From: Halobacteria archaeon AArc-dxtr1
GTDB lineage: Archaea > Halobacteriota > Halobacteria > Halobacteriales > Natrialbaceae
NCBI GenBank assembly: GCA_025517425.1
Contig: JAOPJY010000002.1
Location: forward strand, 310,001-374,000
Length of the DNA stretch: 64,000 bases
Reading direction: 5' to 3'
The notes beneath the pieces were generated by a model, which saw only the letters and a list, made by a program, of their open reading frames with translations, was not told the DNA's origin and searched no databases. Shown here piece after piece: positions 1 through 64,000 of the stretch. The translations under genes were made by a program, and so were the position numbers. How positions within the stretch are numbered: the stretch's first letter is position 1; each line of letters opens with the position of its first letter.

Positions 1-287
1 AACGTGAAGCTCGTCCCCATCACGAGGGGGAGCTTCGCGCCGATCGGTCCGATGGTATAGGCCTGAACGACGGTGGCGATACCCGAGAACAGCAACACCA
101 TCTGGACGATGTAGGTGAGGTCAGGCCCCGAGAGCCCGACGTCGCCGGCGACGACGTACGCCACCGCCGTCGCCGGCACGATCATCACCGCGACGTGTTG
201 GATCGCCAGCAGCACCGACTTCGGTAGGGGCGGTCTGTCGTCGAGTTCGTATTCGAGATCCATCCGTCCGTCCGCGTCGTTCGACAT
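1..287 (-). CDS. Uracil/xanthine permease family (NCS2) protein, N-terminal fragment
   Basis: The gene runs off the left edge, so only about 95 N-terminal residues are visible. After an acidic cytoplasmic stretch comes PPLPKSVLLAIQHVAVM, which matches the conserved start of NCS2 nucleobase:cation symporters (QH motif). Two hydrophobic helices follow, ending in the family-typical GPIGAKLPLVMGTSF. Such proteins import uracil, xanthine or other purines across the cytoplasmic membrane. The start is the ATG at 287. The downstream-facing neighbour is a purine phosphoribosyltransferase, which fits a purine uptake and salvage role. Substrate specificity cannot be told from the fragment. Confidence 0.85.
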   Translation of the reverse strand, partial: MSNDADGRMDLEYELDDRPPLPKSVLLAIQHVAVMIVPATAVAYVVAGDVGLSGPDLTYIVQMVLLFSGIATVVQAYTIGPIGAKLPLVMGTSFT

Positions 288-407
288 TGTATGACCGCCA
301 GGTTGCGAATCGGTCCACAAAAAGTTTCGCAAGTACGCTCATATCTCCACCCAAACATAGCAAAAATGTCCACGTTCGTGGATACACCCCTGGGCGAGAG
401 CCGACGG

Positions 408-953
408 TCAGTGGACCGTAACCTCGCCGTCTTCGACCGAGATATCGAGGAGGCTCGTCGCCTCGAACTTCGTGTCGTCGAGTGCCGACTCGCCCACCTT
501 TCGCATCACGACGACGACGTCGACGATCTCGGCGCCGATGTCGTCTAAGGCGTCACAGATGGCCGCGAGCGTGCCGCCAGTCGAGAGCATGTCGTCAACG
601 ATGACGACGCGGTCGCCCGCCTCAACGTCGTTAATGTACATCTCTGACTGAGAGTAGCCGGTCTGCTGGTGGAGCGAAACCTCGCCGTCGAGACCGTACG
701 AGCGCTTGCGGATGACGACCAGTGGGATGTCTGTCTGTAAGGAGAGTGCGGTCGCCAGGTGGATTCCCATCGCCTCGGGGGCGACGATCTTGTCGACGTT
801 CAGATCGGCGGTTTGCATGACCTCGACGACGACCTCCCGTAACAGTTCGGCGTCTAACATCGGGACGCCGTTGCTGATCGGGTGGACGAGGTACTCGTAC
901 CCGTCCTTGTCGACGATCGGTGCGTCGTCTAACGACTCGATGAGCTTCTCCAT
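408..953 (-). CDS. hpt: Hypoxanthine/guanine phosphoribosyltransferase
   Basis: This 181-residue cytosolic enzyme would transfer a base to PRPP to make IMP/GMP (or AMP). The PRPP-binding loop [12 protein letters not shown] lies at about residues 116-127. The N-terminal region with IVAPEAMGI and the flexible loop with [10 protein letters not shown] follow the archaeal Hpt pattern, which is related to bacterial Apt/Xpt. It lies upstream of and co-directional with the NCS2 permease, with about 120 bp between them, so the pair forms a salvage unit. The family is often annotated HGPRTase in haloarchaea. An adenine-preferring activity cannot be excluded from sequence. Confidence 0.88.
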
Positions 954-1013
954 GCAGTGACTCGGGAAATGGCGGTGAAAAGCGGTTCGTTCTGATGAGA
1001 TGAGATGGCTCGA

Positions 1014-1880
1014 TTAGCGAACGGCCGAACTCGTCGCCTTCGAGAGCAGGTGGACAGCCACCGCGCCGAACGCCGCACCGATCGCGGCTAACACGGCGAC
1101 AGCGGGGACGACAGTGTTGAGCACGCCGTCGAAGGCGGTCACGTCGAGGACGGTCATCACGTCCTCGTCGACCATCATCGCTCGCGACGCGTCGACGCCG
1201 TAGGTGACGGGGTTAATCGCAGCGAAGCGCTGGATCCAGGTCGGGAGGACGTCAAGCGGTAGAAACGCACTCGAGAGAAAGAGGAGGGGGAACTGCAGCA
1301 GGTTGGCGCCGATGATCGTCGACTCCTGGTCTCTGGTTACGACCGCGAGGACGTTCGAGAACGCGATGAACCAGATCGAAAAGAGGATCGCGATCGCGAC
1401 GATGGCTACGACGCCGACGAGCCCGGTCGCGATCTCTGCGCCGAGCAGGACGCCGAGTCCGAGGATGATGACGACCTGGATCGCGATCCGGAACACCTCG
1501 GCGGCGGTCTTCCCGACGAAGACGGCCGTCCGATCCATCGGCGAGACGAGCACCTTCTCGAACATGCCGTTCTCGATGTCGTTGACGAGTCCGATCCCGG
1601 AGGTGACCGCCGAGGCCAGCGCGACCTGGATCGCGATCGCCGGTACGAGAAACGTCGTGTAGTCGACGCCCGGTAGGTCCTGGCTGACGGCGCCGCCGGC
1701 GACGTTGCCGAACACCTCCGTAAACAGCACGAGGAAGATGACGGGCTGGGCGAGCGAGACGAGCAACACGAACGGGTTGCGGACGGCTTTGAGGTTCCAG
1801 CGCTTGAAGTTGACCCAGGCATCGCCGGCGAACGTATTCGCGGTTCGGGCAACGTCCGACTCGGCGGTCTGGGGGCTCAC
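1014..1880 (-). CDS. ABC-2 type transporter permease
   Basis: A 288-residue integral membrane protein with six predicted helices in the ABC-2 (DrrB-like) arrangement: a cytoplasmic N-terminus ending in WNLKAVRNPFVLL, then helices, and the family-typical loop with ENGMFEKVLVSPMDRT. Its first codon overlaps the stop of the ATPase gene by 4 bp (ATGA at 1877-1880), so the two are translated together. DrrA/DrrB-like pairs export lipophilic compounds or lipids. The actual substrate is unknown. Confidence 0.88.
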   Translation of the reverse strand: MSPQTAESDVARTANTFAGDAWVNFKRWNLKAVRNPFVLLVSLAQPVIFLVLFTEVFGNVAGGAVSQDLPGVDYTTFLVPAIAIQVALASAVTSGIGLVNDIENGMFEKVLVSPMDRTAVFVGKTAAEVFRIAIQVVIILGLGVLLGAEIATGLVGVVAIVAIAILFSIWFIAFSNVLAVVTRDQESTIIGANLLQFPLLFLSSAFLPLDVLPTWIQRFAAINPVTYGVDASRAMMVDEDVMTVLDVTAFDGVLNTVVPAVAVLAAIGAAFGAVAVHLLSKATSSAVR

Positions 1881-2875
1881 GGCGACACCTCCGCGAGGTC
1901 GGCGTCCTCGGCGTCGACGCGCTCGCCGGTGATCGCGAGGAAGACGTCGTCGAGCGTCGGCGCGCGGACGTTGAAGCCGGTGACAGTGATATCCGCGTCA
2001 CGCAGCGCGACGAGCAGGTCCGTCCCGGACTCGCGGGCTGTCTCGGCGGTGACGCTGATGCCGTCGTCGGTCTCCTCGACGCTGGCGGCGGCGAACGCGT
2101 CGAACTCGCGGGCGATCGCCGCCGCGCGGGACCGGGCGTCTGCTCCGTCGCCGATCTCGATATCGAGGACGTCGCCACCGACCTGACGCTTCAGGTCGGC
2201 CGGGGAGCCGTCGGCGACGATCCCGCCGTCTAAGATCACCGCGAGACGCTCACAGAGGGCGTCGGCTTCCGCCAGGTACTGCGTCGTGAGAAGGATCGTC
2301 GTCCCCTGCTCGTTGATCCGCCGGAAGTACTCCCAGAGGCGGTTTCGCGCCGACGGGTCGAGGCCGGTCGTCGGCTCGTCCAGAAACACCAGCGGCGGCC
2401 GGTGGACGAGCGCGGTGGCGGCGTCGAGTCGCTTGCGCATCCCGCCGGAGAACTCCTCTGAACGCTTGTCCGCGACATCGGCGAGGTCGACGAGGTCGAG
2501 TAGTTCGGCGGTTCGCTCGTCGCGCTCGCCTCGCGGGACGCCGTAGGCCTCACAGGCGAAGCGAATGTTCTCTTCGGCGGTGAGCTCCGGATCGACGCTG
2601 GTTTCCTGGGCCATATAGCCGATCGACTCGCGGACTGCCCGCGACTCAGATCGAACGTCGAAGCCGTTCACTCGCACGTCGCCGGCGGTCGGCGAGAGCA
2701 GCGTCGCGAGGACCTTGATCGTCGTCGTCTTTCCGGCACCGTTCGGGCCGAGGAATCCGAAGAATTCCCCGCGGGAAACCGTCAGATCAACGCCGTCGAC
2801 CGCCCGAGTGCCGTCTCCGTACACCAGTTCGAGCCCCTCGGTCTCGATCGCGGACGGGGGCTGGTCGTTCGACAT
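1877..2875 (-). CDS. ABC transporter ATP-binding protein, DrrA-like
   Basis: A 332-residue ATPase that would power the permease encoded immediately downstream. Walker A is GPNGAGKT at residues 43-50. The signature EEFSGGMRKRL and Walker B with PPLVFLDEPTTGLDP are intact. The C-terminal part (about 230-332) carries the extra domain usual in daunorubicin-resistance ATPases. I start it at the ATG at 2875 (MSNDQPP). Upstream in-frame extension to 2962 has no homology-like character. The 4-bp overlap with the permease shows an operon. Confidence 0.9.
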   Translation of the reverse strand: MSNDQPPSAIETEGLELVYGDGTRAVDGVDLTVSRGEFFGFLGPNGAGKTTTIKVLATLLSPTAGDVRVNGFDVRSESRAVRESIGYMAQETSVDPELTAEENIRFACEAYGVPRGERDERTAELLDLVDLADVADKRSEEFSGGMRKRLDAATALVHRPPLVFLDEPTTGLDPSARNRLWEYFRRINEQGTTILLTTQYLAEADALCERLAVILDGGIVADGSPADLKRQVGGDVLDIEIGDGADARSRAAAIAREFDAFAAASVEETDDGISVTAETARESGTDLLVALRDADITVTGFNVRAPTLDDVFLAITGERVDAEDADLAEVSP

Positions 2876-3026
2876 GGGGCCGAGTAGGCGACCGAGACGG
2901 AAATACGAGCCACCTCGCGGCAAGGCGGTGTGAGTCGAGTTGCCGTCGATGCGACGACTCACAACACCCGTTGTGAGACGGATCGTGAAAGCTGAGTTCG
3001 GGCGCTGCGAGCCGGAAACCGCCTCC

Positions 3027-3710
3027 TCAGACGAACTCTCCCAGGGCCGACTGCTCGCTTCCCAGCGGCTCGATCAACCGGGCGTCGTCGTTTTGCGGAT
3101 TGTTGACCCGGGTCGAGATCGGATACGCGTCGAGATCGTCGCCCGGATACGGCCGACACAGCTCCCGACGCTCCGCGGAACCGGCCGTCAGCCACGTTCG
3201 CTCTTCGTCGCGGGGAAGGACGACCGGCATCCGATGGTGGATGGGAGAGATTGCGTCGTTCGGTTCGGTCGTCAGGATCGTGACGGTCGAGCACATCCCG
3301 TTTCCGTCGTCCGTCTCCTGTCCCTCCCACAGCCCTGCCATGGCGAACGCAGGATCGTCCTCACGGTAGATCCTGTACGGTTGTTTCGGGCCGCCATCCG
3401 GTCCCTTCCACTCGTAGAAACCGGTCGAGAGGACGAGACAGGGCCGTCTCTTCCAGGCGCGTCTGAACGCGGGCTTTTCGAGCGCCGTCTCGGAACGAGC
3501 GTTGATGTACTCCTCGCTTGGGTCGGCCATCCACGCCGGCGTGAGTCCCCAGCGAAACTGTGTGATCTCCCCGGGCGCCTCGTTCGCGATCACAGGCTGG
3601 GGCTGGCGGGGCGCGATGTTGTACCGGGGCTCGTAGTCGTCGACGACACGGGCGTCGAATCGATCCTCGAGGTCGGCTTTCGGAAGGAACAGCGAGTTTC
3701 GCCCGCACAT
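3027..3710 (-). CDS. SRAP domain protein (HMCES/YedK family)
   Basis: A 227-residue protein of the family that covalently caps abasic sites in single-stranded DNA. The start at 3710 gives MCGRN, so removal of Met exposes the catalytic Cys2. Other known active-site elements are visible: NARSET (Asn), GFYEWK (Glu) and IHHRMP (His). The intact set predicts an active DNA-protein cross-link shield. A longer in-frame start at 3737 would bury Cys2 and is rejected. It stands alone between an ABC exporter operon and a membrane polymerase-like gene. Confidence 0.9.
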   Translation of the reverse strand: MCGRNSLFLPKADLEDRFDARVVDDYEPRYNIAPRQPQPVIANEAPGEITQFRWGLTPAWMADPSEEYINARSETALEKPAFRRAWKRRPCLVLSTGFYEWKGPDGGPKQPYRIYREDDPAFAMAGLWEGQETDDGNGMCSTVTILTTEPNDAISPIHHRMPVVLPRDEERTWLTAGSAERRELCRPYPGDDLDAYPISTRVNNPQNDDARLIEPLGSEQSALGEFV

Positions 3711-3857
3711 GGCGTAGTGAACGCTTTGAAGGGACAAAAGCCCGTCTCACTCGAGGAGTTTATGGGGAGGACAGGACGTGGCAGTTGCGGTCGAACGCAA
3801 CGTGTTTTCCCCACCACCGAACTGCTTTCCAGCACCGAGACATCAGTAGTCGTCCCG

Positions 3858-5228
3858 CTACGAACGCGGTAACGAATCGAGCCGATCCCGCCAGTTTGTT
3901 CGTATCCACGTGACGGCGCGTACAGCCCGACTGGTTGCGAGCGCGTCGCGTGCCGTAACTGCGTTCGTCTTCGGATCCGAGTCGTCTGCGTCAGGGAGCA
4001 ACATGAGGCCGACGAACAGCCCGAAGACAACCGAGGAGACCCCCAACCCACCGAGGAAGTGAGATTCGAAGATCATGTAAACGTAGATTCCACTGGCCGT
4101 TCCGACGACGAAGGCACGCCACGACGTCCAGCGACGTCTGATCCCACAACCGAGTGCGTACCCCAACGAACCGAGGTAGAGTACCCCTCCGAGTAGCCCC
4201 GTACTGAGAAGTGGATAGACGTAGGAGCTGTGTGGTCCGCTACTGGTTCCGGTGTCTGCGCTAAGCGGTGGAAACAGCTCGGAGTGGCCGAACTCCCGCC
4301 CGATTCCGATCTCTGAGCCGACCTCGGCGAATCCGATACCCCACAGCGGATTGGCGGCGAGAAGGTCCAGTGATCGCACCCATCGGTCGACGCGATTCAT
4401 CAGCGTCGTCCGCATCACCTCGGGGACGTGACCGACCCGGATCATCCCGTACAGTGCGACTATCCCGAACCCGATACCCAGATACGAAAGCCAGTGGTGT
4501 CGCCCCGACAGGACGAGAACCGCACCGACACTGAAACCGACGAGCGCGGCATCACCCTCGCTCATCACCAGCCCGAGCAGGCAGAGTCCGAAGACAAGGA
4601 TCCAACCGACTCCCCCGCGGACGAGGACGGTATACAGTGCAGCCAAACAGCCCACCATCATGAAGAAGCCGTAGGGGTTCGGATTCGTGAACACCGAGAC
4701 GGTTCGGATCGGGTACAGTCCCATAACGTCCTCACCGACGAAGTCGGAAACTCCCGAACCAGCCGTCCCAGCTGCCAAGAGCATCCAGATTCCGATGACG
4801 GCGACGACGGCGCTGCTCAGAGCCAGCCCCATCGCGAACGTCTGCCGTCGCCCATCGACGAACCGCGGTAAGACGACTACGGTCGCGAACACGGCGACCG
4901 GCGTACTGAGGATCAGAGAGAGTAACTCGGGATGTGGATCGTAACGCCAGTAGTGGGCGACGAGCCAGAGCCAGTACCCGCCAAAGAGAGCGACAAACGT
5001 GGGATTCGTCGAGAGTGAAACGCTCGTAAAGACGACGCCGTAGACGACGATGAGGACGAGCATCGCACCCGAGAGCAGATAGCCACGGTCCGTCGAGAGA
5101 AGCCAGGTCGAGGGGGCGATAGCGACGAGAACGGTAAGAACGGCGAGTAACGCGTAGTGGAAGGGGACGGTTGGCGTGTCAGCTGACGAGCGCCCCCACA
5201 ACATATCTGAGCTTCGCCACTCACTCAT
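3858..5228 (-). CDS. O-antigen ligase/polymerase-like membrane protein
   Basis: About 456 residues with roughly eleven hydrophobic segments and a large loop near residues 265-320, just before GPHSSYVYPLLSTGLLGG, the pattern of Wzy_C (O-antigen ligase/polymerase) proteins. Those proteins join or polymerise lipid-linked glycans at the outer face of the membrane. A role in envelope polysaccharide is therefore likely, but no glycan locus adjoins it. I chose ATG 5228 because an AT-rich box at about 5251-5262 lies 28 bp upstream, fitting a leaderless transcript. The upstream TTG start at 5249 is less likely. Confidence 0.72.
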   Translation of the reverse strand: MSEWRSSDMLWGRSSADTPTVPFHYALLAVLTVLVAIAPSTWLLSTDRGYLLSGAMLVLIVVYGVVFTSVSLSTNPTFVALFGGYWLWLVAHYWRYDPHPELLSLILSTPVAVFATVVVLPRFVDGRRQTFAMGLALSSAVVAVIGIWMLLAAGTAGSGVSDFVGEDVMGLYPIRTVSVFTNPNPYGFFMMVGCLAALYTVLVRGGVGWILVFGLCLLGLVMSEGDAALVGFSVGAVLVLSGRHHWLSYLGIGFGIVALYGMIRVGHVPEVMRTTLMNRVDRWVRSLDLLAANPLWGIGFAEVGSEIGIGREFGHSELFPPLSADTGTSSGPHSSYVYPLLSTGLLGGVLYLGSLGYALGCGIRRRWTSWRAFVVGTASGIYVYMIFESHFLGGLGVSSVVFGLFVGLMLLPDADDSDPKTNAVTARDALATSRAVRAVTWIRTNWRDRLDSLPRS

Positions 5229-5554
5229 TCCAGCACCGATACCGTTCAACGCGTATTAGTTAGGGTTCGAGTGACGCCGTCACCGACTACCGTATGTGGC
5301 CGATAACAATCGGTTGCAGCCCGTCGGCTGGCACCGGTGGAGACACCACTGGCTGTGTTTCAGTAAATCGGTGGCCTCGGAACTCATAGGGTTCGTCAGC
5401 GCCGGTTGCCGAGACCGGCTCCGAAGGGTACCATCGTCATCGGCCACTCGACCGTAACGCAGTCGCGCCAAAGACGGTTTGGGTTCCCGGAACGCGAGGG
5501 ACCGGAAATCCGGTCGACGGAAGACAGTAGGAGCGCCGGCGCGAACGGTCGCAG
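5229..5554. other. Intergenic region without recognised gene
   Basis: About 325 bp separate two divergent genes. The left end holds the AT-rich box (about 5251-5262) proposed as promoter of the membrane protein gene. The short open frames here have no recognisable product, and I see no RNA gene or repeat. Confidence 0.5.
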
Positions 5555-6397
5555 ATGGAGACGGTCATCACCGGCCCGTACGGACGGTGCGGGACGGCGC
5601 TTATCGACCACCTGCGTGACGACCACGCGTTCACCTACGTCGATCGCATCGACCCGGACGACGACCATCCCTACGGCGGCTACGACACGGTCGTCGCCGA
5701 TGTCGCCGACGACGTCGAGGCGCTGGAGGCTGCGTTTGAGGGGGCGGACGCCGTGGTTCACCTCGCCGGGTATCCCCACGTCGACAGCACGCTCTCGGAC
5801 GTACTAGAGCCAAACATCGTCGGGACGGCGAACGTCTTAGAGGCCGCGCGTGACACCGAGATTGAGACCGTCGTCTTCGCCTCGTCGAACCACGTCGTTG
5901 GCGGGTACGAGCGAGATCACGCACCGGCGCTCTACCGACCCGAGTACGGCCTCGTGCTCGATCGAACCGCGCCCGTCCGGCCGGATTCCTACTACGGCGT
6001 CTCGAAGTGCTTCGGCGAGGCGCTCGGACGGTACGCCGTCGAGACGGACGACTACCCCCGCCGGTTCTACGCGCTTCGAATCGGCAGCGTCCGGGATCCG
6101 GCGTTCGACCACCCCTACGGCGACGCCGAACGCGGCGTCGACGACGGCGACTGGAGCCGCGGAAGCGACGCCTACGATCGGCAGGTAGCCCGAATGAAGG
6201 CCACGTGGCACTCGCGGCGCGATTTTGCACAGCTCGTTGATCGGTGCCTGCGGGACGATACCGTCGAGTTCGACGTCTTCTACGGCGTCAGCGGCAACCA
6301 GCGCCGCTGGTTCGATCTCGAACACGCGAGGGCGACGCTCGGATACGTCCCCGAAGACGACGGGGAGACGTGGGACGCGCCGCCGAAGCGCGACTGA
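5555..6397 (+). CDS. azf: NAD-dependent glucose-6-phosphate dehydrogenase-like (Azf family)
   Basis: A 280-residue extended-SDR/epimerase-type protein. The nucleotide-binding glycine motif GPYGRCG is at residues 7-13, and the catalytic YYGVSK follows the family stretch FASSNHVVGGY. The later segments with DHPYGDAERGVD and VARMKATWHSRRDFA, plus FDVFYGVSGNQRRWFDLEHA, match my memory of Haloferax Azf, the NAD-dependent glucose-6-phosphate dehydrogenase of the haloarchaeal oxidative pentose pathway. Uronate dehydrogenases are close relatives, so substrate is inferred. It is monocistronic and converges on the deoxyhypusine synthase gene. Confidence 0.75.
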   Translation: METVITGPYGRCGTALIDHLRDDHAFTYVDRIDPDDDHPYGGYDTVVADVADDVEALEAAFEGADAVVHLAGYPHVDSTLSDVLEPNIVGTANVLEAARDTEIETVVFASSNHVVGGYERDHAPALYRPEYGLVLDRTAPVRPDSYYGVSKCFGEALGRYAVETDDYPRRFYALRIGSVRDPAFDHPYGDAERGVDDGDWSRGSDAYDRQVARMKATWHSRRDFAQLVDRCLRDDTVEFDVFYGVSGNQRRWFDLEHARATLGYVPEDDGETWDAPPKRD

Positions 6398-6417
6398 GAG
6401 TGCGAGCGCGTCGACGA

Positions 6418-7452
6418 TCAGGCGTCCTCGATGCGCTCGCGGGCGGCGGCGACGACCAGCGGGAGCGTGATGGTCGCGTCGCCGTAGACCGAGACGTTCT
6501 CGGCGTCTCGCTCGAGTTTGCCCCACGACCGGGCTTCGTCCAAGGTGGCCCCAGAGAGGCCACCGGTTTGTTTCGGATCCATCGTGAGCTGGACGGCGTA
6601 GTCGTAGGCGTCGGGGGTGACGAGCATCGTCTGGAGCGTGAAGTTCTTCGGGACGCCACCGCCGACGACGAGCGCGCCGGCCTCTTCGGCGTCGAAGGCG
6701 ATGTCGGTCAGCGCCGTCATGTCCGCGAGCGCGTCGAGCGTGAACGCCGAGGTCTGGGAGTACATCCACGCCTGGAGGCCGAGGACGGAGTCCTGGACCG
6801 CCGGACAGTAGATCGGGACGTCGTGCTCGTAGGCGGCGGCGGCGACGCCGGGGCCTTCCGCGACGCCCTCGCGCTCGTTGACCTCGGCGTTCGCCCGGCC
6901 GAGTTCGCGGGTCAGACGCTCGATGGAGACCGAGCCCTCCGCCTCGGCTTCTTCCTCGAGCACCGGAAAGACCTCCTCGCGGAGGTGGCTCTCGAACGTC
7001 GCGAAGAACTCCTGGGGAAGGTAGACGTTGTAGATCCGGTCGACGCCCTCCTCGCGGAGTGTCTCGTCGTGTTCGCGCTCCGTCTTCCCCTCGGCGTGGA
7101 CCGAGCCGTGGTGGTGCTTGCCGCCGATTGCCTCGATCGAGTCGTGGGTCAGGTTCGCGCCGGTCGTCACGAGAACGTCGATGTAGCCGTCCCGGATGAG
7201 GTCGGCGACGATGCGACGCATTCCGGTCGGGACCATGGCGCCGGCCAGCGAACAGAAGAGGGTGACGTCGTCGTCGAACATCTCGGTCGTCACGTCGACG
7301 GCGTCGTGGAGATCGGCCGCGCCGATACCGGCGTTTCCGTACTCGTCGGCGAGCTCGCCGACGGTCATGCCGGCGCGGGCCTCGGCGTGACCGATCGGGT
7401 CGTGGGAGAACGTCTCGCGGGCAGGTTCGTGGTGTTCGTGCTCGTCGCTCAT
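6418..7452 (-). CDS. dys: Deoxyhypusine synthase
   Basis: A 344-residue enzyme that transfers the aminobutyl group of spermidine (or another polyamine donor) to a lysine of translation factor aIF5A, the first step of hypusine formation. Family blocks are clear: SLAGAMVPTGMRR, VTTGANLTHDS, the NAD-binding region with VGGGVPKNF, and RSWGKL near the C-terminus, which holds the active-site lysine. The N-terminus carries a His-rich, acidic extension of about 15 residues. The gene lies just downstream of the Nif3-like gene on the same strand, about 90 bp away. Confidence 0.92.
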   Translation of the reverse strand: MSDEHEHHEPARETFSHDPIGHAEARAGMTVGELADEYGNAGIGAADLHDAVDVTTEMFDDDVTLFCSLAGAMVPTGMRRIVADLIRDGYIDVLVTTGANLTHDSIEAIGGKHHHGSVHAEGKTEREHDETLREEGVDRIYNVYLPQEFFATFESHLREEVFPVLEEEAEAEGSVSIERLTRELGRANAEVNEREGVAEGPGVAAAAYEHDVPIYCPAVQDSVLGLQAWMYSQTSAFTLDALADMTALTDIAFDAEEAGALVVGGGVPKNFTLQTMLVTPDAYDYAVQLTMDPKQTGGLSGATLDEARSWGKLERDAENVSVYGDATITLPLVVAAARERIEDA

Positions 7453-7542
7453 GCGTCTGCGTCCGCGAGCCAGCGGTTTGAACGCCGCGGTTCGGTACCG
7501 AACCGCCGCCTCGATCCGCCAGCGGAGATCGCCGAACCCACC

Positions 7543-8310
7543 CTACAGCCCGGTCGGCACGTCGAGGTACGTCGTCTCGAGACCCCAGCTCTCGACGAGG
7601 TCCTGCAGTGCTCGAACCCCGAACGTCTCGGTCGCGTAGTGGCCCGCCAGCGCGACGCTGACGCCGGCCTCGCGGGCCTCGTGGTAGAGTTTCCCCTTCC
7701 CCTCGCCCGTGACGAGCGCGTCGGCGCCGGCCGCGACGGCCTCGTCGAGCCAGTCGGCGCCGCTGCCCGTGACGATCGCGACGTCGTCGATCTCGTCGGG
7801 GCCGAACTCGAGAATCTGAACGGGCTGCCCGCCCGTATCGAGCTCGGCTGCGAGGCGCTCACGCAGCGATTCGGGACTGTAGGAGTCGGCGGCGACGCCG
7901 CGCTGACCGATGTGCTCCGGGCCGAGTTCGCCGAATGGCTCACAGTCTGCGAGCTCGAGGACGTCCGCGACCCCGGCCGCGTTCCCGAGTTCTTGGTGGC
8001 CGTCGAGTGGTAAGTGCGAGACGTACAGCGCGATATCGTGTTCGATCAGAGGCGCGATCCGGTCGTAGGTCCGGCCCGTAACGCGGTCGATGCCGCCCCA
8101 GGAGAGGCCGTGGTGGACCACGAGCGCGTCCGCACCGGCGTCGACCGCCCCCTCGACCGTCTCGCGGACTCCGTCGACCGCGAAGGCCACGTGCTCGACA
8201 GTTCCGTCCTCGCTACCGACCTGGAGGCCGTTTTCGCTGGCGTCTACGTCGGCGTAGTCGTCGGTTCGCAGCTCCGCGTCGAGCCTCGAGACGAATTCGG
8301 CGCGTTCCAT
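7543..8310 (-). CDS. Nif3-like dinuclear metal centre protein
   Basis: A 255-residue cytosolic protein of the Nif3/YbgI/DUF34 family. The expected metal-binding histidines occur in VVHHGLSWGG (near residue 65), YVSHLPLDGH and the C-terminal GHYATET motif with its Glu. Some members have been linked to GTP cyclohydrolase-like activity, but the cellular role is not settled. The ATG at 8310 gives a family-typical length. An upstream in-frame extension to 8391 runs into the divergent gene's promoter and is rejected. Confidence 0.88.
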   Translation of the reverse strand: MERAEFVSRLDAELRTDDYADVDASENGLQVGSEDGTVEHVAFAVDGVRETVEGAVDAGADALVVHHGLSWGGIDRVTGRTYDRIAPLIEHDIALYVSHLPLDGHQELGNAAGVADVLELADCEPFGELGPEHIGQRGVAADSYSPESLRERLAAELDTGGQPVQILEFGPDEIDDVAIVTGSGADWLDEAVAAGADALVTGEGKGKLYHEAREAGVSVALAGHYATETFGVRALQDLVESWGLETTYLDVPTGL

Positions 8311-8429
8311 GCGCGACGAATCGGGCTCGGGGATTGTATAGCCGCGTGATTGTCGCGAGTTGTGGCCCGGCCAATGTCGGCCGACCGCCATTCAGTACTT
8401 CTTTCGCACCCGCCTTCGAATCGGGAGCC

Positions 8430-9860
8430 GTGACAGCGGACGAACCGGCCGACCGGCCGGCGGATGACAGCGAACCCGAAACGGACGGCGGAGCTCAGAC
8501 GGGCGGCGGAACCGGACATGATTCCGACGGGATGGAGAGCGACGCGACCGCTCACTCGGTGCAGACCCACGAATCGGCAGGCGACTCCCGGTGGAGCGTC
8601 CGCGCCGTTCTCGTCTTCGGTATCCTCGCCGGCCTCGCCTACGCCGTCGAGACGGTGCTGACGAATCCAGCCCAACTCGGCGTCGCAAGCGACGTCTACG
8701 TCCACGCCGCCCAGGGACTGCTCGACGGCGAGAACATCTACGAGGTGACGCCGCCGGATCGGCCCGATTACCACTACATCTATCCGCCGATCGTGATCGG
8801 GCTGTTCGTTCCCTACGCAGTCCTCGGCGGCGAGACGGTCGCACTCGCCGGGCAGACCCTGCTCAACGTGACGGCCGGGATCGGTCTCGGAATCCTGGTT
8901 CTACGCGCCGTCGAGCGCCGGGACGTCGCGCTGACGGCCATCGACCGGTGGCTGCTGGTCGGCTTCGCGGTCGGCTCGGTGTACGCCACGACCCAGATCG
9001 TCCAGGGCCAGGTGACGCTGTGGCTCGCGTTCGCGCTCGCACTCGGGTTCACCGCCCTCGAGACCGGCCGTGAACGGGCCGCTGGCGTCGCCTTCGCTGC
9101 GGCGGCGCTCATCAAAGTCTTCCCGGCGGCGATCGGGCTCTGGCTCCTTCGTCTGCGATCCTGGGGCGGCGTCGCCGCGGCAATCGGGACCGGGCTCGCC
9201 GGGCTCGCCCTCGGCGCCGTCGTGCTCGGGCCGGAGCTGACAGTGCAGTACTTTAGCGAGGTTCTCCTGGGCCGGGCCGAGGGGGCGACGTTCGAGGGGA
9301 CGCCCGATCCCGAGCGGACGCTGGTCACGGCCCGCCGACAGGTCTCGGCCCTCGGCGCTCCCTCGTCGCTGGTCACGGTGCTCACGCTGACGATCCTCGC
9401 GCCACTCGTCGCCGTCCTCTACCGCCGGATCGACACCGATCGGCGCCGGCTGGCGGCGATTCTCGGGACGCTGCTCGTACTCTTGCTCGCGATGCCCCTG
9501 CAGGCGCTGTACTTCTCGCTGCTGCTCTACCCGCTGCTCGTCTTACTGTACGTCCTACCCGCCGGCTGGGTGCGACGGCTGCTGCTGGCCGGAATGCTGT
9601 TGCTGTACATTCGTCCCGGACCGGACTCCGTCGCGGTGGTCGTCGCGCCGCTTCCGGCGGGAATCGAGTCGGCCGCGATGGGAGCCGCGGAGGCCGCCTT
9701 TGCGTTCGTCCAGCTGCCGACGCTCGGCATGTGGCTCCTGGTCGTGGCGTGCCTGTGGATCCAGTTCGACGATCGGGTCGCCGGAGAGCAGTCGCCGCTA
9801 ACGGAACGGTCACCAGCAACGGAGCCCCCAACGAAGAAATCGCCACCAGCAGGTCGGTAA
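8430..9860 (+). CDS. GT87/DUF2029-type membrane glycosyltransferase
   Basis: About 476 residues: a disordered acidic N-terminus of about 70 residues, then ten or so hydrophobic helices. DVYVHAAQGLLDGENIY followed by YHYIYPPIVIGL is the typical start of polyprenyl-phosphate-mannose-type GT87/GT-C enzymes, with the acidic Asp in the first external loop. Such enzymes transfer sugars from lipid carriers on the outer face of the membrane. The start is uncertain: GTG 8430 or ATG 8532, since homology-like sequence begins only after 8600. It diverges from the Nif3-like gene; the TGTATA stretch at 8335-8340 may serve both. Confidence 0.75.
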   Translation: MTADEPADRPADDSEPETDGGAQTGGGTGHDSDGMESDATAHSVQTHESAGDSRWSVRAVLVFGILAGLAYAVETVLTNPAQLGVASDVYVHAAQGLLDGENIYEVTPPDRPDYHYIYPPIVIGLFVPYAVLGGETVALAGQTLLNVTAGIGLGILVLRAVERRDVALTAIDRWLLVGFAVGSVYATTQIVQGQVTLWLAFALALGFTALETGRERAAGVAFAAAALIKVFPAAIGLWLLRLRSWGGVAAAIGTGLAGLALGAVVLGPELTVQYFSEVLLGRAEGATFEGTPDPERTLVTARRQVSALGAPSSLVTVLTLTILAPLVAVLYRRIDTDRRRLAAILGTLLVLLLAMPLQALYFSLLLYPLLVLLYVLPAGWVRRLLLAGMLLLYIRPGPDSVAVVVAPLPAGIESAAMGAAEAAFAFVQLPTLGMWLLVVACLWIQFDDRVAGEQSPLTERSPATEPPTKKSPPAGR

Positions 9861-9882
9861 GCTCGGGCGGCCGTTCAGCTCG

Positions 9883-11478
9883 CTACTTCGAGAGCGCTCG
9901 CTCGACGGCTGCAGCGACCGTTCGGGCCTTCTCCGCGAGCGGTTCCGGAACCGAGCCGTCCTCGACGGCGGCCGCGAGTTCGGCCTCGTCGACGGTTTCC
10001 ACCGAGCCGTCGGCCCGGCGGATGACGTCGACGTGGAGGTCGACGTACCGCGCGCAGTCGGGAAACAGTTCGACGGGCGTGCAGACGTTGACGTACGTCC
10101 CTTTCGAGGTCCCCTCGGCGCTCCGGTAGGTCGTGGGGTACCACCACCGTCCCTCGCGGAGCTTGGTGATGGCGACGTCGCCGTCCTCGATCGGCTCGCC
10201 GAGAGCGTCGTAGGTGCCACCCCCGCGCATCGAGCGCTCGACCGTGATCCGTCCCTCAGCGTCCCACTCGGTGATTTCGCCGCGTCCGAGCGAGATGAGT
10301 CGGCCGTCGGGTTTGCCGTGGCCAAGTTCGATTCGGTCGCCGCGCTCGGGGCCGAACTGCCGGGAGACGGCGGCGAAGGGGAAGGCGTCGTCGGAGTCCG
10401 CCGCGTCGTCTTCGACGGTGGAATCGCCGTCAGCCGAGTCGGCGCCGTCGCTCTCGCCCAGAACCGCCTCGGCGAAGTCGACAGCGGCGCTCGCCGCCCG
10501 GTCTGCGGCCTTGATCCGGTGGTGGCCGGGCATGGTCGTCTCGACGGCCCGCCGGGACTTGTCCAGGGCAAACCGTGACTCGCGACCGAGCCAAATCCAG
10601 GCGGTCGCGGCGGGCGCTGCCAGTTCGGCGGGCTCGCCGGGGTCGGGGTCGTCCAGCTCGACGGTGTCGTCCGACGTGTCGGCGTCCGCGTTCGAGGCGT
10701 CACCGTCCGCAAGCGCCGACTCGAGCGCTCGGGCCCGCTCGGCGACGTCTTCTAGCGCTGCCCCCATCGCCTCGATATCCGCGTCGGCTGCCGATCGCTG
10801 CCAGCGCAGTCCCCAGCCGTCGGGAACGTCTGAGGAGAGCAGCTCCGTCATCCCGACGAGTTCGGTCGCCCGCTCGCCCGAGAAGGCAGCCGAGACGCCG
10901 CTTCTATCCCTCGACAGCTCGCAAAGCCCGTTCTCGACCGCGAGGGCGGGCGCCACGCGGGGCTCGTCGTCCGACCAGGGTGGCGTCGGCTCCCGAACCT
11001 GTACGCGGTACCGGTTGCCGGCGTCGACGTAGCCGTCGACGTCGCCGTACCGGAGGTAGCCCCGGCGACCGTCGCCGAGGTCGACCGTCGCGCCGCTGCC
11101 GCCACCCGCATCGAGGATCTCAGCGTCGTAGACCGCGTCCTGTGGGGCCGGGGCGTCCCAGCGAAGGGCGTCGATCCCCACGTCGGCGAGGACGGCCGCG
11201 ACGGCGTCGACAGCGTCGGGATCGCCCGAGAGGCCGATACCCTGTCTGTCGCGGCTCGTCTCGGCGGTAGCGTCCGCGGGGGCGGCCGGGAACGGTTCGC
11301 CGAAGCGCTCGCGAATCGGGTCGGAGGCCTGGACGATCTCAGCGCCGGCTTCGCCCAGCAGCTGCGTCAGGGCGGTGGTGTAGATGCCGCGAACGCGGAC
11401 GGCGGCGTCGACGTCGCTATGCGGGGAGACGCCCGTGGCGTCCGCCTCCGGACGCTCGCCCGTCGCCTCCTCGGTCAT
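9883..11478 (-). CDS. fau-1: Probable ribonuclease / AU-rich RNA-binding protein FAU-1
   Basis: A 531-residue cytosolic protein. The N-terminal part (with RVRGIYTTALTQLL) and the region around residues 115-160 form an S1-like RNA-binding unit. The C-terminus with YVNVCTPVELFPDCARYVDLHVDV is the DUF402 domain. This architecture defines FAU-1, described in Pyrococcus as an AU-rich RNA-binding protein and linked to 5S rRNA processing. An insertion of Asp/Ser-rich low complexity (about 255-285 and 345-370) is typical of halophilic versions. It overlaps the preceding 146-residue gene by 4 bp, indicating translational coupling. Confidence 0.85.
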   Translation of the reverse strand: MTEEATGERPEADATGVSPHSDVDAAVRVRGIYTTALTQLLGEAGAEIVQASDPIRERFGEPFPAAPADATAETSRDRQGIGLSGDPDAVDAVAAVLADVGIDALRWDAPAPQDAVYDAEILDAGGGSGATVDLGDGRRGYLRYGDVDGYVDAGNRYRVQVREPTPPWSDDEPRVAPALAVENGLCELSRDRSGVSAAFSGERATELVGMTELLSSDVPDGWGLRWQRSAADADIEAMGAALEDVAERARALESALADGDASNADADTSDDTVELDDPDPGEPAELAAPAATAWIWLGRESRFALDKSRRAVETTMPGHHRIKAADRAASAAVDFAEAVLGESDGADSADGDSTVEDDAADSDDAFPFAAVSRQFGPERGDRIELGHGKPDGRLISLGRGEITEWDAEGRITVERSMRGGGTYDALGEPIEDGDVAITKLREGRWWYPTTYRSAEGTSKGTYVNVCTPVELFPDCARYVDLHVDVIRRADGSVETVDEAELAAAVEDGSVPEPLAEKARTVAAAVERALSK

Positions 11479-11915
11479 TGCAGCGTCTCGCGGTCGGGCG
11501 CGAAGCGAACGCGGTCGTGAATCGTCGGCCCGAGGGAGAGTTCGACGTAGGCGACGTCGGTCCAGGTCCGGACGGTGCCCGTTTCCGAGTTCGGCTGGGG
11601 CGCAGCGTCGGTCTCGCCCTCGAGAATTCGCCCGTTCTCGACGTAGACGCCCCAGCTGTCGAATCGGAGCCAGCCACGCATCTCGTCGGCGTGGGTCGTC
11701 AGGTCGAGATGATCGACCGTGTGTTCGGGAAACTCGCTGGCCGAGTGGGCCATCTCCATGTCAGAGTAGACGGTGTCGTGCTCCTCGAAAAACGCCTCGA
11801 GCGCCGCGGCGTCGGCGTCGACCGCGGCGGTGACGGTTTCGGAGGCCGCCCGCAGGTCGTCGGTGTCGAGGCCGACATCACGAAGCGCCTGCTGGGTTCG
11901 CTGGTCGAAGTGCAT
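11475..11915 (-). CDS. Conserved haloarchaeal protein upstream of FAU-1
   Basis: A 146-residue acidic soluble protein without a domain I can name with certainty (it resembles the haloarchaeal family I recall as DUF7532). It has a helical N-terminal half and a beta-rich C-terminal half with RGWLRFDSWGVYVENGR. Its stop overlaps the start of FAU-1 by 4 bp, so a role connected with RNA binding or decay is a reasonable guess, but nothing in its own sequence shows it. Confidence 0.75.
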   Translation of the reverse strand: MHFDQRTQQALRDVGLDTDDLRAASETVTAAVDADAAALEAFFEEHDTVYSDMEMAHSASEFPEHTVDHLDLTTHADEMRGWLRFDSWGVYVENGRILEGETDAAPQPNSETGTVRTWTDVAYVELSLGPTIHDRVRFAPDRETLQ

Positions 11916-12048
11916 GGTCGGTAGTTGGGCCAGACGCCCTTAGTCTGTGTCGTGTCTCGGCGACCGGCCCCAGGAGAGCGAGGCGGCCACCGAGAGAACT
12001 GTCCATGACGGTGTCACTATTAGGTGTGTCACCCGCGTAGGAACTCCT

Positions 12049-13068
12049 ATGCCACCAGAGCGGGATCCGGTCGAACGCGCCGCCGAGGACGATGCAGATC
12101 TCTATGAGGTTTCGACGTGGGAACCACGGTCGTCACTTGACCGGCTCTCGACCGGGATCTACGCGGGGTTGAGCTACGGTGCCGGAACGATCGTCCTCCT
12201 CGTCGCGCTCGCAATCACCCTCTCGCTGCTGGTGACGCCCGCGCTGATCGTCGCGGAGGTGCCACTGGTAAGCGTCTTCTTCGTCCTCTCGGTCGTCCCC
12301 GCAGGGCTGCTCGCGGCCTACATCTGGTACGCCGATATTACGACGAACGAGCCACTCGGACTACTCGTCGCGACGTTCATCCTCGCAGTGCTGTTCGCGA
12401 CGTTCGCAGCAGTTCTGAACTCGATCGGGGGGCAGTTTTTCCAGCGGACGACGCTACTTGGCAGCCTCCTCTTTTTCTTCCTGATCGTCGGTCCCGTCGA
12501 GGAGGCGGTAAAGCTACTCGCCGTCCGGGTCTACGCCTACCGGAGTGACACCTTCGACGCGGTGATCGACGGCGCGGTCTACGGGGCGGTCGCCGGACTC
12601 GGGTTCGCCACGATCGAGAACGCGATCTACATTGGACGGTATCTCGCCGACGTCGGCGTGGAGACGGGGCTGTTCGTCGCCGCCACGGAGATCACGACGA
12701 CGCGGGCGCTCGTCGGACCGGGCCACGTCCTCTACTCGGCAATCGCGGGCTACTACCTCGGGCTGGCGAAGTTTACCCCGAAGTACGCCGGCCCACTGGT
12801 GGTAAAGGGGCTGCTCGTCGCCGCGCTCTTTCACGCGACGTACAACGTGGCCGTCGGAATCGTTCCAGGGATGATCGTCGCGGAAACCGGGCTCGATCCC
12901 AACGTCGCGTTCGTCGCGTTCATCGTCGGCTTCAACCTGATCGTCGGCTACTACCTCTACCGAAAGATCTCGCGGTACCGACGGACCTACCGATCGGTTC
13001 GAGACGACGCAGGCGAGACCGCGTTCGACTCCGAGTTGACGGAGTTCGATCCACCGACGCGCCGGTGA
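12049..13068 (+). CDS. PrsW-family intramembrane metalloprotease
   Basis: 339 residues with about eight hydrophobic segments. The PrsW signature is present: VEEAVKLLA (EE at 151-152), GFATIENAIY (about 185-193), a GHVLYSAIAGY segment and FHATYN near residue 264. These Glu/His residues are the proposed metal ligands of this CPBP-related membrane protease family. Bacterial PrsW performs site-1 cleavage of an anti-sigma factor. Archaeal substrates are unknown. ATG 12049 is chosen since an AT-rich ACTATTAG box is about 29 bp upstream. The preceding in-frame codons lack membrane-protein character. Confidence 0.85.
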   Translation: MPPERDPVERAAEDDADLYEVSTWEPRSSLDRLSTGIYAGLSYGAGTIVLLVALAITLSLLVTPALIVAEVPLVSVFFVLSVVPAGLLAAYIWYADITTNEPLGLLVATFILAVLFATFAAVLNSIGGQFFQRTTLLGSLLFFFLIVGPVEEAVKLLAVRVYAYRSDTFDAVIDGAVYGAVAGLGFATIENAIYIGRYLADVGVETGLFVAATEITTTRALVGPGHVLYSAIAGYYLGLAKFTPKYAGPLVVKGLLVAALFHATYNVAVGIVPGMIVAETGLDPNVAFVAFIVGFNLIVGYYLYRKISRYRRTYRSVRDDAGETAFDSELTEFDPPTRR

Positions 13069-13253
13069 ATTTCCACGTGGCGAACGCGTGAGCCGACACC
13101 GGACACGCAGTCGCGATCAGCGATCGCCGTCGACGTGGTCCCAGACGGCGGCGACCGGCAGCGTCGGAAGCGGCTCCGAGGAGACACGGTGGACCGCTTG
13201 CATCGTCCCATAGTCGGCCGTCGGCCGGTCTCGAGACGATGGAAATCTCCGGG

Positions 13254-14189
13254 TCATTTCCCACCACGCTCCGTCGGCTTCGCCGACCCGGCTCGATCGG
13301 AGCCACCGTCGGGTCGCTGCTCACAGGCTCCAGGCGGAAGTCCGGGGGTTGCCGGTACGGCTCGCTTGTGCTGGCTTTCCGAGACCATCGAGGCGACGCG
13401 CTCGGCACGCTCGAGATCGACGTCCTCGGCGTTGGCAGCGTCGAGAACGCACTGTTTTCGGTCGACGAGACGCTGCAGGAGTGGATCGAGGACGTCGTAG
13501 GGTGCGCCGAGATCGTCGGCATCGGTCTGTCCGGCTCGCAGTCCTGCGGTTGGTTCCTTGTCGATGATCCGACGGGGAGCGCCGACGTGATCGGCAAGTG
13601 CGCGTACCTCGGTCTTGTAGAGATCACCCAGAGGGAACAGATCGGCACCGCCGTCGCCGTACTTCGTGAAGTATCCGAGAAGGAGTTCCGAGCGGTTCGC
13701 GGTCCCACAGACGAGCAGGGACTCGGCATTGGCGGCGGCGTAGGCCGCAACCATGCGAAGGCGGGCGATCACGTTCCCGGTCACCGTGACGTCATGTTCG
13801 GCGCCGATCGTCTCCCCGGAGACGGTCTCGAAGGCATCGAGCACCGGCCCGAGATGTACCTCGCGGTAGTCGATGCCGAGCCCGTCCGCGATCGTCTGGG
13901 CCTCTGCGAGGTGGATTCGATCCATCTTGGTACACGGCAAGCCGAGTCCGACGACACGGTCGTTGCCGAGGGCGTCGACCGCCAGCATCGTGGTGAGCGT
14001 CGAGTCGATACCGCCGCTCATCGGGACGACGACGCCGTTGGCTCCAGCCTCGACGACGGACGTCTCGATGAACGACCGAATTCGAGCGCCGACGGACTCG
14101 AGATCCGGCTCCGAACGGACGAACGTATGATCGATGCTGCGCCCACTGTCGTCAACATGTGGGTGATGCCTCGTAGAGTTTACAGCCAT
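13254..14189 (-). CDS. nadE: NAD(+) synthase (ammonia-dependent)
   Basis: A 311-residue enzyme forming NAD from nicotinate adenine dinucleotide, ATP and ammonia. The PP-loop SGGIDST is at residues 58-64. CGTANRSELLLGYFTKYGDGGAD and the LGDLYKTEVRALADH block are diagnostic. There is no N-terminal glutaminase domain, so it uses free ammonia. ATG 14189 is preferred, since an AT-rich box (about 14209-14219) sits 26 bp upstream. The C-terminal 30 residues are low-complexity. An unusual repeat-rich tract lies further upstream, at 14382-14455. Confidence 0.92.
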   Translation of the reverse strand: MAVNSTRHHPHVDDSGRSIDHTFVRSEPDLESVGARIRSFIETSVVEAGANGVVVPMSGGIDSTLTTMLAVDALGNDRVVGLGLPCTKMDRIHLAEAQTIADGLGIDYREVHLGPVLDAFETVSGETIGAEHDVTVTGNVIARLRMVAAYAAANAESLLVCGTANRSELLLGYFTKYGDGGADLFPLGDLYKTEVRALADHVGAPRRIIDKEPTAGLRAGQTDADDLGAPYDVLDPLLQRLVDRKQCVLDAANAEDVDLERAERVASMVSESQHKRAVPATPGLPPGACEQRPDGGSDRAGSAKPTERGGK

Positions 14190-14381
14190 TTGACCACCAT
14201 TTCTTTGAATCGGTTTACTATCAACCACTACTTAGACGTTGCGCTTGAACAACGAGTATCGATAATAGAGTATAGTGAACGAACCGGAACAGCACAGAGC
14301 ACACCGGCTACAGACAGACGAGAGATCGACAGCCGTGAGCGAGCGCTGTGACGGCGGTGTGAGCGGGCAACGGTGCAGTTC

Positions 14382-14455
14382 AATCGATAGTATCACTCAC
14401 CAGATATCAAGTGAGCGTATCGATCACACGAACCCACTGGAGCGTATCGATTACG
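14382..14455. repeat. Inverted and direct repeats between nadE and the riboflavin synthase gene
   Basis: The tract holds TCGATA plus CACTCAC on the left (14383-14401) and GTGAG plus TATCGATC on the right (14411-14425), an interrupted inverted repeat around AGATATC. The right arm is then repeated directly: GAGCGTATCGAT followed by C or T and AC occurs at 14413-14427 and again at 14440-14454. Lower GC and position, about 190-265 bp before the nadE start, suggest a binding site or structured leader. Function is not known. Confidence 0.4.
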
Positions 14456-14473
14456 AAAATACGACGGCTCAAC

Positions 14474-15085
14474 TCACCGCCCGCGATCGACGCCAGCTTC
14501 GAGCAGCCGTTCGACGTACTTCGCGAGGACGTCGACCTCGAGGTGGACCGGGTCGCCGGGCTGCTTTTCGGAAAGTGAGGTCAGCTCGTAGGTCGTCGGG
14601 ATGATTGCGACGGTCACCCGACCGTCGTCTCCGCTCTCCGCGACGGTGAGACTGATCCCGTCGAGCGTGATCGAGCCCTTCTCTACGACGTAGCGCTCGT
14701 AGCCTTCGGGGAGAGAAAATCGGAAGTACCAGTCCTCACCGACTGCCTCGACCGCGTCGACGGTCGCGACCGCGTCGACGTGGCCCTGGACGACGTGGCC
14801 GTCGAACCGACCGTCGGCGGGCATCGCCCGTTCGAGGTTGACTACGTCGCCAACGTCGAGTTCGTCGAGGTAGGTGCGTTCGACGGTCTCTTCGGCGAGG
14901 AACACCGCGAACCACTCGTCGGGCTCGAACCGCTCGACGGTCAGACAGACGCCGCTGACGCTTACACTCTGGCCGTGGGCGAGATCTGTCGCGACCGCGT
15001 CGGCGCCGATCCGCAGTCGCAGTCCGTCGTCGGTCGCCTCCCGCGCGAGGATCTCCCCCGTCTCCTCGACGATTCCCGTGAACAT
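14474..15085 (-). CDS. ribE: Riboflavin synthase, alpha-chain type
   Basis: A 203-residue trimeric-type riboflavin synthase that dismutates two 6,7-dimethyl-8-ribityllumazines into riboflavin. MFTGIVEETG at the N-terminus is diagnostic. Two lumazine-binding barrels follow: the first with SVSVSGVCLTV, the second with GSITLDGISLTV, and between them GHVVQGHVD. This is the bacterial-type enzyme, as in other haloarchaea, not the archaeal RibC of methanogens. The start at 15085 is fixed by the conserved N-terminus; a longer in-frame extension to 15415 is out of character. Confidence 0.93.
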   Translation of the reverse strand: MFTGIVEETGEILAREATDDGLRLRIGADAVATDLAHGQSVSVSGVCLTVERFEPDEWFAVFLAEETVERTYLDELDVGDVVNLERAMPADGRFDGHVVQGHVDAVATVDAVEAVGEDWYFRFSLPEGYERYVVEKGSITLDGISLTVAESGDDGRVTVAIIPTTYELTSLSEKQPGDPVHLEVDVLAKYVERLLEAGVDRGR

Positions 15086-15251
15086 ACCGGAGGGTGTCGG
15101 CGGCGGGCCAAAGCGGTTGCGGGTCCGAGCGAGGGCGGACGGTTGCCCTGCAGTGCTCAGGGATTCTCGTCGGAGTCTGGACGGAACTGCCGACCTCGAA
15201 CGCGGCGGGCCACCGGCGGTTTTTTGCGACCGTATCGCCAACCCCAGCCCA

Positions 15252-15503
15252 ATGGCTGGCATCATCGACACGATCAAGCTCGCCGGCGTACTCGTTCTGG
15301 CGATCCCCGCCGCGCTGGCCGGCCTTGAGTTTCTGCTCGTTCGAGGAGAGCCCGTAATCGGGGGCGCTCTGATCGGCCTCTCGATCGGTCTTGTCGCGCT
15401 GAAGCGATTTCTCACGCTCCCAACGGACGTGCCGTCGCTGGTAGCAAAGCGGGTCGTCGGATCAGTAGCACCGGAAACTGAGTCGAGTGAGAGCGAGGAG
15501 TAG
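15252..15503 (+). CDS. Small haloarchaeal membrane protein
   Basis: An 83-residue protein beginning MAGIIDTIKLAG with two predicted transmembrane helices (about 10-26 and 33-52), then a short acidic tail ending SESEE. It resembles a conserved haloarchaeal family of unknown function (recalled as DUF7533). It is convergent with the M24-like gene, whose stop codon lies at 15505, so the two genes all but touch. The start at 15252 gives a clean membrane protein; further upstream the frame is antisense to riboflavin synthase. Confidence 0.7.
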   Translation: MAGIIDTIKLAGVLVLAIPAALAGLEFLLVRGEPVIGGALIGLSIGLVALKRFLTLPTDVPSLVAKRVVGSVAPETESSESEE

Positions 15504-15504
15504 G

Positions 15505-16623
15505 TTACTCAAGCAGCGCCCCAGGATCGAGCGCCCGCGGCGGTGCTGTGAGCCAGTCGCCCTCGGCGCCCGGAACGAGTGCGTCCGCGAGCTGGACCGG
15601 CGTGCCATCGACCGTAACGCTGGCCGCGACGCGCACGACCGTCTCCGAACCGATTTCCGCGCCGGGAGCCAGTGGACGCTCTTCGGGCTCTCTCCCGACA
15701 CCACGGACTCGGGTCCGAATCTCGTCGTCGTCGGCGAAGCCGAACGCCCGGATCTCGGCTTCGAGGTCGGCCTCGACGGCCGCGACCGTCGCGGGTTCGG
15801 CGGTCAGCAGTACCTGGGCGGAGCGAAACGCCCGGGTGAGCGCGACGTGGGCGCGGCGCTCGCCGCCGCCGTCGCTGACCGGGACGAGCGTCCTGACGAG
15901 CCCCCCGTGGTAGCCGCCCGGTTCGCGCGGGGCAAGTGAGACGACGACCGGATCGGCGGCCCGGATCGGGCCGTTTTTCGGCCCGACGATCCGCGTGTTT
16001 CCCGCGGGCTCGGCGTCGGCGGCTACGATTGCCCGGTTTGCCGCGATCCGAAGCCGATCGGCGGTAACCGGACCGTCCTGATCGGAAAGGACGTCGCCGG
16101 CCTCCAGGGAGGCGTCGTGATCGCCCGCGGACTCGACCTGTGTGAGGAGAGTGGCGACGGCTTCGAGGCCGGCGCCGGCAGCGTTCTGGGCGCGCTCGAT
16201 GCGCTCGCGCTCTGGGGCGGACTTCACACGCCGAGCCTCGGCAAACGCGTCGGTCGAAGCGACCTCGATCCCAGCCGCCTCGAGGTAGAGAGCGGCGTCG
16301 TGGGGCACCGCGGCCGGGACGAGCACCAGCTCCTCACGCCCCGCTGCGACCAATTCGTCGGCCAGCGCCTCGGCTGGGTGGGCAGCGTCGGTCGGTCGGT
16401 TGACGCGGTGGTACCACCGGTCGCCGTCGAACGCGACGGCATGGATGTGCGGGGTGTCTCGGGTCGAAGCCAGCGGATCGTCGGGATCTACGGTCGACTC
16501 AGCTCCGACGAGTGCCAGACAGTGTTGAATCGTCGGCTCCCAGCGCCGACCCACGTGAACGACGGCGTCGGCATCTCGGTCGGCCAGTTCCGCCGCGAGC
16601 GCGTCGGTCGCCCGCTCGGTCAC
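15505..16623 (-). CDS. M24 (creatinase/aminopeptidase P)-like protein lacking metal ligands
   Basis: A 372-residue soluble protein with the two-domain plan of Xaa-Pro dipeptidases: a creatinase-like N-domain to about residue 130, the linker EARRVKSAPERERIERAQNAA, then a pitta-bread domain. In active enzymes this domain carries D, D, H, E and E. Here the first Asp site reads DPVVVSLAPRE, the second reads YHGGLVRT where (S)D(x)TRT is expected, and the His motif reads VRGVGREP with no His. It therefore appears catalytically dead or repurposed. Its start overlaps the UvrD-like helicase stop by 4 bp. Confidence 0.75.
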   Translation of the reverse strand: MTERATDALAAELADRDADAVVHVGRRWEPTIQHCLALVGAESTVDPDDPLASTRDTPHIHAVAFDGDRWYHRVNRPTDAAHPAEALADELVAAGREELVLVPAAVPHDAALYLEAAGIEVASTDAFAEARRVKSAPERERIERAQNAAGAGLEAVATLLTQVESAGDHDASLEAGDVLSDQDGPVTADRLRIAANRAIVAADAEPAGNTRIVGPKNGPIRAADPVVVSLAPREPGGYHGGLVRTLVPVSDGGGERRAHVALTRAFRSAQVLLTAEPATVAAVEADLEAEIRAFGFADDDEIRTRVRGVGREPEERPLAPGAEIGSETVVRVAASVTVDGTPVQLADALVPGAEGDWLTAPPRALDPGALLE

Positions 16624-18569
16624 GGCGCTTCGACTTCCGGCTCGGCGTCTGGCCCAGCCTCGGGTTCGTCGGAAGCGGCCGGCTGCTGGGCGTCCTCGAT
16701 CAGCTCCTCCAGACTGTCGTCGGTGAGACGGTTGTGGAGCAAGACGTCGACCGGCAGCGTCGGGGCGCCGTCGACCAAGTTCTCTAAGATCGTCAGGCGC
16801 TCGCGAGCCCGGGACATGCCGACGTAGAAGACGCGGCGCTCGTTGTCTGTCAGGATCGGTACCGGCGAGGTGGTCTTGGTGAACTCCTCGCAGCCGGGGA
16901 TGTCCGTAAGGGGCTGCGTGTCGATCGGATCGCCGTGTTCGTCGACCTCGACGGGCTCGTCGTCGGCCGAGCGTCCCTCGAGTGTGGCGACCATCTGCTC
17001 GACGACCTTCTCGGTGAGGTCGGTGCCGATGATGACGTGGTCGGCCTCACGACCCTTCGCGGAGTGGATCGTGCCGACGCGGACGCGGTCGGTGTCCATC
17101 CCCTGGTAGGAGCCGATCGCGAAGTAGGCTTTGACGGACTTCTTCTGGAAGTTCGTCACCTTCCGCAGCATATCGGAGGCGGATGCCGGCCCGGGCATGA
17201 ACGGCGCGTGGTCCCGGATGACATCGGCCGGAATGGCCAACTCCTCCAGATCGTCGACGCCGGCTTCCTCTTCTCGGTCGTCGATCTCGTCGAACAGCGC
17301 GTCCCGGTCGTTGGTACCAAAGGCAGAGTCCTGGAGCATGTCCGCGAGTCGTCGGGCCTGAAGCCCGTCGACGTCCTCGCCGGCGTCGACTCGCTCGACG
17401 GCGCGGACGTACTGGGTGAGTCGGTCGGTCCAGAGACGCTGGTCGGTCAGGGAGGTGAAGGGGACGCCCTCGGTGATGAACTCGTCGATGAACTGGAACA
17501 TCTGGTAGCGCGCTCGGAAGAGGACCATGACAGTCCCGTCGCCCTCGACGAGCGTCTGGCGAACCATCCGGACGACGTCGAGCATGGAGGCGTTGGCTCG
17601 TGCATCCACGGAACCGCCCTCCTTGCGCGGGTTCAGGTCCTTATCCTGGCGCTGGTCGATGTGGCGAATCTCCTGGTTGACCGCGTTCAGGACGTTCGAG
17701 GGCAGTCGGTAGGAGTTCGGGAGGATGACGTCCTCGTCGACCTCCTCTTCGAGTAGCAAGGCGGGATCGGCGCCCTGCCAAGAGTAGACGACCTGGTCGT
17801 CGTCGCCGGCGATCAGCACCTGCTCGACGTGGGGTTTCCACTCCTGATAGACGTCGTACTGTAAGGTCGTGATGTCCTGGAACTCGTCGATGACGAGGTA
17901 GTCGACGTTCGGGACGAGCGAGCGCTGTTTCACCCGCTCTAACATGTCCGCGAAGCCGATCTTGCCCTGGTCGCCCTTGTAGGTGCGCCAGGCACGAATC
18001 GCCTCGGGGACGTCGATCCGGTCGTCGTCGGCCGGCCAGGTCGGCGTGTACTTGTTGCCCTCCTGGGCGTTGGGGTCGATCTCGGGGGGGAGGCGAACCT
18101 CCTCGACGTTCCACTGGAAGGGGACGTCGTACCAGTCTCCTACCTCGCGGCCAGTGCGCTGGAGCCACTGACTGGTCGCGATGACCTTGTTCCCGATGGT
18201 CGTCGAGCGAGCGGTTCGTCGGCCGGCACCCGAGTACTCGTCTTCGTACTCGATGCCGTAGTCGTCACAGAACTCCTCTTTGTCAGATTCGCCGATGACG
18301 TCACCGCGAGAGAGATCGAGTAGCTCGTAGGCTTTCGCGTGCATCGTACAGACGTTCCCCTGTAGCGCTCGGGGATTCTCGTCTAGACGCTCAGCTAAGC
18401 GTTCGCGGACCTCTTGTGCGGCAGCGCGGGTGTACGAAACGACCAAAATGTCGCGAAACGAAACGTCGTCGTCATCGAGAATATCTTCGACGTGATCGAG
18501 AAGGGCTGTCGTCTTCCCGCTACCGGGACCACCGAACAGCCGCGTCACCTTCGTCTCCGTGGGAGCCAT
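16620..18569 (-). CDS. UvrD/Rep-family superfamily 1 DNA helicase
   Basis: 649 residues. Helicase motifs occur in order: Walker A GGPGSGKT (13-20), SYTRAAAQEV (Ia), DEFQDIT (II), GDDDQVVYSWQGAD (III), NSYRLP (IV), TIHSAKGREADHVII (V) and VFYVGMSRARE (VI). The order and intact residues predict a 3'-5' ATP-driven helicase for repair or replication-conflict functions. The C-terminal 25 residues are a Glu/Pro-rich acidic tail. ATG 18569 starts directly before the Walker A strand. The gene is followed, with 4-bp overlap, by the M24-like gene. Confidence 0.9.
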   Translation of the reverse strand: MAPTETKVTRLFGGPGSGKTTALLDHVEDILDDDDVSFRDILVVSYTRAAAQEVRERLAERLDENPRALQGNVCTMHAKAYELLDLSRGDVIGESDKEEFCDDYGIEYEDEYSGAGRRTARSTTIGNKVIATSQWLQRTGREVGDWYDVPFQWNVEEVRLPPEIDPNAQEGNKYTPTWPADDDRIDVPEAIRAWRTYKGDQGKIGFADMLERVKQRSLVPNVDYLVIDEFQDITTLQYDVYQEWKPHVEQVLIAGDDDQVVYSWQGADPALLLEEEVDEDVILPNSYRLPSNVLNAVNQEIRHIDQRQDKDLNPRKEGGSVDARANASMLDVVRMVRQTLVEGDGTVMVLFRARYQMFQFIDEFITEGVPFTSLTDQRLWTDRLTQYVRAVERVDAGEDVDGLQARRLADMLQDSAFGTNDRDALFDEIDDREEEAGVDDLEELAIPADVIRDHAPFMPGPASASDMLRKVTNFQKKSVKAYFAIGSYQGMDTDRVRVGTIHSAKGREADHVIIGTDLTEKVVEQMVATLEGRSADDEPVEVDEHGDPIDTQPLTDIPGCEEFTKTTSPVPILTDNERRVFYVGMSRARERLTILENLVDGAPTLPVDVLLHNRLTDDSLEELIEDAQQPAASDEPEAGPDAEPEVEAP

Positions 18570-18719
18570 TGTACCGTGACAGGAGCGCGAGACCCATAAG
18601 TCACGTGGATTGTCGACAGGGAGAGGACGTCTCACGACCGCAGACGGACGCTTCGGTGTTCGGTGCGTCGGGAAGCGGGCGAGCCAGGGGCGGGCGAAGA
18701 GCCAGGTGGAACGACCCGA

Positions 18720-18878
18720 CTACGGGTTACGCGGTGAGCGCGCCGCACGAACGTCCGCACCGTCGCGAATCTTGTCGGTACACTGCGGACAGACCCGTGG
18801 ATCGTCGACTCCCGGCGGCGTAAACACGCGAGCGTACGCATCCGTCACGAACGCACTGCAGTTCTGACACTTGGGCAT
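18720..18878 (-). CDS. Small zinc-ribbon protein (DUF7563-like)
   Basis: A 52-residue protein beginning MPKCQNCSAFV with a second pair in RVCPQCTDKIRDG, so CXXC...CXXC forms a likely zinc ribbon. The middle VFTPPG and the C-terminal DGADVRAAR are typical of a haloarchaeal microprotein family (recalled as DUF7563). It may bind nucleic acid or another protein; nothing shows which. An AT-rich CTATAATCC box lies at 18911-18919, giving a very short leader. Confidence 0.75.
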   Translation of the reverse strand: MPKCQNCSAFVTDAYARVFTPPGVDDPRVCPQCTDKIRDGADVRAARSPRNP

Positions 18879-18956
18879 ATGTACTCTAGGAAACTGGTTG
18901 GAAGACGAGACTATAATCCTGTCGACCGTTCGAACCGAAATTGGGCAACGGTCGGG

Positions 18957-19142
18957 CTACTGATAGGGCTCCCACCCGCAGACGGTACAGCTCCGGGCGG
19001 ACGTATCGTGGAGTCCGCTACACTCCGGACACTGTTTCTTGTTGTAGTCGTGCTTCCAGCCTACGTCCTCGGTCGCGTGGCCGCGATCCGAGAGGAATTG
19101 GTCGAACACGTCGTCACCGGCATCGTCGGGTGCGGATGCCAT
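18957..19142 (-). CDS. Small zinc-finger protein (HVO_0416-like)
   Basis: About 61 residues: a helical acidic N-terminus with DDVFDQFLSDRGH, then CPECSGLHDTSARSCTVCGW, a CXXC-X12-CXXC zinc finger. The pattern matches the haloarchaeal HVO_0416-type microproteins. A TATA-like CTATTAAAT at 19165-19173 lies about 27 bp upstream of the ATG at 19142, which favours a leaderless start there over the ATG at 19148. The molecular role is unknown. Confidence 0.75.
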   Translation of the reverse strand: MASAPDDAGDDVFDQFLSDRGHATEDVGWKHDYNKKQCPECSGLHDTSARSCTVCGWEPYQ

Positions 19143-19164
19143 AGTCATGGTATGTCACACCACA

Positions 19165-19173
19165 CTATTAAAT
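19165..19173 (-). promoter_or_regulatory. TATA-like box of the small zinc-finger gene
   Basis: On the minus strand the site reads ATTTAATAG, centred about 27 bp before ATG 19142. This is the spacing expected for a leaderless haloarchaeal transcript. Promoter activity is inferred. Confidence 0.45.
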
Positions 19174-19313
19174 CATGCGGTTCGGTGTCATACTGCCGGA
19201 TTCAGGAATTCCGTCGTATTCGAACCGCACTCTGGGCTCGCCACAGAGACCGTCTCCCCCCAGTACGAGACGACAACTACCGGAGAATACGACCCCCATT
19301 CCGGGGGTGCAGC

Positions 19314-19321
19314 AATATATA
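19314..19321 (+). promoter_or_regulatory. TATA-like box before a short open frame
   Basis: AATATATA in otherwise GC-richer DNA is one of the clearest TATA-like elements in the window. An ATG lies 28 bp downstream at 19346, opening a 17-codon frame that ends at 19399, overlapping the ATG (19396) of a 40-codon hydrophobic frame. Confidence 0.4.
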
Positions 19322-19395
19322 CAACGAATGGGTTATTCCTGAACGATGGGAACGGACCCAGGGCTCAATCGATACTCGATCCCTCCGTATCGACG

Positions 19396-19518
19396 ATGAG
19401 GGTCTCCAAATGCCTCGCCGGTGAGCCGATAACTGGAGCACAGACAGCCACTGTGTTCTTCGTCTGGATCGGATTAGTGCTCGCTGCCGGCTTTATCCTC
19501 GTTCTCAACCTCCCGTAA
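19396..19518 (+). CDS. Putative 40-residue membrane microprotein
   Basis: Starting at ATG 19396, the product has a short polar N-terminus (MRVSKCLAGE) and one strong transmembrane helix, ATVFFVWIGLVLAAGFILVL. Its ATG overlaps the TGA of a 17-codon frame from 19346, which is itself 28 bp after a TATA-like box, so a leaderless bicistronic message is possible. I do not recognise a family. The same frame is open back to 19147 without convincing coding character. Confidence 0.35.
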   Translation: MRVSKCLAGEPITGAQTATVFFVWIGLVLAAGFILVLNLP

Positions 19519-19582
19519 GGGTCCCCGGAGCCGCGTCCGTGGGGAACCGACCGACAAGAAAGGTGCAGTTGGATTACAACGA

Positions 19583-19855
19583 ATGTGTGACGTTCCAGAG
19601 ATCCTACGCGGGTTCGACCTCGACGCAACCGACGAGGTCGTCAGGCGCCACCTAGAGCAGTCGTACCTCGACCACCCCACTCGTGGGCCGTACCTCAAAT
19701 CGCGAGAGCTCTACAGGGAAGTCGAAGCCGACATCGACGACCAGTTCTCGCCGAGGCTGTTCGGGATGTTCTGTGAGAGCAGACCGTACTTGGAGACGTG
19801 GTCCCGCGGATACGGCGGCTCACAGCGATATCGGATCCTCCCGGAAGAGCTGTAG
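19583..19855 (+). CDS. Small acidic protein, possible winged-helix
   Basis: A 90-residue soluble protein with predicted helices at about 5-45 and a C-terminal strand segment with GGSQRYRIL. The arrangement, with a helix-rich half followed by a short hairpin, is compatible with a winged-helix fold, as seen in many small haloarchaeal proteins, but I cannot name the family. It lies upstream of ubaA on the same strand with a 114-bp gap. Confidence 0.6.
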   Translation: MCDVPEILRGFDLDATDEVVRRHLEQSYLDHPTRGPYLKSRELYREVEADIDDQFSPRLFGMFCESRPYLETWSRGYGGSQRYRILPEEL

Positions 19856-19969
19856 CCCAATCCCGACCGAACGGTCGCGGAGCAAGCGAGCAACAACTCC
19901 TCGGAAATCTGCGCTCACTGGACCGTTTTGACCCGCGCGCTTTTCTCGCTCTCGCACCAACGACGGGTC

Positions 19970-20803
19970 ATGAGCGATCTCCGCCTCGACGCGACCCAGC
20001 TCGATCGCTACTCCCGGCACGTGATTATGGACGAGGTCGGCCCCGAGGGGCAACAGCGCCTGCTCGAGGGCTCAGCGCTCGTCGTCGGCGCCGGCGGCCT
20101 AGGCTCGCCGGCGATCCAGTACCTCGCCGCGGCGGGCGTCGGCCGGCTCAGCATCGTCGACGACGACGAGGTCGAGCGCTCCAATCTACAGCGCCAGGTG
20201 ATCCACGGCGACGCCGACGTCGGCCGTCCCAAAGTCGACAGCGCCGCCGACTTCGTCGCCGAGTTGAACCCCGACGTGACCGTCGAGACACACGAGACGC
20301 GGCTCACCGCCGAGACAGTCGACGAGCTTGCGGCGAGCTACGACGTCGTCCTCGATGCGACCGACAACTTCGCGACGCGGTACCTGCTGAACGATTACTG
20401 TGCGCTCACCGGAACCGCGCTCTCCCACGGTGCGATCTACCGGTTCGAGGGACAGGTGACGACGTTCACGAACGAGCGCAATGCCGTCGAATCACCGTGT
20501 TACCGCTGTGTCTTCCCCGAGGCGCCAGAACCCGGCACGGTCCCCGACTGTGCCACCACCGGTGTGCTCGGTGTCCTCCCGGGAACCGTCGGCTGCATCC
20601 AGGCGACGGAGGTCGTCAAGTACCTGCTCGATCAGGGAGAACTGCTCGAGGGGCGCATCCTGACCTACGACGCGATGGGGATGCAGTTCGACGAGATCGA
20701 GGTTCGACGGAATCCGGCCTGTCCGGTCTGTGGGGACGATCCAGAGATCGAGTCGGTCGAGGAGGGCACCTACGAGGGGACCTGTGAGATCGCGGCTGAC
20801 TGA
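19970..20803 (+). CDS. ubaA: SAMP-activating E1-like enzyme UbaA (ThiF/MoeB/HesA family)
   Basis: A 277-residue E1-like enzyme that adenylates ubiquitin-like SAMP proteins, for protein modification and for sulfur transfer to tRNA and molybdopterin. The nucleotide-binding GAGGLGSP is at residues 40-47. The adenylation block with RSNLQRQVIH, a catalytic Cys at about 194 in PDCATTGV, and two zinc CXXC pairs (CYRC near 177 and CPVC near 246) are all present. Start ATG 19970 follows family length. The C-terminus extends about 20 acidic residues past the second zinc pair. Confidence 0.9.
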   Translation: MSDLRLDATQLDRYSRHVIMDEVGPEGQQRLLEGSALVVGAGGLGSPAIQYLAAAGVGRLSIVDDDEVERSNLQRQVIHGDADVGRPKVDSAADFVAELNPDVTVETHETRLTAETVDELAASYDVVLDATDNFATRYLLNDYCALTGTALSHGAIYRFEGQVTTFTNERNAVESPCYRCVFPEAPEPGTVPDCATTGVLGVLPGTVGCIQATEVVKYLLDQGELLEGRILTYDAMGMQFDEIEVRRNPACPVCGDDPEIESVEEGTYEGTCEIAAD

Positions 20804-21811
20804 CTACGGGAGACGGGTGGCGACGGCATCTCGCAGCTCGATCGCGCCGATGAGCGCGATACAGGAGACGAACGCAACGGTTCCGAGCTTGCCGCCGGCA
20901 CCCTCGAAGGCAGGTGTGACCGCGAGGAAGACGACTCCAGACAGTCCACCGGCAGCCGCGACGCCGACCGCGCCTGGGAGCCGCTCCGGGCTCGACATCC
21001 CGACGAATGAGGCACAGAACGCGACGGCGGCCATCGTCGCTCCGAGTTCTCCCGCGAGAAGAGGGAATGCGGCGCCGGCCACGACACCGACCAGCCCGGA
21101 GCCGACGACCGCGCCGAGTTCGAGACGGACGCTCAGGAGAACCGTCGCGACGGCCCCGACGACCGCGACGGGAACGGCCAGAGAAAGGAGATCCCACTGG
21201 GGAGCGCCCGCGTCGGCGTAGTCGAGTCCGACGAGGGCAGCCGTCGTCGCACAGCCAAACAGGGCGAGCGTCCCGAGCTTCCCACCGACGCCGCCGAAAG
21301 ACTCCGTCGCCGCGAGGAAGCCGACGCCGGCTACCAGACCAGCGAGCGCGACGTACGCTATCGACCCAAAGACCGCCGGGGAGGCCATGCCGACGAACGA
21401 ACCGCAGTAGATCGGCGCGGCGACCCGCGGGAGGGCAACACCAGCGCCGAGACCGACCAGCGCCGACGCGAGCACCGGGCCGAGCCCCGCAGAGACACTC
21501 AACACGTAGGTGATGACGGCGCCGAACGTGACGGCGAGCGCGTCGACGGCGTCCGTGCGCTCGAATCCGGGTGCGTCGAACTGGTCGAATGAGCGTCGTC
21601 GCTCGACCCCGCCAGCGAGGGCGCCGGCGAGCACGGTTCCGAAGAGGAGTCCGACCGCTCCGATCGACGGCTGTCCCGGGGCGACCACCGAGCCGACGAG
21701 CAGCGCGCCGGCTGTGAGGAGGAGCGCGAAGTAGCCCGCGAGCTGCGTCGAACGGTACACGACACGAGCGAGAACCGGACGAGAAGAGAGGGTTACGATT
21801 CTCGGCGCCAC
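20804..21811 (-). CDS. Internally duplicated membrane protein of unknown function
   Basis: About 335 residues and ten or so hydrophobic segments. The protein is a two-fold repeat: a first half ending YCGSFVGMASP, then VGGKLGTLALFGC, and a second half with FCASFVGMSSP, then AGGKLGTVAFVSC. The conserved (C)xSFVGMxSP and GGKLGT motifs could line a transport path. I recognise no characterised family. The start is likely GTG 21811, 16 bp after the SDR stop, or GTG 21760. It follows the SDR gene on the same strand and converges with ubaA, with no gap between their stop codons. Confidence 0.65.
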   Translation of the reverse strand: MAPRIVTLSSRPVLARVVYRSTQLAGYFALLLTAGALLVGSVVAPGQPSIGAVGLLFGTVLAGALAGGVERRRSFDQFDAPGFERTDAVDALAVTFGAVITYVLSVSAGLGPVLASALVGLGAGVALPRVAAPIYCGSFVGMASPAVFGSIAYVALAGLVAGVGFLAATESFGGVGGKLGTLALFGCATTAALVGLDYADAGAPQWDLLSLAVPVAVVGAVATVLLSVRLELGAVVGSGLVGVVAGAAFPLLAGELGATMAAVAFCASFVGMSSPERLPGAVGVAAAGGLSGVVFLAVTPAFEGAGGKLGTVAFVSCIALIGAIELRDAVATRLP

Positions 21812-21827
21812 CCCGAATCGTCCGCCG

Positions 21828-22613
21828 TCAGCCTCGCAGCTGGCCGCCGTCGACGGGGATCTCCGCGCCCGTGACGAAACTCGCCTGCGGACTCGCGAGG
21901 AAGGCGACCACGTCGCCCAGTTCGCGGGGCTCACCGAGACGCCCCATCGGGATGTCTCCAGCAAGGTCCGCGAGCCCCGCCTCGTAGTCGGCGTACTCGC
22001 CGCGGTCGACGCCCGATTCGACGAGTTCTTCGATGCGGGCGGTCTCGATCGTCCCGGGAAGCACGGCGTTGGCCCGAATCTCGGGCGCGAACTCCCGCGA
22101 GAGCGACTTCACGAGGCCGACGACGGCCCGCCGCACCGAGTTCGACAGCAACAAGCCGTCGACGGGCTCCCGGACCGTCCGGGACGTGATACAGGTAACC
22201 GACCCGTGCGTGGAGGCCGCGAGGTGGGGCCGTGCCGCCTCGATCGTCCAGACGACGCTCATCACGAGCAGGTCGTAGGCCGCGTACCAGTCGGCGTCGT
22301 CGGTCTCGTCGAATGTCGTCGCCGGCGGGCCGCCTGCCGAGGTGACAAGATGATCGATGCCGCCGAAGCGCTCGACCGTCGTCTCGACGAGGGCGGTGAC
22401 CTCGTCGGGATCGGTCAGATCGGTCGGGACGGCGAGGACGTCGCCCTCGCCCGCCGCGTCGAGGCGCTTGCGGGCTTTGCCGAGTCGACTCTCGTCGCGC
22501 CCACAGATCGCTACGTCCGCACCCGACTCCGCCAGCGCGATCGCACTCGCGAGGCCGAGTCCGGAGGAGGAAGCCGTCACCAGCGCCGCCGTCTCGTCGA
22601 GATCGAAGCTCAT
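21828..22613 (-). CDS. SDR-family oxidoreductase with atypical active site
   Basis: A 261-residue Rossmann protein. The cofactor motif TASSSGLGLA (about 13-22) and the NAG-equivalent SAGGPP are present, and the C-terminal PVDGGQL matches classical SDRs. The catalytic YxxxK is replaced: the sequence after the active Ser region (TSRTVREPVDG) reads LLLSNSVRRAVVGL. This belongs to a divergent FabG-like subgroup seen in bacteria and archaea. The reaction is unknown. It is followed by the duplicated membrane protein gene. Confidence 0.85.
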   Translation of the reverse strand: MSFDLDETAALVTASSSGLGLASAIALAESGADVAICGRDESRLGKARKRLDAAGEGDVLAVPTDLTDPDEVTALVETTVERFGGIDHLVTSAGGPPATTFDETDDADWYAAYDLLVMSVVWTIEAARPHLAASTHGSVTCITSRTVREPVDGLLLSNSVRRAVVGLVKSLSREFAPEIRANAVLPGTIETARIEELVESGVDRGEYADYEAGLADLAGDIPMGRLGEPRELGDVVAFLASPQASFVTGAEIPVDGGQLRG

Positions 22614-22707
22614 ACGCCCACGATAGCGAGGGAGCTACAAAGGGATCGGGAAGTCGAAGCGGGCTGCGAGCGTCGGCTGGCACGGGCGAGATCGCTTTCG
22701 ATCACGC

Positions 22708-23166
22708 TCACTCGGCCTGGCGGATGCGAACTAGTCCGTCGGCGGTGACGCCGATCGTCAGCGGCGTGGCGACCTGCCGACGGTTCACCGCGGTTCCGGC
22801 CGCGTCGCTTATCGTCTTCATCAACTCGGGAGCGGTCGCGTCGACCTGGATATCGGCCTCGTCACAGGCGTCGTAGACGAGTCTCGGGACGTCGTAGAGA
22901 TCCGTTCCGGCAGAGACGTGGACCCGAACTGGAGCGTGTAACGCCTCGGCGAACGCGACCGTCTCGCGGGCCCGTCGGACGTTCTCTCTGGCACTCGACT
23001 CGATCGAGGAGACGTTCGCCCGCGAGGTGCCAAGCGCGTCGGCGATCTCGGCCTGCGGAACGTCGCGTTCGCGGAGGACGAGTACCTGGGCCTGTCGGTG
23101 GGTGAGCACGCTCGCGTCGGCATCGAAGCCGATCTCAGCCAGTAGCGACTCGGCGTCGTCGATCAC
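22708..23166 (-). CDS. Tfx-family DNA-binding protein
   Basis: About 152 residues from GTG 23166 (the frame is open to 23283). LTHRQAQVLVLRERDVPQAEIADALGTSRANVSSIE is an HTH and, with SARENVRRARETVAFAEAL, matches the Tfx family, first described as an activator-like DNA-binding protein of a methanogen fmd operon. A C-terminal domain of about 75 residues with GVTADGLVRI ends the protein. Its targets here are unknown. The start is uncertain. Confidence 0.8.
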   Translation of the reverse strand: MIDDAESLLAEIGFDADASVLTHRQAQVLVLRERDVPQAEIADALGTSRANVSSIESSARENVRRARETVAFAEALHAPVRVHVSAGTDLYDVPRLVYDACDEADIQVDATAPELMKTISDAAGTAVNRRQVATPLTIGVTADGLVRIRQAE

Positions 23167-23321
23167 GGAACCACCCCAGTCGACGGAGGTTCCACACGGG
23201 TAGAGAGGTGCTGTGTCGCCGGCTCGCGCCGTGCTCGAACGTTCATACGCGGTCGTAGGGGCGGAACCACTAAAAGCGTCCACAGTGTCGACTGCGGACT
23301 GTCCACTCGATCAGCAGCCGA

Positions 23322-23822
23322 TCAGGAGCCCCAGAAGTTCTCGCGGCTGCCGAGTCGCTCGCGACTCGGTCTCTGGGACGTCTCCGAGTCGGCCTCCGTT
23401 TCGTCGTCGGCCGACTCCTCGCCGTCGCCCTCGTCGGCGTCGGCCTCGTCCGCCTCGTCCGCCTCGTCCGCCTCGTCCTCGTCGGGATCGAGCGGGAGTC
23501 GCTCGAGTTCCTCGGCACGGGCGTGGTTGCTGTGGACGCGGGTGATCTCGACGCGAGCGCGCGCTTCGGGAAGGATGCCGTCGACCATGACGACGAACCC
23601 GTCCTCAGTGCGCCCGACGCCGGCGCCGCTCTCGTGCATGTCGACGACGTCGACGACGACTTCTTCGCCGGGTTTGACCGGCTGGGTCTTCAAGTCCTGG
23701 ATCGGCTGGTTGTAGTGTTGACACCACTCCTTGCCGCCGCGATCGCCGTAGTGTTGACACCCCATTCCGGCGATCCGTTCCGAGAAACTCGGGCAGTCGT
23801 CGGCGAGCGGACAGTCTGCCAT
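23322..23822 (-). CDS. TRAM-domain protein with cysteine-rich N-terminus
   Basis: A 166-residue protein. The N-terminus holds CPLADDCPSF and further Cys/His in GCQHYGDRGGKEWCQHYN, a likely metal site. A TRAM RNA-binding barrel follows (about 45-105: PGEEVVVDVVDMHESGAGVG...HSNHARAE). The tail is a run of Asp-Glu-Ala triplets encoded by a 9-bp tandem repeat around 23433-23475, and is presumably disordered. TRAM proteins bind RNA; archaeal single-TRAM proteins can act as RNA chaperones. ATG 23822 precedes the first Cys. Confidence 0.8.
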   Translation of the reverse strand: MADCPLADDCPSFSERIAGMGCQHYGDRGGKEWCQHYNQPIQDLKTQPVKPGEEVVVDVVDMHESGAGVGRTEDGFVVMVDGILPEARARVEITRVHSNHARAEELERLPLDPDEDEADEADEADEADADEGDGEESADDETEADSETSQRPSRERLGSRENFWGS

Positions 23823-23927
23823 GGTCGTACTACCGGCGGTGTCGTTAAACCGTTTCCGTCTCGTAGCCACGTCGTACGGGCGGTGGTGTCCAGTAGCGAG
23901 CGAGCTACCGCGGTCGCTGTCCCCGAG

Positions 23928-24800
23928 TCAGGACGCGCCGACGAGACGCCGACGGCGGTCGAGATAGACGACGGCCACCGCCCAGAGCGCGACGAGGAAG
24001 GCGTAGACGGCGTCCCCGCCCGGATTCACAGAGCCGACGTAGCGATCAGCTACGAAGAAGGCGGCGACGGCAACACCGATCGGGACGGCGACGTACAGTC
24101 GCCAGTTTGGCCGCTGAGCGGCCCCGCGGTGGGCGAGTTCGGACGCGTCACGAAACACCGCAACGGGGACGAAACACGACGCAGTCACCAGTACGGTCAG
24201 GAGTACAGCCAGCAAGAACACGTTCCAGCCGGTATCGAAAATCCCGTAGACGCCAGTGGCGAGGACGGAGCCCAGGACGACCGGCGTACCGAGGGCGTAG
24301 GCTGCGATGTACGTCCGCCAGGTCGGCCAGCCGATCCGAGACGCCTCCAGCCGGCCGACCAGATCCGGTGCGATCGGGTACTCCCAGGCGCTGCCAAAGA
24401 TCGCCTTCCCAGTCGCGACGAGTGCGAACGCGAGGTTGAGAAAGAGCGCGACGCTGAAAAGGGCGACTCCGGCGACGAACGCGAGCAACACCGCGATCAG
24501 CAGGAGAGAGGTGACGGTCGTCTCCGGGAGAAGCGAATCGAGCAGGACCGCCACGCCGAACGTCGAGAGGAGCGCGACCATCGCGCCGAAATAGCACGCC
24601 TGCCAGTTGAGGGCGTTGCGCGCATTTTTCTGAGTAAAGTCGCGGCTTGCGGCCAAATAGACGACCGCCGGAAGGACGAACGCCGTCGCCAGCCCGAGGA
24701 GGTGGACGAAGATCCCCGACAGCGTGCGCTCCGTGAGGAGGTCCGGTCCCGGTTCGGTCGTCGATGCGGTCGCGTGCGTGGTGTCGGAGTCAGTTGCCAT
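23928..24800 (-). CDS. DUF4870-like membrane protein
   Basis: 290 residues. A short disordered Thr-rich N-terminus is followed by about eight hydrophobic segments. LSGIFVHLLG and FTQKNARNALNWQ, in the first third, match the DUF4870 signature; the remaining helices are an extension. Function is unknown. It lies 35 bp downstream of a winged-helix membrane protein gene on the same strand, so the two may be an operon. Confidence 0.75.
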   Translation of the reverse strand: MATDSDTTHATASTTEPGPDLLTERTLSGIFVHLLGLATAFVLPAVVYLAASRDFTQKNARNALNWQACYFGAMVALLSTFGVAVLLDSLLPETTVTSLLLIAVLLAFVAGVALFSVALFLNLAFALVATGKAIFGSAWEYPIAPDLVGRLEASRIGWPTWRTYIAAYALGTPVVLGSVLATGVYGIFDTGWNVFLLAVLLTVLVTASCFVPVAVFRDASELAHRGAAQRPNWRLYVAVPIGVAVAAFFVADRYVGSVNPGGDAVYAFLVALWAVAVVYLDRRRRLVGAS

Positions 24801-24835
24801 GGGTGAGATCGTGGATTGGGTTCAGTTACAGTGCA

Positions 24836-25438
24836 TTACTTCGACGCGGCAGTGCCAGATTGCGACCGAAACGGCACCGAGTCTCTCTCGCGAAGCCTGC
24901 GCGCAACTCGCTCGGCGGCCAGCAGGACGAAACAGACGACGAAGAGGTTGCCCGCGGCCGCCCAGTAGCCGTTGTCACTCTGGACGATGGGATCCGCAAG
25001 GAAGATCGCCGCGGGGATGCCCACGACGAACAACACCAGAGTAAGCTGAAAGCCCGCGAGCACCAGCGTTCTGATGCCGGCCGGATTACGCAGGCGGACG
25101 AAATCGGCAAGCGAGAGGCTCTCGAGGGGCGTTTCGTGTTCGAGCGCCGCCTTCCCCTCCGGCGAGAGCGGCCAGTTCGACTCGGGGTGGTTTACGTAGT
25201 AGAGGGTGATCGACTCCGGATACGTTTCGGCGGCGACGACGTCGATTTCGCGCAGTTCGGTGAGTCGAAGCCGAACCGTCTCCTTGCTCACGTCGGGGCG
25301 GACGCGGGCCCGAATCTGCTCGGCCGAGAACAGCGGGCGCTCGGCGTCGAGCATCGTCTCGACGACGTGGCGCTGGGTCAGTTTCTTCTTGCGGTCGGGA
25401 TCGAGGCGGGAGTCGATCCACGGCGGGATGGCGGTCAT
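24836..25438 (-). CDS. Winged-helix protein with two transmembrane helices
   Basis: A 200-residue protein. Residues 15-85 look like a winged helix (TQRHVVETMLDAERPLFSAEQI, then ETVRLRLTELREIDVV). Two hydrophobic helices lie near 125-145 and 158-175, followed by a basic tail. It could be a membrane-tethered regulator, a layout common in haloarchaea. The following DUF4870-like gene is a candidate functional partner. The ligand and targets are unknown. Confidence 0.7.
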   Translation of the reverse strand: MTAIPPWIDSRLDPDRKKKLTQRHVVETMLDAERPLFSAEQIRARVRPDVSKETVRLRLTELREIDVVAAETYPESITLYYVNHPESNWPLSPEGKAALEHETPLESLSLADFVRLRNPAGIRTLVLAGFQLTLVLFVVGIPAAIFLADPIVQSDNGYWAAAGNLFVVCFVLLAAERVARRLRERDSVPFRSQSGTAASK

Positions 25439-25624
25439 CGGTGTCTCGCGTCGACGGGTTCGGTCATCGGCTTCTCACGCCGTCGGTTGCGGGGTGGAGA
25501 CCGTAAACCCCCACGTCAATTTGGCGGACGCCAAACGCGAACTGGCTCCCGAACGGGACGAGATCGGCCGGTCTCCAGTGGACGGATCGTCACCTACTTT
25601 TTCGCCCCCTGCTAAGCGGGGCTA

Positions 25625-26467
25625 ATGGAACTTCTCGAGCGCCGACGGGCGCTGATCGAGGAGCGACTCGTCGCGGTCGTCGACGACGTCGAGCCCGAGC
25701 AACTCAGCGCCGAACTCCGCCACGTCGCCCTCTCGGGCGGGAAGCGAGTGCGACCGTTGGTGACGCTGCTGGCCTGCGAGACCGTCGGCGGTGAGGCCCC
25801 AGACGCCGTCGATTTCGGCGTCGGGATCGAACTCGTCCACGCCGCCTCGCTCGTGATCGACGACATCATCGATCGCTCCGATCGCCGCCGGGGAACCCAG
25901 AGCGCGTGGGCCGAGTTCGGCCACGGGCCGGCGATCATCGCCAGCGACGGCCTCCTGGGGGAGGCGTTCGCGCTCTTTTCGGCCGATCCGCGGGCCACAC
26001 AGGTCGTCGCGGAGGCAATGGTCGAACTCGGCGTCGGCGAGGCGACCGAGCTCGCGGCGAAGCCGACAGACGAGGCCGAGTACATGACCTTAGCCCGGCG
26101 TAAAACCGGCGCGCTGTTTCGCGCTGCAGCGGAACTCGGCGCGATCGCCGCGGACTCGGATCCGTTCACCGTCGAAGCGCTTGGCGATTACGCCGAGCGG
26201 GTCGGCGTCGCCTTCCAGATCCGCGACGACGTCTTAGACGCGACGGCAAGCGCCGAAGATCTCGGGAAACCGGCAGGCCACGACGCGGCCTTAGAGCGCC
26301 CCTCACTGGTCCAGGTGACCGATCTGACGCCCGCGGAGGCAAACGAACGCGCCCAAGCACAGGCAGACGAGGCGATCGCCGCCTTAGAGACGATCGAGGT
26401 CACCGATCCGGAGGCGAAGGCGTATCTGCTCGAGTTAGCGGAGTTCGTCGTCGAGCGCGAGCGGTGA
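25625..26467 (+). CDS. Isoprenyl (geranylgeranyl/farnesylgeranyl) diphosphate synthase
   Basis: A 280-residue trans-prenyltransferase. GGKRVRP, the first Asp-rich motif DDIID and the second RDDVLD are intact, so it should condense IPP with allylic diphosphates. Products would supply C20 or C25 chains for archaeol lipids, carotenoids or quinones. The large residues before the first motif (VHAASLVIDD) do not settle chain length. ATG 25625 is followed directly by the family N-terminus. Its stop codon lies inside a 14-bp tandem repeat that continues downstream. Confidence 0.88.
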   Translation: MELLERRRALIEERLVAVVDDVEPEQLSAELRHVALSGGKRVRPLVTLLACETVGGEAPDAVDFGVGIELVHAASLVIDDIIDRSDRRRGTQSAWAEFGHGPAIIASDGLLGEAFALFSADPRATQVVAEAMVELGVGEATELAAKPTDEAEYMTLARRKTGALFRAAAELGAIAADSDPFTVEALGDYAERVGVAFQIRDDVLDATASAEDLGKPAGHDAALERPSLVQVTDLTPAEANERAQAQADEAIAALETIEVTDPEAKAYLLELAEFVVERER

Positions 26468-26505
26468 ATCGAGAGCAGTGAGTCGAGAGCAGTGAGTCGA
26501 GAGCA
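26464..26505. repeat. 14-bp tandem repeat, three units
   Basis: Three copies of GTGAGTCGAGAGCA, the first with GTGAATC, lie end to end at 26464-26477, 26478-26491 and 26492-26505. The first includes the stop codon of the prenyltransferase gene. The unit is neither a strong hairpin nor a T-tract, so a terminator is not evident; replication slippage is the simplest origin. Confidence 0.7.
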
Positions 26506-26525
26506 TGGGTAGACGCGAGTCCCAA

Positions 26526-27962
26526 TCAGCAGAGACACTCGACGCCGGTGATCTCGAACCGCGCGCCGCCGTCGGCTCCGTCTGTGACGTCGATCTGCCA
26601 GCCGTGGGCGTCGACGATATCTCGAACGATCCAGAGGCCGAGTCCCGTTCCAGTTTCAGTGGTCGTATGCCCCGGCTCGAAGATGCCGGTGCGCTCACTC
26701 GGCGGAATCCCCGGGCCGTCGTCTTCGACGAAAAATCCATCCTCGAGCGATCCAACCGTTATCGTCACGTCGTCGCCGCCGTGTTCGATCGCGTTTCGAA
26801 TCAGGTTCCCAAACAGCTGTCTCAGTCGGTGTTCGTCGGCGCGAACCGTTTGCGAGGTCTCCGTCGAGAGCGTCGCCGCCGCCGTCTCGATCGTCTCCCA
26901 GCTTCGGGAGGCGCAGGCTGCAAGTGAGACCGCTTCCACGTCGTCGATCGTTTTCCCCTGTCTGGCCAGCATGAGGATGTTCTCTATCAGCTCCTGCATC
27001 CGCTCGTGTGCCGTCCGGATCGTCTCGAGGTGTTCGGTCGTCACATCGTCCGTGGGTCGGTGTTCGGTAGCCGCATCCGCCGCCAGCAGCTCGACGTGTC
27101 CCATTGCCAGGTTCAACGGATTGCGGAGGTCGTGACTCACGACGTTGGCAAAGTCTTCGAGTTCAGCCGTTTTCTGCCTGAGTTTCTCTTCGGTCTCCTT
27201 CCGGTCGGTGATGTCGATATAGGTCGCCAAGACTTCGGCGTCGTCGCCTTGCATCGGCGAGGCGTTCAGGAGGAACGTCCGCTGCTCGCCGTCGGCGGTC
27301 CGTCGTGTCACCTCCCTGTTCACCGAGTCGTTTCGCTGTAAGCGGCCGTTTATCTCGCGTGCCTGGTCGGCGTCAGTCTCGTCGAGAATTAAGGTATCCA
27401 GCGACGAACCGACGACCACCGACTCGGAGAAGCCGAACGTCTCTTCGAATCGACTGTTGACGTGTTTGACGATCGGGTCTGCACCCTCAAACGCGACCAA
27501 CACGAGCGAAACGGGGACAGCGTCGAGCAAGGCGGCAAAACGGTCGCGCTCGCGCTCGAGTCGGCGTTGGTACGCCCGGAGATCGGTGATCTCCTCGTTG
27601 ACTGCGACGAAGCGGACGAGCTCCCCGGTCTCGTCTTCGATCGGAGAGATCGTCTGTCTGACGACGTACTGTTGGCCGGTCTTTCGTTGATTGGTGATCT
27701 CACCCTCCCACGTCTCGCCGGCGAGGATCGTATCCCAGAGGCGCTCGTAAAAGTGGTCGTCGTGGAGACCAGACTGGAGGATGTTCGCATTGTTTCCGAT
27801 CGCTTCCTCGGCGGTGTAACCGGTCTGTGACTCGAACGCCGGGTTGACGTACTCGATCGTCCCGGTGGTGTCAGTCCAGTAGATGGCGTGACCAGTACTC
27901 TCGACGGCTTGCCGAAACGCCCGGGCCATCGTCGGCTCCGGACGCTCCTTCTCTGGACCCAT
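26526..27962 (-). CDS. PAS-domain sensor histidine kinase
   Basis: 478 residues, soluble. A first PAS domain (about 10-125) with TGTIEYVNPAFESQTGYTAEE and a PAC segment, a second PAS (about 140-255), then HisKA with VSHDLRNPLNLAMGH (phospho-His), and an HATPase with N box NLIRNAIEHGGD, G1 EDDGPGIPP and G2 TGTGLGLWIVRD. No transmembrane helix is present, so it senses a cytoplasmic signal, perhaps redox or light through PAS. No response regulator adjoins it. The start is ATG 27962 (MGPEKER), just before the first PAS helix. Confidence 0.9.
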   Translation of the reverse strand: MGPEKERPEPTMARAFRQAVESTGHAIYWTDTTGTIEYVNPAFESQTGYTAEEAIGNNANILQSGLHDDHFYERLWDTILAGETWEGEITNQRKTGQQYVVRQTISPIEDETGELVRFVAVNEEITDLRAYQRRLERERDRFAALLDAVPVSLVLVAFEGADPIVKHVNSRFEETFGFSESVVVGSSLDTLILDETDADQAREINGRLQRNDSVNREVTRRTADGEQRTFLLNASPMQGDDAEVLATYIDITDRKETEEKLRQKTAELEDFANVVSHDLRNPLNLAMGHVELLAADAATEHRPTDDVTTEHLETIRTAHERMQELIENILMLARQGKTIDDVEAVSLAACASRSWETIETAAATLSTETSQTVRADEHRLRQLFGNLIRNAIEHGGDDVTITVGSLEDGFFVEDDGPGIPPSERTGIFEPGHTTTETGTGLGLWIVRDIVDAHGWQIDVTDGADGGARFEITGVECLC

Positions 27963-28105
27963 TGTCCAGAGGTACGCCGGAAGTCTGTTAAATGATTGGG
28001 AACCTCCCGCCAACCAGAACCGCAGGCGTCTGCCGTGACGAGGAGGTGATGTGGACGACGCGTGTCACCTACCGGAGCGGTGACCCGAAGTGCGGATCGG
28101 CCGGC

Positions 28106-29206
28106 TTACGCCCGCTCGACGCGCCGCGAGGGCTGGGGGAGCCGAGATTCGGCGATCGCGAAGGTGAGCGTACTCGCGATGCCGAGGACCGTTCCGGCCG
28201 TAAGCGCCGTCGCGAGGACGGTCAGCCCAACCTCGCCGATGAAGAAGCCACTGACGGCGTAGAGGACGACCGCAATCGCGACGACGTAAAAGGGCGCGTT
28301 CAGGTAGCGCCACTCAAGCGTGCCGGCGATGTACTCATCGGTGATCTGGCCCAGACTTGTGGTGACCGCGGCGGCCGCGATCCACTGGACCGAGCCGTAG
28401 ACGAGCGCGGCGAGAACGATCGGTGCACCCAACGTGTCCGCGGTCGCCTCCTGAGTCGCCCGAAGCGTGTTGCGGCCGCTGACGCCCGCGAGCACGACGA
28501 GGGCGACGGCGACGGCGTACGCAAGCAGCGTCATCCGACCGGCGTACAGCGAGTGACGGATCGACTCTGCGGCGCTGTCGAGTCGGTCACCGAGGGCGAG
28601 TCCTCGCGAGATCAGATAGAGGCCGAGCAGCGTCGAGGTCGTCCCGAGGACCAGCCCGGGAAGTTCGAGCAAGGCACCGATCAGCGCAAGCGGGTAGATC
28701 AGCAGTAAGATACCGATCGGAATCAGGATGGTCCCCCGCGTCTCGGGGTCGTCGAGAACCTGCTTGATCGTGTAGTACATCGACTCTAAGCCCTGAGCCT
28801 GTCGGACGACGACACGACGAACGCCGTCGATCGGTACCCGCGATCGGATAACCGGAATCACCGACTCGTCCTGGGCGCCATCGGTGACGACGAGGGCGGT
28901 GACGTCCTCGCCAGTCTGGAGGCTCGCGAGGACGGTGTCGACTTCGTCGCCGACCTCCCGCGTGGCGCCGACGTCGCTGCCGTCGTTTCCGGTGACGACG
29001 GCGACCTCGACGCTCTCGTCGCGATCCGTGAGGTCGTCGTAGACGTGCAATCCCTGGAAGATTACGTTCAGGTCCGAATCCTCGGGATCCGCGGTGGCGA
29101 GGGCGACGGCGGCCTGCTCGACCGGCTCCCGACCGATGACCGGCGTCGCAAAGCCGGTCTTGCGGCCGAGGTCGTCGTCGAGATCGACACAGAGGACCAG
29201 CAGCAT
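28106..29206 (-). CDS. DUF373-family membrane protein
   Basis: A 366-residue protein: an N-terminal cytosolic nucleotide-binding-like domain of about 150 residues (MLLVLCVDLDDDLGRKTG at the start, VVTGNDGS, then VVVRQAQGLESMYYTIKQVL), followed by six to eight hydrophobic helices. This is DUF373, an archaeal family without known function. It is divergent from the radical SAM gene and separated by 169 bp, a possible shared promoter region. Confidence 0.85.
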   Translation of the reverse strand: MLLVLCVDLDDDLGRKTGFATPVIGREPVEQAAVALATADPEDSDLNVIFQGLHVYDDLTDRDESVEVAVVTGNDGSDVGATREVGDEVDTVLASLQTGEDVTALVVTDGAQDESVIPVIRSRVPIDGVRRVVVRQAQGLESMYYTIKQVLDDPETRGTILIPIGILLLIYPLALIGALLELPGLVLGTTSTLLGLYLISRGLALGDRLDSAAESIRHSLYAGRMTLLAYAVAVALVVLAGVSGRNTLRATQEATADTLGAPIVLAALVYGSVQWIAAAAVTTSLGQITDEYIAGTLEWRYLNAPFYVVAIAVVLYAVSGFFIGEVGLTVLATALTAGTVLGIASTLTFAIAESRLPQPSRRVERA

Positions 29207-29375
29207 CGTGCGACGATTCGTCGGCGCGGTACTTCCATCTTCTGGGGCCGAACGCGGGACGGGCGGCCGGCGGGGTCGCAGGGGTCGGTCGACGACGGCG
29301 GCCGGGCGACCGCCACGAGCCCGCCGGGGAGTTTCGCACGGCTTTTGGCCCTCCGGACGGTATCGTCGCTACTGA

Positions 29376-30371
29376 ATGATCTCGAAGGGCTGTGAGCAGT
29401 GTGCGAAAGGCGGCAAGATGGTGCTGTTCGTCTACGGCTACTGCGACCAGCGCGACTGCTTTTACTGCCCGCTCGGCGAGACTCGGAAGAACGTCACGGA
29501 CGTCTACGCCAACGAGCGCCTCGTCGAATCGGACGAGGACGTCATCACGGAGGCAAAGCGAATGGACGCCCTGGGAACCTCCATTACGGGCGGCGAGCCC
29601 CAGGAGGCGATGGGCCGGACCTGTCGGTACCTCTCCTTGCTCAAAGAGGAGTTCGGTGAGGATCACCACACGCATCTCTACACCGGCATCACGGGTGGCC
29701 GCGAGAACATGCGCCGCCTTTCGGAAGCCGGCTTAGACGAGATTCGCTTCCACCCACCGCTCGAACAGTGGGGCGACCTCCACGGCACCGAGTGGGAGGA
29801 GATTCTCTACATCGCCCGCGAGGAAGGCCTCACGCCGGCGTTCGAGATTCCCGGTATCCGCCCCGAAACCGAGTTTCTCGACTTCTTAGACGAGGGCGCC
29901 GCCGAGTTCTGTAACATCAACGAGTTCGAGATGTCCCACGGGAACTACCGCCGGATGCAGGAGGCGGGATACGAACTCAAAGAAGACCACATGAGCGCGG
30001 TCGACAACGACCGCGACGCGATTCTCGACGTGATGGGAGATCACGAGCGCGTCTACTTCTGTACCTCTGTGTTCAAAGACGCCGCCCAGCACCGCCGCCG
30101 ACTCAAGCGGATGGCCCGCCAGATCCGCCGGGAGTTCGACGACGTCACCGACGACGGGACGCTCGTCTACGGGAAGACCCGCGCGGCCCCCGAGCGCTTC
30201 GAAGCGCTCGGCGTCCCCAAGGAGTTCTACACCGTGAAGTCGAACCACGTCGAGGTCGCCTGGTGGCTCCTAGAGGAGATGATCGAGGATGGCGACGTCG
30301 ACGACGGGGAAATCGTCGAGCAGTATCCGACTTACGACGGCCAAGTTGTCGAGCGGACGCCGTTGGCGTAG
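29376..30371 (+). CDS. Radical SAM protein, COG2108-like
   Basis: 331 residues. The iron-sulfur cluster motif is C23-X4-C28-X2-C31 in YCDQRDCFYCP, one residue longer than the canonical CX3CX2C. An additional pair, C6 and C9 (KGCEQCAKG), precedes it. GTSITGGEP supplies the SAM-binding GGE motif. The C-terminus has no recognised extra domain. It resembles archaeal COG2108, related to pyruvate formate-lyase activating enzyme, of unknown substrate. The last 51 bp are duplicated 160 bp downstream. Confidence 0.85.
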   Translation: MISKGCEQCAKGGKMVLFVYGYCDQRDCFYCPLGETRKNVTDVYANERLVESDEDVITEAKRMDALGTSITGGEPQEAMGRTCRYLSLLKEEFGEDHHTHLYTGITGGRENMRRLSEAGLDEIRFHPPLEQWGDLHGTEWEEILYIAREEGLTPAFEIPGIRPETEFLDFLDEGAAEFCNINEFEMSHGNYRRMQEAGYELKEDHMSAVDNDRDAILDVMGDHERVYFCTSVFKDAAQHRRRLKRMARQIRREFDDVTDDGTLVYGKTRAAPERFEALGVPKEFYTVKSNHVEVAWWLLEEMIEDGDVDDGEIVEQYPTYDGQVVERTPLA

Positions 30372-30531
30372 AGAGTGTACCACGAGCGAATGACGTGAGC
30401 GAGCGGCTTTTTGGTCGAGGTTTTTTGGAAGCGGTGGGCGAGTGTAACGAGCGAACCCGAGCGAAAAAAGGTCGCGACCGCAGTATCCGACCTACGACGG
30501 CCAAGTTGTCGAGCGAACGCCGCTGGCGTGA
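30321..30531 (+). repeat. Duplicated 3' end of the radical SAM gene
   Basis: The terminal stretch at 30321-30371, encoding QYPTYDGQVVERTPLA and a stop, recurs at 30481-30531 with only a few, mostly synonymous, differences (Y, R and P codons), ending again in a stop. The copies are 160 bp apart. Both are followed within 50 bp by a similar CGAGCGAATGACGTGAGC-like sequence (C for T in the second). This points to a tandem duplication of the gene end, or to loss of most of a second copy. Confidence 0.75.
30408..30426 (+). terminator. T-tract terminator after the radical SAM gene
   Basis: Two T-runs (five at 30408-30412, six at 30421-30426), interrupted by GGTCGAGG, lie 37-55 bp after the stop codon. 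Archaeal transcription ends at such T-rich tracts without needing a hairpin. It separates the first from the second copy of the duplicated gene end. Confidence 0.45.
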
Positions 30532-30624
30532 GCGCGGTTCGGAGCGAGCCGTGAGTCCCGCGAGCGAACGACGTGAGCGAGAGCACCGCAAGTCAGTGGC
30601 GGGAACGAGCGAGGCGCGACACCG

Positions 30625-32892
30625 TCACTCGACTCGTGTCGGATCGACCTCGGGAAGCGTGATCAGGTTCTCGCGGCCGATCCGGAGCTTGTCGATCTCT
30701 CCGTCGTCGTCCATCTTCGAGAGGAGTTGGGAGACTTTCGCGTTCGACCAGCCGGTCTCGTCGACGATCGTCGCCTGTTTCATTCGCCCCTCGTTGTGTC
30801 GCAAGAGTCGGTGGACGCGCTCTTCGTCGCTCAAGAGTTCGACGTCGACAGCAGTCGCGTCATCGTCAGGCTCGTCAGCCACGTCGTCCTCGGCCTCGGC
30901 GCTGACCTCGACTGTGGGCTCTGAGTACGTCGAGACAACCGCGTCGGAGGACGAATCGGACTCGTCTACGGCCGACTCGCCGGCGGCTGCCTCTGGGATG
31001 GTGTCTTCTGTCTCTGTGTCGCGGCGCACGCCGAAAACGTACGCGAGGAGAGCCAGGGCGGCGAAGAGTCCGAAGATGCCGAGCATCGTCGTCAGTAAGG
31101 AAGCATCGAGCGAGAGAGTCCCGTTTCCACGTACCGGCTCGGCTGTGAGGGTAGCGGTCTCGTCGGCGCCGTCGACCGTGATCGTCTCGGTGAGCTCTTG
31201 ATCGTCGTGGGTTGCCGAGAGGGTGTACTCGTCGCCCGGTAAGTCCTCGAAAACGACTTCGCCGTTCTCGTCGGTCTCGCCGGTTCGTTCCTCGCCGTCC
31301 GGTCCGGTGAGGGTGACATCAATTCCTGTAAGGGGCTCGCCATCTGCAGTCTCGAGGAGCGCCGTGATGGCGTACGTCTCCGGTTCAGGCGGTTCGGCGG
31401 TGAGCGTGGCGGTCTCGTCAGCGCCGTCGATCGTGATCATGTCGCTGAGGTCTTGATCGTCGTGGGTCGCCGTCAGGGTGTACTCGCCGTCGGGCAGGTC
31501 TTCAAAGGAGACCTCGCCGCTCTCGTCGGTCTCGAAGGTTTGTTCCTCGCCGTCCGGTCCGGTGAGTGTGACGTCGATTCCTGCAAGGGGCTCGCTATCT
31601 GCCGTCTCGAGAAGCGCCGTGATGGTGTACGTCTCTGGCTCTGGCGGTTCGGCGGTGAGGGTCGCGGTCTCGTCACCGCCGTCGACCGTGATCGTGTCGC
31701 TGAGTTCTTGGTCGTCGTGGGTCGCCGAGAGGGTGTACTCGCCGCCCGGTAAGTCCTCGAAAACGACTTCGCCGTTCTCGTCGGTCTCGCCGGTTCGTTC
31801 CTCACCATCGGCGTCGGTGAGCGTGGCGTCGATTCCTGCAAGAGGCTCGCCATCTGCAGTCTCGAGGATCGCCGTGATGGCGTACGTCTCCGGTTCGGGC
31901 GGTTCAGCCGTGAGGGTAACACTCTCGTCGGCGCCGTCGATAGTAGCGGCCTCAGAGAGGTCCTGGTCGTCGTGAGTCGCCGAGAGCGTATACTCACCGT
32001 CGAGTAGTTCCTCGAAAACGACTTCGCCGTTCTCGTCGGTCTCGCCGGTTCGTTCCTCGCCGTCCGGTCCGGTGAGGGTGACATCAATTCCTGTAAGGGG
32101 CTCGCCGTCGGCGTCGGTAACGGTGGCGATGAGGTCGTAGCGGTCCTCGACTGCCTGCTCGAAATACGACCAGCGCAGTTCGTCGGCATCAAACGTCTCG
32201 GGGCCGTCCCAGACGAGCGCGCCGTCCTCCGGCAAGATGGGGACGCTATCGGCGTCGTGTCCGTACCCCTCCGGCCGCTCAACGACGAGGCGCTGACCCT
32301 CGGAAAGCGAGCCGAACAGGGGTTCTCCGTCAGCGTGCCAGGCGTCGCCGATTTCCATCCCATTCAGAGACGTATCGGCGAAGTTCGTCCACGTGAACGT
32401 CTTGGCGATGACACCAACGGTTTCGTTCTCCGGTGATGGCTCAACGTCGGCGGGTTCGATACGAGGGTCGTCCCAGGCAGCGTCTTCGATCGCCATCTCG
32501 CGATCAGCGTCAGCGAGGTCGACGAACGTCTCGATCGCATCGAGGTCGAAATCGACGTCGGCCTCACCGTCGGCGACCGCCTCGGCGAACTCCTCGAAGG
32601 CATCGGCATCGGCCGCCGAATCGAGGACGTATCGACTCTCGACGGACCACTCGGCGTCGCCGTCGTCGGTGATAGAGAGTCGAATTACCTGCTGAGGATC
32701 GGCACGGTCGGGGGCGTCAGGTGAGTCAGTCGTCGACTGTGCGTTGGCCGCGGCGACCGCGGTGGTCTCGGTCGGTTCCGGTGCGGGAGCGTCGGCAGGG
32801 GTCGTGGCGTCCAGCGCGGCCGGCGAGACTGCCAGTGCCGGGGAGGCGAGGAGGAGGACGAGGGCGAAGACCACGACGGAGGGCAGCCGCAT
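30625..32892 (-). CDS. Membrane-anchored winged-helix protein with four extracellular repeats
   Basis: 755 residues. A signal peptide (1-21) and a Thr/Ala-rich linker lead to a surface domain of about 170 residues (resembling DUF7345), then four carboxypeptidase-regulatory-like beta domains of 85 residues each (about 246-585, with DADGEPLTGIDVTLTGPDG), a transmembrane helix near 600-620, an acidic linker and a C-terminal winged helix with EGRMKQATIVDETGWSNAKVSQLL. It looks like a one-protein envelope sensor and transcription regulator. Haloarchaeal relatives exist; the multiplied repeats are notable. Confidence 0.8.
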   Translation of the reverse strand: MRLPSVVVFALVLLLASPALAVSPAALDATTPADAPAPEPTETTAVAAANAQSTTDSPDAPDRADPQQVIRLSITDDGDAEWSVESRYVLDSAADADAFEEFAEAVADGEADVDFDLDAIETFVDLADADREMAIEDAAWDDPRIEPADVEPSPENETVGVIAKTFTWTNFADTSLNGMEIGDAWHADGEPLFGSLSEGQRLVVERPEGYGHDADSVPILPEDGALVWDGPETFDADELRWSYFEQAVEDRYDLIATVTDADGEPLTGIDVTLTGPDGEERTGETDENGEVVFEELLDGEYTLSATHDDQDLSEAATIDGADESVTLTAEPPEPETYAITAILETADGEPLAGIDATLTDADGEERTGETDENGEVVFEDLPGGEYTLSATHDDQELSDTITVDGGDETATLTAEPPEPETYTITALLETADSEPLAGIDVTLTGPDGEEQTFETDESGEVSFEDLPDGEYTLTATHDDQDLSDMITIDGADETATLTAEPPEPETYAITALLETADGEPLTGIDVTLTGPDGEERTGETDENGEVVFEDLPGDEYTLSATHDDQELTETITVDGADETATLTAEPVRGNGTLSLDASLLTTMLGIFGLFAALALLAYVFGVRRDTETEDTIPEAAAGESAVDESDSSSDAVVSTYSEPTVEVSAEAEDDVADEPDDDATAVDVELLSDEERVHRLLRHNEGRMKQATIVDETGWSNAKVSQLLSKMDDDGEIDKLRIGRENLITLPEVDPTRVE
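31137..32156. repeat. Four tandem 255-bp coding repeats
   Basis: Units recur exactly every 255 bp: the GTGTACTC-like anchor is at 31223, 31478, 31733 and 31988 (GTATACTC in the last). Each encodes 85 residues of a carboxypeptidase-regulatory-like domain. Stretches of more than 50 bp are nearly identical between units, so they arose by recent duplication or are homogenised by recombination. Confidence 0.85.
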
Positions 32893-33036
32893 ACGACGAT
32901 ATCGAGAGTACGTGGGGAAAAAACCCTTTCCATTGACAGAGTTAGGCGGCGTTTTGGGCGGTTTTGGGGGATCTCGAGGCGCAGCGCCGAGACTACGTCG
33001 ACTGGTTTTTGTAGGAGGGGTCGAATGGTGGTCTCA

Positions 33037-34296
33037 ATGAGAAGCTCGGTCCCCGCCCTCCTCGGCGTGGTCGTCATGCTGGTGCTCGCCGCGCCCGCAC
33101 TGGCGCTCACTGCCGCCGGACCGACGGCCTCCACAGCCGAGACGAACGACACAGCGCACCCGACCACAGCGACCGAGACAAGCCAGACCAACGATCACCT
33201 CGTCACCAACGACACGACGAACCGACTGACCCTCGACCGTGACGGCGCGAACGCGAGCGCGATTGCGACACCGAGACCCGATCTCGGAACGATACTCGCC
33301 GGCGAGGATACCGCCCTCGAGTACGAGTTCGACTGGCACCGCTTCGACGGCAGTTTCGACGACCTGAACCAGAGCGAGCGCGAGGCAGCCGGCCAGGCCA
33401 CAATGGACGCGATCGCAGATCGGTTCGCCGAGTTGCAGGAACGCGAAGCCGCGGTCGTCGAGGCCCACGCCAACGGTGAGGCGAGCGAGGACGACCTCTT
33501 CCGGACGCTCGCGCGAAACACCGCCGAAGCCGAGGCGCTCCTCGAGGCAGCCGACCGGACGATCGATCGCGCCGAGTTGGTACCGGAGCACCGAACCGAC
33601 TTCTACAGCGTGAAAGAGGATCTATACACCGGGTCGATCCGTGAGGCCATCGCCGCAGGGGTCGCCGGCGAGGAGGTCGACGAAATCGGGACGGTCACGG
33701 TCGAGACCAGCGAGACTGGGCTGCTTCTGTCAGCGATCGACGACGGTGAGTACGTCCGCGAGGCGACTCGCTACGACAACCGGGACCGGGGAGGGACTGA
33801 CCAGATCGGCGGCCTCTCGTCGGCGCTCGATACTGCTGCAGAGTACTATCCGTGGGCGTTCGAGGACTCGAGCAGCCAGCGCAGCGCGCTCGCGCCGCCG
33901 CTGCAGCTCTACCGGATCGGCGTCTCCCCATCACAGGGCGAGGTGACGGCCTATCTCGACGGGGCGACGGCCAGCGTCTACCACGAACAACAGCGACTCG
34001 CGCTCTCGACGCTGCCGATCAACAGTGAGACGACCGAGAGTACCGGATGGATCAACGTCAGCCTCGAGCGGACGCCCGCGGGCGGTCCGGCGCTGGTGTC
34101 GGCGACCGACACCACGGGCTCCTCGGTCGATGCGACGGTCTCCGTCGATGGTGTCGAGATCGCACAGACAGGCATTGACGGAACAGCCTGGATTGCACCG
34201 CCGATGGACGCTGAAGAGGTGACAGTCGAGGGGTACGGAGAGAAAATAACGATGCCGCTGGATGCGGCCGACGGCAACGGAGCGGGAGACGATTGA
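33037..34296 (+). CDS. Secreted haloarchaeal protein of unknown function
   Basis: About 419 residues. A Sec signal peptide (about 1-25, VPALLGVVVMLVLAAPALA) is followed by a Thr/Asn-rich acidic stretch, a helical region (about 100-185 with repeated acidic helices: NQSEREAAGQATMDAIADRF) and a beta-rich C-terminal half ending in a Big-like/carboxypeptidase-regulatory segment. There is no transmembrane anchor. ATG 33037 sits before the signal's Arg. It is divergent from the repeat-sensor gene with 144 bp between, suggesting shared regulation. Confidence 0.65.
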   Translation: MRSSVPALLGVVVMLVLAAPALALTAAGPTASTAETNDTAHPTTATETSQTNDHLVTNDTTNRLTLDRDGANASAIATPRPDLGTILAGEDTALEYEFDWHRFDGSFDDLNQSEREAAGQATMDAIADRFAELQEREAAVVEAHANGEASEDDLFRTLARNTAEAEALLEAADRTIDRAELVPEHRTDFYSVKEDLYTGSIREAIAAGVAGEEVDEIGTVTVETSETGLLLSAIDDGEYVREATRYDNRDRGGTDQIGGLSSALDTAAEYYPWAFEDSSSQRSALAPPLQLYRIGVSPSQGEVTAYLDGATASVYHEQQRLALSTLPINSETTESTGWINVSLERTPAGGPALVSATDTTGSSVDATVSVDGVEIAQTGIDGTAWIAPPMDAEEVTVEGYGEKITMPLDAADGNGAGDD

Positions 34297-34679
34297 TAGC
34301 TGCCACACGGGGACCGTCGTGAGATATCACGGAGTGGGGATGCAGATTGTGCGGTTCCGGGGACGCGTCCGATACTCCGTCGAAGGGAACAGCGGTAGCG
34401 AAGGGAAAGCAGAACGGCTTCAGTCGTCGAACGGAGCCGACGACGCGTATAGCCGGTCAATGGGTGGTCGTCTGTACTGGAGAACCTGTGTTCGGGGATA
34501 GCAGGTCGTGTGATCGTCGGAGCGTGCAGTCGGGTTCGTCCCCCGGCTCAGTTGTGGGCGTGTGCCGCGAATCCTGTACGTGCGTCGTGGATGAGTACCA
34601 CACCAGAGGAGGGTATGAGACGTGCATCCCGACACCAGCGGCGCGAACGTTCAAATAGGAGCGGGCGGCGAGTCCTCCC
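34297..34679. other. Intergenic region, mostly featureless
   Basis: 383 bp between two co-directional surface-protein genes. Short open frames here look random (Cys/Ser/Arg-rich) and are not annotated. A TATA-like TTCAAATAG lies at 34650-34658, 26 bp before the pilin-like gene start. Confidence 0.5.
34650..34658 (+). promoter_or_regulatory. TATA-like box of the pilin-like gene
   Basis: TTCAAATAG is centred 26 bp upstream of the GTG start at 34680. The spacing fits leaderless transcription and supports the GTG start. Confidence 0.45.
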
Positions 34680-35183
34680 GTGCGCTCCTCTCGCGGGTTA
34701 ACTGCTGCAGATCGGCAGCCAGCGTCGGAACCGGCGGTCAGTCCGGTCGTTGGCGTCGTCGTACTCGTGGTGGTGACCGTCCTGCTGGCAGGCGCCCTCG
34801 CCGTCGCCATGAGCGCCGTCCCCTCGGAGGCGGATCCGCCGACGGCGACGTTCGGGGTGTCGGTCGACGCCAACGCCGATCAATTCGTGTTCGAGCACCG
34901 CGGTGGCGACGCCGTCGACGTGGCGTCACTCTCGGTAGAGGTCACTGTCGATGGTGAGGCACTTCGCTACCAGCCCCCAGTTCCGTTCTTTTCAGCACAG
35001 GGGTTCGAGAGCGGCCCAACGGGACCGTTCAATCCCTCAGGGAGCACGGAGTGGTCGGCGGGGGCGCATGCGGGATTTAGTCTGGCCGGGACGAACGCAC
35101 CCCGGATAGAGCCAGGCGATCGGGTGACTGTCGCGTTCGTCGTCGACGGACACCGCATCGCGGAGTTGGTGGCGACTGCGTGA
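34680..35183 (+). CDS. Type IV pilin-like protein (archaeal Pilin_N)
   Basis: 167 residues. A short positive leader precedes the class III hydrophobic helix AVSPVVGVVVLVVVTVLLAG (about 19-38), the archaeal pilin N-terminal domain, presumably processed by the PibD peptidase. The remainder, about 125 residues, is a beta-rich, acidic domain (SVDANADQFVFEHRGGDAVDV) typical of adhesion or immunoglobulin-like pilin heads. No pilus assembly ATPase or platform protein is nearby, so it would use one encoded elsewhere. The start is GTG 34680, leaderless. Confidence 0.8.
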   Translation: MRSSRGLTAADRQPASEPAVSPVVGVVVLVVVTVLLAGALAVAMSAVPSEADPPTATFGVSVDANADQFVFEHRGGDAVDVASLSVEVTVDGEALRYQPPVPFFSAQGFESGPTGPFNPSGSTEWSAGAHAGFSLAGTNAPRIEPGDRVTVAFVVDGHRIAELVATA

Positions 35184-35338
35184 GGCCGCAGTCGTCGCTC
35201 TGGAGTCCCGATCTGCGAGCTGCTGCTTCTCGTGGGATGTCATCGAACCGGTCACAGGTGTCGCCACTGCGTGTGTAGCGCGCAATAAAAGAAACCGCAT
35301 CGGGTCGACCGCACCGCGCGGTCGGTAGTTAGTCGACG

Positions 35339-38242
35339 TTAGTTCTGACGGCGCAGGGCCAGCATCGCGGCGCCCAGCAGCGCGGTCAGTGCGACGGCGA
35401 TGCCGAAGCCGGGCGTCTCGTCGTCATCGTCGTCGTCATCGTCATCGTCGTCGTCAGACGTGGCGGCGTCGATTGCGGCAGAGACGCTGTCGAAGCCAGC
35501 CTGGTCGGCTTCGTCGTTGAGGTCGTCAAGGTCGGACTGCGCAGCGTCACGCTCGTCCTGTGCGTCGTCACGCTCTTCCTCGGCAGTTGCGAGGTCGTCC
35601 TCGAGGTCAGCGACCTGGCCTTCGAGGTCAGCAACCTCGTCCTGCGCAGCGTCACGCTCGTCCTCAGCCGTTGCGAGGTCGTCCTCGAGGTCAGCGATCT
35701 GGCCTTCGAGGTCGGAGATCTCAGACTCGAGGTCCGCGATCTCGTCCTGTGCAGCCTCGTAGTCGGACTGCAGGTCAGCGATCTCGTCCTCAGCGTCGGC
35801 GAGGTCGGCGAGCGCGGCGTCGCGCTCGTCCTCAGCGTCGGCGAGGTCGGACTCGAGGTCAGCGATCTGCTCTTCGTTGTCAGCGTTCTCGTCCTCGAGG
35901 TCAGCGATCTCGGACTCGAGGTCCGCGATCTCGGACTCAGCGTCGGCGAGGTCCGAGAGCGCAGCGTCGCGCTCATCCTCAGCGTCCGCGAGGTCGTCCT
36001 CAAGGGACTCGATCTGGCTCTCGAGGTCGGAGATCTCGTCCTGTGCGTCCTCGTAGTCGTCCTCGAGGTCAGCGATCTCGGACTCGAGGTCCGCGATCTC
36101 AGACTCGAGGTCAGCGATCTCGTCCTGTGCAGCCTCGTAGTCGGACTGGAGGTCCGCGAGGTTGCTCAGGATGGAGCCGTTCTCAACATCCGTAGATGTT
36201 TCGTCATTGAGATCGTCCTCGAGCTCGTTAATTTGCACGAGGAAGTCGTTGCTTGGGTACCAGTCCGTGACGTCCACACCGAGCAGGTCGGCGAGGGACT
36301 CGAGGACGGTGTCGGACTCAGATTCGGGGGTGTCCGAGAAGATACCCTCAACGGTCTCCTCTTCGATGCCAGTGTCCTCGGCACCGAACGTGATGCTCAC
36401 TTCGTCACCCTCGTCGCGGTCCGCGAAGTTCTCTGGGTCCTGGAACTGGAAGGTGCGGTCATCCTGGACGGTGACCGTCTCCTCAGTCAGGAAGACACCG
36501 GACTTCTGCACTTCGAAGTCAATCTGGCTGCCGGGGGCAGCGGTGGTGGTGCCGGTGATGACACCGTCTTCGGAGTTGACGATCTGGTACGGCGTCTCGA
36601 CGAGGTCGAGGTCAGCCGTCCGCTCCGTCACTTCGTAGCTGGTCGTAGCGACTTCGGAGTTGTCGTCCTCGTCGTCGTCAGACGATGGGATGTAGTCGTT
36701 CTCTTCGGTGACGTTGAACTCAGTGTCCCATTCACCGTGGTCGTCACCGACCTCGTAGACGAAGTAGACTGTCTCTTCGTCAGGGACAGGGACGACGGTG
36801 AAGTCCTCGTCGTCGAGGTAGGTGTCGTCGTCAAGCTCGGCGAGGAACTCAACGCCGACATCGTCGGTGAGGTTTCCGTCGTCGAAGGCGTAGCCGAAGA
36901 CACCGTTGACGTCCTGCTCGACGATGACCGTGTCGCCCTCTGCGAGCGTGTCATCATCAGTCGAGGCGTCGAGGAGCGTCTGAAGGTCCTCGTAGGAGAG
37001 GTCGTCAACGCCCTCAAGGCCCTCGATGTCCTGGTAGTTTGGTGCGATCGAGACATCGGCGTCACCGGTCGTGCGGTCCTGAAGCGTGGCGACTTCGGAG
37101 CTGACGCGGTTGTTCCAGTCGATGTCGTCGCTAGCGCCCTCCTCGTAGAGCGAGAAGGTGAACGCGATTGCGTCGAGGCGTTCGTCATCCTCTTCGAATT
37201 CCGTCTGATCGATCTCGTCGTCAGCGGAGACGTCGACATCCTCATTGTCGGTCGTGAAGACGTCTTCGACGTCTTCCTGACCGGCGTTGTAGGAGTTGAA
37301 GTCGATGTAGACCTGCTCGTCGTCGAAGTCGCCGTCAAGTTCGAGTGCGACAGCAACCTCGTAGGTCTCGTCATCGTCCTGGCTGACAACGGTGAAGCCG
37401 ATCTCTTCACCGGCGTAGGCTGCCGGCTCGTCGAAGTAGATCGGGATCTGCATCTCGTCACCCGTTGGGGTGTCTTCGATGTCACCGAACTCGATGTCAC
37501 CATCGAGATCCTGCTGGATGTTGATCGTTGCAGTGTCGGAGGCGCCAGTGTCCTGGACCTCGATATCGAATTCGTGCTCACCAGCGGGTGCCTCGGAGAA
37601 GTCAGCGCTGATGTTCTCACCTTCGGCGACATCGTGCGTGGTGCCGTCGAAGAAGCTCGCGACGGTGTCGTCGTCGAGGTCATCACTGCTGATGTCGACA
37701 GTGACCTCACCGCCACGGTTGTCGTCCGTGAAGTTCAGTTCGACATCTTCGAGACCGTCGTCACCCTCAACGAAGTTAGAGGGTTCGAAGTCGAAGCTAA
37801 CCTCCTGAGCGCTCCAGACGAAACTGCTCGAGGTTTTCGTACCTTCGTCACTGATCAGTTCAAGATGAACTCGCTGTTCATCGTCACCGTCTGAAACGAT
37901 CGGAGCAGTATCCTCTGCTTCGAGGGTCAGGGTGTCACCATCAGTGCTAACGTCGCCGATGGTCTCGCCTGGGTTAGACGGTGCCCCCTCAACGATATCG
38001 GCCTGGAACGCACTTGCGTTCTCAACCTGAGGGAGTTCCGTTACAGTCAGCTCTTGTCCTTGAACCAATTCATCTTGGTCGCCGAGGCCATCCCATTCGA
38101 CCTCGCCGACACCATCGTCGTTAACCGCAGCCGCTGCCCCGCCCGCAAACGCAGCGGACATGGCAACGACGGAAAGAACCATCATCGCAGCGAGGAACAA
38201 CGCACGTCCCTTTTCGCGATATGAGGTTTCGTTTCGTGTCAT
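35339..38242 (-). CDS. csg: Probable S-layer glycoprotein with coiled-coil stalk, PGF-CTERM
   Basis: 967 residues. The N-terminus (REKGRALFLAAMMVLSVVAMS) is the haloarchaeal surface-glycoprotein signal (TIGR04207-like), cleaved near residue 38. An acidic beta-rich ectodomain extends to about 660. A coiled coil of about 260 residues (about 665-925) with near-perfect DLESEIA heptads follows, then a run of Asp and PGFGIAVALTALLGAAMLALRRQ, a PGF-CTERM signal for archaeosortase (ArtA) processing and lipid attachment. Haloferax Csg has a Thr-rich spacer before the anchor; this protein has a coil instead. A TATA-like box at 38408-38416 implies a leader of about 145 nt. The gene symbol is by analogy only. 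Confidence 0.8.
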   Translation of the reverse strand: MTRNETSYREKGRALFLAAMMVLSVVAMSAAFAGGAAAAVNDDGVGEVEWDGLGDQDELVQGQELTVTELPQVENASAFQADIVEGAPSNPGETIGDVSTDGDTLTLEAEDTAPIVSDGDDEQRVHLELISDEGTKTSSSFVWSAQEVSFDFEPSNFVEGDDGLEDVELNFTDDNRGGEVTVDISSDDLDDDTVASFFDGTTHDVAEGENISADFSEAPAGEHEFDIEVQDTGASDTATINIQQDLDGDIEFGDIEDTPTGDEMQIPIYFDEPAAYAGEEIGFTVVSQDDDETYEVAVALELDGDFDDEQVYIDFNSYNAGQEDVEDVFTTDNEDVDVSADDEIDQTEFEEDDERLDAIAFTFSLYEEGASDDIDWNNRVSSEVATLQDRTTGDADVSIAPNYQDIEGLEGVDDLSYEDLQTLLDASTDDDTLAEGDTVIVEQDVNGVFGYAFDDGNLTDDVGVEFLAELDDDTYLDDEDFTVVPVPDEETVYFVYEVGDDHGEWDTEFNVTEENDYIPSSDDDEDDNSEVATTSYEVTERTADLDLVETPYQIVNSEDGVITGTTTAAPGSQIDFEVQKSGVFLTEETVTVQDDRTFQFQDPENFADRDEGDEVSITFGAEDTGIEEETVEGIFSDTPESESDTVLESLADLLGVDVTDWYPSNDFLVQINELEDDLNDETSTDVENGSILSNLADLQSDYEAAQDEIADLESEIADLESEIADLEDDYEDAQDEISDLESQIESLEDDLADAEDERDAALSDLADAESEIADLESEIADLEDENADNEEQIADLESDLADAEDERDAALADLADAEDEIADLQSDYEAAQDEIADLESEISDLEGQIADLEDDLATAEDERDAAQDEVADLEGQVADLEDDLATAEEERDDAQDERDAAQSDLDDLNDEADQAGFDSVSAAIDAATSDDDDDDDDDDDDETPGFGIAVALTALLGAAMLALRRQN

Positions 38243-38659
38243 GTGTTGTGTATTGTTGTCGCGTGATCGATTTCGTCGATCAGTCGCGCGAACCGAATGT
38301 CCATGGTCGGACACCCGTTCACTTGGAGCGTGTCGTGGCGACCGGTGACGCCCACACGGTGGGGCGCTGGAGCCGTCACTCACCTCCTACCGGGTAGGGG
38401 TATAGAGTAATTTTAACTATCCTGTAATAAGCTTTCTGTCTGAGTGTCTCGTTTCGTGATGGACGTAGCAGCGGGAGACAGGCCTTCCGTCCCCTGATTA
38501 AGAGTTAATTACCGATGGTTGGTTTCCGATTTCAAGGGCTGCAATAAAATTATCTGCGGAATCTTCCGCCGACGCTGTGAGTACGGAACTGCGGACCGTC
38601 TCGTCGATCGAACACAGTTCGTCGAAACACATTTCACACGTAACGAACGTACCAGGGGC
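38243..38659. promoter_or_regulatory. Divergent promoter region of S-layer and protease genes
   Basis: 417 bp with AT-rich parts in GC-rich surroundings. On the minus strand GTTAAAATTA (38408-38417) is a TATA candidate for the S-layer gene, giving a transcript leader of about 145 nt. On the plus strand AATAAAATTAT (38543-38553) is a candidate for the surface protease gene. TTAAGAGTTAATTA near 38498-38511 is a further AT-rich element, midway. Confidence 0.45.
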
Positions 38660-41422
38660 ATGCGTAACCGGGCGTTACTTCTGAGTTTGGTTCTCGTACT
38701 CGCCCTCTGTGGCGGTGTGGTGACCGCCGGAGCCGGGCCGAGCGACGGGACGGCCCAGGCCACGTCCGGGCAAGAGCTACACACGGTGTCGGCGCCGGAG
38801 ACACTCACGGCGTCCAATCCGGGAACACTCACAGCGTCCAATCCGGGAACACTCACAGCGTCCAATCCGGGAACACTCACAGCGTCCGGGCAGGAAGCGC
38901 CGACGCTGCTCTCATCGCCGACGACCGCCGACTCGTCGGCGACCAACGCGGATTCGCTCCCCGAGGAGCAGATCGCGGTGAGCTACACGTTCGACGTCGA
39001 CGGCGAGGATCCACTGACGGGATCGGTCACCGTCGAGATTCCCGACGCGTATCAGGACCGGGATGGCGAGTTCCAAATCGAGACGTTCGGTCTACAAGTG
39101 ACGTCCACCGAAGGATTCGACGGAGGCGGCAGCACGTACACCTGGGACGGAGAGACCGACGAGGCAGTGCTCTCGTTCGAAACCGACGTGACCAGAGCCA
39201 TCCACTTCGACGGCTACGACGCCTACCACGCCGAGGACTGGGCGCTGGGGCTGTTCGGAATCGACGCGAGCTACGTCGAGGACGGACAGGCGTACGACGA
39301 CGCCATCGTCGAATCCACCGCACCCGGCACACCCGAGGCCACCGTGGGAGCGTGGATGACCTTCGTCGGCGCCCACGACACCACGGCGATCGACACCGGC
39401 GGGCAGACGGTCACGCTGGTCGTCCCCGAGGGAAGCGAACGCGACGACCACGACGAGCTCGTCGCAGCCATCGAAGATGGCGGACACGATCTCCGCGTCG
39501 GCGCGAGATCGGCCGAAGTCGTCGCGATTGCGGCACCGGATCCGATCCGCGAGGGCGGACTGGCGTACTTACACGGCGACTTCTGGACCCACGAGAGTGC
39601 GCCGATCCACACCTGGCTCCACGAGTACGTCCACGCCCGCCAGGGGTACCAGACGGCCGAGTCGGCGGCGTGGCTCACCGAGGCCGAGGCGGAGTTCTAT
39701 CCGAACCTCATGTTCCTCGAGCACGACCACCCGATCGACGTGCCGGGCACCGAATTCGAGGAGTTCCAGCGCGTGCTCGGCTACGACGAGGACGTCGACG
39801 ATCCGACCAACTACGAGGACGTCACGCTCACGGATCCAGAGACGTGGGAGGGGACGCTGGCCGACTACCGGAAGGGCGCGCTCGTCCTAGCCGCCCTCGA
39901 CGCCGAGATCCGCGCGGCGACCGACGGCGAGCGAACCTACGCGGACGTCACGCGCGAGTTCAACGCCCACGATGGAGTCGTCGACCACGACGTGTTCGTC
40001 GAGACGGTCGAGGCCGTCGCCGGCGAACCGATGGACGCGTTCGTCGACCGATACATTACGGGCGAGGAGATCCCCGACCCACCGACCGATCCGGACGCGT
40101 ACGGTACCTGGGACGAGTTTGACGTCTCCCTGGCGGCGACGCTGGGTGAGGTAGCGGTCAGTCCCGGCGAGGACGTCACCGTCCCCGTCAGCGTCACGAA
40201 CGACGGGACCGATCCAGCTGTCGGCGTCGAGGCGACGGCAGACGTTCCCGACGGCTGGAGCGTCGTCGACGCCGACGGCGGGACCGTCTCGGAGGGAACC
40301 GTCACCTGGACCGAGGGCGAACTCGCCCCCGGCGACTCGATCGACGGCTCGATCACGCTGCTCGCACCGGCGGACGCAGACGGGATCGACGACCTGGAAC
40401 TGCAGGTGACCGACGCCGACGAAAACCACGTGCAGACGGGCGTCGAGGGCGACACAGTTACCCCGCCGGAGGCCGCGATCGACGCACCCGCAGTTGCGGT
40501 CGCCGGCGAGGAGGTGACGATAGATGCAGGCGAAAACGGAGCCGACGGCGCGATCGAGCGCTACGAGTGGGACCTCACCGGCGACGGCGCGATCGACGAG
40601 GAGACGACCGAGCCGACCGTCCCCACCGCGTTCGAAACGCCCGACGAGCGCGAGGTGTCGGTGACTGTCGTCGACGAACACGGCTTCGCCGACACCGCGA
40701 CCGCCGAGGTGCTGATCACCGACGTGCCGACCGTCTCGATCGACGGGCCGACGACGCCGGTGGCCGACGAACCGGTCGCACTCGAAGCGATCGTCGAGAA
40801 CGAGATCGGCGCCACAACGGTCACCTGGGAGCTACCCGACGGAAGCGAGGTCGACGGCGACCAACTCGAGCACACGTTCGAACCCGGCACCCACCAGATT
40901 TCGGTGACCGTCACCGACGAGCACGGCGCCGAGGCGACCGCGACTCACGAGCTAACCGCGGTCGAGGCACCTGACATCGAGATCGACGCCCCGGAGACCG
41001 CGGTCGCCGACGAGCCGATCGCGATCGGGGCGGTCGTCGACGCCGACGGCGTGTACACCGTCGAGTGGCAGCTCCCAGATGGCACGCAAGCGACGGGCGC
41101 GACGGTCGACCACACGTTCGACGCCGGCACGCACGTCATCACCGCGGTCGTCACCGACGAGTACGGCGCCGAGGCGTTCTCCGAACACGAGATCACAGTC
41201 GAAGCCGACGAGACCACAGACGACGCGGACGCAGACGTCGGTGACGACACTGCCGATTCGAGCGATCAGAGTGAAGACGAGGCTGCAGATGGCGCGGTCA
41301 ACGAGGAGCCGACCGAGACGGGAGACGACTGGCTGGCGGATGCGACGCCGGGTTATAGCGTCGCGAGCGCGCTCGCGGCGCTCGCCCTCGCTGCGCTGGT
41401 GGTCGTTCGAAACCAGGGGTAA
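38660..41422 (+). CDS. Surface-anchored HEXXH metalloprotease-like protein with PKD domains
   Basis: 920 residues. A signal peptide (1-26) leads to a Thr/Ser-rich linker containing four TLTAS-type repeats. The catalytic-like region has WLHEYVHARQGY (HEXXH at about 321-325) and a following WLTEAEAEFYP (about 338-348) with Glu that could be the third zinc ligand (gluzincin-like). Three PKD/Ig-like domains follow (about 610-870, e.g. TYEWDL-type segments such as RYEWDLTGDG), then a disordered acidic linker and TPGYSVASALAALALAALVVV, a PGF-CTERM variant. It is divergent from the S-layer gene. Protease activity is inferred. Confidence 0.7.
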   Translation: MRNRALLLSLVLVLALCGGVVTAGAGPSDGTAQATSGQELHTVSAPETLTASNPGTLTASNPGTLTASNPGTLTASGQEAPTLLSSPTTADSSATNADSLPEEQIAVSYTFDVDGEDPLTGSVTVEIPDAYQDRDGEFQIETFGLQVTSTEGFDGGGSTYTWDGETDEAVLSFETDVTRAIHFDGYDAYHAEDWALGLFGIDASYVEDGQAYDDAIVESTAPGTPEATVGAWMTFVGAHDTTAIDTGGQTVTLVVPEGSERDDHDELVAAIEDGGHDLRVGARSAEVVAIAAPDPIREGGLAYLHGDFWTHESAPIHTWLHEYVHARQGYQTAESAAWLTEAEAEFYPNLMFLEHDHPIDVPGTEFEEFQRVLGYDEDVDDPTNYEDVTLTDPETWEGTLADYRKGALVLAALDAEIRAATDGERTYADVTREFNAHDGVVDHDVFVETVEAVAGEPMDAFVDRYITGEEIPDPPTDPDAYGTWDEFDVSLAATLGEVAVSPGEDVTVPVSVTNDGTDPAVGVEATADVPDGWSVVDADGGTVSEGTVTWTEGELAPGDSIDGSITLLAPADADGIDDLELQVTDADENHVQTGVEGDTVTPPEAAIDAPAVAVAGEEVTIDAGENGADGAIERYEWDLTGDGAIDEETTEPTVPTAFETPDEREVSVTVVDEHGFADTATAEVLITDVPTVSIDGPTTPVADEPVALEAIVENEIGATTVTWELPDGSEVDGDQLEHTFEPGTHQISVTVTDEHGAEATATHELTAVEAPDIEIDAPETAVADEPIAIGAVVDADGVYTVEWQLPDGTQATGATVDHTFDAGTHVITAVVTDEYGAEAFSEHEITVEADETTDDADADVGDDTADSSDQSEDEAADGAVNEEPTETGDDWLADATPGYSVASALAALALAALVVVRNQG
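38801..38896. repeat. Four 24-bp tandem coding repeats in the protease linker
   Basis: ACACTCACAGCGTCCAATCC plus GGGA recurs at 38801, 38825, 38849 and (partly) 38873, the first with GGC for AGC. It encodes TLTASNPG. The three full copies are almost identical at DNA level, so the array is recent and probably length-variable between strains. Confidence 0.8.
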
Positions 41423-41429
41423 TCCACAC

Positions 41430-41843
41430 TCAGTCCGTCGGCTCGCCCCACTCGTAGGCGGCGATCACGGTCGGCTCGGCGTCCTCGTCGTCCGTCCAGA
41501 GGAGACGGATCTCCTCGCCCGACTCGAACCGGGTCCCGAGTCCACTCGGCTCGACGATGACCTCGTCGCCGACCGTGAGTTCGTCCTGGAGGAGGTTGTC
41601 GGATCGGCTGCCAAATCCACTACCGCGATCACCCGTGTACTCCGTGTCGAGAGACGCCGTCGTGAGGTCGATCGTGCTCCCGCCAGCATGTGTGAAGGTG
41701 AGAAAGTTGCCGCCATCGCCGCTCCCGCCGCGTCGCGAGACGTCCCACTCGACCTCCGGGGGCGTGTCCCATCCGCCAAGACACCCACTGACGCCGAGAA
41801 TCGCGCCACCGAGCGCTCCCCGGATTGCCTGTCGCCGGTTCAT
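41430..41843 (-). CDS. Tat-type lipoprotein with pilin-like beta domain
   Basis: 137 residues. The N-terminus MNRRQAIRGALGGAILGVSGC has twin Arg and a lipobox (GVSGC, Cys 21), so it is probably exported by Tat and lipid-anchored. The rest, about 110 residues, is an acidic beta domain with FLTFTHAGGSTIDLTT and ESGEEIRLLWTDD, resembling the head of archaeal type IV pilins. It is convergent with the surface protease gene (7 bp between stop codons). Function is unknown. Confidence 0.75.
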   Translation of the reverse strand: MNRRQAIRGALGGAILGVSGCLGGWDTPPEVEWDVSRRGGSGDGGNFLTFTHAGGSTIDLTTASLDTEYTGDRGSGFGSRSDNLLQDELTVGDEVIVEPSGLGTRFESGEEIRLLWTDDEDAEPTVIAAYEWGEPTD

Positions 41844-41945
41844 ATCTATCCCTACACAGATCCCTGATAAATACTCACGGGAGAGGACTGGGTGTCACGT
41901 CCGCTATCGCTACGCCTGCAGGCAGCCCCCCTTCGTGGCGGCTGC

Positions 41946-42935
41946 TCAGTCGTCTGTCTCGGCGACCGGCCGGGCGGCTGCCAGCGAGACCTCCTCGGCG
42001 GTGCGCTCGCGGGCGACGCCGAGGGCGCCGTAGAGCCCGATATCATCACCCAGCGGCGTCCGGCAGATCGACGGGCGGTCGACGAAACAAAACTCGTCGA
42101 GATGGGCCTCGATGCCCGCCAGCACGCGCTCGGCATTGCCCAGAAGAACGCCGCCGCCGAGGGTGATCCGCCCCGGCTCGTAGGCGTTACACAGCGCCCC
42201 AATGCCGGCCGCGTTGTACCGATCGATCCGGTCGAGACACGTCTGGGCGAAGCCGTCACCGTCGTCGGCGGCCGCGAAGACGTCGGGGGCCGACAGCGTC
42301 CCGTCTTCGATCGCCGCGGCGAGCGTGGTCTCCGGACGCGCGTCGGCGTCCCGAAACCGGTGGGTGACGTACTGGGGAATCCCCCGGCCCGAGCAGCACG
42401 CCTCCCAGGCGCCCGTCACGCCCGTACTTGCGAGGCCGGTCTCCATCGCCACGGGCAACAAGCCAAACTCGCCGGCCTGTCCCGACTCACCCCGCAGCAA
42501 TCGCCCGTCCTCGACGACCCCACCACCGATGCCCGTCCCGAACGTGAGATGGGCGAGCGTCTCGTACTCGTCGCGGGCACCGAAGTGCCACTCGCCAAGC
42601 GCTGACGCCGAGCAGTCGTTTGCGACGAAGACGGGGACATCGAACCGGTCGACAAGCGGCCGTCGCAAGTCGAGGGCGTCGAGGACCTCGCCCGTCGGCG
42701 TATCGAACTCGCGGACGACCCCCGCGTCCGGATCCACCAATCCGGGGAGGGTGATCGCGACGGCGTCGACGGGCGCCTGCGCCCGCAGCGTGGCGACCGC
42801 CTCGCACAGTTGTGTCTGGAGGGCCTGTGGCCGTGTGGGTTCGACGTGCACGTCAGTCAGGAATTCGCCGGCGGGCGTCGCGACTGCCCCTCGGAAATTC
42901 GTGCTGCCAATGCCGAACGTGGCAACGGCGTCCAT
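41946..42935 (-). CDS. ROK-family sugar kinase-like protein
   Basis: 329 residues. The ATP-binding loop reads FGIGSTNFR where ROK kinases usually have DxGxT, so the first Asp is absent. ALPGLVD-type (ITLPGLVDPD), the catalytic Asp in VANDCSAS, TFGTGIGGGVV and GESGQAGEFGLL are typical of ROK proteins. The usual zinc cluster CxCGxxGC is replaced by CCSGRG. Haloarchaeal relatives are annotated as glucokinases. The gene could phosphorylate glucose or another hexose; the missing Asp leaves activity open. It lies near the epimerase and glmS genes on the same strand. Confidence 0.78.
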   Translation of the reverse strand: MDAVATFGIGSTNFRGAVATPAGEFLTDVHVEPTRPQALQTQLCEAVATLRAQAPVDAVAITLPGLVDPDAGVVREFDTPTGEVLDALDLRRPLVDRFDVPVFVANDCSASALGEWHFGARDEYETLAHLTFGTGIGGGVVEDGRLLRGESGQAGEFGLLPVAMETGLASTGVTGAWEACCSGRGIPQYVTHRFRDADARPETTLAAAIEDGTLSAPDVFAAADDGDGFAQTCLDRIDRYNAAGIGALCNAYEPGRITLGGGVLLGNAERVLAGIEAHLDEFCFVDRPSICRTPLGDDIGLYGALGVARERTAEEVSLAAARPVAETDD

Positions 42936-43132
42936 ACCGCCATCACCCGAGACAGTCGGTTAGTTAATGCTCCCCAATACGGACCGATCGTGACGAAAGC
43001 TCGAGTTGGCCACCACGAGAGTGGACGCCGAGCTGGCTCGCCGGCGGATCGGACCAACGAGACAAACCGCCAGCCGGGACGGAGACTGAGCATCCGAACC
43101 GCGCGTAATCCAATCATACAGAGCCACGAGGC

Positions 43133-44080
43133 TCACTCACTCGAGAGCTGCGTTTCCCGATACCACTCGACTGTCTGTGCGAGGCCGTCTCGTAACGAGA
43201 CTGTCGGCTCGTACTCGAGGGCGGCGGTCGCCTTCGAGATCTCGCCCCTCGAGTGGTCGATGTCGCCCGTCCGGGCGTCCGTGTGGACGATGTCCGACTC
43301 CGTGTCCGTGAGCTCCTGAATGAGTTCGGCCAGTTCGCGAATCGAGATCGCCTCACCGGTGGCGACGTTGTACGCCTCACCCACGGCGTCCGTCGTCGCC
43401 GCCCGGAGGTTCGCCTGGACGATATCGTCGATGAAGACGAAATCACGCGTCTGCTCGCCGTCGCCGTGGACGGTGATCGGCTCGCCAGTGAGCGCTTGCT
43501 CGATGAAGATGCTGATCACGCCGCTGTAGTCGCCCGGCATCTGCCCGGGACCGTAGACGTTGAAGTATCGCAACGCGACGGTCTCGAGATCGTAGAGGTC
43601 GTGAAACTGCCGGGCGTAGTGATCGGTGGCCAGCTTGTCGAGACCGTACGGTGAGGCCGGCTCGGCCGGGGCGGATTCGGGGATGGGAACGTCGTCGGGC
43701 TGGCCGTAGATGGCGGCACTCGAGGCGAGCACGACGCGAGCGCCCTCCCGGCGGGCCGCCTGGAGCAGGTCGAGAGTCGCCCGCGCGTTGATCTCGTGGC
43801 TCTCGACGGGGGCTTCGATCGATCGGTCGACGCTGACCAGGGCGGCCTCGTGAAAGACGAGGTCGACCCCCGCAATCGCCTCGTCGACGGTTGCCCCGTC
43901 GCGAATGTCTCCGTCGATCAGGGTCGCCGCGTCGGGGACGGTCGCGGGGTCGCCGGTCGTCAGTGCGTCGAGGACGAGCACCTCGTTGCGATCACAGAGC
44001 CGGTCGACGAGATGCGAGCCGATGAAGCCAGCGCCGCCGGTGACGAGAATGCGCTGATCCGTGGGTTCGAACGCCGTCAT
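43133..44080 (-). CDS. UDP-sugar (UDP-glucose/GalNAc) 4-epimerase family
   Basis: 315-residue extended SDR. TGGAGFIGSHL near residues 14-24, YGLDKLATD with YxxxK, and the conserved ALRYFNVYGPGQ place it with UDP-glucose/UDP-GlcNAc epimerases and related dehydratases. The Ser of SSAAIYG completes the triad. The start is ATG 44080 (MTAFEP); upstream extension is unlikely. It follows glmS on the same strand after about 110 bp and could supply galactose-type nucleotide sugars for surface glycans. Substrate cannot be told from the sequence. Confidence 0.82.
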   Translation of the reverse strand: MTAFEPTDQRILVTGGAGFIGSHLVDRLCDRNEVLVLDALTTGDPATVPDAATLIDGDIRDGATVDEAIAGVDLVFHEAALVSVDRSIEAPVESHEINARATLDLLQAARREGARVVLASSAAIYGQPDDVPIPESAPAEPASPYGLDKLATDHYARQFHDLYDLETVALRYFNVYGPGQMPGDYSGVISIFIEQALTGEPITVHGDGEQTRDFVFIDDIVQANLRAATTDAVGEAYNVATGEAISIRELAELIQELTDTESDIVHTDARTGDIDHSRGEISKATAALEYEPTVSLRDGLAQTVEWYRETQLSSE

Positions 44081-44192
44081 ACCCAGAGCATCACGGACGA
44101 GCCGTATCACTGTGGCGTTGCGTTCCACAGACTGTGGCGATCGGCGACAGGCAGTCGCCACGCCGCTCGCACCATCAGTGCCCGTATGCTGC

Positions 44193-45992
44193 TTACTGAA
44201 CGGTAACGCTTTTCGCGAGATGGCGGGGTTTGTCGATCGAGCGGCCGAGCTCGTTGGCGATCCAGTAGGAGACGAGCTGGAGCTGGACGTTCGCGACGAC
44301 GGCGCTGGCAACGCCCTCGAGTTCGGGGACGGTGAGGACGTGGTCGGCGTAGCGGTCGATATCGGAGCGCCCGTCGGTGACGGCGACGATGGGGACGCCG
44401 CGGGCCTCGACTTCCTTGACGTTCCCGATCGTCTTATTGGCCTGCTCGCCGTCGCCGGTGACGAGTGCGAACACCGGCGTCTCGGGGCCGACGAGCGCCA
44501 GCGGGCCGTGTTTTAACTCGCCGGCGGCAAAGCCCTCGGCGTGGTTGTACGAGATTTCCTTGAGTTTGAGCGCGCCCTCGAGCGCGACGGGGTAGTGGAG
44601 GCCGCGGCCGATGAAGAAGTACGCCTCGGCGTCGGCGTACTCCCTGGCGACCGCTCTGGCGGCCGGATCGTCTAACACCTGCTGGATCCCGTCGGGGATC
44701 GAGCGCAGGGACTTGATCAGCTCCCGCGAGCGGTGGTCTGTGAGCTGGGCGGCGACCATCGTGAGGGCGGTCTGCTGGCTCGCGAAGGTCTTGGTCGCGG
44801 CGACGCCGATCTCGGGGCCGGCCCGGATGTAACAGACCTCGTCGCACTCGCGGGCGGCCGAGCTGCCGACGACGTTCGTGACGGCCAGCGTGGTCGCCCC
44901 CGCCCGGTTGGCCTCCCGGAGCGCCCGCATCGTGTCGGCGGTCTCCCCGCTCTGGGTGACGCCGATGACCAGCGAGTCGTCGGTCAGGGGCGCCGTCTCG
45001 GCGCGAAACTCGCTCGCGAGGACGGCGCGAGCAGGCGTCCCCCAGCGATTGAGCAGGGACGCCCCGAACATCGCGGCGTGATAGGAGGTGCCACAGGCGA
45101 CGAGCGTGACGGGCGGCGCGCCGGCCGCGACGGAGAGTTCGTCGAGTTCGACCCGGCCGGTGAGCTCGTTGAGCCGGCCGCGCAGACACTCCCGGATCGC
45201 GGCGGGCTGTTCTTCGATCTCCTTGCGCATGTAGTGGTCGTAGCCGCTCTTGCCGGCGTCTTCGGCGTCCCACTCGATCGTCTCGATCGCGCTCTCGACG
45301 ACCGCGCCGTCGGCGTCGGTGATCCGGATACGGTCGGCCGACAGCGTCGCGAACTCGCCGTCCTCGAGGTAGATCACCCGATCGGTGTACTCGATAAAGG
45401 CGGGGACGTCGCTGGCGAGGAAGTGGCCGCGCTCGCCGAGGCCGAGGACCAGCGGTGACTCGTGGCGGGCCGCGTAGACGGTCTCGGCGTCGGCGAAGAC
45501 GGCAGCGACCGCGTAACTCCCCTCGAGGCGCTCGATCGCCGCGCGGAAGGCGGCCTCGCGCTCGCGGCCGGCCTCGAGCTCCCGGGCGATGAGGTGGGGG
45601 ATCACTTCGGTGTCGGTCTCGCTCTCGAAGGCGACGCCGTCGGCGCGCAGCTCCGCCCGCAGGGGCTCGTAGTTCTCGACGATCCCGTTGTGGACGACCG
45701 CGACGCGCCCGTCGGCGTCCGTATGCGGGTGGGCGTTCGTATCCGAGGGCGGCCCGTGGGTGCTCCAGCGGGTGTGCCCGATGCCGACGGGTTCGCCGCC
45801 GGCCGGGCGCTCGGCGAGGGCGTCTTCGAGCGAGGAGACGTCGCCCGCGCGCTTGTGGACCGCGAGGGCGTCGTCGGCGAGCGCGACGCCGGCGGAGTCG
45901 TAGCCCCGATACTCGAGCCCCGACAGGCCGGTCAGCAGCACGTCCAGGGCGTCGGCGTCGTCCTCGCCGACGAAGCCGATGATCCCACACAT
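44193..45992 (-). CDS. glmS: Glutamine-fructose-6-phosphate aminotransferase (isomerizing)
   Basis: 599 residues. MCGIIGFVG exposes the catalytic Cys2 of the glutaminase domain; HTRWSTHG and HNGIVENY support it. Two SIS domains follow, with the sugar-binding blocks CGTSYHAAMFG and VTQSGETADT, and the C-terminal LAKSVTV. It forms glucosamine-6-phosphate, the entry to UDP-GlcNAc. Its ATG overlaps the stop of the upstream glmU-like gene by 1 nt (TGATG, 45990-45994), so the two form an operon. Confidence 0.95.
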   Translation of the reverse strand: MCGIIGFVGEDDADALDVLLTGLSGLEYRGYDSAGVALADDALAVHKRAGDVSSLEDALAERPAGGEPVGIGHTRWSTHGPPSDTNAHPHTDADGRVAVVHNGIVENYEPLRAELRADGVAFESETDTEVIPHLIARELEAGREREAAFRAAIERLEGSYAVAAVFADAETVYAARHESPLVLGLGERGHFLASDVPAFIEYTDRVIYLEDGEFATLSADRIRITDADGAVVESAIETIEWDAEDAGKSGYDHYMRKEIEEQPAAIRECLRGRLNELTGRVELDELSVAAGAPPVTLVACGTSYHAAMFGASLLNRWGTPARAVLASEFRAETAPLTDDSLVIGVTQSGETADTMRALREANRAGATTLAVTNVVGSSAARECDEVCYIRAGPEIGVAATKTFASQQTALTMVAAQLTDHRSRELIKSLRSIPDGIQQVLDDPAARAVAREYADAEAYFFIGRGLHYPVALEGALKLKEISYNHAEGFAAGELKHGPLALVGPETPVFALVTGDGEQANKTIGNVKEVEARGVPIVAVTDGRSDIDRYADHVLTVPELEGVASAVVANVQLQLVSYWIANELGRSIDKPRHLAKSVTVQ

Positions 45993-47167
45993 CAGGCCCG
46001 CACCTCCACGCCGTCGTCGATGGGCTCGCGGACGGTCGAGCCGGCGCCCACGCGGGCGTCGGCACCGACGATCGCCCCCGGCGCGAACGTCGAGCCACCC
46101 TCGTCGCGGGCCCGGTCGGCAAACAGCGCGCCGAAGGCGACGTCGTGGTGGACCGCGCCGTGCATCCGGACGTCGCTCGGGCCGCCGACGACGGTCGACC
46201 CGGGACCGATGCGGGCGTTGCGCCCGGCGACGCAGTCACGGACCGTCGCGCCGTCGGCGATGCGGGTGTCGGCGTCGATGACGGAGTGGCGCACCGTCGC
46301 GTTGGCGCCGACGGTCGCGTTCTCGCCCAGACAGACGTTCGGGCCGACGACCGCGCCGGGGCCGACGACGCAGTCGGCGGGGACGACGACGGGATCGACG
46401 ATGGTCGCCGTCTCGTGAACCGTCGCGTCCGGCGCGATGCGGGGCTCGGTGCCGTCGTCGGCCGCGAGCAGGTCGTCGGCGATCTGGAGGAGATCCCACG
46501 GGTAGGTCGCGTCGATCCAGGTGCCCCCCGAGCGGACGCCGCGGACGACCGCCTCGCCCGCGATGAGCTGGGAGAGGGCGTCGATGAGGCTGTGTTCGCC
46601 GACCTGGGGGTCGACGGTCCGGATCGCCTCGAAGATCGGCTCCTCGAAGACGTAGACGCCGGCGTTGAGATCGTACGCGCGCTCGTCGTGGGGGTTCTCG
46701 ACGAGTTCGGTCACCCGATCGTCGGTGGTGAGAATCCCGCCGTACTCACCGACGTCGCGGGCCGGAATCAGTCCCAGCGTGGCCGCGGTGCCGGGCTCGT
46801 GGGCGGCGAGGACGTCCCCGACGATCGTGCTGTCGACGATCTGGTCGCCGTTGACGACGAGCGTCGGCCCCGAGACGGCCTCTTCGGCGGCCAACAGCGC
46901 GTGGCCACTACCCAGCAGTTTCTCCTGGGTGACATACTGGATGGGAACGTCCCGATAGCTCGGGCCGAAGTACGACTGGACGCGGGTGCGCTGGTAGCCA
47001 ACGACGACGGTGAGTTCGCGGACGCCAGCCTCGATGAGGGCGTCGAAGACGTGTTCGAGAATCGGCGTGGTGGCGACCGGCAGCATCGGTTTCGGCCGAT
47101 GTTTCGTCAGCGGGCGGAGCCGTTTCCCCTCCCCCGCCGCGAGTACGATCGCAGAACGGTCGGTCAT
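45992..47167 (-). CDS. glmU: Bifunctional sugar-1-phosphate nucleotidylyltransferase/acetyltransferase (GlmU-like)
   Basis: 391 residues. The nucleotidylyltransferase domain starts IVLAAGEGKRLRPLT and includes RPKPMLPVA, VVNGDQI and the EGSGHALL-like LLGSGHALLAA. From about residue 255 the protein is a left-handed beta-helix of hexapeptides (APDATVHETATIVDPVVVP). The archaeal type makes UDP-GlcNAc from glucosamine-1-phosphate and, given the glmS neighbour, that role is likely. A TATA-like box centred at about 47195 lies 28 bp before ATG 47167, so the message is probably leaderless. Confidence 0.88.
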   Translation of the reverse strand: MTDRSAIVLAAGEGKRLRPLTKHRPKPMLPVATTPILEHVFDALIEAGVRELTVVVGYQRTRVQSYFGPSYRDVPIQYVTQEKLLGSGHALLAAEEAVSGPTLVVNGDQIVDSTIVGDVLAAHEPGTAATLGLIPARDVGEYGGILTTDDRVTELVENPHDERAYDLNAGVYVFEEPIFEAIRTVDPQVGEHSLIDALSQLIAGEAVVRGVRSGGTWIDATYPWDLLQIADDLLAADDGTEPRIAPDATVHETATIVDPVVVPADCVVGPGAVVGPNVCLGENATVGANATVRHSVIDADTRIADGATVRDCVAGRNARIGPGSTVVGGPSDVRMHGAVHHDVAFGALFADRARDEGGSTFAPGAIVGADARVGAGSTVREPIDDGVEVRA

Positions 47168-47570
47168 AGAGAGCGTCGTCGTGGCCACCACGTTATTCTT
47201 TTGTTTGTCAACTATTTCCAGGTAGAATCGTGCTGACCGGACGCAGACGGGGAAAGAATCCAGAGAACCCGTGCCCAGGGGCCACACCATCGTCCGGCAG
47301 GCCCGCCGCCAGCGACTCGGCGCGTTCTGACCGTCGCGAGTGGTGCCAAATAGACACACGTAGTTCCGCTGGAGCGCAGGTGCCCGCTAACCGGCCCGAC
47401 GGACTGGCGACCAGTCAGCTCTGTCGAAATCTACCTTTGCGACGCGGACCGGGGAGTGTCCGGTCAGACCGGGCTGAGGACGGATGCAATGGCCGTCTGA
47501 GGAAATTCACTGCGTTGTTCACCGTGATTCCGACCACCCGGAGTCACGGCCCCCGCTCTCGGCGCCGGCG
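47168..47570. other. Intergenic region upstream of glmU-like gene
   Basis: 403 bp. The minus-strand AAGAATAACG box (47191-47200) is the probable promoter of the glmU-glmS operon. Short open frames in the rest are Arg/Ser-rich and unconvincing. No RNA gene is evident. Confidence 0.5.
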
Positions 47571-47984
47571 TTAGGCGACGACCACCGGCCGTTCGGAGAC
47601 GTACAGCAGTCGGTACGTCGTGCTCTGCATGATGTGGTTTCGGCGGATGGTGTTCCGTCGCCCCCCGAGGACGATCGTATCGACATCGTGGGTCTCTGCA
47701 ACCCGGCGGATCTGCGCGGTCGTGTTGAACCGGCGGTCAATGACGGTCACATCGATCTCGTGGTCCTGGAGATACTGGCGCGCCTTCCGCACCGCAGGGA
47801 CGATATCGACGGAGGCACTGGTCGACCGGATCGATGACGGCACCTCAGCCAACGTGGCCGACTCAAAGACGAACAGAAGGAGCACGTCGAGCGTGTCTGC
47901 GGCGTTCGGAAGGTTGGAGATCCACTGGACCTGTCTGAGCGCGCGCTGCTCACTCGTATCGATCGGCACGAGTAGGGTATACAT
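47571..47984 (-). CDS. UspA-like protein with degenerate ATP motif
   Basis: 137 residues in the universal stress protein fold (MYTLLVPIDTSEQ start, helix, then DTIVLGGRRNTIRRNHIMQS near the end). The usual ATP motif GX2GX9G(S/T) reads GGRRNTIRRNHIMQS, lacking the second Gly and the final Gly-Ser, so ATP binding is doubtful. A TATA-like box at 48007-48014 centred 26 bp before ATG 47984 supports leaderless transcription. It faces a second UspA gene. Confidence 0.82.
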   Translation of the reverse strand: MYTLLVPIDTSEQRALRQVQWISNLPNAADTLDVLLLFVFESATLAEVPSSIRSTSASVDIVPAVRKARQYLQDHEIDVTVIDRRFNTTAQIRRVAETHDVDTIVLGGRRNTIRRNHIMQSTTYRLLYVSERPVVVA

Positions 47985-48006
47985 CAGGTTCGACTTTGAG
48001 TGGTCC

Positions 48007-48014
48007 GTAATAAC
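48007..48014 (-). promoter_or_regulatory. TATA-like box of UspA gene
   Basis: On the minus strand GTTATTAC is centred 26 bp before ATG 47984, as expected for a leaderless transcript. Confidence 0.4.
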
Positions 48015-48149
48015 TAGAAAGACGATTGTTAATAATTAAGAATCATCCGGTGGGTTCGAGATGGCTTATAACCAGCCCCACGTCTGTATTGAAGCCCCTC
48101 AATACAGCGGGTATACCGTCAGGGAGTGTGGGCCACACGGTTCTGGTAG

Positions 48150-48569
48150 ATGGCATCCCACATTCTCGTCCCGATGGACGACTCCGCTGCCTCGGAGACG
48201 GCACTCGAGTATGCGATCGAGACACACCCCGATGCGGCGCTGACGATCCTCCACGTGATCGGCGCGCCGTCGATGAGCGAGCGCACCGGGCTCGCCTTCG
48301 AGGAGACGGTCAACGAAGAGCTTGAGGCGCGCGCAGAGGCGATTTTCCAGCGGGCAACAGATATCGCCCAGCGCGCTGGCTTCGACGGCGACCTCGAGAC
48401 GACGGTCGGCATCGGCTCGCCAGCGCAGTCGATCGTCGAGCACGCAGCCGACGCAGACGCCATCGTCATCGGGAGCCAGGGCGACGATGAGACGGCACAG
48501 GTGTTGCTCGGGAGCGTCGCCGAGACCGTCTCCCGGCGGGCCTCGGTGCCGGTGACGATCGTGCGCTGA
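48150..48569 (+). CDS. UspA-like protein with intact ATP motif
   Basis: 139 residues. HILVPMDDSAASETAL at the N-terminus and the C-terminal GSQGDDETAQVLLGSVAE (GX2GX9GS) match ATP-binding universal stress proteins. It is divergent from the degenerate UspA gene. The 165 bp between them are AT-rich (notably about 48023-48046 and CTTATAACC at 48065), suggesting a shared stress-responsive promoter region. Confidence 0.88.
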   Translation: MASHILVPMDDSAASETALEYAIETHPDAALTILHVIGAPSMSERTGLAFEETVNEELEARAEAIFQRATDIAQRAGFDGDLETTVGIGSPAQSIVEHAADADAIVIGSQGDDETAQVLLGSVAETVSRRASVPVTIVR

Positions 48570-48710
48570 GACGCGTCTCGACGTACGTGGCCTGGCTCGC
48601 CCCCGGCGGCGCCGGACCGGTGTGGCGCCCTGGGTGTCGCGCGCACCGCCAGTAGTCGCTGAGATGTGTCGCGGAATCTGACAACCGGAACAACAGCTTT
48701 TGGGCGACGA

Positions 48711-48730
48711 TCACATATCAAATTGTGTGA
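48711..48730. promoter_or_regulatory. Inverted repeat before a membrane protein gene
   Basis: TCACA and TGTGA, spaced by ten bases (TCACATATCAAATTGTGTGA), lie just upstream of ATG 48733. The symmetry is of the kind bound by dimeric helix-turn-helix proteins. The position over the start region would fit a repressor, but no regulator is known. Confidence 0.25.
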
Positions 48731-48732
48731 AA

Positions 48733-49668
48733 ATGGCGGTCAGATCACGAGATGGGAGTCCCGCGGCGGTGTCGACCCGCGTGGTACTCGGCGCTGCCGG
48801 CGTCGTACTGGGCGGCGGCTGGCTGGTGTTGGGTCCGGGTCGGCTGCTCATCGCCGCCGTGGGGGCAGTCATGCTGGTCGCCGGTCGCCAGCTGTACACC
48901 GGCGCGGTCTCCGTGGTCGGCGTCGCGATCGGCGGGCTCTGGGGGATCGGCGCCGGAGATCCGGTGACGGGCCTCGCAGTCGGCGCTGTCCTCGGGGTCG
49001 TGCTGGCGGCGACCACCCGTCTCTCGAGTGCGTATCCGGGGCTGGTGCTCGGCGCTGCGGGTGGGAGTTGGGCGGTCGTCGAACTGGGGCTCTCGGGGTG
49101 GCCGGCGCTGCTTGCGGTCGTGTCGGCTGCCGGCCTCGGATGGGCGCTCGTGGCGGTCGTGTTCGGCGTCGCACTGGCCGTCGTGTCGGCGTTTGTCGGG
49201 ACGCTGTTGGTGTTTCTGGCGTTCCGTCCCGGCTGGGCCGGCGCCGTCGGGGGTGCGGCCGGCGAGCCGGCGCTCTCGGGTGCCACGATCGTGGTGTTCG
49301 CACTGGTGATGGGGGTCGGCGTCCTCGCCCAGTACGCGGCGATCGTGCGCCTGGTGGTGCCGTCGTCGCTGGCGGCCTCGCTCGTCGTCCGTGCGCCCTG
49401 GAAAGGAGCGACGGCGCCCCACCACGCCACCGTCGAGACGGGCCAGGCCGCTGGTGAGACGCCTCCATCCCACCGGGCGGGCGCCAATGACTCGACCGCC
49501 CCCGAGCGGCGCCGACCGGCCGAGTCGGGTGTCGACGCGGCGCGACAGGCGCCCGTCGAGACGGACCACGGGGCCGCCACCGGTCGCGTGTCCGAGGACC
49601 GACGCGGGGCGAGCGCGGATGTACGCCCCCGCGCCGGGGAGGCAGACGAGCTGGACGGCCCCCAGTAG
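48733..49668 (+). CDS. Multipass membrane protein with disordered tail
   Basis: 311 residues. About seven to eight hydrophobic helices (20-215), rich in Gly/Val/Ala, are followed by a polar, disordered C-terminal tail of about 90 residues containing many Pro/Ala/Thr/Glu. There is no recognised domain. ATG 48733 follows a possible operator at 48711-48730. The gene could belong to a Haloarchaea-specific family; function is unknown. Confidence 0.6.
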   Translation: MAVRSRDGSPAAVSTRVVLGAAGVVLGGGWLVLGPGRLLIAAVGAVMLVAGRQLYTGAVSVVGVAIGGLWGIGAGDPVTGLAVGAVLGVVLAATTRLSSAYPGLVLGAAGGSWAVVELGLSGWPALLAVVSAAGLGWALVAVVFGVALAVVSAFVGTLLVFLAFRPGWAGAVGGAAGEPALSGATIVVFALVMGVGVLAQYAAIVRLVVPSSLAASLVVRAPWKGATAPHHATVETGQAAGETPPSHRAGANDSTAPERRRPAESGVDAARQAPVETDHGAATGRVSEDRRGASADVRPRAGEADELDGPQ

Positions 49669-49906
49669 GACTTGGTGGGGAGTCGGCGGATGGCGGTCGT
49701 CAGGCGCGCCCTGGCGCTGTGGGACGCGGTTGTGAGGTCAGAGGGGTGGCCACAGGTGGCGACGTGGCCGCTGTCGATGAGGGAGCCGTGGACGCCGGCA
49801 GGGGCGGGCAGTCGCTTTGGGATTGGGCGTTACTGACCGCCGCGAACCCGGCGTCCTCTCGGTTGAACAGAATAACACCTTTACCAGAGAGACCGCTGCG
49901 TTCAGT

Positions 49907-50899
49907 ATGGAGACTGGCCGACGAACCGCCCTCCGCCTCGTCGTCGGCGCGTCGATCGCGAGCACGCTCGCCGGCTGTCTCGGCGGCGACTCCGGTGACG
50001 ACGGACGAAACGGCTCCGACGACGACTCACGGGACGGGTCGTCTCCCGGCTCGACCGGCGGGTCGAACGAGGCGTTCGACGGTGATGCGCTGGGGGTGGT
50101 CGTCGCGGAGAGCGTCGACCACACGTACGCCTGCAACCGCGTGACTGAAGGGGCCCCCTCCGCGCTCGACGCGAGCGCGTCGGCGGCCGACGCGCCGACG
50201 ATTGCGGAGACGGGGACCGTCTGGGACGTCTCACACGACGGCTATGGGTACGTCGCCTTCGACGCCGAGGCCCGCGGGCACCCCGGTCCGTTCGTCTTCT
50301 ACGTGACCGAGGGGGCGATCGACGCTGTCTCGGGAGCCGAGACCGATCGCGGGACCGTCGGGGACGACAGCTGCGGGCGACTGCGATCGTACGTCGCCGT
50401 CACGCCCGACGACGGACGCATCATCCTCGGAGTCGGGGATGATCCGGACGTCGAGATCGAGCATCCAGACGAGTACCCCGACGGCGTCGACGAGTCGGAC
50501 GGCGGTGAGACAGGCCACACCGACGAGAACGGCTACGAAACGTACGCTGTTCGAGACGTGGAGGTCCCGCTGGCGCCCGTCGAGGACGTCGCCCACTGGT
50601 ACGAAGACGACGACGAACTGGTCGTCCTCGACACCCGATCCGCCGTTCCCTACGGAAATCTCCGCATTTCGGGGGCGCAACTGAGTCCCGCTCCCGACGG
50701 CCACAGCGCCCACGCGGGGCTCATCGGCGTGCCGTCGGCGACGCGGATCGTCACGTACTGTGTCTGTCCGCACACGCTTGCCGGACACCGGGCGGCGGCG
50801 CTCATCGAGGCGGGCTACACCGAGGTGTACGCGCTCAACGAAGGCCTCGAGGAGTGGGTCGATCGCGGCTATCCGATCGCGGGCAGCGAGGTCCCCTAG
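49907..50899 (+). CDS. Lipoprotein with rhodanese-like domain
   Basis: 330 residues. METGRRTALRLVVGASIASTLAGC contains a twin-Arg-like start and a lipobox (TLAGC, Cys near 24), indicating export and lipid anchoring. A Gly/Asp/Ser-rich linker follows. The middle domain (about 60-165) is unassigned, with Cys in the YACNR and DSCGR segments. The C-terminal domain (about 225-330) is rhodanese-like: VLDTRSAVPYGNLRISGA, then the active-site loop around TYCVCPHTLAG, and EGLEEWVDRGYP. It could carry sulfur or act in redox chemistry at the cell surface. Confidence 0.75.
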   Translation: METGRRTALRLVVGASIASTLAGCLGGDSGDDGRNGSDDDSRDGSSPGSTGGSNEAFDGDALGVVVAESVDHTYACNRVTEGAPSALDASASAADAPTIAETGTVWDVSHDGYGYVAFDAEARGHPGPFVFYVTEGAIDAVSGAETDRGTVGDDSCGRLRSYVAVTPDDGRIILGVGDDPDVEIEHPDEYPDGVDESDGGETGHTDENGYETYAVRDVEVPLAPVEDVAHWYEDDDELVVLDTRSAVPYGNLRISGAQLSPAPDGHSAHAGLIGVPSATRIVTYCVCPHTLAGHRAAALIEAGYTEVYALNEGLEEWVDRGYPIAGSEVP

Positions 50900-50926
50900 T
50901 CGAACGAAGCGACTAGCGCCTCTTTT
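50896..50926 (+). terminator. Hairpin plus T-tract terminator
   Basis: CTAGTCG (50896-50902) and CGACTAG (50910-50916) form a perfect 7-bp stem with a 7-base loop AACGAAG, followed by CGCC and then TCTTTTT. The stem includes the stop codon of the rhodanese lipoprotein gene. This is the clearest terminator-like structure in the window. Confidence 0.6.
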
Positions 50927-51040
50927 TGCGACGGTCGCTGGCGGTGTCGTTCCCTCGGTTTCGGTTGCCGCGTGGCGCGTTCTCAGCGCACAACAACGCA
51001 GCAAAGAATCATACCAGTGTCCGGTGACTGTCCGCTACTG

Positions 51041-51760
51041 ATGATTGTGACGCCGACAGAGCCCGTCACGGTGGGCGTGCTCGCGTTCCAAGGGCTCATC
51101 CTCGCCGTGTTCTTGGTAGCGCTGTGGCGGCGCAACGGCGCTGCCATCGTCAACGCGGTCGTCGCCTTCGGGATTACGCTGCTTCCCCCGATGGTCGAAC
51201 GTGGGTCCGCTCTCCTCGTCGGCGACGCGCTCGCGTTCGGCCCCGAACTCACGCTCTGGCTCGCGGTCGCCGGCGGGCTGCACGCGGTCGGTATGCTCGG
51301 CCCCTACGATACGGTCTGGTGGTGGGATCACCTCACGCACACGGTGTCGGCCGGGTTCGTTGCCGCGCTCATCTACGCCGGTCTCGTCGGCCTCCGGGAG
51401 GCCGGCGTCGTCGGCGTCTCGCTCGACACCATCGGACTGGTGACGATCGGGGCGACGTTCGTCGCCGGCGTCTTCTGGGAGCTGCTCGAGCTCCTCGCGC
51501 GCGACCTTGGCGACCGGTACGGCGTCGATCCGGTCCTCGTCTACTACGGACGGCGGGACATGATCCTGGATCTGGTCTTCAACACCGTCGGTGCGGTGCT
51601 CGTCGTCGCGGTCAACCTCCAGCTGTTCGTGCCGGCGACGACGGCGGCGCCGCAGGCGACCCAACTCCTCCTGGTCGGCAGCGGGGTGCTCATCGCCGCC
51701 GGCTCGCTGGTGCTCGTCCGGCATCTCGCCCGTGGCTCGGGGCGCGGGCACGTCGCGTAA
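51041..51760 (+). CDS. Multipass membrane protein (DUF2238/YjdF-like)
   Basis: 239 residues with about seven hydrophobic segments. A conserved WWWDHLTHTVSAGFVAALIY segment and a later EllE-type (FWELLELLARD) followed by DMILDLVFNTVGAVL resemble the YjdF/DUF2238 family of small inner-membrane proteins. Function of the family is unclear. The start ATG at 51041 begins MIVTPTEP. The His-rich WWDHLTHT may bind a metal, which is an inference. Confidence 0.65.
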   Translation: MIVTPTEPVTVGVLAFQGLILAVFLVALWRRNGAAIVNAVVAFGITLLPPMVERGSALLVGDALAFGPELTLWLAVAGGLHAVGMLGPYDTVWWWDHLTHTVSAGFVAALIYAGLVGLREAGVVGVSLDTIGLVTIGATFVAGVFWELLELLARDLGDRYGVDPVLVYYGRRDMILDLVFNTVGAVLVVAVNLQLFVPATTAAPQATQLLLVGSGVLIAAGSLVLVRHLARGSGRGHVA

Positions 51761-52271
51761 GCGGAGTGTGGGTCGTTCGACGGTCGTGGACTGGTCACTC
51801 ACACACCCGAGAAGGGTGTCGGCTCTTCCCGTCACCTGGTGGTAGCGGAGGCGAGATAGGTCGGAGCGGGGCTCCGGTCGTGCCGGCTGCTCCCGGTGCC
51901 AGAGTCGGTGTGAGAACGGTCGAGGGCTGGGCTCGTGGCTGTGACAGGCGGGAACTGCGTTGAAGCGACGCCGGTGGCCAGGAACACCCCGGCCACGTGT
52001 AGCGTCTCGCCGATCTGTTCGGAAAGCCGACACCACCCCATGGAGTGGTGCGGCGTCGTCGATGCCGATCGGGTCCGAGGCAGGTGCGTCCTCGGACGCA
52101 GCCGTCTCACCGATTGGGTCGCTCGGATCGCGCGGAGTGCATCAGGGATGTCACGGCTTGGTATGTCCGTGCGTGACCTGCCTGATGCGGTCAGGCGTAG
52201 GAGGGGGCTATCAGTCGGGAGATCGGTCGGCGGCGACGCACAAAACCTATGAGACGCTCGTGGCTGGGTCG
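51761..52271. other. 511-bp region without recognisable gene
   Basis: High-GC DNA; open frames on both strands have no typical haloarchaeal coding pattern or known motif. I see no repeat, RNA gene or mobile element fragment. Confidence 0.45.
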
Positions 52272-52583
52272 ATGCGAACGGTCGACCGAGAGATGATGCC
52301 CGGAACCCACCGTCGCCAGTTGCTCGCGATCACGACCCCGATAGCCTGTGCGCTCGCCGCCGCGATCGGCTGGTACGGGCTGGTGATCGGCCCGTCACCG
52401 GCGATCCAACAGGTGGTGGCGGGGACGGTGCCGGCTCTGTTCGGCCTCGATCCCGTCACGGTTGCGGCGCTCGCCCCGGCAGTGGTCGTCAGTGTGGGCG
52501 CGACGCTCGCCGTCGTCCTCGAGGTGTGGCTCCAACTTGTCGCGGCGCGGAGTCGGCGACTCGAACTCGAGCCCGCCAGGTGA
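52272..52583 (+). CDS. Small membrane protein
   Basis: 103 residues from ATG 52272 (MRTVDREMMPGTH) with two or three hydrophobic helices (about 18-38, 45-60 and 68-85) and a polar Arg/Glu-rich C-terminus. I recognise no family. The start could also be ATG 52293. The gene is convergent with the giant surface protein gene. Confidence 0.5.
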   Translation: MRTVDREMMPGTHRRQLLAITTPIACALAAAIGWYGLVIGPSPAIQQVVAGTVPALFGLDPVTVAALAPAVVVSVGATLAVVLEVWLQLVAARSRRLELEPAR

Positions 52584-52714
52584 GCGAGCCAAGCGGCGCG
52601 GGGTACAGCGCATCCTGGGCGACGTGGTCAGGTCTAAGTGAGGCCATAGTGTGGGCAGGCTCGAGGGAGGACACAGTGTTGTAAGAGATCCCGATGACAG
52701 CGGGCGTCAGCAGA

Positions 52715-55700
52715 TCACCCAGCTGCTTCTGCGATCCGTCGTCGGTACCACATCACGGACCCTCCGGTCAGTCCGGCGGCGGCGAGCGCCGCGAGCGGGA
52801 GCCACCAACTGTCAGCTACCGTCGGGTCGTCGTCCGACTGGGGCGGTTCGACGGTCAGCGTCTGTGTGTCTTCACCGTCGATCGCCAGCTCGTACGCACC
52901 AGGCTCGTCGGGCTCGAACGCGAACGAAATCTCCTCGCTCGCACTTCCGTCGAGTATCACCGCCTGCGTCTCGACGACCTCGCCATCGACGACTAGGTCG
53001 ACCGAGCGCTCGGCCGTATACTGTCCCCGGTTCGTGACTGTCGCCGTCACCGTCGCCGTCTCGCCGGCCGAAATTGTCGCTGCTTCGAGGGTGGTGTCAG
53101 CGACCGTCGTCGACGGGACGCCGGTGCCAAGCGAGAACACTGAGAGGCCATCGGCCATCGCCTCGAAGGTAGCGTCCGTCTCAGTGTCTGCGACGTGGTC
53201 GGTCGACAGCGGTTCCCAGCCGTCCTCGCCCTGTCGGTAGAGCGTGAGCTCCTCGGAGTCGACACCGAGCTCCGCGAGGTACGCACGGTCGACACTGAAC
53301 GCCAGGGTGACGTTCGAGGCTTCGCCCGGGTCGACGTTGTACTCGAGGTGGACGTAGCCACCCGACAGCGTTCCCGTCTCCGTCTCGAACGTTTCGGCGG
53401 CTGGGGCGAGCAGCGCCTCGGTCTCCGGGGTCGTCTCGGTCGATCCACCCGGCGTGAGATCGTCCGTGTACGACGAGACGTTGACCCAGAGCTCACGCTG
53501 GGACGCCAAATCCAGATCCATCGAGAGACCGGTGACCGTCATCGACTCCGTCCCCGAAAGGGCAACGGTACTTTCCGTGGTCGTCTCGTTGAGCGAAATC
53601 GTCGAGCTGGGGCTACTAATCCAGGTGTAGCCGTCTTCGACGTGGACCGGTTCGACATCGATCACAGCCGTCGCCGTCTCGTCGCCGTACTCGGCGGTCA
53701 CCGTCGCGGTGCCCGCCCCGTATGCGTCGACCGTCCCGGTCGGGCTGACGGTGGCGACGCCAGCATCGTCCGTCGAGAAGGTGGTACGGGCCGTCACGTC
53801 CGCGACGGTCCCATTATGATACGTCGCAGTCACCGTAACCGTCGTGGACTCGACCGTCGTCAGTTCGGCCACGCCGAACTCGGCGGCCAACTCGACTACG
53901 GGCGAGGGCTCGACGGTTACCGCGGCGGTCGTCGAGATCGCGTCGTCACTCGTCAGTTCGGTTCCGACGGTGTACGTGCCAGGGGTGTGGCTCTCGAAGG
54001 GCACCGATGCGACGCCTGTAATGTTCGTTTCGACCGGCTCTTCGATTGCGGTGCCATCGAGACCGTCGGCGTCAGCAACGGTGACCGACGCGCCCGGAAC
54101 CGGATTATCGAACGCGTCAAACGCCGTGATCGCGATCGAATCGGCTACGCCGGCCTCTGCGGTGACGGAGTCGGCGACGAGGGTGGCCGCCTCGGCGGGC
54201 TCGACCGTAATCTCGACCGCGTTCGATTCGACGCTATCGAGTTCGGCGGTCACCGTGTAACTGCCGACGGTCGTCTGGTCGAACGCCCCCTCCGCGCTCA
54301 CGTTCGTCCAGTCGAACGCTGCATCGGCGGTTTCGTTTTCGTTGCCGAACACGTCGTACGCGGTGGCGTCGAACATAACCGTCTCGCCGGCGGTGATCGT
54401 CCGGTCGCTCGCGGGAGAGATCTCGACCGCGATGACGGTGGCTGGCTGGACGGTTACCGTCGTCGTGTCAGCTTCGACGCCAGCCAGTTCAGCCGTTACC
54501 CCGTAGGCTCCGGCAGTCGTGTTTTCGAAGGTGCCGTTCGCTGTGGTGTTCGTCCAGGTAAATTCGGTATCGGCGGTTTCGTTTTGGTTGCCGAACGCGT
54601 CGTAGGCCGTGGCGTTGAGTTCGAGTTGCTCGCCGGCGGTGAGTACCTGGTCGCTTTCGGGATCGAGTTCGACGGTCTCGACTGCGGCCGGCTCGACCTC
54701 GATCGTGATCGGATCGGATTCGACGCCGGCCAGCTCGGCGGTCACCTCGTGAGTGCCGGCAATCGTGTTCACGAAGGTGCCGCTCGCTGTGGTGCTCGCC
54801 CAGGTGAAGGCAGTGTCGGCAGTCTCGTTCTTGTTGCCGAACTCGTCGTAGGCCGTCGCGTTGAATTCGACCGTCTCACCCGCGGTGATCGTCCGGTCGC
54901 TCGCGGGATCGATTTCCACCGTGTCGACGGGTGCTGGCTCGACCGTTATCGACACGGTGTCCGACGTGACGTTCTCGAATGTCGCGGTCACATCGTAACT
55001 GCCGGCGACCGTGTGCTCGAACGTCCCGTCTGTGGTCGTATTCTCCCACGTGAACGCCGTGTTGGCCGCCTCGTTCTCGTTACCGAACGCGTCGAGAGCG
55101 GCCGCATCGAATTCGACCGTCTCGCCGGCCGTGATCGTCTGGTTGTTCGTGGGATCGATTTCGACGCGCTCGACCGCGGCCGGCTCGACGGTGAACGCAT
55201 CGGTCAGTGCCGTCTCAGCTGCGGCGACGCCCTCGTCGGCAGCATCGATGCTGAACGCGAGACGGTACTCGTCGGCGGTTTCGATCACCAGCTCGTCGAA
55301 CGTGGCGAGCCCATCACTGGCAGTTTCGACCGTCGTCTCGGGCGAGACGATGGCACCGGTACCGTCGACCGCGTCGACGGTCATATCGACGCCTTCGACG
55401 GGGTTGTCGAACTCGTCGGTGACGATCGCTTCAGGCGGTCCGGTGATGGGGCCGCCCGCAGACTGCGTGCTGTCTGGTTGCGTTTCGACTGCGATGGCGT
55501 CAGCGTCGGCCGATTCGACGTCGAACGAGTCGGTCTGTGTCTCGTCGGCGTTCGCAACGTTCGCGTCACTGTCATCGATCGAGAACGCGAGTCGGTAGTC
55601 GTCCACGACGTCGATTTCGAGATCGTCGAAGGTGGCGAGACCGGCTGCGTCGGTCTCGACAGCCGTCTCGCCTACAGTGATCGAGCCAGCGCCCTCGATG

Positions 55701-58700
55701 GCGTCGACGGAGACGGTGACGTCCTCGACGGGGTTGTCGAACTCGTCGGTAACGGAGGCGCGTGGCGGTCCAGTGATCGCCTCACCGGCAGTCTGCGTCC
55801 CGTCAGGCTGTGTTTCGACGGCGACCGAACTGGCAGCAACCGATTCGACGGTGAAGCTGTCGGTCAGTGCCGTCGCATCACTCCCGACGTTCGCGTCACC
55901 GTCATCGATCGAGAACGCGAGTCGGTAGTCGTCAGCAGTCTCGATTTCGAGGTCGTCAAAGGTGGCGATGCCCGAACTGTTGGTCGAAGCCATCATCTCA
56001 CCTGCAGTGATCGAGCCAGCGCCGTCGATGGCGGCGACGGAGACGGTGACGTCCGCGACGGGGTTGGCAAACTCGTCGGTGACGGTGACCGTTGGTGGTC
56101 CAACGAGGTTCTCACCGGCCGCGGCCTCGGTTGGTTGGGTGTCGATGGCAACGTCGATCGCGTCGTCCGGAAGGACCAGGAACGGGATGGTCTGAGCGGT
56201 ATCGGACTCGTCGACGGAGTCGTCTGCAGCGTCGATGCTGTACTCGAACCGGTACGCATCAGCCTCCTCAATCGTGATTCCGCTGAGCATGGCGAATCCC
56301 TCGAAGGTAGTCTCTGTCGTCGTGTCTCCGCTCGTAATCGAACCCGACCCCTCAATCGCCTCGACTGTGATAGTGACTCCTTCGACGGGGTTGTCGAACG
56401 CATCAGTCACTTGTGCGAGGAGAGACGAGGGCAGTTCCTCGCCAGCAACCGTGTCAGAAGGAGCGGAGCTCTCCGACACCGAGACGGCGTTCCCTGCTTC
56501 CACCGTGAACTCCTCGCTCGTGGCGCTCACACTCGAGTTGGCCGCCACCTCGAACGTGAGGGTGTACGCCTCCGCCTGTTCAATGTGCAGGTCGTCGAAG
56601 GCGACGAAGCCACTCGAGTCCGTCTCGAGGGTGGTGGTTCCGCCCAGGTCGCCTGATCCGCTGGCCGTGACGGTCACGTTCTCCTCACTGATGGCGTTTC
56701 CGAACGCGTCGGTGAGGTTCGCCGTCGGTGGTCCCTCGATGGATTCACCGGCGGTAGTCGTCTCCGGTTGGGTTTCCACGGTCAGGAGATCTGGATCGGC
56801 GGCGGTGACGGTGCCGTTGATGCTGTCACCCTCCGTGATCTGGTTTCCGTCGACCGTCAGCATGTGATTGTCGTCGGCGGTCGTCACACCCTCGAAGCTC
56901 AGTACCGTGGTGCCATCGTCGCGGATATCAGTATGAACGTTGTGGACCTCTCCATCGTACTCTGAGGTACCGTTCAACTGAGTGGTCTCCGTCCAGAGGT
57001 TCCCATACTCGTCGGTTACTTTGACGTCCAGCGAAAGGAATTCGCCAGCGGTCACCGAGTACGTCTCGTCGAGGAGCGTCACGTTGTGCGCTCCGGTCGC
57101 TTCCGTCTCGATATCGACGCTATCGCCACTCACGCCATCCGCATCGACCGTCAGCGTGTGGGTTCCGCTCGCTGTCACGGTTTCTTCAGGGATGTCGAGG
57201 TCCGCATAGCCGCTTTCGTTCAACGGCAGCGAACCCCCCTCGAACACCTCGCCATCGAGATCTGATGTCACTATCAGGTTCTCGAGTTCTTTGTCCGAAC
57301 CCAGATTGCCAAGCACATCCGTGGCGTTGATCGTCAGCGTGAACCCATCACCTGCCGTGATCTCTTCGGGTGCCGAGGTAATGTGCAGAGAGTCGAGTGG
57401 GGCTGGCACGACCGTGAAGTCGTTCGAGGTGGCGTTGATAGCTGGATCGTCTTCGACTGCAATCGTCAGGTTGTACTCGCCCGTGGTGTTGATCTGGTTC
57501 TCAGAGAAGTGCACAGTGCCAGCGAGCCCAGTCTCACGAGTCTTCGGGTCCGAAAGCTCGCCGGGTCCGTTCGCAGTTCCCGTCACATTGACGCCAAGAA
57601 CGGGATTTCCGTATGTGTCGGTGACTTCGACAACCGGGTTACTGAGATCCTCGCCTGCAGTCTGGTCAGAGAGGAGAGTACTGGTGAACTCAATCGAGGC
57701 AGGATCGGCGGCATCCACCTGAATAGCCGTACTGTCGGGAGAGACGCCATCCGCATCGACCGTCAGCGTGTGAGCGCTGTCGGCCGTTGTAATCTCGTCG
57801 GTGCCCCAAAAGACCGGCATTTGTCCATTCGAATCCACCTCACGGGAACTTTCGTTACTCACCGCTCCATCGTGTTCGGAGGTGAGCGTGACGGTCTCGA
57901 GGGTCTGGTTGACTGCCGGATTACCGAACTGATCGGTCACTTCCACAGTAACAGAGCTGGCAGCGCCAGCCGAAATCGTAACTGGATCGTTCACAATCTC
58001 GAGTGCGTCCGCGGCTGCGGCACCCACGTCGATGTCTGTACTGTCTCCATCGGCGTTACTCGCATCGAGGGTCAGCGTGTGGCTCTCGTCTGCGTTGGTG
58101 AGCGCCACGTCGACTGTTGCTCCGCCGTATTCGTCGAGATCGAGTGTGGACGCAGAGACGAGCGTTCCGTCTTCGGTGTGTTCGGAGGTGAGCGCCACGT
58201 CTTCAGCAGTCACGTTGGCCGCCACGTTACCCAGCACGTCAGTGCCGTTGATGGTGATGGTGAACTCCTCACCCGCAGTGGCCGAATCCGGCACGTCCGT
58301 AATCTCGAGTGAGTCGAGGTCGCTCGCGCCGACGGTGAACGTCTGACTGTCGACACTCGCCGATTCGCCGACGTTGATCGCGGCGCTGTCGATGCTGAAC
58401 TCCAGTCGATAGTCACCAGTCTCGTTGATCGCCAGATTGCTGAACGTAGCGATTCCGTCACTGTCCGTCTGCGAGGTCGTCGTACTCGCGTCCGTGAGCG
58501 ATCCCGGCCCGTCGATGACTTCGACCTCCACGGTGGCGACTCCGACCGGATTGCCGAACTGATCGGTCACCTTCGCCGATGGGGAACTGCCGCCGTCGCC
58601 CGTGATCGTCTCACCGGCGGTTTGTTCAGTGTCGGGTTCGATTTCCACCGCTACCGACTCGGCGTCGTCCGGCGTCACCGTCAGCGTCGCCGTCGTGGCC

Positions 58701-60727
58701 GTCTCGTCTTCGTACTCTGCCTCGAAGTGAACCGTTCCGACACCCGTTGTCGTCACCGTGCCATCGGAGGCAATCTCTGCCACACTCGAGTCACTCGAGG
58801 TGAGCGAACTGAGATCGGTGACGGTTGCGGTGGTGTTGTCGTCGTAGGTCGCGGTGACCGTCACGTTCGTCGTCTCGCCCTGTGTGAGTTCGGTCTCCTC
58901 GAGCGAGACCGAGAGCGAGGAGACACCCACCAGTCCTGCTGGGGGGTCCTGGGCGGCGGAGTGCAGGTAGGGGTAGGAGATCTCTGCACCCGTCTCGACC
59001 GCCCAAGTGTCCGAGAAATCGAGTCCGTCCATGTGATCCGTGGCCGCCCCACCGCGCATCTCGGCAGTGGTCAGGCCGGTGCCACCCGCCGAGTCGTGTT
59101 GCGTCGTGGTTTCAGTGTCCCAGTAAGCGTCTTCGACCGTGGCACCCTCCTCGTTCGTGCCGACTAAGCCGCCGACGGTGGTGTCACCGGAGACGTTCCC
59201 GGCCGCGTACGACTGGGTGATACTCGCGTCCTCGCCGGTGTTGTGGCCCACAAGCCCGCCGACGTTCGATGAGCCAGTGACATTCCCGACAGCGTAGGTA
59301 TTCGTCACGAGGTCGTCTTCGTTCTTCCCGATGAGGCCGCCGACGTTCTCCTCGCCCGTGACGTCCACGTCAGCGTAGGACTGTTCCACCGTGCAGCAGG
59401 GGGACTCTCTATGGTTGGAGCCAATCAGCCCGCCGACGTTTTTCGCGTCTTCAGCGACCACCGTGCCAGTGGCACTCGAGCCGACGACGGTCAAATCAGC
59501 ACCCCTCCCAAGGAGTCCACCAACGTTCTCACCGCTCCCGTCGCCGGTGATGGTACCGGTGACGGATGAGTCCGTGATGGTGCTGCTGACGTGTTCCCCG
59601 ACGAGGCCACCCACGTCGTCGGAGCCGGTGATCTCGCCGGTGACGTGGCTTCCGGTGATGTCGCCGCCCTGAGTGTTCCACCCGACAAGGCCGCCCACTC
59701 TGTTATCGCCGGTGATCTCGCCGGTGACAGACGACTCCGAGATTTCCCCGCCGGAGTTGTGCCCGACGAGGCCACCCACCCTGCTGTTGCCGGTGACGTT
59801 CCCGTTGACAGCGGAATCGATGATGTCGCCGTTAGAGTTGCTTCCGATGAGACCACCCACCCCGTCGTTGCCGGTGCTATTCCCGCTGGCAGCGACATTC
59901 GTGAGTTCGCCCTCCTGGGTATTCCACCCGACGAGCCCCCCCACGGTCGAGCCATCGCTGGAGACATCGCCTGTGGCGGACGACTCCTCGATGGTGCCCC
60001 CAACGTTCCACCCGACGAGCCCCCCCACCCTGCTGGAGTCGCCGGTGACGTCGCCGGTGGCAGACGACTCCGAGATGGCACCGTCGTCGTTCTCCCCGAT
60101 GAGCCCGCCCAGTCGACCCTCACCCTCGACGTCGACGGTGGCGGACGAGGCCGAGATATCGCCGGAGCTGAACCCAACGAGGCCGCCTACCCTGCGAGAG
60201 TCGCCGGTGACCTCCCCACTTGCGGACACATCCGTGATGTCGCCCTCGTTGAATCCAACGAGGCCTCCTACACCGTCGTCGACGCCACCCGCACCGGTTA
60301 CGTTGGCATCGACCAACGTGAGATCCCGAATCTCGGCGTCCTCGGTTGTGGTGGCAAACAGCCCGACGCGGTCCTCGTCGCTGCGATTGATGTACAGGTC
60401 CGCGATGGTGTTGTTCGCGCCGTCGAACGTACCCGCGAAGTCGCCGATCGGCTCGAAGCCATCGCCATCGTTCCACTCTTCGGTCGCACTCGCGTCGATG
60501 TCCCCGGTCAACACGTAGTTCTCGTCCAACCCGTGGTCCTCGAGACACTGCAACTGACTCACGGTCGAAATCTCGTAGTAGCCGGAACTGTTCGGCTGGT
60601 ACTCGACTTCGCTACAGACGGGCGCACTGTCGGCTGCCCCAACCGTCCCGGCGAACCCGACGCCCACGACGATCCCAACACCGAGGAGCGCCACGGCCGT
60701 AACGATCAACAACGCCCGGCGAATCAC
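52715..60727 (-). CDS. Giant GLUG/Ig-like repeat surface adhesin
   Basis: 2,670 residues from GTG 60727, immediately before RRALLIVTAVALLGVGIVV, a signal peptide. Residues about 35-105 have two Cys (VCSEV, QLQCLED). GLUG-type beta-helix repeats (VGGLVGxN with SYAxGxVTG) fill about 100-560. A Big_2-like domain, about ten invasin (Big_1)-like repeats of about 110 residues (VTDEFDNPVEDVTVSV, with FDDLEIETADDYRLAF) and four 82-residue repeats (about 1845-2175) follow. The C-terminal region includes a PGF-pre-PGF-like domain, a CARDB-like domain and a final helix with a RRR cytoplasmic end. The TTG at 60904 is an unlikely start. It would be an outer-surface adhesin. Confidence 0.82.
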   Translation of the reverse strand: MIRRALLIVTAVALLGVGIVVGVGFAGTVGAADSAPVCSEVEYQPNSSGYYEISTVSQLQCLEDHGLDENYVLTGDIDASATEEWNDGDGFEPIGDFAGTFDGANNTIADLYINRSDEDRVGLFATTTEDAEIRDLTLVDANVTGAGGVDDGVGGLVGFNEGDITDVSASGEVTGDSRRVGGLVGFSSGDISASSATVDVEGEGRLGGLIGENDDGAISESSATGDVTGDSSRVGGLVGWNVGGTIEESSATGDVSSDGSTVGGLVGWNTQEGELTNVAASGNSTGNDGVGGLIGSNSNGDIIDSAVNGNVTGNSRVGGLVGHNSGGEISESSVTGEITGDNRVGGLVGWNTQGGDITGSHVTGEITGSDDVGGLVGEHVSSTITDSSVTGTITGDGSGENVGGLLGRGADLTVVGSSATGTVVAEDAKNVGGLIGSNHRESPCCTVEQSYADVDVTGEENVGGLIGKNEDDLVTNTYAVGNVTGSSNVGGLVGHNTGEDASITQSYAAGNVSGDTTVGGLVGTNEEGATVEDAYWDTETTTQHDSAGGTGLTTAEMRGGAATDHMDGLDFSDTWAVETGAEISYPYLHSAAQDPPAGLVGVSSLSVSLEETELTQGETTNVTVTATYDDNTTATVTDLSSLTSSDSSVAEIASDGTVTTTGVGTVHFEAEYEDETATTATLTVTPDDAESVAVEIEPDTEQTAGETITGDGGSSPSAKVTDQFGNPVGVATVEVEVIDGPGSLTDASTTTSQTDSDGIATFSNLAINETGDYRLEFSIDSAAINVGESASVDSQTFTVGASDLDSLEITDVPDSATAGEEFTITINGTDVLGNVAANVTAEDVALTSEHTEDGTLVSASTLDLDEYGGATVDVALTNADESHTLTLDASNADGDSTDIDVGAAAADALEIVNDPVTISAGAASSVTVEVTDQFGNPAVNQTLETVTLTSEHDGAVSNESSREVDSNGQMPVFWGTDEITTADSAHTLTVDADGVSPDSTAIQVDAADPASIEFTSTLLSDQTAGEDLSNPVVEVTDTYGNPVLGVNVTGTANGPGELSDPKTRETGLAGTVHFSENQINTTGEYNLTIAVEDDPAINATSNDFTVVPAPLDSLHITSAPEEITAGDGFTLTINATDVLGNLGSDKELENLIVTSDLDGEVFEGGSLPLNESGYADLDIPEETVTASGTHTLTVDADGVSGDSVDIETEATGAHNVTLLDETYSVTAGEFLSLDVKVTDEYGNLWTETTQLNGTSEYDGEVHNVHTDIRDDGTTVLSFEGVTTADDNHMLTVDGNQITEGDSINGTVTAADPDLLTVETQPETTTAGESIEGPPTANLTDAFGNAISEENVTVTASGSGDLGGTTTLETDSSGFVAFDDLHIEQAEAYTLTFEVAANSSVSATSEEFTVEAGNAVSVSESSAPSDTVAGEELPSSLLAQVTDAFDNPVEGVTITVEAIEGSGSITSGDTTTETTFEGFAMLSGITIEEADAYRFEYSIDAADDSVDESDTAQTIPFLVLPDDAIDVAIDTQPTEAAAGENLVGPPTVTVTDEFANPVADVTVSVAAIDGAGSITAGEMMASTNSSGIATFDDLEIETADDYRLAFSIDDGDANVGSDATALTDSFTVESVAASSVAVETQPDGTQTAGEAITGPPRASVTDEFDNPVEDVTVSVDAIEGAGSITVGETAVETDAAGLATFDDLEIDVVDDYRLAFSIDDSDANVANADETQTDSFDVESADADAIAVETQPDSTQSAGGPITGPPEAIVTDEFDNPVEGVDMTVDAVDGTGAIVSPETTVETASDGLATFDELVIETADEYRLAFSIDAADEGVAAAETALTDAFTVEPAAVERVEIDPTNNQTITAGETVEFDAAALDAFGNENEAANTAFTWENTTTDGTFEHTVAGSYDVTATFENVTSDTVSITVEPAPVDTVEIDPASDRTITAGETVEFNATAYDEFGNKNETADTAFTWASTTASGTFVNTIAGTHEVTAELAGVESDPITIEVEPAAVETVELDPESDQVLTAGEQLELNATAYDAFGNQNETADTEFTWTNTTANGTFENTTAGAYGVTAELAGVEADTTTVTVQPATVIAVEISPASDRTITAGETVMFDATAYDVFGNENETADAAFDWTNVSAEGAFDQTTVGSYTVTAELDSVESNAVEITVEPAEAATLVADSVTAEAGVADSIAITAFDAFDNPVPGASVTVADADGLDGTAIEEPVETNITGVASVPFESHTPGTYTVGTELTSDDAISTTAAVTVEPSPVVELAAEFGVAELTTVESTTVTVTATYHNGTVADVTARTTFSTDDAGVATVSPTGTVDAYGAGTATVTAEYGDETATAVIDVEPVHVEDGYTWISSPSSTISLNETTTESTVALSGTESMTVTGLSMDLDLASQRELWVNVSSYTDDLTPGGSTETTPETEALLAPAAETFETETGTLSGGYVHLEYNVDPGEASNVTLAFSVDRAYLAELGVDSEELTLYRQGEDGWEPLSTDHVADTETDATFEAMADGLSVFSLGTGVPSTTVADTTLEAATISAGETATVTATVTNRGQYTAERSVDLVVDGEVVETQAVILDGSASEEISFAFEPDEPGAYELAIDGEDTQTLTVEPPQSDDDPTVADSWWLPLAALAAAGLTGGSVMWYRRRIAEAAG
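54200..55180. repeat. Four tandem 246-bp coding repeats in the giant adhesin
   Basis: The GCGGTGATCGTC-like anchor (encoding TITAGE) recurs at a 246-bp period (about 54387, 54633, 54879, 55125). Each unit encodes 82 residues with AGETVEFNATAYDEFGNKNE and WTNTTANGTFE. Units are highly similar, so expansion is recent or maintained by gene conversion. Confidence 0.75.
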
Positions 60728-61149
60728 GCCACCCACCCACTGTCTCGGGCGGTCAGCAACTCGTCGATCCGGAAGGGTGCTGTGGCTCGGTAGGAGTTCG
60801 CGGTCAAGGGTGGGTCCGTGGGAAGCGTGGGTAGGTGTTGCATAGGTCCTCAGAGCACGAATCGAGAGCCGACACCTGGTAGGGCGTGCTGGCAACGAGA
60901 CCAAACCCGATTCGTACGACTATCTTCTCTCATCTATCGGAGGAGTTGGCTTAGCGTTACTGTCACCATATGTTGAATGTGGTCGTATTATTGTCATATT
61001 TGATGATATTCGGTACGCCATCTCACTCCAAAAGCTGGGCGTTAAACCGACTCAAACAGCCGTTATCGCCCGAACAGCAGAAGCGGGTTCGGTGCCGACG
61101 ACAACCGGCCACCTATCGAAGACGGACGATCCAGTTGGGCCGGCTTTGA
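60728..61149. promoter_or_regulatory. Intergenic region upstream of giant adhesin gene
   Basis: About 420 bp before the adhesin start. The far half (about 60915-61020) is markedly AT-rich, with TGTCATATTTGATGATATT and CACCATATGTTG-like elements, probably the promoter region. A leader of up to about 190 nt would follow. No gene was recognised. Confidence 0.4.
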
Positions 61150-63396
61150 TCACGAATCTGGCTCGAAGGCGTCCTCGAACACCATCCGTTCGGCGGCCCG
61201 GAGGTGGTGGAGGAAGGTCGATCGGGAGACCCCGAGGGTCTCAGCCACCTCCGACGCGTTGGCCCCCTGTGGTCGATCGAAGAAGCCGGCGACGACCGCG
61301 GCTCGGAGGGCGGTTTCCTGTTTTTGGGTCAGCGTCTCGAAAACGCCCGGTCGATCGACGTCGACGGTTCGGTCGTTTCGCGATCGGATCGTCGCGTCCG
61401 GCCAGTGCGTCCGGATAGCGCCAACAACCTCACTGACATCGGTCTGGCGGGGAAACTGCACCACTGCATCCACGCGATCGGCGTCAGCGATGATAGACAT
61501 GCTCACGCCACCGTATCCGCGCAGGACGGTTCCCAGCGTTGGCGGGTCGAATTGCGCCTGGAAGACGGTGGTGTCTCGCCGCGTCGCGAGGTGAGTAACG
61601 TCCTGTACGGCGTCGAGATCCGCTGCAGCTGACTGCACCGCATCCCCGTCTACGTCGATAGCTTCGACCAGATAGGTGCCCTGCTCGTCACCCGTCGAGA
61701 GTTCGTGGGCGACGAAGCGGGCGGTCTCCGGAATCGACGCTGCCCCCGCGAGATTGAGGAGGACGTGGTCGGCGGTGAGTCGGAGTTCGATCTCGGTCAC
61801 CGTCTTCGTGGTCAGCGCCGACCGCTGTCGGTACACCTGGCGCTTGAACGCCAACGCGTCCGCGAACTCCGTCAGTAGCTCCAGTTCGCCGTCTTCCAGC
61901 GGCTCGGTCCGGACGACAGTGAGCGCGCCGAACATGAGCCCGTCGTGTCCAAGCGGGAGCGAATGGACGCTTTCGAGCCCACACGCCGCCAGCGGGACGG
62001 CCGGGTCCGCGTCGGGGCCAGTGCGGCTCACGGTCACGGGGTCGGCCGTTTCGAGGACGCGGCTGGTGACCGCATCGCAGTGGCCGGCATCGTCGGCCGT
62101 CGCCTCGAAAAAACCGCCGTCCTCGCCGAAGCGAGCGAGAAGATCGGCCGGAGCGCGTCCGTGTGTGGAGCGCTGTGCGACCCAGGCGGCCGCGTAGCCG
62201 TGTTCGTCGACGAGTAATCGGCAGATGCTGTCGGCGATCTCGCGTTCGGTCGAGGTCTCGAGGACGAGCCGGCGAATCGATTCCTTGCTGTCGCGCTCGC
62301 GTTCGGCGCGCTCTCTGGTCCGCTGCAGGGAGTGGTGTTGGGCTTTCAGCACCGTGATCTCCGTGAGCGAAATGACGCTGCCGAGTGCAACTGGCTCGCC
62401 CAGGCGACGCTGGCGTCGGAGATACCACGCCGCCGCGTCGCCGTCGCCGACGTGGATCTCCGATTCGGTTCCGCCATCGGGTTCGGCCCGGTCGTCCTGG
62501 AGCGCCGGTGGAAACACCGTCTCCGTGCGGTCTCCGATCGCCCACGGCCCCGTCCCGTGTGCGTCGAGAAACGCCGCCCCCGCGTCGTTAACGTCGACGA
62601 TGCGACGCTCGTCGTCCAGGACAAAGACGCAGTCGTCCATCTCGTCGACGACGCGTTCGCGGGCGACCGGAATCAGTCCGAGGAAGTTGAGCTTGAACGC
62701 CGCGGTGCCGATGATCGCCATCCCGACCGCAAAGCCAACCGGCGTCGGATCGAGTTCGGGGTGGAGACGGACCCCTGCGAGGAACGTCCCGTTGACGACC
62801 CAGGGAACGATCGCGCCAAGTAGCAGTGCAATCGTCTGACTCCGATAGATGTGCTTGGTGGTGAACGTGAACTGGACCAACAGCACCGTCGCGATGAGGT
62901 ACAGCCCCCACGAGTACGGGATGTGGATCCCGTAGAACCACGCGCCGCCGCGGGAGGCGATCACCGGGGTCGCCTCGGCGGTGTAGAGCCAGACCGACTC
63001 GTAAAAGAGTCCGTGTGAGGCGTTCGTCAGTAACAGCACCTGGGTGAGGACGGGGACGACGAGCAACGCGCCGAGGCGCCGTCGTGAGAGCAGGTGTCCG
63101 CGTCCGGTAAAACACACCACGAACGCGAAGACGGCGACCGGGGCGACGGTCACGCCAACCCAGGAGAGCTGCGTCCAGAGCAGTTTTGCCTCCAGCCCCG
63201 GCGAGAGGAGCCGACCGACGTAGCCGATGGCCCACAGCGCAAGCGTCAGCGAGACGACCGCAAAGGCCCGCGCGACGGGCTGGCTCCAGCGTGTTCGGAA
63301 AATAGCGGCTGCGAACGCGGCCGAAATCACACCCGCGGCGAGATAGCCCGCGAGAAACACCAGCGGCGCGAGTTCGCCGGGGAGCGTCGGTTGCAT
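61150..63396 (-). CDS. 7TM-PAS-GAF-Bat-type HTH regulator
   Basis: 748 residues. Seven transmembrane helices (about 8-235) resemble the N-terminal 7TM domain of histidine-kinase-like sensors. A PAS-like domain with MDDCVFVLDDERRIVDVNDAG comes next (about 245-350), a GAF domain (about 375-515), a Bat-like regulatory domain (about 540-670) and HTH_10 at the C-terminus: LTQKQETALRAAVVAGFFDRPQGANASEVAETLGVSRSTFLHHLRAAE. Bacterio-opsin-activator relatives regulate transcription by redox or light. The seven helices make it membrane-bound. The gene lies upstream of and in the same direction as the giant adhesin gene. Confidence 0.88.
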   Translation of the reverse strand: MQPTLPGELAPLVFLAGYLAAGVISAAFAAAIFRTRWSQPVARAFAVVSLTLALWAIGYVGRLLSPGLEAKLLWTQLSWVGVTVAPVAVFAFVVCFTGRGHLLSRRRLGALLVVPVLTQVLLLTNASHGLFYESVWLYTAEATPVIASRGGAWFYGIHIPYSWGLYLIATVLLVQFTFTTKHIYRSQTIALLLGAIVPWVVNGTFLAGVRLHPELDPTPVGFAVGMAIIGTAAFKLNFLGLIPVARERVVDEMDDCVFVLDDERRIVDVNDAGAAFLDAHGTGPWAIGDRTETVFPPALQDDRAEPDGGTESEIHVGDGDAAAWYLRRQRRLGEPVALGSVISLTEITVLKAQHHSLQRTRERAERERDSKESIRRLVLETSTEREIADSICRLLVDEHGYAAAWVAQRSTHGRAPADLLARFGEDGGFFEATADDAGHCDAVTSRVLETADPVTVSRTGPDADPAVPLAACGLESVHSLPLGHDGLMFGALTVVRTEPLEDGELELLTEFADALAFKRQVYRQRSALTTKTVTEIELRLTADHVLLNLAGAASIPETARFVAHELSTGDEQGTYLVEAIDVDGDAVQSAAADLDAVQDVTHLATRRDTTVFQAQFDPPTLGTVLRGYGGVSMSIIADADRVDAVVQFPRQTDVSEVVGAIRTHWPDATIRSRNDRTVDVDRPGVFETLTQKQETALRAAVVAGFFDRPQGANASEVAETLGVSRSTFLHHLRAAERMVFEDAFEPDS

Positions 63397-64000
63397 TCAG
63401 TACGTCCAGGATGGGTTTGAACTCAAGTTAAGAGTTCGGGGTCGATTCGGGCACGGCTCCGATGAGGGGCGACAGACGCGTCTCGCGATGGCTGCCGCCG
63501 TCGCAGTCGGTGAAGCCCGTGTTCGCGACGCGCAGCGTCGAGGTCGTCCCCATGCACAGCAGTACGGCGACACAAGGAGTCGGAGGCAGCAACGAACCCA
63601 AATCGCGTCCCACCGGCCGGAAGCCGCGGTTACCAACCGGTGATGAGCGACACCACAACCCCTCGTCGGACAGATGTTCGTTCTGGAAAGCGATTTTTAG
63701 AATAGACGGTGTCTCGGTCGTGTTTGAACTGGGGCGAGGGCGGTGAGGCCCGCAATCTCGAGGCGAGACGGGAGGGGCAGTTCGTCGTCGGCGAACGCAC
63801 GATCGACGCCGAGACCGTCTTTTCGGAACCCCGATGTGCGCATCGGCCAGGCCCCCGAGACCGTCGACGACCATTCCACTCGCAGCTGGTCGCGAGAAAG
63901 GATGACTGGCGGTCTATGATCGGCAGTCGACTGTGGGCAGACGAGCGGAGTAGGTCTCGTAGAGATTCACTCGAGAGGTGGCCGACACCCGTGCTCTGGA
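63397..64000. other. Right edge: 604 bp without supported gene
   Basis: The segment has several stops in all frames and only short open frames (up to about 149 codons on the minus strand from 63874), Arg/Ser/Thr-rich and not recognised. Decayed remains of a transposase or another gene are possible but I cannot identify any. No tRNA was seen. Confidence 0.4.

Follow-up and report, generated by a model that had tools for sequence, protein, structure and literature searches.

What use would a transcription regulator anchored in the archaeal membrane have for four tandem repeats on the outer side of the cell? The question is raised by a single gene in the window analysed here, a stretch of 64,000 nucleotides from Halobacteria archaeon AArc-dxtr1 (contig JAOPJY010000002.1, positions 310,001 to 374,000 of the forward strand, numbered below from its first letter). 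The first-pass annotation had described the product as a one-protein envelope sensor with a cytoplasmic winged helix, and proposed that copy-number changes of the repeats might alter its sensing reach, for example across an S-layer encoded nearby. As discussed below, we find it reasonably probable that the protein is a conserved haloarchaeal one-component regulator whose winged helix works on a site of its own, with four Ig-like domains serving as a spacer. A literature search for its two end domains, DUF7345 and DUF7343, or for COG2512 returned no paper naming either DUF; COG2512 was mentioned once each in two papers, on Plasmodium and on human DNA replication.

Domain architecture and topology

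The gene (30625..32892, minus strand, with an ATG start) encodes a very acidic, cysteine-free protein of 755 amino acids, in which Pfam recognises DUF7345 at residues 72-210 (E 9e-31, 107.2 bits against a curated cut-off of 27.5) and, at the C-terminus, DUF7343 at residues 686-747 (30652..30837, minus strand; E 2e-30, 104.9 bits against 27.6). Its top hydrophobic segments lie at about residues 3-27 and 598-622. The first comprises a Sec-type signal peptide of about residues 1-21 (32830..32892, minus strand), with a modelled helix at 6-15, and the second a single membrane helix at residues 597-623 (31024..31104, minus strand), directly followed on the inner side by Gly-Val-Arg-Arg. Between them we find the DUF7345 sensor domain, which spans residues 63-245 in the model (32158..32706, minus strand), and four Ig-like repeats, also on the minus strand: R1 (residues 252-336; 31885..32139), R2 (337-421; 31630..31884), R3 (422-506; 31375..31629) and R4 (507-591; 31120..31374). 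On the other side of the membrane helix, an acidic linker at residues 624-683 (30844..31023, minus strand; pLDDT <50 over 623-680) leads to the winged helix, the one basic part of the protein, with 15% lysine plus arginine compared with 1-4% in the other parts. The hydrophobic segments, the AlphaFold2 model and the Gly-Val-Arg-Arg after the helix are together read as a topology in which the DUF7345 sensor would face the outside and the DUF7343 winged helix the cytoplasm.

The full-length AlphaFold2 model, built from 44 sequences (mean pLDDT 76.6, pTM 0.41), contains a mixed alpha/beta domain at residues 63-245, four beta-sandwiches, the membrane helix at 597-623 and, further on, three helices at 689-729, with pLDDT <50 at residues 736-740 and 742-749, which form the wing of the winged helix. 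With a pTM of 0.41, the full model gives no sign of rigid repeats, a point against the spacer reading. Modelled alone, the DUF7345 domain reached a pLDDT of 92; when its fold was compared with those of ribophorin/Ost1, FMO and the N-domain of M1 aminopeptidase no match stood up, the best structural match (Z 7.8, rmsd 5.2, 126 aligned) being at the same level as unrelated rows. As for DUF7343, its winged-helix fold is predicted from the model, from weak matches to HTH_IclR and MarR_2 among the general HTH models of Pfam, below cut-off, and from its own sequence; PDB chain sequences gave no match to the winged helix at E<=0.1, and both this result and the sub-threshold HTH scores count against DNA binding.

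The linker invites another explanation, by which the winged helix would be freed by regulated proteolysis near the membrane to act in the cytoplasm, and the length of the stalk would matter little for access to DNA. A long, acidic, low-confidence stretch such as residues 623-680 would suit cleavage, and the length of the segment between membrane and winged helix differs among the orthologous frames. However, transcription factors can work from the membrane, as described in the account of transmembrane regulators in PMC10269533, and we consider release by proteolysis unlikely.

A Foldseek comparison of the full model with the PDB gave the TIE protein of B. anthracis (6fwv) and sortase pilins as best matches, the TM-scores over the full length being low, and the repeats are predicted to fold as beta-sandwiches resembling the stalk domains of sortase pilins. 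In the same line, the Pfam model CarboxypepD_reg matched in four stretches of the protein (E 1e-38), and the SpaA and Big_1 models also matched the repeats. The fold would be that of the CnaB/SpaA domains of BcpA, SpaA and TIE. These domains carry a Lys-Asn isopeptide bond, whereas residues 252-591 contain not a single lysine, so that such a bond is impossible in the repeats of the window. These likenesses to pilins and adhesins speak for binding modules instead of a spacer, which would dock to a partner, be it the S-layer, a pilus or a second cell, or keep the protein dimeric, the contact itself being the signal; the pilin gene conserved beside the regulator (see below) points in the same direction. 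The repeats are missing, however, from the orthologues examined, and a protein with neither lysine in its repeats nor any cysteine could be locked neither by isopeptide nor by disulfide bonds, and a binding function seems to us possible but doubtful.

A mosaic repeat array

Tandem Repeats Finder reported the array at 31135-32106 with a period of 255, 3.8 copies, 83% matches and a score of 1359. Pairwise identities among R1-R4 range from 75 to 86% in DNA and from 73 to 84% in protein. The observation behind the first-pass annotation is confirmed by these data: the signal peptide, the external domains, the one membrane helix and the winged helix were recovered by Pfam, hydrophobicity and AlphaFold2, the four external repeats of 85 residues (255 bp) agree with the period and with R1-R4, and a one-protein envelope sensor with a cytoplasmic winged helix is backed by domains, topology and conservation; to call the copies near-identical was nevertheless an overstatement.

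The identity among copies is patchy. Exact shared tracts of 98 bp (R1/R4), 61 bp (R2/R4) and 50 bp (R1/R2) were reached in fractions of 0, 0.0054 and 0, respectively, of 5000 codon permutations, whereas for R1-R3, R2-R3 and R3-R4 the tract lengths were unremarkable (fractions 0.07, 0.96 and 0.26 in the same test). Because three of the six pairs have exact tracts of 50-98 bp, the pattern suggests gene conversion or unequal exchange within the array. Tandem repeats are described as an assembly hazard (PMC6868369) and the array occurs in one genome only, which raises the question of an artefact; yet the copies differ by 14-25% in DNA, the frame is open and no exact tract common to two copies exceeds 98 bp, making an assembly error highly improbable.

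A donor of the repeats was not found in the own genome, 392 genomes of the order, plasmids or phages. The own genome has no other copy at E<=1, and matches at E<=1e-8 occur in 31 of the 392 order genomes, own counted; those listed have 29-42% identity, with one short exception at 57%. No winged helix was seen in 14 order-level loci with repeat matches, where some frames are cut at the ends of the locus. Plasmid matches amount to 42 records, the best 15 of the 42 at 26-28% identity, and a single phage match has 25% identity.

A derived stalk on a conserved regulator

The protein has a match in 124 of 125 genomes of the family (E<=1e-20) and in 60 of 61 relatives (E<=1e-5), own counted in both cases and some of these matches being to one end domain only. 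Judging by these searches, DUF7345-DUF7343 regulators are common in haloarchaea. The haloarchaeal membrane proteins of this kind (PF24036 plus PF24034) share end domains, their order, topology and neighbours with the window gene, which makes them its orthologues; the difference lies in the four Ig-like repeats, found in none of 123 other frames. Among the matches listed from the 125 family genomes, only that of the own genome runs through the repeats, and blastp found no match to the repeat region either in 29 loci (L007-L035) and the relatives among L036-L066 or in any of the 79 relatives in named loci. For the latter set 80 loci were taken, one of them (L097), at a contig edge, having no listed frame; the named and unnamed sets overlap, part of them being the same genomes.

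A count of frames gives the same picture. We collected 125 distinct frames with both end domains, two of which are copies of the window gene; some of the 125 are pieces of one gene, and there are 115 distinct C-termini. The stalk from DUF7345 to the membrane is 358 residues long in the window gene versus at most 42 (median 16) in 122 of the 123 others, those with a clear membrane segment; the last one, L033, has no more than 95 residues from one end domain to the other, a total whose largest value among the 123 is 177. Long open frames were considered as possible carriers of the repeats and none had the insert, their extra length being mostly an upstream extension of the frame; in L176 it comes from an elongated linker beyond the membrane helix. 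Among orthologues the winged helix hardly varies and is far more conserved than the sensor.

In a gene tree of 80 rows, the window gene falls within a split of 55 Natrialbaceae rows (support 100/99), on a long branch (0.88) and not grouped with Halostagnicola. Since all the other rows of this split lack the insert, the insert is derived. By these comparisons, the window gene encodes a conserved transmembrane one-component regulator to which a derived stalk has been added, and is not a member of a copy-number series: the regulator is of a kind already known, and none of the relatives examined has this variant with a repeat stalk. The interpretation given in the first-pass annotation is thus partly supported. 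The comparison of repeat numbers that it called for did reveal a difference in the stalk, zero repeats in the relatives examined against four here, and showed no other copy number among them; the case that would have spoken against it, homologues with a fixed single domain, applies by half, since these homologues have no repeat domain at all.

The insert might also be neutral, an in-frame gain that was retained and leaves sensing unchanged, which would agree with its presence in a single genome and with the long branch of the gene. The intact frame and the values of dN (0.10-0.20) versus dS (0.29-0.90) among R1-R4 argue instead for constraint, an argument that conversion complicates; we take neutrality to be improbable, though not strikingly so.

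A conserved 16-bp site before the gene

A comparison of 78 intergenic regions, a few of them perhaps wrongly anchored, revealed one strongly conserved stretch. In the window it is the 16-mer GGAAAAAACnCTTTCC (32916..32931, plus strand), of the form GGAAA-N6-TTTCC, 23 nt ahead of the start codon of the regulator. The exact dyad occurs in 48 of the 78 regions, window counted, versus 0.0002 in mononucleotide shuffles, and a core AAAA[CT]nCTTTC[CT]AT in 72. The distances from core to start fall into the three phases as 12/50/10 (72 regions), and because the reading frame is not kept the core must be conserved as DNA and not as coding sequence. An AT-rich, TATA-like stretch follows the core in 51 of the 78 regions.

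In the own genome the exact 16-mer occurs once, with two more copies at two mismatches; across the 125 family genomes it is single in 98, double in none and absent from 27, and the reversed control gave 0. A GCAT, such as the complement of a start codon would leave, lies 21-26 nt from the site in 98 of 98 genomes. In 79 of the 80 genomes that could be checked, which are those of the 98 with the regulator among the matches listed, site and regulator match are at most 1.5 kb apart, and in 71 at most 250 bases. The 80 named loci add up to 1.26 Mb, in which 62 copies of the core AAAACnCTTTC[CT]AT lie close to the start of the gene; it was called elsewhere only twice, both times in loci with an over-extended frame start. 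The lone exception among the 80 genomes, G004, has its gene divided between two contigs (L184, about 3648-4223, and L185, 4414-5286), the N-terminal half being accompanied by the 16-bp site, DUF7096 and the pilin, and the C-terminal half by the radical-SAM gene. The two halves have a protein stretch in common at the break; the split may be a rearrangement or an assembly fault.

Since a global regulator would have many sites, a single copy per genome beside the regulator argues for a dedicated self-site, and we regard the 16-bp sequence as a candidate operator of the regulator itself, that is, a putative element of autoregulation. It resembles the targets of archaeal Lrp-type dimers, which in the account given by PMC6396743 bind inverted repeats of 13-17 bp with AT-rich centres. 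Several results count against the operator reading: the 27 family genomes lacking the exact 16-mer, the loci outside Natrialbaceae, which mostly have the core only and in some cases not even that, the absence, judged by eye, of a clear TATA sequence where one would be expected in the window, and the dyad statistics of the window alone, where two sites with one mismatch were found for 0.54 expected and 8 of 100 shuffles reached two, no rarer than chance. A sigma-70 scan, whose model does not suit archaea, found no promoter.

Another protein could own the 16-bp site. It might belong to a different regulator or be an element of a leader RNA, with DUF7343 acting elsewhere, and such an assignment is helped by the binding of DUF7343 being a prediction, by the transcript start being deduced, and by the core standing mostly alone in distant families. 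Against it, the site is single in most of the family and lies beside the regulator in all but one of the genomes checked, a coincidence that renders a foreign owner unlikely in our opinion. Five other DUF7343 genes (L002, L053, L054, L055 and L064), the only paralogues whose upstream regions were compared for the site, have a different upstream stretch, with TTTTAG in all five and CACGTA in three, which may be their own promoter or operator; as to the site in paralogues, five regions are too small a sample for a judgement.

Gene neighbourhood

The window gene has the usual place of its orthologues, beside a divergent gene with DUF7096, DUF7094 and Fn3_arc domains (33025..34296, plus strand) that is present in 77 of 79 loci and may be a co-target of the regulator. 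A type IV pilin-like gene with Pilin_N (34680..35183, plus strand) is conserved in 69 of 79 loci as another possible target, a link that one strong site leaves unexplained. On the other flank, a radical-SAM gene (29376-30371) is found in 52 of 79 loci and the gene at 28106-29206, which we take to be DUF373, in 54. The radical-SAM protein, mostly with 85-92% identity in the loci where it is matched, received no specific name above cut-off in Pfam or NCBIfam, and the 3' end of its gene is repeated in the gap before the regulator gene (30320-30369 and 30480-30529; 50 bp, 94%).

As regards the S-layer said to be encoded nearby, the gene in question, at 35339-38383, is that of a surface glycoprotein, a putative lattice protein, whose 1014 amino acids include halo_sig_pep, BGTF and PGF-CTERM above cut-off and a long coiled-coil-like part made of degenerate repeats; its score with the ArtA-dependent S-layer model is far below cut-off. 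The gene was unmatched in the 18-kb stretches of two genomes of the same genus (G001 and G003). A relative is found in 15 of 41 genomes, own counted, and G023 is the single one of the other 14 in which this relative and the regulator are no more than 10 kb apart, so by these searches it is not a conserved neighbour. Elsewhere in the window, long-period arrays at 54302-55189 (246 bp x 3.6) and 55388-56085 (330 bp x 2.1) possibly belong to another repeat-built surface protein, and a 24-bp tandem repeat at 38801-38887 (3.6 copies, 98%) is perhaps a young array.

Known systems and a proposed mechanism

With a membrane region and a predicted DNA-binding domain in one chain, the protein resembles the transmembrane transcription regulators described in PMC10269533, which are likewise one-component and membrane-bound with a predicted HTH. 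For the control of pili and archaellum there is an archaeal precedent in ArnR/ArnR1 of Sulfolobus, where ArnR is described with an N-terminal HTH, a putative HAMP, a sensing domain and two C-terminal membrane helices (PMC6396743); the window protein differs from this layout in having an N-terminal outside sensor, one helix and a C-terminal winged helix. Another likeness is offered by arCOG00381, a halobacterial membrane-bound regulator predicted to control pilins (PMC4858521), which is also haloarchaeal, membrane-bound and accompanied by a pilin, a likeness by description. Finally, the accounts of Periscope Proteins (PMC9704523, PMC8201768) describe repeats of more than 50 residues and high identity, a beta-sandwich stalk that lifts a functional domain, and signs of recombination, to which the present array corresponds with repeats of 85 residues and 75-86% nucleotide identity, in one genome of the species. 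Those proteins are described on the bacterial cell surface (PMC9704523), whereas the domain lifted here would be part of a transcription regulator.

In the mechanism that we favour, DUF7345 would sense something at the envelope, and the single membrane helix and acidic linker would pass its state to the cytoplasmic DUF7343 winged helix. A dimer of the latter most likely occupies the inverted repeat of 16 bp before the regulator gene, a site that would sit between the expected TATA box and the transcript start, so the regulator would keep its own promoter repressed, perhaps along with that of the divergent DUF7096 gene, and a change in the state of the sensor would end the repression. The four Ig-like domains between sensor and membrane, so far seen in no other genome, would be a spacer. 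An Ig-like domain is 3.5-4 nm long, and four of them would therefore add an estimated 14-16 nm, raising DUF7345, otherwise beneath the S-layer, to roughly the height of that layer. In Haloferax volcanii, the distance of the S-layer from the membrane is given as 20.4 +/- 2.7 nm (PMC7838353), against which a longer reach is dimensionally plausible, and no more than that. In a bolder version, the protein would be a membrane transcription factor that regulates itself and carries its sensor at a height determined by how many recombining Ig-like domains it has, so that a change in the repeat count of one gene could bring the sensor out from below the S-layer and up to the surface of that layer; this strikes us as decidedly unlikely.

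The most useful new result is the dedicated site before the gene: present as a single copy in 98 of 125 family genomes, it offers an immediate, testable DNA target for this family of regulators. Moreover, a stalked orthologue beside stalkless ones amounts to a natural experiment on whether the height of a sensor relative to the S-layer matters when the envelope is sensed.

Follow-up and report, generated by a model that had tools for sequence, protein, structure and literature searches.

A haloarchaeal S-layer glycoprotein with a predicted coiled-coil stalk between its ectodomain and its membrane anchor

Apart from the S-layer, haloarchaeal cells have no wall, and the spacer of the S-layer glycoprotein sets the pseudo-periplasm. 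In one published survey, all haloarchaeal S-layer proteins analysed were csg-like, and coiled-coil segments were placed in S-layer proteins outside this group (PMC8640222). In Sulfolobus, the coiled-coil stalk of SlaB is a trimer with a helix of 132 residues (PMC10903991; PMC6911244 offers a further precedent for the stalk), and the stalk of tetrabrachion from Staphylothermus marinus is a tetramer of 70 nm (PMC5744192). In a literature search with most subscription journals outside its scope, no paper on a coiled-coil haloarchaeal S-layer protein was found.

The gene described here lies on the reverse strand of a 64,000-nucleotide stretch of the Halobacteria archaeon AArc-dxtr1 genome (contig JAOPJY010000002.1, positions 310,001 to 374,000), hereafter the window, to which all positions refer. 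The open reading frame, strand and coordinates of the original prediction were correct, and the 967-aa product is laid out as follows.

35339..38242, reverse strand: gene for an S-layer-type surface glycoprotein of 967 aa, read from ATG without internal stop
38126..38242, reverse strand: N-terminus with haloarchaeal surface-glycoprotein signal peptide, residues 1-39 (TIGR04207 match at residues 11-39)
36593..38125, reverse strand: acidic ectodomain, residues 40-550 (aligned with the ectodomains of S-layer proteins from its family)
36353..36592, reverse strand: BGTF surface domain, residues 551-630 (NF045517)
35501..36187, reverse strand: coil, residues 686-914, 33 heptads in one register (helix predicted at 688-911; net charge -93)
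35420..35455, reverse strand: 12 consecutive Asp between the coil and the anchor, residues 930-941 (sequence)
35342..35419, reverse strand: PGF-CTERM anchor ETPGFGIAVALTALLGAAMLALRRQN, residues 942-967 (TIGR04126)

The gene had been predicted to code for an S-layer glycoprotein with a signal peptide, an acidic ectodomain, an Asp run and a PGF-CTERM, and all of these were recovered. Against the NCBIfam models, the signal peptide scored 37.6 bits (TIGR04207, cut-off 24.6), the BGTF domain, which is the final beta domain ahead of the coil, 45.2 bits (NF045517, cut-off 40) and the PGF-CTERM 40.2 bits (TIGR04126, cut-off 24.5). Asp and Glu account for 31% of ectodomain residues 40-660, the 12 Asp residues stand directly before ETPGFG, and five N-glycosylation sequons are present in the ectodomain (residues 75, 170, 210, 457 and 510). 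In the source genome (2.8 Mb in 5 contigs, 98.8% complete), the 967-aa protein is the single match to TIGR04207, and archaeosortase A is encoded in the same genome (TIGR04125, 316.9 bits, cut-off 75). Its anchor, PGFGIAVALTALLGAAMLALRRQN, is of the AAMLALRRQN type common to the S-layer proteins of its family; different anchor sequences were seen in the further PGF-CTERM proteins of the genome that were read. The codon use of the gene (GGT 0.43, GCT 0.33, GTT 0.26) shows the preference common to S-layer-type genes, for which the means over 181 genes of many haloarchaea were 0.40, 0.23 and 0.19, respectively, whereas the ten neighbouring genes gave 0.12, 0.06 and 0.09, and the preference was also absent from the three thermosome genes and from most other PGF-CTERM genes of the genome.

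When the ectodomain was compared by blastp with members of its family, matches of up to 153 bits were obtained, and a profile of 14 sequences led by the 967-aa protein matched the csg structure 7PTP with E=3.8e-14, a match made in part by the low-complexity tail and the anchor. The NCBIfam equivalog NF041335 for ArtA-dependent S-layer glycoproteins, which needs more than 1100 bits over the full length, gave 26.2 bits. Since the four relatives tested also remained far below its cut-off (at most 116.9 bits), the model is too narrow to delimit the wider class. In all defining features open to testing, the protein falls within the haloarchaeal S-layer class, and the assignment of 35339-38242 as the gene of an S-layer glycoprotein is supported.

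Other genes of the window may also have to do with the cell surface. The divergent neighbour (38519-41422, forward strand) codes for a protein with PKD domains and a HEYVH motif of the kind seen in zinc metalloproteases; its PGF-like tail scores below the cut-off, and it is possibly a surface protease next to the S-layer gene. Sugar-nucleotide genes at 43133-47359 (reverse strand; epimerase/dehydratase, SIS plus glutamine amidotransferase, nucleotidyltransferase) possibly serve the synthesis of surface glycans, and a frame of 2729 aa (52715-60904, reverse strand), in which GLUG motifs and Ig-like domains occur, is probably a giant surface protein. No conserved gene neighbourhood with S-layer loci of the same genus was seen, an empty result obtained without a positive control.

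A heptad coil of 260 residues had been predicted between ectodomain and anchor. The coil proved to be real and continuous, but its extent is about 229 residues (686-914), the predicted limits of 665-925 being slightly wide. Over residues 690-915, the mean Lupas-type score was 2.34, compared to 1.32 +/- 0.06 (maximum 1.53) in 500 composition-preserving shuffles, and the maximum in the ectodomain was 1.04. The score of the coil was higher than that of each of the 500 shuffles, so that acidic composition, the background against which it was to be judged, does not account for it. Two other approaches are independent of the Lupas matrix. In a Fourier test, the hydrophobic period of the coil was 3.50 with a power of 42 (shuffle maximum 12), and AlphaFold2, run on the single sequence without alignment, predicted one helix from 688 to 911 with a pLDDT of 72-83 over residues 701-900, whereas its model of the ectodomain was unusable (mean pLDDT 46). 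No residue between 690 and 911 is off register, and 686-914 is free of stutters.

The 33 a positions of the coil are occupied mainly by Ile (12) and Leu (8), followed by Arg (5), Tyr (3), Asn (2) and Val (2), and the 32 d positions by Leu (16) and Ala (14). Positions e and g are nearly all Glu, Gln or Asp, and the coil as a whole carries a net charge of -93. Since none of the 32 g-e' pairs has attractive charges, the coil would depend on salt. It contains no Pro, few Gly, five Arg and no Lys, and a single N-glycosylation sequon at its edge. A stable single alpha-helix was rejected on account of the five Arg and the lack of Lys, and hits of the coil against families such as SMC, Rad50, CENP-F and lamin were not accepted as homology, being generic coiled-coil similarity. 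At the DNA level, the coil is made of degenerate repeats of 21, 42, 84, 147 and 168 bp, each a multiple of seven codons. Mismatches between repeat copies are spread equally over the three codon positions and, therefore, give no clear sign of purifying selection.

To see how common such a coil is, we surveyed 181 other haloarchaeal proteins with a TIGR04207 signal, 111 from the protein's own family and 70 from other families. A comparable coil before the anchor was found in only one of them, P0002 of genome G162, which belongs to another family and to the genus g50. Two further g50 species, G185 and G193, carry a coil in the same place. L159_-1119 was left out of this count, its score of 1.77 extending over only 30 residues inside the ectodomain. 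A class-wide search with the coil as query, in which only six candidates were scored per genome, returned mostly SMC-like frames; the rarity figure, therefore, rests on the direct survey of the 181 proteins. Two scans over genomes of named species and one over plasmids brought up no useful relatives. Coils ahead of a PGF-CTERM are not confined to S-layer proteins, since a nucleotidase-like frame (L262, genome G213) has a short coil ahead of a GPGF anchor.

The coil had also been thought to replace a Thr-rich spacer, and this did not hold. None of the S-layer proteins in the other four genomes of the genus (G018-G021) has the coil, and in the three that were aligned, an extra beta-sandwich-like segment and an acidic low-complexity linker stand in its place. 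Rough sorting of 158 haloarchaeal tails gave 101 with acidic low complexity, 35 rich in Thr and 20 with other low complexity, so that Thr-rich spacers are in the minority. The linkers of the relatives are likewise built of repeats and freely variable. In the 967-aa protein, the flexible spacer of the canonical csg architecture, Thr-rich or of other low complexity, is absent, and the heptad coil and the Asp run are found instead.

The best explanation, which we hold to be rather probable, is that of an S-layer glycoprotein borne on a paired coiled-coil stalk of up to about 34 nm that spaces the lattice from the membrane. The chain would be exported, its Ig-like ectodomain would form the lattice, and its C-terminus would be processed by archaeosortase A and then lipid-anchored. 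Between the BGTF domain and the anchor, we infer that the unbroken helix of some 229 residues pairs in parallel with that of a neighbouring subunit, most likely as two strands. At 0.1485 nm per residue, such a rod would measure 34 nm when upright and fully extended; it might keep the lattice away from the membrane and, beneath the lattice, tie adjoining hexamers to each other. Since the Glu and Asp side chains repel each other, folding would be expected to require molar salt or divalent cations.

Ile at a and Leu at d favour dimers, in which charged or polar residues at a are also better tolerated. A trimeric assembly had been suggested for this coil, but it contains no trimer motif R-h-x-x-h-E, and its core residues, with Ile at a, Leu or Ala at d, and Arg, Tyr or Asn in several of the a positions, speak for two parallel strands. 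At the dimeric lattice interface of Haloferax volcanii csg, which is made up of domains D4 and D6 of adjoining hexamers (PMC8640222), two C-termini could come together and form such a two-stranded coil. However, the pairing of S-layer C-termini cannot be assumed, since in M. hungatei each spacer runs to the membrane on its own, at a distance of about 40 A from the next (PMC11641113).

Three other readings were weighed against the paired, upright stalk. In one of them, which we regard as unlikely, the coil is real without being an upright spacer, and would instead join subunits side by side, lie along the membrane or serve as a dock for other surface proteins with coils. A possible docking partner is encoded in the same genome (L146:8747-9895, 382 aa), with a coil and a PGF-CTERM of its own, and a rod of 34 nm far exceeds the height of 12.5 nm quoted for the S-layer complex of H. 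volcanii (PMC5744192). However, the coil directly joins the last ectodomain to the membrane anchor, and with no Pro, few Gly and no break in register, it offers no place for folding back. The coil of the 382-aa protein is long and carries sequons, and this protein could span the same gap.

Less probable still is a neutral replacement, in which a growing heptad repeat took over the acidic linker's role as a loose tether without any specific function in pairing or length. The DNA repeats, with lengths from 21 to 168 bp that are each a multiple of 21, indicate growth by duplication; their copies have diverged equally at all codon positions, and the repeat-built linkers of the relatives vary freely, too. 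Yet one register has been kept over 33 heptads despite this extensive divergence, and the g50 coils in this position are made of quite different residues. The last alternative, that the 967-aa protein is a minor surface protein and the main S-layer subunit another, is the most improbable of the three. Although the genome has eight PGF-CTERM matches, one of them in a frame of 3136 codons, only the 967-aa protein has the TIGR04207 signal, its anchor is of the family type, its ectodomain aligns with the S-layer proteins of the family, and its S-layer codon signature is missing from most other PGF-CTERM genes.

The g50 proteins (P0002 of G162 and those of G185 and G193) resemble the 967-aa protein in having a BGTF domain that ends in F[SA]DT[PA]E, followed by a coil and a PGF-CTERM, and their BGTF domains group with its own. 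Their coils differ in being shorter (106-141 residues over threshold), rich in Asn, Thr and Gln, and not followed by an Asp run, and their N-terminal ectodomains fall elsewhere in the tree. About ten N-glycosylation sequons are found in the P0002 coil; in the g50 coil of L201:229-2715, about ten lie within some 130 residues. With residues 1-530 of the 967-aa protein as blastp query, the best matches were in its own family, whereas with residues 531-650 they were the three g50 coil proteins (65.9, 62.4 and 59.7 bits; next 48.5). The tree built from 96 BGTF domains united the four coil proteins in one group with support of 99/85, the stretch used taking in the start of the linker; when cut before the linker, support was 88/83, under the strong threshold and with the bootstrap not settled. 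The N-terminal tree placed the 967-aa protein closest to its own family, though not within a strongly supported set. This suggests that a C-terminal module is shared and has been exchanged between families, although like demands on a coil-borne domain could also draw BGTF sequences together. It is conceivable, though we put it forward only tentatively, that BGTF, coil and PGF-CTERM are exchangeable as one membrane-proximal module, which passed from one haloarchaeal family to another and came to stand under different lattice-forming N-termini. If so, the distance from S-layer to membrane would be set by a swappable rod of variable length.

If the rod stands upright and extended, the coat may lie much farther from the membrane than usual. 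Since the length of the rod can be calculated and close relatives have no coil, it would become testable whether the spacer sets the distance from membrane to lattice, and also how a coiled coil that has a net charge of -93 and lacks attractive e/g pairs can fold in molar salt.

Compared to the described systems, the 967-aa protein is closest to csg and other haloarchaeal S-layer glycoproteins, with which it shares the TIGR04207 signal type, the acidic beta ectodomain, the BGTF domain and the archaeosortase-type anchor, and, as in csg-type systems, one protein would be both lattice former and anchor. It differs in the spacer, an O-glycosylated Thr spacer in csg and a coil of about 229 residues here. 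In architecture, with no homology claimed, it resembles Sulfolobus SlaB, in which beta domains are followed by a C-terminal coiled coil raising the lattice above the membrane, but SlaB is an anchor protein of its own, has a transmembrane helix and forms a trimer, with a helix of 132 residues. Lattice-forming arms are also borne on a long coiled-coil stalk in the tetrabrachion of S. marinus, which, however, is four-stranded and right-handed, with 11-residue repeats over 70 nm, in contrast to the 7-residue repeats of the coil described here. Coiled-coil S-layer stalks are already established or predicted in Sulfolobus and Staphylothermus, and what is new here is this type of spacer in the haloarchaeal class.
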